38,096 nucleotides of DNA from Anaeromyxobacter terrae. GTDB lineage: Bacteria > Myxococcota > Myxococcia > Myxococcales > Anaeromyxobacteraceae. The translations under genes and the position numbers were made by a program. The notes under the pieces were generated by a model. It was not told where the DNA came from, did no database searches, and was given only the letters and a program-made list of their open reading frames with translations. Positions 1-38,096 of this stretch are shown here, piece by piece (within the stretch, counting starts at the first letter, position 1; each line of letters opens with the position of its first letter). The stretch lies in the NCBI RefSeq assembly GCF_022690685.1, contig NZ_JALCYY010000048.1, positions 1 through 38,096 of the forward strand. The letters are read 5' to 3'.

Positions 1-531
1 GGGGCGGGGGGCGACCGGAGGGGGCGCGCGGGCGGCGCCGGGAGCGCCGAAAGGATCGTCGATCGCGATCGACGGGCCGAACGGATCCGCCGACTGGAAG
101 GGATCGCGTGGCGCGCCCGCCTCGAGCGGATCGGGCGCGGACGGCGCCGGGACCGTCCACGCGAACGGATCCGGCTCCGGCGCCGAGGGGGGCGCGGGGG
201 CGAACGGATCGAACGTGGCGGCGAAGGGGTCCGGGCGGGCGGGCGGCGGCTCCGGCGGCGAAGCGAACGCGAAGGGATCCCCCGGCGGCGGAGCGGTGGA
301 GCGCGCGGGCGGCTCGAGCTCGACGTCGAGCGCCGGCGCGCGCCGCGGGCGCGGAGCGGGCGACGCGGCCGGAACCGAGCGGAGCGCGGCCGGGAGCGAC
401 GTCGCGCCGAGCTCGCGGTGCACGGAGAAGACGGTCTGGCACCGCGAGCAGCGCACCTTCGCGCCGCGCGGGCCGATCTTCTCGTCCGCGACGCGGAACT
501 TCGCTTGACAGCTGGTGCAGAGGACGATCAT
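1..531 (-). CDS. Zinc-ribbon (MJ0042-type) protein with DPF repeats, N-terminal part
   Basis: The frame reads from an ATG at 531 to the left edge without a stop, so the C-terminus lies outside the window. Residues 1-40 form a short zinc ribbon with two CxxC pairs (CTSCQ near residue 5 and CSRCQ near residue 28), the MJ0042-type finger common at the N-termini of Myxococcota proteins. The rest of the visible protein is Pro/Ala-rich and contains seven copies of a D-P-F motif (DPFAFA, DPFAAT, DPFAPA, DPFAWT, DPFQSA, DPFGPS, DPFGAP). Such a tail is probably disordered and may be a multivalent docking region; that is inference. Zinc-ribbon proteins of this type occur in gliding and polarity proteins, but the missing C-terminus prevents a specific name. 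It is divergent from the phaR-like gene. Confidence 0.75.
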   Translation of the reverse strand, partial: MIVLCTSCQAKFRVADEKIGPRGAKVRCSRCQTVFSVHRELGATSLPAALRSVPAASPAPRPRRAPALDVELEPPARSTAPPPGDPFAFASPPEPPPARPDPFAATFDPFAPAPPSAPEPDPFAWTVPAPSAPDPLEAGAPRDPFQSADPFGPSIAIDDPFGAPGAARAPPPVAPRP

Positions 532-572
532 GCGGCCCCACTCGGGATCCGCAGATTACACCGCAGCGGCGC

Positions 573-601
573 TTGACACAAAGCGTCCGTCCCAGAACAA
601 T
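573..601 (+). promoter_or_regulatory. Sigma70-type promoter for the phaR-like gene
   Basis: A perfect -35 TTGACA (573-578) is followed after exactly 17 bases by AACAAT (596-601, four of six matches to TATAAT). Transcription would start near 608, giving a leader of about 34 bases before the ATG at 642. The AT-richer composition here stands out from the surroundings. Confidence 0.6.
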
Positions 602-641
602 CCTTTGAGATCGCGCACTTACTCACCTCGGACGGCCCCCA

Positions 642-1241
642 ATGAACGAAGAACGCCCCGCAGCCAGCGAGCCCTCCGCGGGGGGGCGCGAGCCCAAGGT
701 CATCAAGCGTTACACCAACCGTAAGCTCTACGACACGGTCGAGTCGCGCTACGTGACCCTCGACGAGATCGCCCAGATGATCAAGGCGGGCGCCGAGGTG
801 CAGATCATCGACAACCGGACGAAGGAGGACCTCACGTCCGTCACGCTCGCGCAGATCATCTTCGAGGAGGAGAAGAAGACCTCGAAGATGAGCCTCGACA
901 CGCTGCGCGATCTGATTCGCCACGGCGGCGAGGTGGCGCAACGGCTCGTCGAGGGGACGCAAGCCGAGCTGCGCGGCCGGGTCGAGGCGGTCCGCGCCGC
1001 CGCCGAGCAGCGGGTGCAGACCCTGCTCGTGAAGGGGCAGCAGACGAGCGATCGCGCCCGCGAGATGGTGCAGTCGTCGCAGGAGACGATGGCCGTGTTC
1101 CAGAAGCGGGTCGACGAGCGGGTGCGCACCGCGGTCGAGCAGATGGCCACGGCCTCCGACGCGCGGAAGCAGCTCGACGACATCTCGCGGCGGATCGAGG
1201 CGCTCGAGAAGCGGCTCGACGAGCTCGCCCCCAAGCAGTAG
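642..1241 (+). CDS. phaR: PhaR-like polyhydroxyalkanoate synthesis regulator
   Basis: 199 residues. Residues about 20-80 match the PHB/PHA accumulation regulator DNA-binding domain, with the hallmark stretch KRYTNRKLYDT followed by YVTLDEIAQMI and an acidic helix. Family members bind DNA and PHA granules and repress phasin genes when polymer is absent. The C-terminal part (about 100-199) is a long Glu/Arg/Gln-rich coiled coil ending in a heptad-like segment (IEALEKRLDEL), longer than the minimal regulator. A phasin-like gene and a ParA gene lie just downstream on the opposite strand, fitting a granule-related locus. No PHA synthase gene is visible here. Confidence 0.85.
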   Translation: MNEERPAASEPSAGGREPKVIKRYTNRKLYDTVESRYVTLDEIAQMIKAGAEVQIIDNRTKEDLTSVTLAQIIFEEEKKTSKMSLDTLRDLIRHGGEVAQRLVEGTQAELRGRVEAVRAAAEQRVQTLLVKGQQTSDRAREMVQSSQETMAVFQKRVDERVRTAVEQMATASDARKQLDDISRRIEALEKRLDELAPKQ

Positions 1242-1244
1242 CGC

Positions 1245-2012
1245 TCACGCGGCGGGGGGGCGCGCCAGGATCTCGCCGGCGATCGCGGCGAGGGCCCGCG
1301 CGCCCGACGAGCGGGGCGCGTACTCGAAGATCGTGCGCCCGTGGCTCTGGGCCTCGTCGATCTTCACCGACCAGCCGAGCACGGTGCTGGACAGCTCCGC
1401 GGGGAAGCGCGCCCGGAGCCGCGCGAGGATCTCGTCGGCGAGCTGCGTCTTCCGGTAGAGCGTCGGGACGACCAGGGTGAGCGCCGGCGCCCGGCCGCGC
1501 ACCGCGCGCATCGCGTCGAGGCTCTGCACCATCTCCGCGCAGCCGTCGAGGGCCAGGTACGTGAGCGCGACCGGGATGACGATCTCGCTCGCCGCGACGA
1601 GCACGTTCTCCGTGACGAGCGACACCGAGGGCGGCGCGTCGATGAGCACGGCGTCGTAGGCGCCCGCGGGGATCGCGTCGAGGCGCCGGGCGAGCCGTTC
1701 GGCCCGGTCGGGCGCGGACGCCACTGCGACCGGGAACGCGGCGAGCTCCTTGTTCGCCGGCAGGATCTCGAGCCCCGGGATGGGCGTCCGGACGGCGATC
1801 GCCTCGATGGGCAGATCGCCCGCGAGGAGGTCGTGGATGGTGGGCGAGAGCCCGCGCACGTCGACGCCGAGCGACTTCCCGGCGTGGCCCTGGGTGTCGA
1901 GGTCCGCGACCAGGACGCGCAGTCCCCGCGCCGCGAGGTGCGCGGCCACGTTCACGCAGAGCGTGGTCTTGCAGGTGCCGCCCTTCTCGTTGACGAAGGC
2001 GATGCGCCGCAT
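1245..2012 (-). CDS. ParA/Soj-family ATPase
   Basis: 255 residues with the whole ParA fold: deviant Walker A at residues 10-17 (KGGTCKTT), a Walker A' Asp in VLVADLDTQGHAG, and Walker B VLIDAPPS near residue 120. The P-loop has Cys where most ParA proteins have Gly (KGGxGKT); the signature and catalytic lysines are both present. ParA ATPases position plasmids, chromosomes or protein assemblies on the nucleoid. The start lies one base from the stop of the upstream phasin-like gene, so the two are co-transcribed, and no parB or parS is visible. That context suggests granule positioning rather than DNA segregation, which is inference. The 3' end converges on the phaR-like gene, 3 bases away. Confidence 0.88.
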   Translation of the reverse strand: MRRIAFVNEKGGTCKTTLCVNVAAHLAARGLRVLVADLDTQGHAGKSLGVDVRGLSPTIHDLLAGDLPIEAIAVRTPIPGLEILPANKELAAFPVAVASAPDRAERLARRLDAIPAGAYDAVLIDAPPSVSLVTENVLVAASEIVIPVALTYLALDGCAEMVQSLDAMRAVRGRAPALTLVVPTLYRKTQLADEILARLRARFPAELSSTVLGWSVKIDEAQSHGRTIFEYAPRSSGARALAAIAGEILARPPAA

Positions 2013-2013
2013 G

Positions 2014-2328
2014 CTACTCGCGGCCGTCGTCGTCCCCGCCGCGGTCCACCTTGGCGGCGAGGCCGTCGATCATCGACTCGAGCTCGGAGAGCTTCTGCTT
2101 GAGCGAGGCGACCTCGTCCTTCGAGGGCAGGTTCGCCGCGTGCAGCGCCTGGCGCACGCCCTTGTCGAAGGTCTCCTTCGCCTGGACGGCGGACGAGAAG
2201 AGGGTCTGCAGCCCGGTGGTCACGCGCTCGCTCGCGAGGAGCTTGCCGACGAAACGCCCCATCCTTTCCTCGCTCGCCTCCAGGGCGCGCTTCAGCATGG
2301 GATTCCTGAGCATCTCGTCGAACGGCAT
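2014..2328 (-). CDS. Phasin-like (PHA granule-associated) small protein
   Basis: 104 residues, no signal peptide, almost entirely helical by composition. Residues about 50-95 resemble the poly(hydroxyalkanoate) granule-associated family: a helix with TFDKGVRQALHAANLPSKDEV leads into a coiled coil LKQKLSELESMIDGLAAKV, like the NIPSRxDIxxLxxRIxxL region of PhaF/PhaI-type phasins. It is shorter than typical phasins. A Lys/Arg/Glu-rich N-terminus precedes this. It lies first in an operon with the ParA ATPase. Proximity to the PhaR-like gene supports the assignment, but the similarity was judged by eye. Confidence 0.6.
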   Translation of the reverse strand: MPFDEMLRNPMLKRALEASEERMGRFVGKLLASERVTTGLQTLFSSAVQAKETFDKGVRQALHAANLPSKDEVASLKQKLSELESMIDGLAAKVDRGGDDDGRE

Positions 2329-2329
2329 G

Positions 2330-2364
2330 TTGGACTTGTCACCCTCCCCTCGCTAGCTTGTCAA
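2330..2364. promoter_or_regulatory. Overlapping divergent promoters between phasin-like and ArsA-like genes
   Basis: Only about 40 bases separate the two start codons. On the minus strand there is a perfect TTGACA (2364 down to 2359) with a weak -10 seventeen bases on. On the plus strand TTGGAC (2330-2335) is followed after 18 bases by TAGCTT (2354-2359), which would place transcription start almost on the GTG at 2370, giving a near-leaderless mRNA. The -10 elements are weak, so this is a tentative call. Confidence 0.35.
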
Positions 2365-2369
2365 GCCTC

Positions 2370-3311
2370 GTGCCCACCCCGACCCTTCTCGATCGGAGGC
2401 TCGTCGTGGTGACGGGCAAGGGCGGCGTGGGGAAGTCGACCGTGTCCGCCGCCCTCGCCGTCCTGGCCGCCCGCGCCGGGAAGCGCGTGCTCGTCTGCGA
2501 GGTGAACGCGCGCGAGCGGATCGCGCCGCTCCTCGGTGCCCCGCCGGCCGGATCGAGCGTCCGCGAGGCGCGCCCGGGCCTGTTCACCTTGAACGTCACC
2601 CCGCACGAGGCGATGCGCGAGTACGGGATCATGGTCCTCAAGTTCCGGACCATCTACGACGCGGTCTTCGAGAACCGGCTCGTGCGGCACTTCCTCCGGG
2701 TGATCCCCTCGCTCGCCGAGCTGGTCACGCTCGGCAAGATCCTCTTCGAGGCGAAGTCCGAGGAGCGCGGCCGGCCCCGCTGGGACGTCGTCATCGTGGA
2801 CGCGCCCGCGACGGGCCACGCCGTCCAGCTCCTCCGCGTCCCCTCCGCGCTCCTCGACACCGTCCCCGCGGGGCCGCTGCGCGGCGACGCGGAGTGGATG
2901 CAGGCCCTGCTGCTCGACCCGGTCCGCACCGCGCTCGCGATCGTCACGCTGCCGGAGGAGATGCCGGTGAACGAGGCGATCGAGCTCGACGCCCAGGTGC
3001 GCAACGAGCTCGGCATCCCGCGCGCCGCCCTGTTCGTGAACGCGATGCCCGAGGTCCGCTTCACGCACGAGGAGGAGACCCGCCTCGAGTCCCTCGTGGG
3101 CGCGCCGCCCCCGCTCGGGCCGGCGGCCACCGCCGCCCGCCTGCAGGCGCTCCGCGCGGAGCAGGCCCAGCGCTACCTCGCGCGCGCGCGCGCCGCGCTC
3201 GACCTCCCCACCACGGTGCTCCCGCTGCTCCCGGTGGCGGAGTGGGGAGCGGAGGCGGTCGAGCGGATCGCCGACGCGATCGCGGCCGCGCCGCCGCAGG
3301 GGGCGCCGTGA
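2370..3311 (+). CDS. ArsA/Get3-family ATPase, first of a pair
   Basis: 313 residues from a GTG at 2370. A TTG at 2358 in the same frame would overlap the candidate -10 element, so GTG is preferred. A canonical deviant Walker A with both lysines (TGKGGVGKST) lies near residues 15-24, followed by the ArsA-type segment ERIAPLLG and a Walker B region DVVIVDAPATGHAVQLL near residue 140. The family includes arsenite-pump ATPases and Get3-like targeting factors. No arsB, arsC or arsR is nearby. The downstream gene overlaps by 4 bases and encodes a second family member, like the paired ArsA homologues of actinobacteria, so a heterodimer is likely. The substrate is unknown. Confidence 0.82.
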   Translation: MPTPTLLDRRLVVVTGKGGVGKSTVSAALAVLAARAGKRVLVCEVNARERIAPLLGAPPAGSSVREARPGLFTLNVTPHEAMREYGIMVLKFRTIYDAVFENRLVRHFLRVIPSLAELVTLGKILFEAKSEERGRPRWDVVIVDAPATGHAVQLLRVPSALLDTVPAGPLRGDAEWMQALLLDPVRTALAIVTLPEEMPVNEAIELDAQVRNELGIPRAALFVNAMPEVRFTHEEETRLESLVGAPPPLGPAATAARLQALRAEQAQRYLARARAALDLPTTVLPLLPVAEWGAEAVERIADAIAAAPPQGAP

Positions 3312-4435
3312 CCGCCGTGCGCGAGACGGCGGCGAGCCGGCGCATCGTGGTCTGCGTGGGCTCGGGGGGCGTGGGGAAGACCACCGTCGCGGCGGCGATC
3401 GCGCTCGACCGCGCGCTCTCCGGCGGGCGCGTGCTCGTCTGCACCATCGACCCGGCGCGCCGGCTCGCGAACGCGCTGGGCCTCTCGTCCCTCGGGAACG
3501 TCGAGTCGCGCGTCCCCGATCACAAGTTCGCGGAGGCGGGGCTCCGGGCGAAGGGCGAGCTCCACGCGATGATGCTCGACGTGAAGCGGACGTGGGACGA
3601 TCTCGTCGCGCGGCACGCGCCGGATCCCGCCCGCCGCGAGCGCATCCTGAAGAACCGGCTCTACCAGCAGATGTCCTCCGCGCTCGCCGGCTCGCAGGAG
3701 TACATGGCGATGGAGAAGCTGTACGAGCTCGCCACCGATCGCGACTACGACCTCATCGTCCTCGACACGCCGCCGACCGCCCACGCCCTCGACTTCCTCG
3801 ACGCGCCGGACCGCATCCTCGACTTCCTCGGCAACGACGCGGCGCGCGTGCTGCTCGCGCCCGCGATCGGCGCGGGCAAGCTCGGGCTCAGGCTCGCCCA
3901 GATCGGCGGCGGCTACGTGGCGAAGACGCTCGCGCGCTTCACCGGGCAGGCCGCGCTCTCGGACCTCGGCGACTTCCTCCAGGGCTTCCAGGGCATGTAC
4001 GAGGGCTTCAAGGACCGCGCCGGCGCGGTGCGCGCGCTGCTCTCGCGCCCGGAGGTCGGCTTCGTGCTCGTCACCTCGCCGAGCCCGATCTCGATCGACG
4101 AGGCGATGGCGTTCCACGAGCGGCTCCACGCGGAGTCGATGCCGGTCGCGGGGCTCGTGGCGAACCGGGTCACCCCGGATCTCTGGCCAGGCGCGGCGCC
4201 GCTGCCCTCCCCGGAGGATCTCGCGCCGCCGCTCGACGCGCGGGGCGGAAACGATCCCGGGCTCGCGCGCCGCCTCGCGGAGACCCTCGCCGAGCACCAG
4301 GCGCTCGCGTCCGCGGAGCGCCGGGCGCTCGAGCGGTTGTTCGAGTCGGTGTCGGCCCCCTACGCGGTGGTCCCGCGCCTCGAGAGCGACGTCCACGACC
4401 TGCGGGGCCTCGCCAGGCTCGCCGAGCGGCTTTAG
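3308..4435 (+). CDS. ArsA/Get3-family ATPase, second of a pair (signature Lys replaced)
   Basis: 375 residues from a GTG inside the GTGA overlap with the preceding gene. The P-loop reads GSGGVGKTT (residues about 19-27): the catalytic GKT lysine is present, but the signature lysine of the deviant Walker A motif is Ser. ArsA-type landmarks follow: CTIDPARRLANALGL, then LIVLDTPPTAHALDFLDAP near residue 155 (Walker B and switch II). Residues 175-265 form a longer helical insert than in the first protein, including GFQGMYEGFKDRA, and may be the hydrophobic or regulatory face. In heterodimers of this type one subunit often has a degenerate signature site. The C-terminus is Arg/Leu-rich, without membrane segments. 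Confidence 0.82.
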   Translation: MTAVRETAASRRIVVCVGSGGVGKTTVAAAIALDRALSGGRVLVCTIDPARRLANALGLSSLGNVESRVPDHKFAEAGLRAKGELHAMMLDVKRTWDDLVARHAPDPARRERILKNRLYQQMSSALAGSQEYMAMEKLYELATDRDYDLIVLDTPPTAHALDFLDAPDRILDFLGNDAARVLLAPAIGAGKLGLRLAQIGGGYVAKTLARFTGQAALSDLGDFLQGFQGMYEGFKDRAGAVRALLSRPEVGFVLVTSPSPISIDEAMAFHERLHAESMPVAGLVANRVTPDLWPGAAPLPSPEDLAPPLDARGGNDPGLARRLAETLAEHQALASAERRALERLFESVSAPYAVVPRLESDVHDLRGLARLAERL

Positions 4436-4447
4436 GTTCGGACCGCA

Positions 4448-4858
4448 ATGCTCCTCCCCCCGCTCGAGATCAGGACCCGCGCGGAGAACGACCTCGTCGA
4501 CGTCACCGCGCGCGTCCGGGCGGCCCTCCACCAGAGCGGCGTCGAGAGCGGGATCCTCGTCGCGTTCGTCCCCCACACCACCGCGGGGATCACGATCCAG
4601 GAGAACGCGGACCCGGACGTGCGCTCGGACCTCCTCCTCGCGCTCGCGAACGCCGTCCCGGATCGTCCGCCCGGAGGCGCCTACCGGCACGCCGAGGGGA
4701 ACAGCGACGCGCACGTGAAGGCGTCGCTCGTCGGCAGCTCGGCCACGATCGTCGTCGAGCGCGGCGAGCTCGTGCTCGGCACCTGGCAGGGCGTCTACCT
4801 GTGCGAGTTCGACGGCCCGCGAACGCGGAAGGTGCTCCTGAAGCTCCTCGCGGGTTAG
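4448..4858 (+). CDS. YjbQ/UPF0047 family protein
   Basis: 136 residues, the usual family length. It contains the conserved HTTAGITIQEN block near residue 42 and the HAEGNSDAHVKASLVGSS block near residue 80, followed by GTWQGVYLCEFDGPR. These provide the His, Asp/Glu and Arg residues of the conserved pocket. E. coli YjbQ has weak thiamine-phosphate synthase activity in vitro, but the family's physiological role is unclear. The gene starts 12 bases after the second ArsA gene and probably belongs to the same operon. Confidence 0.9.
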   Translation: MLLPPLEIRTRAENDLVDVTARVRAALHQSGVESGILVAFVPHTTAGITIQENADPDVRSDLLLALANAVPDRPPGGAYRHAEGNSDAHVKASLVGSSATIVVERGELVLGTWQGVYLCEFDGPRTRKVLLKLLAG

Positions 4859-4870
4859 GCTCCTCCCACG

Positions 4871-5935
4871 ATGCGCCGCGCCCTCCTCGCCACCGCGCTC
4901 CTCCTCGCCTGCGCCACCGCCCGCCGGCCCGCCCCCGGCGACGCGGGCGTGACGTTCCCCCCCGACGCGCCGGCCCGCTCGGCCCTCGACGCGGAGCTCG
5001 CAGGCAAGAACGACGAGGAGCTCCTCGCGATCGGCACCGCCGCCGCCGGCGCGGCCGGCCCGGACGACGACGCGCGGGCAGCCGCCGCCTTCGCCGCGCT
5101 CGCCGACCGGTACCCGCGCTCGCCGCACGTCCCGCGGGCGCTCCTCGGCGCCGGCGCCGCGTACGCGCGGCAGGGCGAGTGGCGGCTCGCGCTCGAGCGG
5201 TTCCGCGCGCTCGAGGCGCGGGGTGGGCCGGAGTCGCTCGAGGGCGCGTTCCGCGCCGCCGAGGCGCACTACCGGCTCGACGACCTCCCGGACGCGCGCG
5301 CCACCCTCGAGCGGCTCCTGGCGCGGCCGGAGCTGCCGGCCGCCGCGCGCGTCCGTGCGCTCGCCGAGCGCGGCGTCGTCGAGCTCGAGGCCGGCAAGCC
5401 CGAGCAGGCGGAGGCGACGCTGCGGGAGGCGCTCGCCGCGTACGCGGCGGCGAGCGCGACCGAGCGGCTCGCGCCGGGGTCCGCCGCCCAGGCCCTCTTC
5501 TACCTCGGCGAGCTCCGCCGGGCGGCGCTCCTCGCCGCGCCGCTCGACCCGGCGCGCGCCGACGCGGGCGCGCTCGCCGCGGAGCTCGAGCGGAAGTCGG
5601 CGCTGCTCCTCGCCGCCCAGGAGGAGTACCTCGCGGCCATCCGGCTCGGCGACGAGCGCTGGGCGGTGGCGGCGGGGTACCGGGTGGGCGAGCTCTACGA
5701 CGCGCTCCGCGAGCAGGTCCTCGAGGCGCCGCTCCCGCCCGGGCTCGACGACGCGCAGGCGGCGAGCTACCGGGCGGAGCTCCGGCGCCAGGTCCGCGTG
5801 CTCGCCGCGAAGGCGATGACCGCCTACGAGGAGACGCTCGAGCTCGCCCGGCGCGCGGGCGTCGAGGACGTGCGGTTCCTCGCGGACGCGGCGTCGTCGC
5901 TCGACCGCCTGCGCGCGACGCTCGCCGCGGAGTAG
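4871..5935 (+). CDS. TPR-like lipoprotein
   Basis: 354 residues. A short lipoprotein signal ends in the lipobox LLAC with Cys14, so the mature protein should be membrane-anchored, probably in the periplasm or outer membrane. After a Pro/Ala-rich spacer, residues about 60-230 are helical repeats of TPR type with recurring A-x-x-Y/F-x-x-G-E/D-x-x-x-A patterns (for example AAYARQGEWRLALERF and EAHYRLDDLPDARATLERLL). Residues 230-350 are further helices rich in Leu, Arg and Glu. TPR lipoproteins serve as assembly scaffolds, but no partner can be named. It starts 12 bases after the YjbQ gene; its 3' end converges on the acyl-CoA synthetase gene. Confidence 0.75.
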   Translation: MRRALLATALLLACATARRPAPGDAGVTFPPDAPARSALDAELAGKNDEELLAIGTAAAGAAGPDDDARAAAAFAALADRYPRSPHVPRALLGAGAAYARQGEWRLALERFRALEARGGPESLEGAFRAAEAHYRLDDLPDARATLERLLARPELPAAARVRALAERGVVELEAGKPEQAEATLREALAAYAAASATERLAPGSAAQALFYLGELRRAALLAAPLDPARADAGALAAELERKSALLLAAQEEYLAAIRLGDERWAVAAGYRVGELYDALREQVLEAPLPPGLDDAQAASYRAELRRQVRVLAAKAMTAYEETLELARRAGVEDVRFLADAASSLDRLRATLAAE

Positions 5936-5945
5936 CGCGAGGGCG

Positions 5946-7781
5946 TCAGGGCGAGCGCGGCGGCTCGCGATACATCGCGTCGAGCTCGGCGCGGTAGCGC
6001 TGCTCGACGAGCTTCCGCTTCAGCTTCTGGGACGGGGTGACCTCCCCCGCCGCCTCGCTGAAGTCGCGCGGCAGGATCGCGAAGCGCTTCACGGACGCGA
6101 AGCGCGGCAGCCCGGCGTTGAGCTGGTCCACGGCGCGCTGGACGAGCGCCTTCACCTCGGGCGCGCGCGCCAGCGCCTCGGGCGTCATGCTCCCGAGGCC
6201 GTGCTGGCCCGCCCAGTGGGTGATCGCCTCCGGGTCGAGCGTCACGAGCGCGGTGATGTAGTTCCGGCGATCGCCGTGGACGAGCACCTGGGCCACCACC
6301 GGCGAGAGCACCTTGAGGCGCGACTCGAGCTCCGTCGGCGCGACGTACTTGCCGCCGGAGGTCTTGATGAGGTCCTTCTTGCGGTCGGTGATGGCGAGGA
6401 AGCCATCCGCGTCGAGGTGGCCCACGTCGCCCGTGTGCAGGAAGCCCTCCGCGTCGAGCGCCTCCGCCGTCTGCTCGGGCAGCCCCCGATAGCCGCGCAT
6501 GATCCACGGGCCGCGCATGAGGACCTCGCCGTCCTCGGCGATCTTCACCTCGATCCCGGGCAGCGCCGTGCCGACCGCCCCGATCCGTCGCGCCCAGGGC
6601 AGGTTCGCGTGCGTCGCCGCGGACGACTCGGTGAGGCCGTAGCCCTCGAGGATCACGACGCCCATCGCGTCGAAGAACTCGGCGATCTCCTTCGAGAGCG
6701 GCGCGGAGCCGGAGACGAAGAACTGGAGCCGCCCGCCGAACAGCGCCCGGACCTTCTGGAACACGAGCCGGTCCGCGGCCGCGTACTGGGCGGCGAGCAC
6801 GGCCGACGGCCGCTTGCCCGCGCGCAGCGCCCGGGAGCGCGCCAGCCCGACGTCGAGCGCCCAGCGGAAGATCGCCGCCTTCACCGCGCCACCCTCGCGG
6901 GCGTTCTGGAGCACCTTGGCGTGGACCTTCTCGAAGATGCGGGGCACGGCGCAGACGAAGGTCGGCCGGACGACGCTCAGGTTCTCGACGATCCTCTCGA
7001 TGCGGCCGTCGATGGCGGTCGGGAATCCGATGCGCAGCTGCGCCGTCCCGATCATCTTGCCGAAGACGTGCGCGAGCGGGAGCCAGAAGAACTGCAGCGG
7101 GTCGGGGTGGCCCAGGATTCCGCAGTCCTGCACGGCCTTCGACTGCGTGACCCAGCAGGCGTGCGTCAGCTCGACGCCCTTCGGCCGCCCCGTGGTGCCC
7201 GAGGTGTAGATGACCGTCGCGAGCGCGTCGCCGCGCAGGCCCGCCGCGCGCTCCTCGAACTCGCCGGGGTGGGCGGCGTCGTGAGCACGTCCCTTCTCCT
7301 CGAGCTCGGCGAGCGTGATCACCCACCGGTCCGCGCTCGACCGGCCGTCGAAGGTCACCACGTGACGGAGCGCGGGCAGCTCGGCGCGGCGGGAGACGAG
7401 CTTCGCGACCTGCTCGTCGTTCTCCGCGAACGCGACCACCGCGCCCGAGTCGGAGAGGATGAACGCGCACTCCTCCGCGATCGACGAGGGGTAGACCGTG
7501 CTCGTCGCCGCGCCGGCGCAGAGCACGCCGAAGTCGGCGAGGACCCACTCGATCCGCGTGGACGAGGCGATCGCGCAGACCTGCTCGTTCTCGACGCCGA
7601 GGGCGCGCAGCCCGCCCGCGATCGCGCGCACCCGAGCCTCGGTCTCCGCCCAGGTGAGGCTCTTCCAGCCACCATCGAGCGGGTAGCGGAACGCCTCCGC
7701 GGTCGGCGTCTTGCCGACGCGCTCCAGGAACAGCTCGGGGACGTTGCGAGGGGCGAGCTCTGCCAAGGGTCGGGTCTCCAT
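5946..7781 (-). CDS. Long-chain acyl-CoA synthetase (AMP-forming)
   Basis: 611 residues. It activates fatty acids with ATP and CoA. All adenylate-forming motifs are present: the P-loop YTSGTTGRPKGVELTH near residue 190, GYGLTESSA near residue 385 (A5), TGDVGHLDADGFLAITDRKKDLIKTSGGKYVAP around residue 460-490 (A7-A8 hinge with the catalytic region), and a C-terminal domain with SPSQKLKRK-like basic tail. The length fits bacterial FAA1/FadD15-type enzymes rather than the shorter E. coli FadD. It is monocistronic, converging with the TPR lipoprotein gene and diverging from the methionine gene. Chain-length specificity cannot be read from the sequence. Confidence 0.93.
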   Translation of the reverse strand: METRPLAELAPRNVPELFLERVGKTPTAEAFRYPLDGGWKSLTWAETEARVRAIAGGLRALGVENEQVCAIASSTRIEWVLADFGVLCAGAATSTVYPSSIAEECAFILSDSGAVVAFAENDEQVAKLVSRRAELPALRHVVTFDGRSSADRWVITLAELEEKGRAHDAAHPGEFEERAAGLRGDALATVIYTSGTTGRPKGVELTHACWVTQSKAVQDCGILGHPDPLQFFWLPLAHVFGKMIGTAQLRIGFPTAIDGRIERIVENLSVVRPTFVCAVPRIFEKVHAKVLQNAREGGAVKAAIFRWALDVGLARSRALRAGKRPSAVLAAQYAAADRLVFQKVRALFGGRLQFFVSGSAPLSKEIAEFFDAMGVVILEGYGLTESSAATHANLPWARRIGAVGTALPGIEVKIAEDGEVLMRGPWIMRGYRGLPEQTAEALDAEGFLHTGDVGHLDADGFLAITDRKKDLIKTSGGKYVAPTELESRLKVLSPVVAQVLVHGDRRNYITALVTLDPEAITHWAGQHGLGSMTPEALARAPEVKALVQRAVDQLNAGLPRFASVKRFAILPRDFSEAAGEVTPSQKLKRKLVEQRYRAELDAMYREPPRSP

Positions 7782-7861
7782 GGTGAAAAAGCGGCTGGAC
7801 TGTACCCCCGAGGCTGCGGCCGCGCGACCACCTCAGCAAGCGCGCAATGCGGGGACGCGGC

Positions 7862-9245
<1,384 letters not shown>

Positions 9246-9261
9246 CGCCTCCCCTCGGGTG

Positions 9262-9287
9262 GGCCGGGCCCCGCGGGCGGCCCGGCC
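9262..9287 (+). terminator. Hairpin after metY
   Basis: A perfect 9-bp inverted repeat, GGCCGGGCC (9262-9270) and GGCCCGGCC (9279-9287), has an 8-base loop and lies 17 bases after the metY stop. No T-run follows, so termination would be weak or factor-assisted. Confidence 0.4.
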
Positions 9288-9379
9288 TCGCCTGCCGCCG
9301 CGGCCGTGCGCCCTCCGCGCGCCCGCGGCGGACGGGCGCCTTCCCCGCCCCCGCCCGCCCGCGGTAGGTTCCCGGCGCC

Positions 9380-11107
9380 ATGCCCGTCGGGACCTTCGCG
9401 GCAGCGGGCCGCACCGCCCTCCTCCTCCTCGCCGTGGCCGCCGTGGTCTCCGGCGTCGCGGGCGCGTACCTCCAGGCCGAGGAGGCGCACGCGGAGCGAC
9501 GGCTCGTCGAGGGCCGCGCGGGCGCGCTCGCCGAGGCGCTGGAGCGCTCCGTCACGGAGGCGATGGCCGAGCACCGGCCGGAGAGCATGGGCGCGATCCT
9601 CGCGGCGGTCTCGCGCACCCAGGGCGTGGCGGGCGCGGCGCTCGCCGGCCCCGACGGCCGGGTCCGCTTCGCGGCGGGCGAGACGCCCGCGCGGCTCGGC
9701 TTCGGTCCCGAGGCGCGCTGGACCGAGCGGCGCTTCGTCCTCTCGAAGCCCATCGGGAACGGCGCCACCTGCCGCGCGTGCCACGGCGCGGCGGACGTGA
9801 ACGGCGCGCTGCTCGTGGCCCTGGACACGACCGAGCTCGGGCCGCGGCTCGCCGCGTCCGCGCGCCGCATCTGGGCGCTCGTGGGCCTCACCTTCCTCGC
9901 CATCGGCATCGCGGTCGTCCTCGTGCTGCGCGCGGCGCGACGGGTCGCCGATCGCACCCAGCGGCTCGCCGAGGCGCTCGCCGCGGCGAACGCGGCGCGC
10001 GAGGCCCGGGCGGCCGACCTCGCGCGGCTCCAGGCGATCCTCGACTCGATGGCGGACGGCGTCCTCTTCATCGACGCGGACGACCGCGTCGCGCTCGTGA
10101 ACAAGGCCGGCCGGGTGCTGCGCAACCTCACCGGCGGGCCGGGCCGTCCGCTGCGCGACTGCCACCCGAAGGCCTCGCACTCGATGCTCGACCGCGTGAT
10201 GCGCTACCTCCGCGACGGCGACGACGCCGGCCCGGCGCACTCCATCATCAAGGAGCGCGAGGGCCGGTTCGAGACGACCTACGCGCCGGTGAAGGGCCCA
10301 GACGGCGCGTACCTCGGGACGGTCATGGTGATCCGCGACATCGCGGAGCGGCGGACGCTCGAGCGGCGGCTCCTCGACGCGGAGCGGCTGTCCGGGCTCG
10401 GGCAGATGTCCGCGCAGATCGCCCACGAGCTGCGGAACCCCCTGAACGCGATCGGCGGCGCGGCGCAGTACCTCAACCGGCGCTTCGAGGGGGACGCCGA
10501 GGTCGCCGAGTACGCCGGGCTCATCGGCGAGGAGGTGCAGCGGGTGAACCGCTTCGTCTCCGAGCTGCTCCAGGTCGCGCGCCCGGGCGAGCCGGAGCTC
10601 GCGCCGGTGTCGGTGAACCGGCTCCTGCGCGAGGCCGCCCAGAAGGTCGCGGTCGCGCGCGGGCTCCCGGCGGACGCGGTGCGGCTCGAGCTCGCCCCGG
10701 ATCTGCCCGTGCTCGACGTGGACGCGCCGATGATCACCGAGGCCCTCGTGAACCTGCTCCAGAACGCGCTCGAGGCGGGCGGCGTCGAGCCGGTCGAGCT
10801 CGCGAGCCGCTACGAGACCCAGGGCGGCGAGGGGACCATCGTGGTCGAGGTACGCGACCGCGGCTGCGGGATCCCCGCCGAGGAGCTCGACGAGGTGCTC
10901 CGGCCCTTCGTGACCACGAAGCCGACCGGCACCGGCCTCGGCCTCGTCGTCGTCTCGCGCGCGGTCGAGCAGCACCGCGCCCGCTTCGCGCTGTCCTCCC
11001 GCGAGGGCGGCGGCACGGTCGCCGCGATCCGGTTCCCCGTGCGCCGCGCCGCCGCGGCCGGGCTGGTCGCCCCCGCGGGCAGCCCCGCCGACCTGGAGGC
11101 GCCGTGA
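9380..11107 (+). CDS. Haem-binding-type sensor histidine kinase
   Basis: 575 residues. Membrane segments at about 10-31 and 170-192 enclose a periplasmic domain with a c-type haem attachment motif CRACH at residues 131-135. A coiled coil leads to a PAS domain (about 215-330) with a CHPxxxH signature (Cys261, His262, His267), resembling the C-terminal PAS region of DUF438 proteins. The kinase core follows: H-box with His349 in IAHELRNPLNAI, N-box NLLQNALEAGG, G-boxes DRGCGIP and GTGLGL. A redox, NO or nitrite signal at the periplasmic haem is plausible, but the ligand is unproven. The stop overlaps the response regulator start by 4 bases, so the two form one two-component system next to the nrfA-like genes. 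Confidence 0.88.
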   Translation: MPVGTFAAAGRTALLLLAVAAVVSGVAGAYLQAEEAHAERRLVEGRAGALAEALERSVTEAMAEHRPESMGAILAAVSRTQGVAGAALAGPDGRVRFAAGETPARLGFGPEARWTERRFVLSKPIGNGATCRACHGAADVNGALLVALDTTELGPRLAASARRIWALVGLTFLAIGIAVVLVLRAARRVADRTQRLAEALAAANAAREARAADLARLQAILDSMADGVLFIDADDRVALVNKAGRVLRNLTGGPGRPLRDCHPKASHSMLDRVMRYLRDGDDAGPAHSIIKEREGRFETTYAPVKGPDGAYLGTVMVIRDIAERRTLERRLLDAERLSGLGQMSAQIAHELRNPLNAIGGAAQYLNRRFEGDAEVAEYAGLIGEEVQRVNRFVSELLQVARPGEPELAPVSVNRLLREAAQKVAVARGLPADAVRLELAPDLPVLDVDAPMITEALVNLLQNALEAGGVEPVELASRYETQGGEGTIVVEVRDRGCGIPAEELDEVLRPFVTTKPTGTGLGLVVVSRAVEQHRARFALSSREGGGTVAAIRFPVRRAAAAGLVAPAGSPADLEAP

Positions 11108-12501
11108 GCGCCCCCGCCGCCTCGGAGGGCCTCGTCCTCGTCGTGGACGACGATCCCGGCACCCGCAAGGTCGCGAAGGCGAATCTCTCGCTCGAGGGCT
11201 TCGAGGTGCTCGTCGCCTCCTCCGGCGCCGAGGCGCTCGCGCGGCTCGACGAGTCGGATCCGCTCGCCGTCGTCTCGGATCTCAAGATGCCGGACCTCGA
11301 CGGCATCGCCCTCATGGATCGCGTGCACGCGATCCGCCCCTCGCTGCCGGTCGTGCTCGTCACCGCGCACGCGACGGTCGAGACGGCGGTCGAGGCGATG
11401 CGCAAGGGCGCGCTCCACTACCTCACGAAGCCCATCCGCTACGACGAGCTCGCGCTCGTGCTCCGCCACGCGGTCGCGCACGAGCGGCAGCGCCGCGACG
11501 TGGCGCGCCTGCGCGGCGAGCTCGAGCAGGCGGCCGGGTTCGAGGAGATCGTCGGGACCTCGCCGGCCATGCGCGAGGTCTTCTCGATGGTGGAGCAGGT
11601 CGCCGACGCCGACGCGACGGTGCTCCTGCGCGGCGAGACCGGCACCGGCAAGGAACTCGTCGCGCGCGCCATCCACCGCCGCTCGGCGCGCCGCGACCGC
11701 ACGTTCGTGGCGGTGAACTGCACCGCCATCCCGCGCGACCTCATGGAGAGCGAGTTCTTCGGGCACGAGAAGGGCGCGTTCACCGGGGCCGTCGCCCGGC
11801 GGATCGGGCGGTTCGAGCAGGCGCACGGCTCGACCCTGTTCCTCGACGAGGTCGGCGACCTCGATCTCGCCATCCAGGCGAAGCTCCTGCGGGTGCTTCA
11901 GGAGCAGGAGCTCACGCGCGTCGGCGCCCAGGATGCCATCCGCGTGGACGTCCGCATCGTGGCCGCGACGAACCGCGACCTCGAGGCGCTCGTGCGCGAG
12001 GGGCGCTTCCGCGACGACCTCTACTACCGCCTGAACGTCATCCCCATCCGCCTGCCCCCGCTGCGCGAGCGCACGGGGGACCTCCCCGCGCTCATGGAGC
12101 ACTTCCTCGGCTCGTTCGCGAAGCGCTACGGCCGCGGAGCGCCCCTGCCGCCGCCCGACGTCATCGCGGCGGCGCGCGCCTACCCCTGGCCCGGGAACGT
12201 CCGCGAGCTGCGCAACCTGTGCGAGCGCGCGGTGCTCATGGGGTGGGCCGCGATCGCGCCGATCCTCGGCGCGGGACCGCGCGCGGACGCGTTCGGGGCG
12301 GCGGCGCTCGTCGACCCGTCCCTGCCGCTCCTCGAGGCGAAGCAGCGGCTCGTCGAGCGGTTCGAGCGCGAGTACCTCACGCGGCTCCTGAAGGAGCACC
12401 GCGGGCGCGTCGGCGAGGTCGCGCGCGCCGCGGGGATCGCCGAGCGGAACCTGTACGAGAAGATGAAGGCGTACGGGCTCTCGCGCGACGACTACCGGTG
12501 A
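11104..12501 (+). CDS. NtrC-family sigma54-dependent response regulator
   Basis: 465 residues from a GTG in a GTGA overlap with the kinase gene. Receiver domain at 1-125 with acidic pocket Asp15-17, phospho-acceptor Asp59 in VVSDLKMPD, and a TKP lysine near residue 115. The AAA+ domain (about 150-385) has Walker A GETGTGKE, the sigma54-contact loop GAFTGA, Walker B TLFLDEVGDL, and the arginine-finger region RFRDDLYYRLNVIPI. A Fis-type helix-turn-helix closes the protein (GEVARAAGIAERNLYEKMKAYGL region, 440-462). It must activate RNA polymerase with sigma54; the only strong -24/-12 promoter I found in the window is ahead of nrfH at 22195, making that operon a natural target. Confidence 0.95.
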   Translation: MSAPAASEGLVLVVDDDPGTRKVAKANLSLEGFEVLVASSGAEALARLDESDPLAVVSDLKMPDLDGIALMDRVHAIRPSLPVVLVTAHATVETAVEAMRKGALHYLTKPIRYDELALVLRHAVAHERQRRDVARLRGELEQAAGFEEIVGTSPAMREVFSMVEQVADADATVLLRGETGTGKELVARAIHRRSARRDRTFVAVNCTAIPRDLMESEFFGHEKGAFTGAVARRIGRFEQAHGSTLFLDEVGDLDLAIQAKLLRVLQEQELTRVGAQDAIRVDVRIVAATNRDLEALVREGRFRDDLYYRLNVIPIRLPPLRERTGDLPALMEHFLGSFAKRYGRGAPLPPPDVIAAARAYPWPGNVRELRNLCERAVLMGWAAIAPILGAGPRADAFGAAALVDPSLPLLEAKQRLVERFEREYLTRLLKEHRGRVGEVARAAGIAERNLYEKMKAYGLSRDDYR

Positions 12502-12608
12502 GACCCGGCCGCCGGCCCGCCTCCCCGGCAAGCGTCCGTTTGCATCCCTCGCGGGCGTGCCCCGCATTGGCTCCGTCGCTCCGCCGGGGCGTGCTGCACA
12601 ACGGGGCG

Positions 12609-14171
12609 ATGACCGACCGGAAACCGAAGAGCCGCCGCGCCGCGATCGCCCTCGGCGTCGCCGCGCTGCTCGGCGCCGCCGCGACGCTCGCGCAGGCGCA
12701 GACCCAGGAGAAGGCCAAGGCCGCGAAGCCCGCCCAGGCCGCCCAGGCGCAGAAGCCCTCCGCCAAGGCGAAGAAGCCGGCCGCGAAGGCCGCGCCCGCC
12801 GCCGCGGCGGGTGGAAAGATCACCGACGAGACCGTCGATCCCGCCGTGTGGGGCAAGGAGTATCCGCTCCAGTACGAGACCTACAAGAAGACCGTCGACC
12901 AGGTCCGCACGAAGTACGGCGGCTCGGAGGCGCTGCCGCGCACGCCGGACGAGGCCGACCCGCGCTCGGTCGTGTCGCAGGAGAAGATCGAGGAGGACCC
13001 GCGGCTCAAGACGATGTGGGCGGGCTACGCCTTCAGCGTCGACTTCCGCGAGGAGCGCGGCCACGCGTACATGCTCGAGGACCAGACCTTCACGAAGCGT
13101 CAGGCGGTCGTGAAGCAGCCGGGCTCGTGCATGCAGTGCCACGGCTCGGTCTACGTCCCCTACAAGAAGCTCGGGAACGGCGACCTCGAGGCCGGGTTCC
13201 GCAAGATGAACGCGATGTCCTACATGGAGGCGCGCAAGCTCGTCGACCACCCGGTGGCGTGCATCGACTGCCACGACCCGGAGACGATGTCCCTCAGGGT
13301 CACGCGGCCCGGGTTCATCAACGGCATCCGCGCGCTCAAGGCGAAGCAGGGCGTCAAGGATTACGACGTGAACAAGCAGGCCTCGCAGAAGGAGATGCGC
13401 GCGTTCGTCTGCGGGCAGTGCCACGTCGAGTACTACTTCAAGGGCGACGACAAGCAGCTCACCTATCCCTGGTTCAACGGGATCAAGGTCGAAGACATCA
13501 TGTCGTACTACGACGAGATCAAGTTCAAGGACTGGGTGCACAAGACGACCGGCGCGCCCGCGCTCAAGGCCCAGCACCCGGAGTTCGAGATGTGGAACCA
13601 GGGCATCCACGCCCGGTCGGGCGTCACCTGCGTCGACTGCCACATGCCCGAGATCCAGTACAAGGGCGAGAAGATCACTGACCACCAGGTGAACAGCCCG
13701 CTGCTCAAGGTCGAGGCGTCCTGCACGAGGTGCCACGCGGGCGTCAAGCCGGACGAGCTCAAGGACCGGGTCATCGCGGAGCAGGACCGCTTCTACAAGG
13801 AGCGCAACATCGCCATGGATGCGCTCATGGATCTCATCGGCGACATCCAGAAGGCGCAGGGGGACGGCAAGGCGACCCCGGAGCAGCTCGACGCCGCGCG
13901 CTACCTCCAGCGGCGCGCGCAGTTCTACCTGGACTTCGTCGAGGCGGAGAACTCGACCGGCTTCCACGCGCCGCAGGAGGCGCTGCGGATCCTCGGCGAC
14001 TCGATCGACTACACGCGCCAGGGGCAGCTCGTGCTGCGCGACGCGACGTTCAAGCCGGACGTGAAGGTCGTGGTCGTCCCCACCGCGCAGCCCGGCCCGA
14101 GCCAGGCGCCCGGGACGCACCCGGCGACCGTGCCGGCGGCGCCGCAGAAGCCGCAGGAGAAGGCGAAGTAG
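12609..14171 (+). CDS. nrfA: NrfA-like pentahaem cytochrome c nitrite reductase, copy 1
   Basis: 520 residues. A cleavable signal (LAQAQ) is followed by about 40 residues of Ala/Lys/Pro linker, then the catalytic body. Five CxxCH motifs start at residues 174, 218, 268, 341 and 372; their spacing (44, 50, 73, 31) follows classical NrfA, in which the first site is usually CxxCK. Here the first is CMQCH, as in the CxxCH subclass of NrfA. Active-site landmarks are present: CGQCHVEYYF (catalytic Tyr) and QGIHARSGVTCVDCHMP (catalytic His). The expected reaction is six-electron reduction of nitrite to ammonium in the periplasm. No nrfH adjoins; the two-component genes lie 107 bases upstream. An extended upstream frame to 12219 is overlap with the regulator. 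Confidence 0.87.
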   Translation: MTDRKPKSRRAAIALGVAALLGAAATLAQAQTQEKAKAAKPAQAAQAQKPSAKAKKPAAKAAPAAAAGGKITDETVDPAVWGKEYPLQYETYKKTVDQVRTKYGGSEALPRTPDEADPRSVVSQEKIEEDPRLKTMWAGYAFSVDFREERGHAYMLEDQTFTKRQAVVKQPGSCMQCHGSVYVPYKKLGNGDLEAGFRKMNAMSYMEARKLVDHPVACIDCHDPETMSLRVTRPGFINGIRALKAKQGVKDYDVNKQASQKEMRAFVCGQCHVEYYFKGDDKQLTYPWFNGIKVEDIMSYYDEIKFKDWVHKTTGAPALKAQHPEFEMWNQGIHARSGVTCVDCHMPEIQYKGEKITDHQVNSPLLKVEASCTRCHAGVKPDELKDRVIAEQDRFYKERNIAMDALMDLIGDIQKAQGDGKATPEQLDAARYLQRRAQFYLDFVEAENSTGFHAPQEALRILGDSIDYTRQGQLVLRDATFKPDVKVVVVPTAQPGPSQAPGTHPATVPAAPQKPQEKAK

Positions 14172-14193
14172 GCGCGCGAGGCGCCACGAGGCG

Positions 14194-14229
14194 GAAGGCC
14201 CCGGTTGCCGCGCGGCGACCGGGGCCTTC
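14194..14229. terminator. Bidirectional terminator between convergent cytochrome genes
   Basis: A perfect 12-bp inverted repeat, GAAGGCCCCGGT (14194-14205) and ACCGGGGCCTTC (14218-14229), with a 12-base loop lies between the stops of copy 1 of nrfA (14171) and the decahaem gene (14255). Pyrimidine-rich sequence on the plus side and its symmetrical position fit a shared terminator. Confidence 0.7.
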
Positions 14230-14254
14230 GCTTCGGTGGGCCCGCCGCGCGCCG

Positions 14255-16780
14255 CTACTGAGGGACGGGCAGCGGGAGGGTGTGGACCTTGTCGACCGCC
14301 TGGGCGCCGTTCACGCCGTGGCAGGAGAGGCACTGCTCCTTGCCGTCCGAGGTGTAGCGCGCGACGTGGAAGGCCGAGTAGGCCGTGCCGTGGCAGCCGG
14401 TGCACGCGGCGGTGAGCGCGGGCTTCGCCGGCTCGTCGGGCGAGTGGGCGGTGCTCGCCGCGTGGAGGATCGTGCCGGTCTCGTTCGCGATGGTGGCCGC
14501 CGCGTTCGAGGGGATCGACTCCAGTCGGTAGGTGCCCTCGAGGTGGCAGAGCGTGCAGCGGGCGAGATCGTTCGGGAACTCGCCCATGTCGCGGAACTTC
14601 GGGCCGCCGTAGGAGGCGAGCGGCTTCGTGAGCTCCGCGGGGCCGGTGCGGCCGCCGGTGTGGATGCGGTGGATGATCACCTTGAAGTGCAGGCTCCGCT
14701 CCTCGACGTCGTCGTAGGTGGCGGCGAGGTTCGTGTTCCCGGGCGCGTCCTTCGGCCGGCTCCGCCAGTCAGTCTTGTCGGGCGCGTGGCAGATGACGCA
14801 GTACGCGGTCTGGTTCCGGACCCCGCCGTGATACGAGAGCCGCAGGTGGCAGGCGTTGCACTTCTGGAGGTCGACGATCGTCCGCCGCGGCGCGGGCGCG
14901 CCGCTGCCGAGCGCGCCGGTGGACGTGTCCACCCACGCGAGCGCGTTGTCCGCGACCTCGGTCACCGTCTCGCCCGTGTACGGCCAGACGAGCCGCTTCG
15001 CCGCGTCGTCCCAGAACGGCGCCGTCGCGCCCGTCACGCCCACCGGCAGGTTCGAGCGCCGCGCCTCGATCCCGACGAGCCAGGTCCCATCCGATCCCTC
15101 CGGGATCTTGTCCGTGTCCGGGAAGGTGAAGGTGAAGCGGCCCTCCGCGTCGGAGGTCGGGACGGGCTTCGTCGGGTCGGCGGGATCTCCGACGACGATC
15201 TCGCTGAGCGGGAGGACCGACGTCCCGAGCGTGCGGAAATCGGGGGCCGCCGGGCCGGCGAGGTAGATCGTGAGCCGCGACACCGCGCGCGGCACGTTGC
15301 TCGCGGGGACGTTCCCGTCGCTCGCGGGGGCGGGGTTGGCGAGGTCGCGGATCGCGCCGTTGCGGTCCGACACCTTGAACACCACGGTCGGCGCGAGCCC
15401 GGGCGTGAGGTTCGTGACGGACACGATCTCGACGGTGGGCTTCGAGTAGCGGGCGTGCCGGTACGGCGGAACGTGCGCCTCCTTCATCGGGACGCGCACG
15501 TTCGGGTTCGCGGTGGTCGGGACGTGGCACTCGTTGCAGCGGGAGTCGTCCGCCTGTGGCCCCCCGGGGTGAGCCAGGTGGAAGACGTCGGGCGGCTTCG
15601 CCTCGAGGTCGGGCGCGACCGCCGGCTGGAACCAGACGTCGGGGTGGCACCCCTGGCAGGTCCGCCGGGAGATCTCGGTGTCGATCGCCGCGACCTGCGC
15701 CGCGTCGGTGGTGTGGCAGGCCTCGCAGCTCCGGTAGTCGCGAGGGAAGGTGATCCCCGCCGCGAGCATCTTCGCCGGCTGGCCGTTGTCGCTCCGGGTC
15801 GCGATCGCGCCGAAGACGCGCTCGCGCGAGAGCTCGCCGACGACCGCGAAGCGACGGCCGACGAGGGTCATGTCGGTGGGGAGCTTGTTCCGACCGGTGA
15901 GGAACGGGAGCGGCGGCTTCACGTCGCCGTAGGGCTGCGGCGCCGCGAGCGCGCTGCTCGAGACGTACAGCGTCGGCAGGGTCTTCCCGCGGTGAATCCG
16001 ATGAACGAGCCGCCCGAGCTCCAGCGGGTTCGGGTTCGTGTCGGGCGTCGCGTCCGCGCGCGCGGCGGGATCGACGGTCTGCCCGTCCGCGTGCTGGTAG
16101 GTGTGGCAGGTGACGCAGATCCGCGTGCCGGTGCGGGAGCCGCCGTGCGCGCGCAGCGTGCCGTGGCACGCCGCGCAGGCGGCGTCGACGACGAGCTCGC
16201 GCCCGCTGAGCGGCCCGTGGTTCGGCACGAAGTCGATCGTCGCGGTGGTGAGCGCGGTCCCGGGGACGCCGCGCAGGAACACGCCGACGCGCAGCGTCTC
16301 CGCGGGATCGTAGCCGGCGGGGATAACGGTCGCGAACGTGTACGTGTACACGCCCCCGCCCTGCTCCGCCCACGTCCCCTCGGTCTCGGCGCCCGGCTGC
16401 CGCGTGCCGAGCAGCACCGCACCGTCCGGCGTGCCCGGCCCGGCGACGGGGAGGCTCACGAGCGTCTCCGCCCCGGTGAGCACGAGGCTCCTCCACGCCG
16501 GGAGGCCGGTCACGGGCTCCTTGCCGAGCGACGCGAGGGTCCACGCCGGCTGGAGCGCGCGCGCGGCCTCGAGGCCCAGCGGGCGGCCGTCGCGCGACGC
16601 CCGGAACGTCACGGCCACGCGCTGCGCCGCGTCCACCGTCGCGGCGGCGATCTCGATCCTCGGCCCCTTGGGCGGGGGCGCACCGGCTGCCGGACCGAGA
16701 CGCGGCGCCTGCTGGCACGCGCCGAGGAGCGCGAACGTCACCGCCGCGGCGAATGCGCTCTTCGTGAACCGGCGACTCAT
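14255..16780 (-). CDS. OmcA/MtrC-family decahaem c-type cytochrome lipoprotein
   Basis: 841 residues from an ATG at 16780, preceded by a GGGAGG Shine-Dalgarno. A lipoprotein signal ends in LLGAC. Beta-rich regions alternate with two pentahaem clusters. The ten CxxCH motifs are, in order, CAACH (from residue 202), CVTCH, CEACH, CQGCH, CNECH, CNACH, CVICH, CTLCH, CTGCH and CLSCH (from residue 817). This is the OmcA/MtrC architecture of cell-surface terminal reductases for metals, flavins or electrodes. No MtrA or MtrB homologue adjoins, so its outer-membrane partner must be elsewhere, or could be the unusual haem-bearing barrel encoded divergently at 17629 (inference). Confidence 0.92.
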   Translation of the reverse strand: MSRRFTKSAFAAAVTFALLGACQQAPRLGPAAGAPPPKGPRIEIAAATVDAAQRVAVTFRASRDGRPLGLEAARALQPAWTLASLGKEPVTGLPAWRSLVLTGAETLVSLPVAGPGTPDGAVLLGTRQPGAETEGTWAEQGGGVYTYTFATVIPAGYDPAETLRVGVFLRGVPGTALTTATIDFVPNHGPLSGRELVVDAACAACHGTLRAHGGSRTGTRICVTCHTYQHADGQTVDPAARADATPDTNPNPLELGRLVHRIHRGKTLPTLYVSSSALAAPQPYGDVKPPLPFLTGRNKLPTDMTLVGRRFAVVGELSRERVFGAIATRSDNGQPAKMLAAGITFPRDYRSCEACHTTDAAQVAAIDTEISRRTCQGCHPDVWFQPAVAPDLEAKPPDVFHLAHPGGPQADDSRCNECHVPTTANPNVRVPMKEAHVPPYRHARYSKPTVEIVSVTNLTPGLAPTVVFKVSDRNGAIRDLANPAPASDGNVPASNVPRAVSRLTIYLAGPAAPDFRTLGTSVLPLSEIVVGDPADPTKPVPTSDAEGRFTFTFPDTDKIPEGSDGTWLVGIEARRSNLPVGVTGATAPFWDDAAKRLVWPYTGETVTEVADNALAWVDTSTGALGSGAPAPRRTIVDLQKCNACHLRLSYHGGVRNQTAYCVICHAPDKTDWRSRPKDAPGNTNLAATYDDVEERSLHFKVIIHRIHTGGRTGPAELTKPLASYGGPKFRDMGEFPNDLARCTLCHLEGTYRLESIPSNAAATIANETGTILHAASTAHSPDEPAKPALTAACTGCHGTAYSAFHVARYTSDGKEQCLSCHGVNGAQAVDKVHTLPLPVPQ

Positions 16781-17186
16781 CGATCCCTCCCGGCGCGCGC
16801 GCCGACGCCCTCCCCGACTCGGAGCTCGTGGCTTATCACGAAGCAACCGAGAGGCACATTCCGCTTACCGCCGCCACGCGAGCGAGGTGAGCGCGCGTCG
16901 GCGACACGCCGCGCTCCGGCGCGGAGGTGCGGCGTGCCCCGCGTCAAGGCGACAGCCGCGAAGTTGACACCCACAGGATCTCGGCACGTACGATGCGCGG
17001 CGGGGAGCGACTCCGTGGCGGACGAGCCGTCGCGGCGGGGAGGATGGAAATGCGAATCGGCCGAGGCGATGCGGGCCGGCCTCGCATCCTGGAGAGTGGC
17101 GTGTGCGCGGGGACCCTCGGGGCCGCCGGGCGCCGCGGTGCGTCCTCCGTCGGGCTCAGGGCGCGCGGGACCCAGAGCGGCCGGCC
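16781..17186. other. Intergenic region between divergent cytochrome operons
   Basis: About 400 bases with no convincing gene. It holds a plus-strand promoter (listed separately), the Shine-Dalgarno for the decahaem gene at its left edge, and a small hairpin GATGCG (17068-17073) / CGCATC (17083-17088) in the predicted 5' leader of the plus-strand operon. Small open frames here have arginine-rich, low-complexity translations and no ribosome-binding site I trust. No c-di-GMP or other riboswitch core was recognised. Confidence 0.5.
16964..16994 (+). promoter_or_regulatory. Sigma70-type promoter for the conduit/partner-switch operon
   Basis: A perfect -35 TTGACA (16964-16969) and a -10 TACGAT (16989-16994) are separated by 19 bases, slightly long. 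Transcription would start near 17001, leaving a leader of about 185 bases before the GTG at 17187. Confidence 0.45.
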
Positions 17187-17636
17187 GTGACGCGCCCCGT
17201 CGTCATGGCGCTCGCCGCCGTCGCGCTCGCCGCCTGCGCTCCTGCACCGGGCGTCGGCGCGCCGCAGCCGATCCAGGTCCCCACGGGCCCCGCGGAGCAC
17301 TTCTCCACGCTCGCCCAGAACGTCCTCGTCCCCCGCTGCGCCACCGCCTCCTGCCACGCCGGCACGTCCCCGCCGGCCTACCCCCCGCTCGACGAGGATC
17401 TCGCCTACGGCGCGCTCGTGGGCGGCGCGGGCCGCGGCGTGCAGTCGCAGCAGGCACCTCTGAACCTCGTCGAGCCCTTCGATCCCGCGAGCAGCTACCT
17501 CGTCATGAAGCTGCGCGGCACCGCCGGTGACGTCGGCGGGGTCGCGAGCCCGATGCCGATCGGCGACGCCGCGCTCGACGAGGCCGACATCCAGGCGATC
17601 GAGGCGTGGATCGCGAACGGAGCGCCGAATGACTAG
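17187..17636 (+). CDS. Monohaem c-type lipoprotein with CX4CH motif
   Basis: 149 residues from a GTG at 17187; ATG at 17205 is an alternative. A lipoprotein signal ends in ALAAC (Cys17). The haem motif is CATASCH (residues 51-57), the wider CX4CH form, and a candidate distal Met lies in ASPMPIG near residue 125, so a class I-like fold is plausible. The C-terminal segment SSYLVMKLRGT...IQAIEAWIANGAP is typical of planctomycete- and deltaproteobacterial-type cytochrome domains. It probably sits in the outer membrane or periplasm as an electron carrier. The gene ends in an 8-base overlap with the beta-barrel gene, so the products are probably made together. Confidence 0.75.
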   Translation: MTRPVVMALAAVALAACAPAPGVGAPQPIQVPTGPAEHFSTLAQNVLVPRCATASCHAGTSPPAYPPLDEDLAYGALVGGAGRGVQSQQAPLNLVEPFDPASSYLVMKLRGTAGDVGGVASPMPIGDAALDEADIQAIEAWIANGAPND

Positions 17637-18807
17637 CCGCAGCGCACCCCGGCGGATCGCGGCCGCCGCCGCGCTCGCCCTCACCGCCGCGCTGCTCGCC
17701 GGGGCGCGGCCCGCGCGCGCCGGCGGCGACAACGTGATCGTCTCCGGGTCCGTCTACGTCGACTACTGGGGCATCGAGCGGCGCGACATCGCCGCGCGCA
17801 CGCCGCGGAGCATCTCGCCGGACGCGTCGCTGAAGGTGCAGGTCGACGTCCACGACGACCTGGCCTTCTCCGCCAAGGCCTGCTTCAGCTGTCACGGCAT
17901 CGACCTCGAGCACGCCTACCTCGACTACACGCCGAAGACCTGGTTCAACGTCCAGGTCGGGCGCATCGCGGTGCCGTTCGGTGAATACGCGAACCGGGTC
18001 GATCAGTCCGGACACAAGACCGCGTCCGCGCCGCTCATCTACGACATGGGGCGGATGGCGTACGGCGAGAAGAACGCGATGAACCTCGGCGTCATCCCCC
18101 AGCCCTACTCCGACACCGGCGCCCTGCTGTACGGGATCACCTGGCTCGGCGAGAGCCTGCAGGTCTGGTACGGGCTCTACGGCGTCGCGGGGATGCGCGG
18201 CTCGAACGACCTCGACTTCACGTCGCTGCGCACCGTCTACTACACCGACAACAACGACCAGCCCGCGGGCGGCGCCCGGGTCGCCGTCACCTGGGCCTCC
18301 TCCGGCAAGGGGTTCTTCGGCGACGTGAGCGTCGGCGCGTCCGCCACCGGCGGCCGCTACGACCGCGCGGCGAAGCTCGACTACGCCGCGGTCGGAGCGG
18401 ATGCGTCCATGAAGCTCGGCCCGGTCACGTTCCGCGGCGAGTACGCGGCGCGGCGCACCGACGTCGACACCTCGGCGAACGGCTACAAGTGGGCGATCGT
18501 CGACCCCTTCGTCGTCAAGGAAGGGTGGTACGGCGAGATCGAGCACCCGCTCGGCAAGCACGTGGACATGGTCTACCGCTACGACGAGCTCCGTCGTAAA
18601 GGCGTACCGCTCCCCGGCTCCATCCTCACGCCGGACAGCCTCCTCGTGCGCTACACCGCCGGACTCGTCCTGACGCCGGCGCAGGCGGTGTACGTGAAGC
18701 TCGCGTGGGAGTACTGGAGTGACGAGACGATGATCGGCACGCCCCCGGGCACGACGCCGTTCCAGGACTTCCACTCCATCCACCTCGGGTTCGGAGGAGC
18801 CTTCTGA
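17629..18807 (+). CDS. Outer-membrane beta-barrel (porin-like) with embedded CxxCH
   Basis: 392 residues. A signal peptide ends near ARPARA, residue 27. The remainder is alternating aromatic/polar beta strands with Gly/Asp turns ending in an aromatic C-terminal strand (IHLGFGGAF), the outer-membrane insertion signature. Porin-type landmarks include FNVQVGRIAVPFGEY and LIYDMGRMAYGE. Unusually, a haem motif CFSCH (residues 85-89) lies in the turn after the second strand, probably on the periplasmic side. Cyc2-type fusions place their haem directly after the signal peptide, which does not match. Neighbours encode two small haem proteins, suggesting an electron conduit. Haem attachment is predicted, not shown. 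Confidence 0.72.
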   Translation: MTSRSAPRRIAAAAALALTAALLAGARPARAGGDNVIVSGSVYVDYWGIERRDIAARTPRSISPDASLKVQVDVHDDLAFSAKACFSCHGIDLEHAYLDYTPKTWFNVQVGRIAVPFGEYANRVDQSGHKTASAPLIYDMGRMAYGEKNAMNLGVIPQPYSDTGALLYGITWLGESLQVWYGLYGVAGMRGSNDLDFTSLRTVYYTDNNDQPAGGARVAVTWASSGKGFFGDVSVGASATGGRYDRAAKLDYAAVGADASMKLGPVTFRGEYAARRTDVDTSANGYKWAIVDPFVVKEGWYGEIEHPLGKHVDMVYRYDELRRKGVPLPGSILTPDSLLVRYTAGLVLTPAQAVYVKLAWEYWSDETMIGTPPGTTPFQDFHSIHLGFGGAF

Positions 18808-19139
18808 TGTCCGTCACGTTCGCCGCCGCCGCCGTCCTCGGGCTCGTGCTGCAGGCCGAGCCGGAGAAGGCGCCTCCCGACCCGCGCGACTTCGGTCCGG
18901 GCACCATCGACGTCTCGTCGTATCCGGAGGAGCAGGTGCGCCGGTACGAGGTGCTCATCTCGAAGTGCAACAAGTGTCACCCGGCCGCGCGCGCCGTGAA
19001 CTCGCACTTCAGCTCGCAGCAGTGGAAGCGCTACATGAAGAAGATGCTCAGGCGCCCCAACTCCGGGATCAACGAGGAGCAGGCGCAGCGCATCTACGAG
19101 TTCCTGAAGTTCCGCGCCGAGAAGGAGGGCCTGGGCTAG
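18807..19139 (+). CDS. Small monohaem cytochrome c
   Basis: 110 residues starting in a TGATG overlap with the barrel gene. A hydrophobic N-terminus (residues 3-17) should serve as signal or anchor. One CNKCH motif lies near residue 53, and the following helices (FSSQQWKRYMKKMLRRPNSGI, then EAQRIYEFLKF) resemble the cytochrome c-551-like domains found in reaction-centre and sensor proteins. It probably carries electrons in the periplasm between the inner membrane and the beta-barrel. The C-terminus is basic. Confidence 0.8.
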   Translation: MSVTFAAAAVLGLVLQAEPEKAPPDPRDFGPGTIDVSSYPEEQVRRYEVLISKCNKCHPAARAVNSHFSSQQWKRYMKKMLRRPNSGINEEQAQRIYEFLKFRAEKEGLG

Positions 19140-19151
19140 CCCCGGACCGCC

Positions 19152-21056
19152 ATGTTCTCCAGGTTCACCGATCGCACGAAGAGCTCGCTCCGCTTACGCC
19201 TCCTCGTCGCGACGCTCGTCCTCGTCGCCCTCGCGCTCGCCATCGCCGCCGTCGCGTTCGAGCGCGTCGCGCGCTCCGTGATCGTCGACGCGGTCCACTC
19301 GCACCTCTCCGCCCGCGCCGAGGAGGTCCAGGCCGCGGTCGTCCGATTCCAGCGCGAGCGCGCGCTCGCGATCCGCAACTGGGCCGAGGCGGAGGCGATG
19401 CAGATGACCATCGACTCCGGCGACCCGAAGTTCGCCGAGGACTACCTCCGCCGTACGATCCAGGACCAGGGCGGCACCATCTCCGCCGCGGCGCTCCTCG
19501 ACATGGACGGCGCCGTCATCGCGGCCGTCCGGGAGGGCGCCGCGGGCGAGCGCCGCGGGCTGCCGGTCGTGACCCTGCGCGGCGTGGTGCTCGGTGACGC
19601 GCCGGTGAAGGCCGCGCTGGAGGGCTCCGCCGAGCTCGGCGACGGCGTCGCCGCGGGGACCGCGCCGCTCTCGCGGCTCGACCCGACCGAGGGCGGCGCG
19701 CTCGGGGTGATGGTCGCTGCGCCCGTGAAGGACTTCGCGGGCGACCTCGTGGGCCTCGTGGTGGGCGTCCTCTCGCCGCACGGGCTCTCGCGCCTCCTCG
19801 GCGGCATCGCCGGCGAGGACGGCCTCTACCAGCCCATCGTCGCAGACGAGGGGCTCACGCTCGTCGTCTCCGTCCCGAGCGCCGACGCCCGCAAGGTGCG
19901 CGCGCTCGCGGAGGCCGCCTCGGCCGCGCCCGGCGCGCTCGAGCGCGTCGCGCTCGCCGGCACCGAGCCGGTGCTCTCCGTCCGGACCGCGCCCGACGCG
20001 GGCGTCCCCGGCTGGCGCACGCTCATGGCGGTCCACGAGGCCGACGCGTACGGCCGGCTGTACTGGCTCCGCGCCATCCTCGGCGTCCTCTTCCTGATCG
20101 TCCTCGCCGTCGCCGGCGTCGCGAGCATCGGCGCGATCCGCCAGGCATCCCGGCCGCTCACGGACATCACCCAGTCCATGACGCAGGTGGCGAGCGGCGA
20201 CCTGTCGACGCGCGTCCCCGAGACCTACAGGGACGAGCTCGGCCACCTCGTCCACTCGTTCAACGTGATGGTGAGCGAGGTCGAGCGGTCGCGCGACGAG
20301 CTGCAGCGCACCGAGGCGCTCCGGCGCGAGGTGGAGATCGCGCACCGGATCCAGACCGCGATCCTCCCCGTGGCGCCGTCGCTCGCGGGGTACGAGGTGG
20401 CGGCGCGCATGAAGCCGGCGGACGACGTCGGCGGCGACCTCTACGACCTGCTCCCGTTCGACGACACGTTCTGGGTGCTCGTCGGCGACGTCTCCGGCCA
20501 CGGCATCAACTCCGGGCTGGTGATGATGATGGCGCAGGCGGCGGCCTACGCGGCGATCGCCGAGAACCCGGGCGGCTCGCCGAAGAACGTCATCGCCGCC
20601 GTGAACCGCGTCGTGCACGAGAACGTCCGCCGCCGGATGCAGCGCGACGACTACCTGACGCTCATGGCCGCGCGCCACCTGGGCGACGGGCGCTTCGTCG
20701 CCGCCGGCGCCCACCAGCCGATCTTCCTCTCCCGCGGGAGCGGCAAGGTCGACGTCATCGAGCCCGCCGGCCCGTGGTGCGGGCTCGGGCCCAGCGTCAA
20801 GCCGCGCGAGTACGAGTTCGAGGTCCACCCCGGGGAGATGCTCTGCCTCATCACGGACGGCGTCGTCGAGGCGCCGGACGCGCGGGGCGATCTCTTCGGC
20901 GAGGACCGCCTCGCCCAGATGCTCTCCGAGCCGTCCGTCAGCTCCGCGTCCGCCTCCCAGGCGCTCGCCGCGATCTTCTCCAGGGTCGAGGCGTTCGCCG
21001 CCACGCAGGCGGACGACATGACCGCAGTCGTCCTGAGGCGCCAGCACCATGCCTGA
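19152..21056 (+). CDS. Membrane SpoIIE/RsbU-type serine phosphatase with Cache-like sensor and HAMP
   Basis: 634 residues. TM1 at about 14-38, an extracytoplasmic sensor of about 255 residues resembling a double Cache fold, TM2 at about 300-322, HAMP at about 323-375 (RPLTDITQSMTQVASGDLSTRVP), a short coiled coil, then a PP2C-type phosphatase domain (about 400-630). Metal-binding motifs are intact: DDVGGDLYD, GDVSGHGINSG and DDMTAVVL. Such enzymes dephosphorylate STAS proteins in partner-switch circuits in response to an outside signal. It lies 12 bases after the cytochrome gene and overlaps the next gene by 8 bases (ATGCCTGA), so electron-conduit and signalling genes are apparently co-transcribed. 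Confidence 0.9.
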   Translation: MFSRFTDRTKSSLRLRLLVATLVLVALALAIAAVAFERVARSVIVDAVHSHLSARAEEVQAAVVRFQRERALAIRNWAEAEAMQMTIDSGDPKFAEDYLRRTIQDQGGTISAAALLDMDGAVIAAVREGAAGERRGLPVVTLRGVVLGDAPVKAALEGSAELGDGVAAGTAPLSRLDPTEGGALGVMVAAPVKDFAGDLVGLVVGVLSPHGLSRLLGGIAGEDGLYQPIVADEGLTLVVSVPSADARKVRALAEAASAAPGALERVALAGTEPVLSVRTAPDAGVPGWRTLMAVHEADAYGRLYWLRAILGVLFLIVLAVAGVASIGAIRQASRPLTDITQSMTQVASGDLSTRVPETYRDELGHLVHSFNVMVSEVERSRDELQRTEALRREVEIAHRIQTAILPVAPSLAGYEVAARMKPADDVGGDLYDLLPFDDTFWVLVGDVSGHGINSGLVMMMAQAAAYAAIAENPGGSPKNVIAAVNRVVHENVRRRMQRDDYLTLMAARHLGDGRFVAAGAHQPIFLSRGSGKVDVIEPAGPWCGLGPSVKPREYEFEVHPGEMLCLITDGVVEAPDARGDLFGEDRLAQMLSEPSVSSASASQALAAIFSRVEAFAATQADDMTAVVLRRQHHA

Positions 21057-21573
21057 GCCGAAGCCCGATCCGCGCCAGCCCATCTACCTCATGCTGCGGA
21101 TGAAGCCGCCCTGGGTCTTCATCGACGAGATCCGGCGCTTCGTCGAGTCGTTCTGCGCCTGCGCCTGCGACGTGGCGGTGAACCGTGAGTCGCAGCTCGC
21201 GCTCGCGGTGCACGAGCTCATGCAGAACGCGGTGCCGTACTCGCACGACGAGGAGGTCGACCTCGTCCTCGAGGTGGATCCCGACGCCGATCGCGTCGAG
21301 GTGGCGGTGACCAACCGCTGCACCGAGGCGGAGTTCCAGTCGCTCAAGGAGCGCATCGCGCGCATGAACCGCGAGCCCGACGCGCTCCGGCACTACCTCG
21401 CCGAGATGAGCACGTCGCCGGCCACCGTGCGCGGCGGCCTGGGCCTCGCGCGCGTCCGCTTCGAGTGCCAGCTCGAGCTCACCCTGAGCCGCTCGGGTGG
21501 CCGCGTCACCGTCCACGCTTCCGGCGCGCTTCGTGCGCCGGCCCTGAAGGTTCCCGGAGGAGCCCATGCCTGA
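21049..21573 (+). CDS. RsbW-like HATPase, predicted anti-sigma/switch kinase
   Basis: 174 residues. An HATPase_c-type domain has an N-box-like segment LALAVHELMQNAVPYS near residue 55, an Asp-rich strand, and a late glycine motif RGGLGLARVRFE near residue 130. The domain resembles the slr1658-type regulators encoded beside SpoIIE phosphatases and STAS-like proteins. Its expected role is to phosphorylate the STAS partner and bind a downstream target. It lacks the cysteine/zinc features of anti-sigma factors and has a CACAC cluster near residue 40 of unknown meaning. It overlaps both neighbours by the same 8 bases, ATGCCTGA. Confidence 0.78.
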   Translation: MPEPKPDPRQPIYLMLRMKPPWVFIDEIRRFVESFCACACDVAVNRESQLALAVHELMQNAVPYSHDEEVDLVLEVDPDADRVEVAVTNRCTEAEFQSLKERIARMNREPDALRHYLAEMSTSPATVRGGLGLARVRFECQLELTLSRSGGRVTVHASGALRAPALKVPGGAHA

Positions 21574-21958
21574 GTTGCCCGTCCCGACGAATCCCCTGCA
21601 GGTCGCGGACGACAAGTACTCCGCCGTGCTCGCGAACGACGTGGAGGGTCCACGCGTCGTGTTCCGCGGCACGATCAGCACCGTCAACCCGGCGGTGATC
21701 CTGAACCCGTTCGTCGACGCGGTGCACGGAGAGCTCGCGAAGCTCGGGCGGAGGCGGATCCGGGTGGACCTGCGCGAGCTCGAGTTCTGCAACTCCTCGG
21801 GCTTCAAGGCGTTCATCCACTGGATCGAGCGGATCGCCTCGCTGCCGGAGGCGCAGCGCTACACGCTCCACTTCCTCTCGAACCCGGTCCGCAAGTGGCA
21901 GCGCACGAGCCTGCTCGCGCTCTCCTGCTACGGCGTGAACAGCGTCTCGATCGAGTAG
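21566..21958 (+). CDS. STAS-like antagonist protein of the partner switch
   Basis: 130 residues. The core strand-helix segment RIRVDLRELEFCNSSGFKAF matches the STAS/anti-sigma antagonist phosphorylation loop (D-L-x-x-L-x-F-x-x-S-S-G), with the phospho-acceptor Ser near residue 77. The sequence is closer to slr1659-type regulators than to classical SpoIIAA. It is the substrate expected for both the preceding ATPase (kinase) and the SpoIIE phosphatase. No sigma factor or other output gene is visible here, so the final target is unknown. A hairpin follows the stop. Confidence 0.75.
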   Translation: MPELPVPTNPLQVADDKYSAVLANDVEGPRVVFRGTISTVNPAVILNPFVDAVHGELAKLGRRRIRVDLRELEFCNSSGFKAFIHWIERIASLPEAQRYTLHFLSNPVRKWQRTSLLALSCYGVNSVSIE

Positions 21959-21995
21959 CGCGGCAGCGCGCCGCCCCCCGGCGGCGCTCCAGCGA

Positions 21996-22029
21996 CGCGG
22001 CCCGCTCGCCTCCCCGGCGGCGGGCCGCG
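21996..22029 (+). terminator. Terminator of the six-gene operon
   Basis: A perfect 10-bp inverted repeat, CGCGGCCCGC (21996-22005) and GCGGGCCGCG (22020-22029), has a 14-base loop and is followed by CCGTTTC. It lies 38 bases after the STAS gene stop. Confidence 0.55.
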
Positions 22030-22094
22030 CCGTTTCGACGCACCGTGACCGTGAGCGCCGCCGCGAGCCGCGAGCCGCTCCGGTCGGATGGGCG

Positions 22095-22128
22095 CATCCG
22101 AACGCCTGCGGCGCGCCATCCGAACGCC
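22095..22128 (+). promoter_or_regulatory. Tandem upstream sites, candidate activator binding
   Basis: The 12-mer CATCCGAACGCC occurs twice (22095-22106 and 22117-22128), 22 bases or about two helical turns apart. The first copy also forms an inverted repeat with CGGATG just upstream (CGGATGggcgCATCCG). The sites lie about 90-125 bases ahead of the predicted sigma54 start site, the usual place for an NtrC-type activator. Confidence 0.5.
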
Positions 22129-22194
22129 GTGCGCGCTTCCGTCCAGCCGTGGCGTAACCCCGCGTGACGCCGTGACGGGCGGGCGCCGCGCGCG

Positions 22195-22209
22195 TGGCGC
22201 GCCGCTTGC
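22195..22209 (+). promoter_or_regulatory. Sigma54 (-24/-12) promoter of nrfH
   Basis: TGGCGCG-N4-TTGC at 22195-22209 differs from the consensus TGGCACG-N4-TTGC at one base, with GG (22196-22197) and GC (22208-22209) exactly 12 apart. Transcription is predicted near 22221, giving a short leader containing part of the hairpin at 22214-22244. Confidence 0.6.
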
Positions 22210-22213
22210 GATG

Positions 22214-22244
22214 TGAAGGGCCAACTCGCTCGCGAGGCCCTTCA
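22214..22244 (+). promoter_or_regulatory. Hairpin covering the nrfH ribosome-binding site
   Basis: A perfect 9-bp inverted repeat, TGAAGGGCC (22214-22222) and GGCCCTTCA (22236-22244), has a 13-base loop; its right arm ends on the A of the nrfH start codon. The only Shine-Dalgarno-like sequence (CGAGG) is at the base of the right arm. If the transcript includes both arms, translation initiation would be occluded. If transcription starts at 22221, most of the left arm is missing, so the DNA palindrome might instead bind a protein. Confidence 0.4.
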
Positions 22245-22696
22245 TGCCCATCGGAAGCTCGCTCCTCTCGTGGCCCCTCCTCCTCGTCGCCGGCACGCTC
22301 GGCGTCGCAGCGGGCGTCGGCGGCTACGCCTTCGCGTACGCGAAGGGGACGTCGTACCTCGGCAACGACCCGGCCACGTGCGCCAACTGCCACGTGATGT
22401 CCGGGCAGTACGAAGCCTGGCAGCAGTCGTCGCACCACGCCTTCGCCACCTGCAACGACTGCCACACCCCCGCCGCGCCCGTCGGCAAGTACCTGACCAA
22501 GGCCGAGAACGGTTACCACCACTCGATGGCGTTCACGATCGGTGGGTTCCCCGACGTGATCCGCGCGCGGGCGGGGAGCCGCGAGGTCGTCGAGGGCCAG
22601 TGCCGGCACTGCCACGCCGCCGTGGTCGACGCGATGACCGCGGGCGGCGAGGTCTCCTGCATCCGCTGCCACGCCTCCGTCGGACACCTCCGCTGA
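22244..22696 (+). CDS. nrfH: NrfH-type tetrahaem quinol dehydrogenase
   Basis: 150 residues. A single N-terminal membrane helix (about 8-32) is followed by four CxxCH motifs at residues 46, 70, 120 and 139. The first is CANCHVM, the CxxCHxM arrangement of NrfH in which Met ligates haem 1. NapC/NirT/NrfH proteins oxidise menaquinol and pass electrons to periplasmic partners; NrfH anchors and feeds NrfA. The next gene, 32 bases downstream, encodes an NrfA-like cytochrome. Confidence 0.93.
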   Translation: MPIGSSLLSWPLLLVAGTLGVAAGVGGYAFAYAKGTSYLGNDPATCANCHVMSGQYEAWQQSSHHAFATCNDCHTPAAPVGKYLTKAENGYHHSMAFTIGGFPDVIRARAGSREVVEGQCRHCHAAVVDAMTAGGEVSCIRCHASVGHLR

Positions 22697-22728
22697 ATCG
22701 CCTCACGTCACTCAAGGAGAACACGCCA

Positions 22729-24192
22729 ATGACCCCCGAAACCGCCCCTAAGAAGCGCGGGCTCCTCCTCGCCCTCGTCGCGGGCGCCTTCGCGCTCGCC
22801 GCCGTGCTCGCCGCCGCCCTCCTCGTGAACGTCGCCGAGAAGAAGAGCGAGGCGAGGAACCCGACCGTGCGCGTGGTCGAGCTCACCGACGACACCGAGG
22901 ATCCGGCCGTGTGGGGCAAGAACTTCCCGGCCGAGTACGACCTCTACAAGCGGACCACGGACATGGTCCGCACGAAGCACGGCGGCTCGGAGGCGATCCC
23001 CCACACGCCGACGGCGCAGGACCCGCGCACCGTGACGTCGCAGTCCAAGACCGACGCGGACCCGCGGCTCAAGACGATGTGGGCGGGCTACGCCTTCGCG
23101 GCCGACTTCCGCGAGGAGCGCGGCCACGCCTACACCCTCGACGACCAGATCTTCACGCAGCGCCAGGTGGTCGCGAAGCAGCCCGGCACCTGCGGTCAGT
23201 GCCACGCCTCCGTCTACGTCCCGATGAAGAAGCTCGGGAACGGCGACATCTTCAAGGGCTTCGAGGCGCTCAACAAGATGCCGTACTCGGAGGCGAAGCA
23301 GCACTTCAAGCACCCCGTCTCCTGCATCGACTGCCACGACTCGCAGACGATGGCGCTCCGGGTGACGCGCCCGGGCTTCATCGAGGGCATCCGCGCGTTC
23401 AAGGCCTCGCAGGGCGTGCAGAACTACGACCCAAACACGATGGCGACGCGCCAGGAGATGCGCGCCTACGTCTGCGGGCAGTGCCACGTCGAGTACTACT
23501 TCAAGGGACCCGAGAAGCGGCTCACCTTCCCCTGGTCGAAGGGCATGAAGGCCGACCAGATCGTGGCGTACTACGACGAGGTCGGGTTCCGCGACTGGAC
23601 GCACAAGGAGACCGGCGCGCCGACGCTCAAGGCGCAGCACCCCGAGTTCGAGATGTGGAACCAGGGCATCCACGCCCGCTCCGGCGTCGCCTGCGCCGAC
23701 TGCCACATGCCCTACATGCGCGTCGGCGGCACCAAGGTCTCGGACCACTGGGTCCGCAGCCCGGTCCTGAACCTGAACCGCGCCTGCCAGGGCTGCCACA
23801 AGTGGCCGGAGGAGGAGCTCAAGGCGCGGGTCGAGGCGATCCAGGACAAGCATCTGGAGCTCCGCGAGCAGGCGTTCGACGCGCTCGTCGCGCTCATCGG
23901 CGACCTCAAGGCGGCGAAGGAGGCCGGCAAGACCGACGCCGAGCTCGAGAAGGCGCGCTTCCTCCAGCGGCGCGCGCAGTTCCTCTTCGACTTCGTCGAG
24001 GCGGAGAACTCGACCGGCTTCCACGCGCCGCAGGAGGCCGCCCGCGTGCTCTTCGAGTCGATCGACGCCTCGCGCCAGGGCCAGCTCACGCTGCGCGATC
24101 CGTCGTTCAAGCCGACCGTGGCGGTGGTGACCATACCGCCGCCGCCGCCGGCCCCGGCGCCCGGCATCCAGCCCGCCGCGCTGACGAAGTAG
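22729..24192 (+). CDS. nrfA: NrfA-like pentahaem cytochrome c nitrite reductase, copy 2
   Basis: 487 residues from an ATG with a strong AAGGAGA Shine-Dalgarno. The N-terminal helix (about 11-35) lacks a clear AxA cleavage site and may stay as an anchor. Five CxxCH motifs begin at residues 155, 199, 249, 322 and 353; the spacing (44, 50, 73, 31) is identical to copy 1. The catalytic position is CGQCH rather than CxxCK. CGQCHVEYYF and QGIHARSGVACADCHMP supply the active-site Tyr and His. Copies 1 and 2 are closely similar throughout the catalytic body but differ in N-termini and tails. It follows nrfH, so this is the likely membrane-bound NrfHA complex; copy 1 lacks its own nrfH. Confidence 0.92.
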   Translation: MTPETAPKKRGLLLALVAGAFALAAVLAAALLVNVAEKKSEARNPTVRVVELTDDTEDPAVWGKNFPAEYDLYKRTTDMVRTKHGGSEAIPHTPTAQDPRTVTSQSKTDADPRLKTMWAGYAFAADFREERGHAYTLDDQIFTQRQVVAKQPGTCGQCHASVYVPMKKLGNGDIFKGFEALNKMPYSEAKQHFKHPVSCIDCHDSQTMALRVTRPGFIEGIRAFKASQGVQNYDPNTMATRQEMRAYVCGQCHVEYYFKGPEKRLTFPWSKGMKADQIVAYYDEVGFRDWTHKETGAPTLKAQHPEFEMWNQGIHARSGVACADCHMPYMRVGGTKVSDHWVRSPVLNLNRACQGCHKWPEEELKARVEAIQDKHLELREQAFDALVALIGDLKAAKEAGKTDAELEKARFLQRRAQFLFDFVEAENSTGFHAPQEAARVLFESIDASRQGQLTLRDPSFKPTVAVVTIPPPPPAPAPGIQPAALTK

Positions 24193-24197
24193 CGCCG

Positions 24198-24307
24198 CGG
24201 GGGCCTCCGGCCGCGTCCCCCTGTCCGCGCCGCGCCGGCCCGCAGCCTCCCGCGAGGCGGCGGGTCGGCCGCCGGAGGCCCCCGTCTCTCCCCAGCCGCC
24301 GGAGGCC
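24198..24307 (+). promoter_or_regulatory. Long hairpin with alternative pairing before the NapD-like gene
   Basis: A 14-bp perfect stem pairs 24198-24211 with 24271-24284, with a 59-base loop that holds a smaller hairpin. The 13-mer GCCGCCGGAGGCC occurs in the right arm (24268-24280) and again at 24295-24307, where it contains the GGAGG Shine-Dalgarno of the next gene. The left arm could thus pair with either copy. It may act as a partial terminator, an mRNA-end stabiliser or a translational switch between nrfA and the next gene. Confidence 0.4.
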
Positions 24308-24310
24308 GTC

Positions 24311-24718
24311 GTGTCGAGACCGCAGACGCCCCTCGCCCGCCGCGAGCTGCTCGAGGCCTCCGCTGCCGCGTCCGCCCTCGCAGGGCTCGGCGCCTCCGCC
24401 GAGGCGCTCGGAGCCGTCGGGCGCCGAGGCCCTCCGGGACGCGCGGGGGTCGTCGCCGGGGTCGTCATCGAGACGGTCCCAGGCGCGGCGCCGCGCGTGG
24501 CGGCGCGGCTGCTGCACGAGCCCGGCCTCGTGCTCCAGGGCGGCGACGGCGACCGCCGCCTCGCGGCCGTGTTCACCGGCGCGGAGGGCGCGGCGCTCGA
24601 GGCGCTCGCCGAGCGGCTCGTGCGCTCGCACGAGGACGTCCTGGGCGTCTTCCCCACCTACGTCGCGAACCCGGTCGACGGATCCGGCGATCCCGGATCG
24701 GGCGGCGCCCGCCCGTGA
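24311..24718 (+). CDS. NapD-like chaperone domain protein with Tat-like N-terminus
   Basis: 135 residues from a GTG with GGAGG five bases upstream. Residues about 45-115 fit the small ferredoxin-like NapD fold: a first strand VAGVVIETVPG, helix VAARLLHEPGLVL, strand RRLAAVFTG, helix LEALAERLVRSHEDV, strand LGVFPTYVA. NapD proteins bind the Tat signal peptide of the nitrate reductase NapA. Oddly, residues 10-30 here (ARRELLEASAAASALAGLG) themselves look like a twin-arginine signal, although it is atypical in having Leu-Leu-Glu after the RR. No napA lies in the window. The identification rests on pattern recognition only. Confidence 0.55.
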   Translation: MSRPQTPLARRELLEASAAASALAGLGASAEALGAVGRRGPPGRAGVVAGVVIETVPGAAPRVAARLLHEPGLVLQGGDGDRRLAAVFTGAEGAALEALAERLVRSHEDVLGVFPTYVANPVDGSGDPGSGGARP

Positions 24719-24908
24719 CGCTCCGTCACGCGCCGCGGTGCGTCGCGGCCCACTCGCCCGGAGCGGCGGCGCTCGCCTGGCCCCGGGCACTTGGGGTTCC
24801 CCGCGCGAGGATCCGCGCCGCTTCCCCCGCGGTGGCAGCATCCGCACGCCGCCGCCCCGCTGCACCCGCCGTCACGACGCCGGCGGCGACCCTCACCCTG
24901 GAGGCATC

Positions 24909-26285
24909 ATGAAGCTGACGACACGCATCGCGCTCGCCGCGGCACTCGCGCTCCTCGCCGGCCCGGCGGCCGCGCAGAAGAAACCGGTCGCCCCGGCCGG
25001 CAAGCCCGCCCCGACGAAGGCTGCCCCGAAAGCCGCCGCGAAGCCGGCCGCCAGCGGCGCGTGCGTCACCTGCCACGCGAAGGTGAACCCGAGCATCGTG
25101 AAGGACTGGGAGCTGTCCCGGCACTCCAAGGTCGAGGTCGGCTGCGTCGACTGCCACGGCTCGGCCCACAAGACGAAGGACGACTTCGCGAACGCGACGA
25201 TGCCGACGCCCGACACCTGCGGCCAGTGCCACGACGCCCAGGTCGCGCAGTTCAAGAAGGGGAAGCACGCGTTCTCCTGGGCGGCGGTGAAGGCGATGCC
25301 GACGTTCCACTACCAGCCGGTCGCGATCCGCGAGGGGCTGAAGGGCTGCGGCGGGTGCCACAAGCTCGGGCTCAAGACCCCCGAGGAGCAGGCGGAGCTG
25401 CGCAAGGTGTCCGGTCCCTACGGGAACGCCTCCTGCGACGCGTGCCACACGCGCCACCTGTTCTCCAAGGCGGAGGCGCGCCGACCGGAGGCCTGCCAGA
25501 CCTGCCACATGGGCTTCGATCACCCGCAGTGGGAGATGTACAGCGGCTCGAAGCACGGCGTGCGCAACGCGCTCAGGCAGACGGGCGCGATCCCCGAGTA
25601 CTCGGCCGCGCCGACCTGCCAGGACTGCCACATGAAGGAGGGGAACCACGAGGTCCGCACCGCGTGGGGCTTCCTCGCCGTCCGGCTGCCCTTCCCCGAG
25701 GATGACCCGCAGTGGAAGGCCGATCGCGTCACGATCCTGCAGGGGCTCGGCGTGCTCGACCCCTCGGGCAACCCCACCGGCCGGCTCGACGTCGTGAAGG
25801 CCGCCGACGTGGCGCGGCTCACGCAGGAGGCGTGGCAGGCGGAGCGCACGAAGATGCTGAAGACCTGCAACCAGTGCCACTCCGGCGAGTTCGCGAAGGT
25901 CCAGCTCCAGCAGTCGGACGGGATGATTCGCGACGCGGACCACGCCATGGCCGAGGCGATCCGCACCATCGCCGGGCTGTACCAGGACGGCATCCTGCCG
26001 AAGCCGAAGAACTACGCGTTCCCGTTCCCGGACCTGCTCACGTTCCACGACGCGCCGACGCCCGTCGAGCAGAAGCTCTTCGTGATGTTCCTCGAGCACC
26101 GCATGCGCGCGTTCCAGGGCGCGTTCCACGCGAACCCGGACTACGCGAACTGGTACGGCTGGAGCGAGATGGCGCGCGATCTCGTCGAGATCAAGGCGGA
26201 GGCGGCGACGCTCCGGCGCGAGCACGGGGCGGCCGCGCCCCAGGCGCCCGCACCGGCGGCGAAGCCCACGCCGCCGAAGAAGTGA
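24909..26285 (+). CDS. Octahaem cytochrome c of the hydroxylamine oxidoreductase (HAO) family
   Basis: 458 residues from an ATG with GGAGG. A cleavable signal (GPAAAQ) is followed by about 28 residues of Lys/Ala/Pro linker. Eight CxxCH motifs start at residues 52, 79, 104, 147, 176, 196, 237 and 320, with the long gap before haem 8 that HAO-family proteins show. Segments such as WELSRHSKVEVGCVDCH and KHAFSWAAVKAMPTFHYQ fit the family. HAO-type proteins oxidise hydroxylamine or hydrazine, or in anaerobes reduce nitrite or hydroxylamine to ammonium; the downstream position after nrfHA favours the reductive role. Whether the Tyr crosslink of true HAO is present cannot be judged here. Confidence 0.82.
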   Translation: MKLTTRIALAAALALLAGPAAAQKKPVAPAGKPAPTKAAPKAAAKPAASGACVTCHAKVNPSIVKDWELSRHSKVEVGCVDCHGSAHKTKDDFANATMPTPDTCGQCHDAQVAQFKKGKHAFSWAAVKAMPTFHYQPVAIREGLKGCGGCHKLGLKTPEEQAELRKVSGPYGNASCDACHTRHLFSKAEARRPEACQTCHMGFDHPQWEMYSGSKHGVRNALRQTGAIPEYSAAPTCQDCHMKEGNHEVRTAWGFLAVRLPFPEDDPQWKADRVTILQGLGVLDPSGNPTGRLDVVKAADVARLTQEAWQAERTKMLKTCNQCHSGEFAKVQLQQSDGMIRDADHAMAEAIRTIAGLYQDGILPKPKNYAFPFPDLLTFHDAPTPVEQKLFVMFLEHRMRAFQGAFHANPDYANWYGWSEMARDLVEIKAEAATLRREHGAAAPQAPAPAAKPTPPKK

Positions 26286-26316
26286 CGGAGCGGCGCAGCG
26301 TGAGGTGAAGGTTCGG

Positions 26317-26344
26317 GGGGAGGCGTCCGCGAGGGCGCCTCCCC
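26317..26344 (+). terminator. Terminator of the nrfHA/octahaem operon
   Basis: A perfect 9-bp stem, GGGGAGGCG (26317-26325) and CGCCTCCCC (26336-26344), with a 10-base loop is followed by TTCTTCGTCT, 31 bases after the stop. This is a plausible intrinsic terminator for this GC-rich genome. Confidence 0.65.
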
Positions 26345-26360
26345 TTCTTCGTCTGGATCC

Positions 26361-26471
26361 GACCCCGACCTCGACCCCGACCTCGACCTCGACCCCGACC
26401 TCGACCTCGACCCCGACCTCGACCCCGACCCCGACCCCGACCTCGACCTCGACCTCGACCTCGACCCCGAC
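26361..26471. repeat. Hexanucleotide tandem array (GACCYC)n, intergenic
   Basis: About 18 hexamers of GACCCC or GACCTC fill the space between the terminator and the 3' end of the convergent membrane-protein gene. Some degenerate units extend to about 26510. The minus strand reads GGGGTC/GAGGTC and can form stacked guanine tracts. The same unit recurs in the ABC transporter gene and before sbcD. Confidence 0.9.
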
Positions 26472-26517
26472 GCCGACCCGAACTTCGTCTCCGACCTCGA
26501 CCCTGCGACGAGCCCCT

Positions 26518-27462
26518 TCACCCCTCCCCCGCCGTCCCCCCGTCTGCCCTCCCCACGAGCGCGGTCGCCGCGACGATCGCGATCGATCGGAAGAACAGCC
26601 CGACGACCGGGATCGCCAGCACCGCGCCGACGGCGAGCCCGAGCCCGAGCGTCTCGAAGCGGTGGCGGTCGGTGAACGCCACCTCCTCGCGCCACGGGCG
26701 CGTCAGGCGGTCCAGGAAGCGGGCGAGCGCCCCGAGCGGCCGCAGGAGCCACGACGCGCGCGCGGCGCGGCCGAGCAGGCGGGAGTACCACGGCGAGGGG
26801 CCGTCGGTGCGCGGGCCGACGAGCACCTCGATCGGCAGCTCGAGCGCGTCCACCACGATCCAGTAGAACGTCCACGCGCCCGCGAGCGCGGTGGCCTCGA
26901 ACGTCCCGAACGGCAGAATCCGCACGAGGAGCACGAGCGGCGCGATCCCGATCGACACCACGAGCGCCTGGCGCAGCGCCTTCGCGCTCTCGGCGACGAC
27001 GAGCCGCAGGTAGCCGACCTCGGCGAAGGCGTCCTCCCCGGGCGCGAGCCCGACGGCGCGGCGCGCCTCGAGCGCGACGCGCAGCCAGAGCCGCTGGAGC
27101 AGCGTCGGTGGCATCGAGGCGAGCCCGACGAACGTGACGAGGAAGGCGTGGAAGGTCCCCGCGGGATCGGGGTCGTCGGCTGCGGCGGTCGCGAGCGTCG
27201 CGAGGAGCGCGCAGCCCGCGAACGTGATCGCCGTCGGCACGAGCGCCGCGCGCCGGAGCGCCGGGTCCGTCGCGACGAGCCGCGTCGCCTGGAACACCTG
27301 CGCGACCCCGTACAGCGCGCGATCGAGGCGCGAGGCGGTGGGAGCGGCGGCCGGGTTCGCCGCGTACCAGGCGATCGCGCGCAGCGCGGCGCGCGGTCCG
27401 TCGAGCCGCGGCGCGGCCGCTGCGTCCGGCTCGCGCGGGAGCATCTGCCCAGGCGCGCTCAT
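26518..27462 (-). CDS. EI24/CysZ-like multi-spanning membrane protein
   Basis: 314 residues from an ATG overlapping the deoB stop by 4 bases (ATGA). A hydrophilic N-terminal region of about 60 residues precedes four to six hydrophobic segments, the clearest at about 83-105, 170-190, 200-215 and 272-305. The last (GLGLAVGAVLAIPVVGLFFRS...VAATALVG) matches the end of EI24-domain proteins, which include sulfate-uptake CysZ. Sulfate uptake is not supported by the neighbours, which are nucleoside catabolism genes. The assignment is modest; a generic inner-membrane protein is the safe reading. Confidence 0.55.
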   Translation of the reverse strand: MSAPGQMLPREPDAAAAPRLDGPRAALRAIAWYAANPAAAPTASRLDRALYGVAQVFQATRLVATDPALRRAALVPTAITFAGCALLATLATAAADDPDPAGTFHAFLVTFVGLASMPPTLLQRLWLRVALEARRAVGLAPGEDAFAEVGYLRLVVAESAKALRQALVVSIGIAPLVLLVRILPFGTFEATALAGAWTFYWIVVDALELPIEVLVGPRTDGPSPWYSRLLGRAARASWLLRPLGALARFLDRLTRPWREEVAFTDRHRFETLGLGLAVGAVLAIPVVGLFFRSIAIVAATALVGRADGGTAGEG

Positions 27463-28628
27463 CGCGCGAGCTCCCCGAGGAAGCTCCTCCCCGTCTCGTG
27501 GCGCACGCCGAAGAAGTCGGAGACGGTCGCCCCCAGGTCCGCGAACGAGCCGCGCGTACCGAGCCCGCCGCCGCCCCGCCCCGGCGCGTGGACGAGGAGC
27601 GGCACATGCTCGCGCGAGTGGTCGGTGGACGGGGTCGTGGGATCGCAGCCGTGGTCGGCGGTGATCGCCGCGAGCTCGCCCGGGTGGAGCTTGCCGAGGA
27701 TCCGCGGCAGGGCGCGGTCCATCTCCTCGAGCGCGCGAGCGTAGCCCACGGGATCGTTCCGGTGCCCGTACAGCATGTCGAAGTCGACGAGGTTCACGAA
27801 CACGAGCCCGTGGTCCACGCGATCGAGGAGCGCCTCGGTCTTCGCGAGGCCATCGGCGTTCCCAGCCGTGTGCACCTCGTCGGTGATGCCCTTGCGGTCG
27901 AAGATGTCCGGGATCTTGCCGACCCCGAACACCGGCACCCGCGCGTCGACGAGCTTCTCGAGCACCGTCGGCCCGGGGGTCGCGAGCGCGAAGTCCTTGC
28001 GGTTGTAGGTCCGGACGTAGCTCCCGGGGGTGCCGACGAACGGCCGGGCGATGACGCGCGCCACCTTGAACGGATCGAGGATGCGCCGCGCCGTGCGGCA
28101 CCAGGCGTAGAGCGTCTCGAGCGGCACCGTCTCCTCGTGCGCAGCGATCTGGAAGACCGAGTCCGCCGAGGTGTAGACGATCGGCTTCCCCGTCCGCTGG
28201 TGCTCCTCGCCGAGCCGCTGGATGATCTCCGTCCCGCTCGCGACCACGTTCCCGAGCACCCCCGGCGCGCCCGTCTCCCGCAGGAACGGCTCCAGGATCT
28301 CGGGCGGGAAGCCGTGCGGGTAGAGCGCGAGCGGCTCGGAGAGGACGATCCCCATCATCTCCCAGTGGCCGGTGATGGTGTCCTTGCCCTTCGAGCGCTC
28401 CGCCATGCGGCCGTGGAACGCCACGGGCGAAGGATCGGGCGGCACGCCGAGGATGGGGGTCAGGTGCCCGAGCCCCATCCGGCCCATCACCGGGAGGGCG
28501 AGGCCGCCGACGGCGCGGCTCGTGTTCCCGAGCGTGTCGGAGCCTTCGTCGCCGTAGGCGCGCGCGTCGGGGAGCGCGCCGCAGCCCACGCTGTCGGCGA
28601 CCAGGATGACGAAGCGGCGGCGGTCCAT
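27459..28628 (-). CDS. deoB: Phosphopentomutase
   Basis: 389 residues, usual for DeoB. It interconverts (deoxy)ribose 1-phosphate and 5-phosphate in nucleoside breakdown. Metal and catalytic motifs of the alkaline-phosphatase superfamily are all present: VADSVGCGALPDA at the N-terminus, the TSADSVFQIAAHEE block near residue 155, NLVDFDMLYGHRND, and TADHGCDPTTPSTDHSREHVPLL, which holds the metal-binding Asp and His residues. It precedes the EI24-like gene and follows deoC in the same transcription direction. Confidence 0.97.
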   Translation of the reverse strand: MDRRRFVILVADSVGCGALPDARAYGDEGSDTLGNTSRAVGGLALPVMGRMGLGHLTPILGVPPDPSPVAFHGRMAERSKGKDTITGHWEMMGIVLSEPLALYPHGFPPEILEPFLRETGAPGVLGNVVASGTEIIQRLGEEHQRTGKPIVYTSADSVFQIAAHEETVPLETLYAWCRTARRILDPFKVARVIARPFVGTPGSYVRTYNRKDFALATPGPTVLEKLVDARVPVFGVGKIPDIFDRKGITDEVHTAGNADGLAKTEALLDRVDHGLVFVNLVDFDMLYGHRNDPVGYARALEEMDRALPRILGKLHPGELAAITADHGCDPTTPSTDHSREHVPLLVHAPGRGGGGLGTRGSFADLGATVSDFFGVRHETGRSFLGELAR

Positions 28629-28663
28629 GAGCGAATCCTAACCGCCCGGCGCCGGCGAGACGC

Positions 28664-29344
28664 TCAGAACGTGCCGAGCACGAGGTCCACGCAGGCGGAC
28701 GCGCCGATGCGGCTCGCCCCCGCCCGGATCATCGCGAGCGCCTGCGCGGCGGTCCGCACCCCGCCCGACGCCTTCACCCCGAGCGCCTCGCCGACGACGT
28801 TGCGCAGGAGGGCGACGTCCTCGACGGTGGCGCCGCCCCCGCCGAAGCCGGTGGAGGTCTTCACGTAGGCCGCGCCGGCGCAGCGCACGAGCGCGGCGGC
28901 GGCGACTGTCTGGTCGCGCGTGAGCCTCGAGGTCTCGAGGATCACCTTCACCGGGACCCTCGCCGCGGCGACGACGCCGCGGAGATCCTCGAGCGCCGCC
29001 TCGTACCGCCCGGCGAGCACCGCCGGCAGCGGGAGCACGACGTCGATCTCCTCGGCTCCGGCCGCGGCCGCAGCAGCGGCCTCCGCCGCCCGGGCCGCGG
29101 GCGTCCCCTCGCCGCGCGGAAAGTCGGCGACCGCGATGGGCTGGACCGCCGTGTCGGCGAGCAAGAGCCGGACCTGCGGGACGTGCTCCGCGCGCACGCA
29201 GACGCCGGCGAAGCCGTACGCCCGCGCCTCCGCGCAGACGCGCGCGACGTCGGCCTCGCTCGCGGTGGGGGCGAGGAGGGTGTGGTCCAGGTACGGCGCG
29301 AGGTCGCGCGGCGTCCGGATCGTCGCCGGGTCGACGGTCCTCAT
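28664..29344 (-). CDS. deoC: Deoxyribose-phosphate aldolase
   Basis: 226 residues. It cleaves 2-deoxyribose 5-phosphate to glyceraldehyde 3-phosphate and acetaldehyde. The Schiff-base lysine motif VKVILETSRLT and the second lysine motif VKTSTGFGGGGAT are intact, as is the N-terminal YLDHTLLAPTAS. The start is in an ATGA overlap with the upstream ttcA stop. With deoB it forms a deoxynucleoside salvage pair. Confidence 0.96.
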   Translation of the reverse strand: MRTVDPATIRTPRDLAPYLDHTLLAPTASEADVARVCAEARAYGFAGVCVRAEHVPQVRLLLADTAVQPIAVADFPRGEGTPAARAAEAAAAAAAGAEEIDVVLPLPAVLAGRYEAALEDLRGVVAAARVPVKVILETSRLTRDQTVAAAALVRCAGAAYVKTSTGFGGGGATVEDVALLRNVVGEALGVKASGGVRTAAQALAMIRAGASRIGASACVDLVLGTF

Positions 29345-30225
29345 CGGTCCTCGCCCGCGCCGGAGAGCTTCACGAGCCCGCTCGCCTCGCCTTCCGCCTC
29401 GGCCTCCCCGCAGCCGCCGTCCTCGTCCTCCTCCGCGTCGAGCCACGGATCCTTGCCGGTCGTCGCCGCGACCCTCCGCTGCAGGTCGCGATCGAGGAGG
29501 TGCGACGGGACCACGCGCTTGAGGGCGTGGAGGAGGTTGCCCTTCACGGCGCGGTGCTCGGCGGAGAGCTCCGCGATGAGCGCCTTCACCCGCTTGCGGC
29601 GCAGGTTCGGCTGCGAGCCGCAAAGGTCGCAAGGGACGATGGGGAACTGCATCGCCGCGGAGAACGCCACGATGTCCTCCTCGGCGGCGTACGAGAGCGG
29701 GCGGATGACCACGTTCCTCCCATCGTCGGAGCGGAGCTTCGGGGGCATGCTCTTCAGCGCGCCCGAGTAGAGCGCGCTCAGGAGGAGGGTCTCGATGAGG
29801 TCGTCGCGGTGGTGGCCGAGCGCGATCTTGGTGCAGCCCATCTCGGCGGCGGCGTTGTAGAGGACGCCGCGGCGCAGCCGCGAGCAGACCGGGCAGGTGG
29901 TCTTCCCCTCCGGGACGAGCCGGCGGACGACCGAGTAGGTGTCGCGGTGCAGCATCCGGTAGGGGACGCCCACGGACTGGAAGTGGCGCTCGACGATCTC
30001 GGCGGGGTATCCCGGCTGTCCTTGGTCGAGGTTCACCGCCACGAGCTCGAAGTCGATCGGCGCGCGCTCGCGCATCCGCATGAGCAGGTGCAGCAAGGTG
30101 TACGAGTCCTTGCCGCCGGAGACGGCGACCATGATCTTGTCGCCGTCCTCGATGAGCTCGAAGTCGCGGATCGCCTCGGCGACCGCGCGCAGGAGCCTCT
30201 TCTCGAGCTTCGACAGGTCGTGCAT
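29341..30225 (-). CDS. ttcA: tRNA 2-thiocytidine biosynthesis protein TtcA
   Basis: 294 residues from an ATG at 30225. It thiolates C32 of certain tRNAs using an iron-sulfur cluster. The PP-loop SGGKDS lies near residue 40, cysteine pairs CPVC and CDLC supply cluster ligands, and GHHRDDLIETLLL is conserved. An upstream in-frame ATG at 30264 would add 13 residues, but that stretch overlaps a TATAGA sequence resembling a -10 element and no homology begins there, so 30225 is preferred. The C-terminal 50 residues are acidic and Gly-rich, longer than in E. coli. Confidence 0.93.
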   Translation of the reverse strand: MHDLSKLEKRLLRAVAEAIRDFELIEDGDKIMVAVSGGKDSYTLLHLLMRMRERAPIDFELVAVNLDQGQPGYPAEIVERHFQSVGVPYRMLHRDTYSVVRRLVPEGKTTCPVCSRLRRGVLYNAAAEMGCTKIALGHHRDDLIETLLLSALYSGALKSMPPKLRSDDGRNVVIRPLSYAAEEDIVAFSAAMQFPIVPCDLCGSQPNLRRKRVKALIAELSAEHRAVKGNLLHALKRVVPSHLLDRDLQRRVAATTGKDPWLDAEEDEDGGCGEAEAEGEASGLVKLSGAGEDR

Positions 30226-30288
30226 CGGGCGGACTCTATAGCAGCGATGCGACGGCCCGCGCACGCCGGGGCCACCGGAGATTTTCGT

Positions 30289-30316
30289 TTGACGCCACCG
30301 TCGGCCCTGCGATAAA
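30289..30316 (+). promoter_or_regulatory. Sigma70-type promoter for the TIGR02300-type gene
   Basis: TTGACG (30289-30294) and GATAAA (30311-30316) are spaced by 16 bases. The leader contains an AGGGGAG Shine-Dalgarno just before the ATG at 30351. Confidence 0.5.
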
Positions 30317-30350
30317 GGCGCGGGTTCCGACAGGAAAAAACGAGGGGAGC

Positions 30351-30635
30351 ATGCCTGCGAAGGACCTGGGCAATAAGCACATCTGCTTCAAGTGCGGCAC
30401 GAAGTTCTACGACCTCAAGAAGGCGGAGCCGATCTGCCCGAAGTGCGGGGCGGACCAGCGTCAGAGCCCGGCCTTGAAGTCGCCTGCCCCCTCCGAGCGG
30501 CGCCAGCGGGCGGCCGCCCGTCCGGTCGCGCCTGAGCCGGTGGAGGCCGAGGCCGAGACCGAGACCGAGCTCGACGAGGACGTCGAGGAGGCGGAGGCCG
30601 ACGAGGAGGTCGCCGAGGACGAGGACGAGCCGTAA
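30351..30635 (+). CDS. TIGR02300-type small zinc-ribbon acidic protein
   Basis: 94 residues. A two-pair zinc ribbon (CFKCGTKFYDLKK, then CPKCGAD; residues about 12-37) carries the FYDL signature of this family. The C-terminal half is extremely acidic (Glu/Asp repeats). Function is unknown. It is preceded by a good Shine-Dalgarno and its own promoter. Confidence 0.9.
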   Translation: MPAKDLGNKHICFKCGTKFYDLKKAEPICPKCGADQRQSPALKSPAPSERRQRAAARPVAPEPVEAEAETETELDEDVEEAEADEEVAEDEDEP

Positions 30636-30697
30636 GCGCCGGCGCCGCTCGTTCCGCTCGCTCCGCCCGCGGCGCGAGCGGCGACGGGCTCCGGCCG

Positions 30698-31381
30698 CTA
30701 CGGGTAGGCGAGCTCCAGCGTCGCCGGCCCGCTCGCCGGGACGACCACCGTCGCGATCTTCTCCCCCAGCACCTCGTGCCACGCGATCGCCGTGTGGCGA
30801 CCGGGCGGCACGCCGGCGATCGCGAAGCGCCCCTCCCCGTCGCTCACGCCGAAGTACGGCGTGTCCACGACGAGGATCCACGCGCTCATCCAGGCGTGCA
30901 CGTCGCAGCCGACCTTCACCGGCCCAGGCCGCGCGAGCGTCCGCTCCACACGCTGCCCCGGCGTGGGCATCGGCACGTTGAAGGTGGTCGCGACGCCCGA
31001 CCAGCCATGCACGTTGTGGAGGATCGGATCCCCGTTCAGGAGGGCGAGCGTCGAGCCGACGGGGGCAGCCTGGACGTGCGGGACGAACCGGCAGCCGCGC
31101 TGGTCGAGCGTGACGGCGCGCGGCTCCTCCTTCGCCCCCGGAGCCACGATCCGCACGATCACGTTCGCGAGCCCGCCCTTGGAGACGAGCACCGACTCGT
31201 CGGCCGCGGCCTCGCCACAGGCGGCGCGATCCTTGGTGACGGGCTGCGGGGGACGCGCTGGGGGCGTCCCCTGATAGCGGACCTGGCCGCGGACGTCGTC
31301 TCCTCGGGCGCGCGCGGGCGCGACGAGGACGGCGGCGAGGAGGAGGGTCGCGGCGACGGGGAGCGGACGGCGAGCACGCAT
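30698..31381 (-). CDS. Exported cupredoxin-like protein with carboxypeptidase-regulatory-type domain
   Basis: 227 residues. A signal peptide ends near ARARG (residue 26). Candidate type-1 copper ligands are His122/His125 (LHNVHG), Cys159, His162 and Met165 (GCDVHAWM). The C-terminal segment (about 178-227, FGVSDGEGRFAIAGVPPGRHTAIAWHE) is a carboxypeptidase regulatory-like beta domain. Such proteins are periplasmic electron carriers or copper-handling proteins. The gene is divergent from the haem O synthase gene, so a link to cytochrome oxidase function is possible. Confidence 0.75.
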   Translation of the reverse strand: MRARRPLPVAATLLLAAVLVAPARARGDDVRGQVRYQGTPPARPPQPVTKDRAACGEAAADESVLVSKGGLANVIVRIVAPGAKEEPRAVTLDQRGCRFVPHVQAAPVGSTLALLNGDPILHNVHGWSGVATTFNVPMPTPGQRVERTLARPGPVKVGCDVHAWMSAWILVVDTPYFGVSDGEGRFAIAGVPPGRHTAIAWHEVLGEKIATVVVPASGPATLELAYP

Positions 31382-31571
31382 CTTGGGGATCCCGGGCGAA
31401 GGTGCAACGGAAGCGAATAGTCCCGCCGGAGCACGGCGGCAACGTGCGCGTCGGGCCCCGCGTCGGGAGGAGTCCCGCACCGCAGCCGGACCCCGAACGC
31501 GACGTTGACCCCCGGGCGAGCCGTCGCTAGGTCCCACTCGCCTGCACTCCCGCAGGCCAACCGGGACCTCC

Positions 31572-32462
31572 GTGACGATCGCCACCGCCCCTGCCCGCGC
31601 GCGCTCCTCCCCCCTGCAGTACGCGAAGGACGTCCTCCTCCTCGCGAAGCCCCGCCTCTCCGGGCTCGTCATCCTCACCAGCACCGGCGGGCTCGCGCTC
31701 GCGCCGGGCGACATCGGCGCGGCCCGCGCGATCCTGACCGTCCTCGCGACCGCCGCCGTCGTGGGCGCCGCGAACGCGCTCAATTGCTGGATGGAGCGCG
31801 ACATCGACGCGCGCATGCGGCGCACCCGCGACCGGCCGCTCCCCGCGGGGCGCATCGACCCGTTCACCGCGCTCGGGCTCGGGATCATGGTCCCGGTGTT
31901 CGCGCTACCCGTGCTCGCGCTCGTCGCGAACCCGCTCACCGCGGCGCTCGCGTTCGTGGCGATCGTCACCTACGTCGTGATCTACACGCCGATGAAGCAG
32001 CGCTCGACGCTCGCGCTCCTCGTCGGCGCCGTCCCGGGCGCGATCCCTCCGCTCATGGGCTGGACGGCCGTCACGGGAACGCTCGACTCGGGCGGCCTCG
32101 CCCTGTTCGCGCTGCTCTTCGCCTGGCAGCTCCCGCACTTCCTCGCCGTGTCGCTCTACCTGCGCGAGGACTACGCCCGCGGCGGCCTGCGCGTCTTCTC
32201 CATCGTGCACGGCGAGCGGGCGACGCGCGGATGGATCGCGGCGACGTCGGTCGTGCTCGTGCCGGTGTCGCTCGCGCTCGTGCCGCTCCACGTGGCGGGG
32301 CGGATGTACGGCGCCGTCGCCGGGCTGCTCGGCCTCGCGCTGGCCGCGTACGCGCTCGCGGGCATCGGTCGCGAGGGGGGCCGCTGGGCGCGGAACTTCT
32401 TCCTCGCCACGATCCTCTACCTCACGCTCCTCTTCGTCGCGCTCTTCCTCGGCGCGCGCTAG
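31572..32462 (+). CDS. cyoE: Protohaem IX farnesyltransferase (haem O synthase)
   Basis: 296 residues from a GTG. It farnesylates haem b to haem O for cytochrome oxidases. The family signature NALNCWMERDIDARMRRTRDRPLPAG lies near residue 75 with the substrate-binding Asp/Arg residues. Nine hydrophobic segments are visible, and the second conserved loop LREDYARGGLRVF is near residue 200. A TTGACC (31505-31510) lies upstream but its -10 is poor. No oxidase subunit gene is in the window. The ABC transporter gene follows 8 bases later. Confidence 0.94.
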   Translation: MTIATAPARARSSPLQYAKDVLLLAKPRLSGLVILTSTGGLALAPGDIGAARAILTVLATAAVVGAANALNCWMERDIDARMRRTRDRPLPAGRIDPFTALGLGIMVPVFALPVLALVANPLTAALAFVAIVTYVVIYTPMKQRSTLALLVGAVPGAIPPLMGWTAVTGTLDSGGLALFALLFAWQLPHFLAVSLYLREDYARGGLRVFSIVHGERATRGWIAATSVVLVPVSLALVPLHVAGRMYGAVAGLLGLALAAYALAGIGREGGRWARNFFLATILYLTLLFVALFLGAR

Positions 32463-32469
32463 GCCGCGA

Positions 32470-34475
<2,006 letters not shown>

Positions 34476-34479
<4 letters not shown>

Positions 34480-34907
34480 GCCTCGGCGAAGTTCTCCCCA
34501 GCGTGAACGCGACCCTGAACGGCCTCGCGTTCGTCCTCCTCCTCCTCGGCTTCGTCGCCATCCGCCGGGGCCACCGGGAGCGCCACCGGGCGCTCATGCT
34601 CTCCGCCTGCGGCGCGTCCGCGCTGTTCCTCGTCGGATACCTCACTCGCATCGCGCTCACGGGCACGCACCGGTTCCCCGGCGAGGGCCCCCTCCGCGCG
34701 GCGTACCTCGCGGTGCTCACGAGCCACACGATCCTCGCGGCCCTCGCGGCGCCGCTCGTCCTGCGCACGCTGTTCCTCGGCCTGCGCGCGCGCTTCCCGG
34801 ACCACCGCCGGATCGCGCGGGCGACCCTGCCCATCTGGATGTACGTGTCGGTGACCGGGGTGGTGGTGTACGTGATGCTCTACCACCTGGCGCCGCGGGC
34901 CGGCTGA
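34476..34907 (+). CDS. DUF420 family membrane protein
   Basis: 143 residues starting in an ATGA overlap with the ABC gene. Four membrane segments (about 14-32, 42-62, 78-97, 115-138) and His residues at helix ends (SHTILAALAAP, YHLAP) match the DUF420/YozB family, often encoded near cytochrome oxidase assembly genes. The function is unproven; a role in haem or copper delivery to oxidase is a common guess. Confidence 0.85.
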
Positions 34908-34955
34908 GGCAGGAACGGGCTCACCGCGGGGGGCGCGCTGCGCTAGCATCGCGCC

Positions 34956-35639
34956 ATGCGCCCCCGCTCCCTGCTCGCCCTCCCGCTCCTCCTCGCCGCC
35001 TGCGAGAGGCCCGCCCGCATCGACGTGGAGCCCGCCTCGCTCCGCTTCGGCCTCCGCGGCCAGACCGCGGCCGTGCACGCGACGCCGCGCCTGCGCGACG
35101 GAAAGCCCGTGCCGAAGGAGACCTGCCGCTGGTCGTCGTCCGACGAGAAGGTGGCGACCGTCACCGGCCCCGCCAACGACGCGACCGTCACGGCGGCCGG
35201 ACCGGGGAGCGCGACGATCCGCTGCGCCATCGGCGAAGCGAGCGCCGAGGTCCCCGTGACGGTCCGGGTGGTGTCGCGCATCTCGGTGAAGCCCGCCTCG
35301 GTGGAGCTCCGCATCGAGGACGAGCCGCGGCCCGTGGCCCTGCAGGTCGAGGCGTTCGACGACGCCGGCGCGCCGGTGCTCGGACGCGTCGCCTATACCC
35401 GCTGCGCCGACGAGGGCGTCTGCCGCGGCGACGGCCGCGGCCAGCTCTGGGGAGTGAGCGCCGGCGCCTCGAACGCGATCGTCGAGATCGAGGGCGCCCG
35501 CGCCGAGATCCCGGTGAAGGTGGTGGACGCGCGCACCGCGGAGGGGAAGCCGAAGCGCGTGACCGGGAACCCGATGGACGCGATCGAGCGGGAGGTCCGG
35601 CAGCGGGAGGCGGAAGAGGCGAAGAAGAAGGGGAAGTGA
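34956..35639 (+). CDS. Lipoprotein with bacterial Ig-like (BIG2-type) domains
   Basis: 227 residues. A lipoprotein signal ends in LLAAC (Cys16). Residues 20-105 and 106-190 look like two BIG2-type beta-sandwich domains: each opens with IDVEPASLRF / ISVKPASVEL and includes the WSSSDEKVATVT and AGPGSATI strands. The C-terminal 35 residues are a charged, lysine-rich helix (EREVRQREAEEAKKK). Likely a surface or periplasmic structural protein; no partner is evident. Confidence 0.78.
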   Translation: MRPRSLLALPLLLAACERPARIDVEPASLRFGLRGQTAAVHATPRLRDGKPVPKETCRWSSSDEKVATVTGPANDATVTAAGPGSATIRCAIGEASAEVPVTVRVVSRISVKPASVELRIEDEPRPVALQVEAFDDAGAPVLGRVAYTRCADEGVCRGDGRGQLWGVSAGASNAIVEIEGARAEIPVKVVDARTAEGKPKRVTGNPMDAIEREVRQREAEEAKKKGK

Positions 35640-36164
35640 GGGGGCGATCCGTCGCGACCCGCTGCGACCCTCGACCCTCGACCCCGACCGCAACGACCGA
35701 CGCCGAGCCCTCCACCTCCCCCGCCCGCAGCGCGCCGCCCTACGTGGCGGGACCTCGCGCCCGCAGGCGGGCCACTGGACTCGGTAGGCACCGCCCCGAC
35801 CCACGGACCGCAATGCAACGCGGTTGGCCACGGTCACCTCGCCCATGCGCAGCTCCCGCCCGCAGCCCCGCGTTGCCGGCGGCGTCTGGCGGACGGCACC
35901 GCCCCCCGTACCTTGTCCCCGTCCATCGTGGCCCGCCGAGGACGTGAGGTCCCGTCCAGGCGGCGCGCCACCGTGACCTCGAACGCGGGAATGCCGGATG
36001 CTCGCTTCCGCCTCGACGCGACCTCGACCCCGACCCCGACCCCGACCTCGACCTTCATCCGACCCCGACCTAGCCCGACCCCCGACCCGGCCTCGACCTT
36101 GCGTGAGTCCCGCCGGAGAGCTCCCTTGCGGATTCGATGTCAGCCCCGCGTGTACGCTGTTGGT
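35640..36164. other. Intergenic region before sbcD with degenerate hexamer repeats
   Basis: About 525 bases without a convincing gene. A short GACCCT/GACCCC run lies near 35660-35695. The middle has no recognisable element. The right part holds the third hexamer array. Small open frames across it have no family resemblance and no Shine-Dalgarno. A weak TTGCGG (36126-36131) and TACGCT (36153-36158) are too far apart for a confident promoter. Confidence 0.45.
36019..36090. repeat. Hexanucleotide array (GACCYC)n before sbcD, partly decayed
   Basis: About six clean units (36019-36055), then degenerate copies to about 36090. It uses the same unit as the arrays at 26361 and 33490. Confidence 0.85.
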
Positions 36165-37310
36165 GTGGCGCTCCGGATCCTGCACACCTCCGACTGGCAC
36201 CTGGGCCGCGCGCTCCACGAGGAGTCGCTGCTCGACGACCAGGCCTGGGCGCTCGATCGGCTCTGCGAGCTCCTCCGCGACACGAGGCCGGACGCCCTCG
36301 TCGTGGCGGGCGACGTCTTCGACCGGGCGGTCCCCTCGGCGGAGGCGGTCTCTCTCCTCGACGATCTCCTGAACCGCGTCGCGGCGCTCGGGGTGCCGCT
36401 CCTCGCCATCGCCGGGAACCACGACTCTGCCGAGCGGCTGTCGTTCGGTGCACGGCTCCTCGAGGCGCGGGGCGTCCACCTGCGCGGCGCGATCTCCCGC
36501 GCGGCCGAGCCGGTGGAGATTCCTGGCAAGGGCTTCCTGTATCCGGTGCCCTACCTCGATCCCGAGGTCGTCCGCGGCGCCGAGGGCGACGAGGAGCTGC
36601 GCGGCCACGCGGCCGCGACGGAGCGCGTGATGGCGCGCGTCCGAGCCGACGCCGCGACGCGCGCGCTCCCGACGGTGCTCGTCGCGCACGCGTTCGTCCA
36701 GGGCGCCTCCGAGACTCCCGACAGCGAGCGGCCCCTCGCGGTCGGCGGCTCCGGCTGCGTCCCCGCCTCGTCGCTCGGTGGCTTCGACTACGTCGCGCTC
36801 GGGCACCTGCACGCGCCGCAGGAGGTCGCGCCCCGGGTCCGCTACTCCGGTTCGCTCCTCAAGTACTCGTTCGGCGAGGCGGACCACGTGAAGGGCGTCG
36901 TCCTCGCCGAGGTCGAGCGCGGCGCGACGCGGGTCGAGATCGTCCCGCTCGGCGCCCGGCGCGACGTCGTCCGCCTCTCGGGCACGCTCGAGGAGCTCCT
37001 GCGCCGCCCGGAGCTGGCGCCGTTCGAGCGCGCGCTCGTCGAGGTGACGCTCCGTGACGAGGGCTACGTCTTCGACGCGAAGCACCGGCTACAGGCGCGC
37101 TTCGCGCACGTGCTGAACGTCCTGCGCGAGGACCTCGCCGGCGGAGGCGAGGGGACGTTCGCGGCGCGCGTGGAGGGGGCCGGGGGAGACGATCTCCGGC
37201 TGTTCGAGGCGTTCTTCGAGACGGTGGCCGGCGCCACGCCCGGCCCCGAGCACCGGGAGGTCTTCGCGGGCGCGCTCGCGGAGATCGCGCGCAAGGAACG
37301 GGCGGCGTGA
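36165..37310 (+). CDS. sbcD: SbcD nuclease subunit (Mre11-like)
   Basis: 381 residues from a GTG at 36165, where family homology begins (ILHTSDWHLGR). With SbcC it cuts DNA hairpins and processes double-strand ends. The metallophosphoesterase motifs are all present: DWHLG, VVAGDVFDR, AGNHDS, VAHAFVQG and LGHLHAP. A longer frame upstream runs into the repeat array and is not supported. The downstream sbcC overlaps by 4 bases. Confidence 0.93.
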   Translation: MALRILHTSDWHLGRALHEESLLDDQAWALDRLCELLRDTRPDALVVAGDVFDRAVPSAEAVSLLDDLLNRVAALGVPLLAIAGNHDSAERLSFGARLLEARGVHLRGAISRAAEPVEIPGKGFLYPVPYLDPEVVRGAEGDEELRGHAAATERVMARVRADAATRALPTVLVAHAFVQGASETPDSERPLAVGGSGCVPASSLGGFDYVALGHLHAPQEVAPRVRYSGSLLKYSFGEADHVKGVVLAEVERGATRVEIVPLGARRDVVRLSGTLEELLRRPELAPFERALVEVTLRDEGYVFDAKHRLQARFAHVLNVLREDLAGGGEGTFAARVEGAGGDDLRLFEAFFETVAGATPGPEHREVFAGALAEIARKERAA

Positions 37311-38096
37311 GACCGCTCACCCTCGAGCTCCAGGCGTTCGGGCCTTACGCCCGGGCGCAGAAGGTGGACTTCGGCGCGCTAGGAGGCGCCGATCTCTTCC
37401 TCATCCACGGGCCGACCGGCGCGGGGAAGACGACGCTCTTCGACGCGATGACCTTCGCGCTCTACGGCGAGGTCCCGGGGACGCGCGGCACCGGCCGGCT
37501 CCGCGCCGACCGGGCCCTGGAGGGCGCTCCGCCGAAGGTGGCCTTCCGCTTCCGGCTCGGGGACGCGGTGTACCGCGCCGAGCGCACGGCGGCGTGGCAG
37601 CGCCCGAAGAAGCGCGGGGAGGGGACCCTCGAGGAGGCGCCCACCGCGAGCCTCTGGCGCGAGGGCGCCGACGCGCCGCTCGCGACGAAGCCGACCACGG
37701 TGACAGAGAAGGTGACGGAGCTCCTCGGCATGGGCGCCGAGCAGTTCACGCGCGTCGTGCTGCTGCCGCAGGGCGACTTCAAGCGGCTCCTCTGCGCGGA
37801 CGCCCGGGAGCGGGAGGAGCTCCTCCAGCAGCTCTTCGGGACCGGCGTCTACAAGGACGTCGAGGAGCTGCTCGTCCGCAAGAAGAACGAGCTCGAGGCG
37901 GAGGCGCGGCGGCTCGCGGAGCGGCGGGAGGAGGCGCTCGGCGGGGCCGCGCCGGGCGCGCTCGCCGATGGGGGCGGGGAGCTCGAGCGCCGGCTCGCGG
38001 AGGCGCGCGAGCTCGCCTCGCTGCGGGCCGCCGAGGACACGGCGGCGCTCGCCGCGCTCGACGCCGGCCGGCAGCTCGCGGCCCGGTTCGAGGCGC
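37307..38096 (+). CDS. sbcC: SbcC ATPase subunit (Rad50-like), N-terminal part
   Basis: The frame starts at a GTG in a GTGA overlap and remains open to the window end, so 263 of probably about 1000 residues are visible. The N-terminal nucleotide-binding half is clear: LELQAFGPYA, Walker A HGPTGAGKTT, LFDAMTFALYG, and the Q-loop region VVLLPQGDFKRLL. A coiled coil begins near residue 180 (rich in Glu, Arg and Leu). The Walker B half and zinc hook lie outside. Confidence 0.93.
   Translation, partial: MRPLTLELQAFGPYARAQKVDFGALGGADLFLIHGPTGAGKTTLFDAMTFALYGEVPGTRGTGRLRADRALEGAPPKVAFRFRLGDAVYRAERTAAWQRPKKRGEGTLEEAPTASLWREGADAPLATKPTTVTEKVTELLGMGAEQFTRVVLLPQGDFKRLLCADAREREELLQQLFGTGVYKDVEELLVRKKNELEAEARRLAERREEALGGAAPGALADGGGELERRLAEARELASLRAAEDTAALAALDAGRQLAARFEA

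Follow-up and report, generated by a model that had tools for sequence, protein, structure and literature searches.

Six adjacent plus-strand genes at 17187-21958 of the window, which here means the whole 38,096-nt stretch of Anaeromyxobacter terrae DNA that was analysed (NZ_JALCYY010000048.1), join a putative haem-bearing outer-membrane barrel and two putative cytochromes to a protein-phosphorylation switch, in the order lipoprotein, barrel, monohaem cytochrome, SpoIIE phosphatase, HATPase and STAS-like protein. The reading that I favour, at roughly even confidence, takes the locus for a small outer-membrane electron conduit to which a SiaABC-like partner switch is dedicated. If true, this would tie the hardware of extracellular electron transfer to a named protein-phosphorylation switch, and the way in which metal-reducing bacteria perceive electron acceptors at a surface could be tested directly in culturable Anaeromyxobacter.

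Features of the window, by position and strand:

14255..16780, minus: OmcA/MtrC-family decahaem lipoprotein, divergent neighbour outside the operon, probable partner
17187..17636, plus: lipoprotein cytochrome (lipoC), predicted outer-membrane; GTG start, lipobox LAAC, Cys17
17337-17357, plus: lipoC haem motif CATASCH, of the form CX4CH (C51-H57)
17629..18807, plus: barrel with internal CXXCH; ATG start, signal peptide, C-terminus ...GGAF
17881..17895, plus: barrel CXXCH, CFSCH (C85-H89), beta3-beta4 hairpin
18046..18048, plus: codon of barrel Met140, candidate distal haem ligand, loop 115-160
18807..19139, plus: monohaem, a class I-like small cytochrome c; CNKCH at 18966-18980
19152..21056, plus: sensor phosphatase with TM helix, periplasmic dCache-like domain, TM helix, HAMP and SpoIIE PPM domain
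19269..20069, plus: periplasmic sensor domain of the SpoIIE protein, confined to barrel-bearing genomes
21049..21573, plus: HATPase switch kinase (slr1658/SiaB/RsbW-like); N-box HELxQNA, Glu56
21566..21958, plus: STAS-like antagonist (slr1659-like); predicted phosphosite Ser77 in NSSGFK

Conservation of the six-gene order

The first-pass annotation of this DNA had described six co-directional genes separated by overlaps or a 12-base gap, and all six were present as described, with successive junctions of -8, -1, +12, -8 and -8 nt. A scan of this GC-rich DNA for sigma-70 promoters and terminators found none. That annotation had staked its proposal on the order being kept in relatives, and the complete order turned out to be intact in 11 other Anaeromyxobacteraceae genomes, where every junction falls within -14 to +14 nt and protein identities are about 41-95%. 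The recurrence of both order and tight spacing in 11 more genomes argues against a chance array. Of the 24 family genomes, 14 gave a strong barrel match, among them all nine members of the genus, and the carriers recovered by the genome-contig scan include Anaeromyxobacter soli, oryzae, oryzisoli and strain PSR-1.

Three further genomes carry the operon in split or rearranged form. In G032, it is interrupted by a contig end, and both halves are consistent with the six-gene order. G022 is rearranged and keeps two blocks, lipoprotein-barrel-(monohaem) and monohaem-SpoIIE-HATPase-STAS, each of which adjoins a decahaem gene. In G084, which lies outside the family, lipoprotein-barrel-monohaem closes one contig and SpoIIE-STAS-HATPase opens another, and the two contig ends have 138 identical bases in common. 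This arrangement fits a single locus, although a repeat could also give the 138-bp overlap. The shared segment (end of L045, start of L100) is flanked by the inverted repeat AGTGCTCTGCCCGGGGTGTACTGAT, and may be a small repeat located between monohaem and SpoIIE.

That the genes are together only by chance and were inherited as such within one family would suit the fact that most intact copies come from one family. Tight junctions were nevertheless kept at strongly diverged identity, and the association was retained both in the rearranged G022 and outside the family in G084, so that this explanation is largely refuted and appears very improbable.

The predicted haem module and its neighbours

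No credible family match was found in Pfam or NCBIfam for lipoC, barrel or monohaem, and their assignment rests on motifs, alignments and models. The AlphaFold2 model of the barrel has 16 strands (pLDDT 82.8, pTM 0.81) and matches OprO/OprP and general porins in Foldseek, which predicts a 16-strand outer-membrane porin. In this model, strand 3 ends with the CXXCH, which lies in the tight beta3-beta4 hairpin, and the strand alternation of the predicted topology would place this hairpin on the extracellular half. C85, C88, H89, G90 and M140 were invariant in all 29 aligned sequences, and the invariant CXXCH makes the barrel a putative c-type cytochrome. M140 is located in the long loop 115-160 and is a candidate axial ligand for a haem that may sit in the lumen. 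Barrel relatives without CXXCH exist at L149 and L150, which suggests that the haem site is particular to this barrel subfamily.

The two small proteins are likewise putative c-type cytochromes with invariant or nearly invariant motifs. The CX4CH of lipoC was kept in 19 of 20 aligned sequences and is replaced by a plain CXXCH in the relatives at L085 and L149, which together support a real haem site; a Met-Pro downstream of the motif is kept in nearly all relatives. In monohaem, the family alignment shows a conserved CXXCH and a conserved Met within a KKM/KRM motif, and the gene accompanies the barrel at most loci.

The barrel resembles known conduits in part only. With MtrCAB, PioAB and Pcc, the locus has in common an outer-membrane barrel, cytochromes and an OmcA/MtrC decahaem neighbour, whereas here the barrel itself bears the CXXCH and no multihaem wire runs through it; membership of MtrB/PioB was rejected, as there was no PF11854 match at E<=1. 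In Cyc2, by definition, a 16-strand barrel is fused to a cytochrome domain at the N-terminus that contains CXXCH and AXPXFAR[QK][TY] (PMC8406198); common to Cyc2 and the present barrel are the 16 strands, one c-type haem motif and a length of about 400 aa. In contrast to that N-terminal domain, the CXXCH here occupies the beta3-beta4 hairpin (residues 85-89), with two and a half strands preceding it, and AXPXFAR[QK][TY] is absent, so Cyc2 was rejected as well. What sets this barrel family apart from MtrB and Cyc2 is a haem motif of its own, carried in a hairpin, and it occurs in genomes without MtrB: no MtrB/PioB (PF11854) barrel was found in the nine genus genomes. Other porin-cytochrome clusters have been reported in A. 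dehalogenans (PMC4245776), and the haem barrel therefore need not be the sole route.

The divergent neighbour at 14255..16780 belongs to the OmcA/MtrC decahaem family (TIGR03507, 298 bits against a cutoff of 209.3; 10 CXXCH). Of 13 informative family genomes, 8 have such a gene next to the operon (the window and 7 of 12 others), in placements that vary between divergent, upstream co-directional and downstream. At L149, from another Myxococcota class, a Qrc-like quinone oxidoreductase and a four-CXXCH cytochrome are followed by a porin without CXXCH, lipoC, an OmcA/MtrC decahaem with collagen-like repeats, and monohaem (1972-13655). This looks like a quinone-to-surface electron route, which supports a conduit role for the haem module, and the cluster is possibly a complete electron-export operon.

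Under the favoured conduit reading, the porin-like barrel would hold a single c-type haem, set in the wall or in the lumen, and the lipid-anchored cytochrome and the periplasmic monohaem cytochrome would complete a trans-outer-membrane haem module. Electrons may then move between periplasm and cell surface through this module, and in many strains an OmcA/MtrC-type decahaem cytochrome probably delivers or accepts them. Against this reading, the operon has only three haems and no MtrA-like wire, three Anaeromyxobacter genomes (L034-L036) keep it without a decahaem neighbour, and the dCache sensor described below bears neither a haem nor a redox motif.

Few haems, and multihaem cytochromes missing at some loci, favour the explanation that comes next after the conduit, which is possible but clearly less probable: barrel and cytochromes would mainly be a sensor, in which the haem at the outer membrane probes oxygen, minerals or the redox state outside the cell, while the periplasmic cytochrome or the barrel touches the inner-membrane phosphatase or kinase. 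A precedent is found in Geobacter, where the monohaem outer-membrane cytochrome OmcF is needed for the transcription of other outer-membrane cytochromes (PMC6971198), although neither a barrel nor a partner switch is reported alongside OmcF of Geobacter sulfurreducens in that work. The decahaem neighbours and the layout of L149, however, look respiratory.

Several further haem and sensor genes lie nearby. Downstream, NrfH/NrfA and an octahaem cytochrome (22244-26285) were rejected as candidate operon members, since STAS is followed by a gap of 285 nt and several family genomes lack the adjacency. On either side of the region lies an NrfA-type nitrite reductase (12606-14171 and within 22244-26285), and the second is accompanied by NrfH and by a multihaem cytochrome that distantly resembles hydrazine dehydrogenase. 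The wider neighbourhood also contains a histidine kinase gene (9380-11104), and a long sensor gene upstream at L036:12810-16049 looks similar.

The sensor phosphatase and its partner switch

That cytochrome barrel and partner switch belong together, as the first-pass annotation had supposed, is supported by the distribution of the sensor. Used alone as a query, the sensor domain of the SpoIIE protein matched 15 of 147 class genomes, and no genome among these lacks the barrel; the 15 comprise G084 and the full set of 14 barrel-bearing family genomes, and the 10 family genomes that lack the barrel gave no match. The carriers are related and represent few lineages, so that these counts are not independent events. 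A HATPase search gave strong matches in the same set of genomes. The exclusive occurrence of the sensor points to a switch dedicated to this haem module.

Two marks of a partner switch were found, namely intact PPM motifs and a GHKL kinase with the N-box Glu and Asn. Pfam recognised SpoIIE (1.1e-36, 127 bits), HAMP (1.1e-14) and HATPase_c_2 (9e-7, above cutoff), while the STAS_2 match of the last protein was weak (8e-4, below cutoff). The PPM metal-binding motifs DVGGD, GDVSGHG, TDG and DDMT are intact and conserved, and the nearest curated model for the phosphatase is SiaA. In the kinase, H55, E56 and N60 of the N-box and GLGLAR are invariant, and no DxGxG G1 box was found. Ser77 of the STAS protein is invariant in 11 sequences, and its NSSGFK peptide could be aligned by eye with the SiaC T68 peptide LYLNTSSIK (PMC7647112), which points to Ser77 as the predicted phosphosite.

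SiaABC(D) of Pseudomonas aeruginosa is a close parallel, having in common a phosphatase with periplasmic sensor, HAMP and PPM domains, a switch kinase and a small phosphoprotein (here a putative one) in one operon, the invariant kinase N-box Glu, and the Ser at the position of SiaC T68. Here, however, there is no SiaD cyclase and the switch is joined to haem proteins; the kinase falls below the SiaB model cut-off, the STAS protein has no SiaC match, and both are nearer to the slr1658/slr1659 superfamily regulators. Those gave the best curated matches (HATPase to slr1658 at 3e-6, STAS to slr1659 at 2.8e-6; NCBIfam NF047703/NF047705), yet at 27-28 bits against cut-offs of 100 they are far below the threshold. 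No credible sequence relative of either protein was found in the PDB with the HATPase and STAS profiles.

The sensor domain folds as a dCache between two TM helices (AlphaFold2 pLDDT 87.5) and its model resembles PctA, Tlp3 and DctB (Foldseek E about 1e-8 to 1e-9), while the Pfam dCache_1 match was below cutoff. The family alignment of the domain held no haem motif and no conserved Cys or His, and direct haem sensing by the phosphatase was rejected for want of such a motif. The overall reading of the first-pass annotation stood in part: conserved order, exclusive co-occurrence and novelty held up (it knew of no system that unites a conduit and a partner switch in one operon, and none was found described in the open-access literature), but the idea that the phosphatase reads redox state directly was not supported. 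Under the conduit reading, a module-linked periplasmic signal, either a small ligand or a protein contact, may instead alter SpoIIE phosphatase activity through the dCache domain. SpoIIE would remove phosphate from STAS, probably at Ser77, the HATPase would rephosphorylate it, and the free switch partner would act on an unlinked target.

Domains of the dCache type usually bind small molecules, which favours a third explanation, namely that switch and conduit are merely co-expressed, and that a SiaABC-like switch with a ligand of its own governs attachment or c-di-GMP when cells encounter a mineral surface. SiaABCD provides a precedent for this (PMC7647112). Against it, the operon lacks a diguanylate cyclase, the sensor was never seen without the barrel across 147 genomes, and other barrels recur with different phosphorylation partners; I consider it unlikely, and rank it below the sensor explanation.

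Ser/Thr kinases beside barrel relatives

A new observation is that barrel relatives without the SpoIIE switch usually adjoin a transmembrane Ser/Thr kinase, found within ~3 kb at 14 of 20 such loci. Kinase adjacency was first suspected to be background, but the overall density (19 kinases in 296 kb) exceeds the value of about 1 per 53-87 kb in such genomes. Coupling of the barrel to protein phosphorylation appears to have arisen repeatedly, and the kinase neighbours count in favour of the conduit reading with its switch. Partner types cluster by clade on the barrel tree (8 changes against 17.4 when shuffled) and kinase loci fall mostly into three related groups, so that independent events are few, perhaps four.

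That three barrel groups are repeatedly linked to phosphorylation sensors with periplasmic domains speaks for the sensor explanation, as do the AgmX/TonB-like kinase tails (weak matches), which could reach outer-membrane proteins. Generalised to the phylum, a class of haem-barrel signalling is conceivable, though I hold it only tentatively and think it rather improbable, in which a porin-wall c-type haem senses extracellular redox and its state is passed via a small cytochrome to interchangeable inner-membrane phosphorylation sensors, which would be the SpoIIE switch in some cases and Ser/Thr kinases bearing FGE, PEGA or AgmX/TonB-like periplasmic tails in others. A phosphatase in one barrel group and kinases in others amount to a natural experiment on trans-envelope signalling.

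The kinases beside the barrels are transmembrane proteins with FGE, PEGA or AgmX tails. A kinase-FGE gene is convergent to the barrel in six Myxococcaceae-like loci (L049-L054), and at L046 a kinase-PEGA gene (10531-13062) sits between barrel and monohaem. Kinases abut or adjoin the cluster at L081:7235-9151, L085:7109-9547, L146:2113-3675, L147:9544-11469 and L148:7438-9522, most of them with AgmX/TonB-like periplasmic tails (weak matches). At L074 and L075 the kinases lie further downstream of the barrel, and at L074-L076 an AgmX-like tail domain is encoded upstream of it, on a gene truncated where the contig begins.
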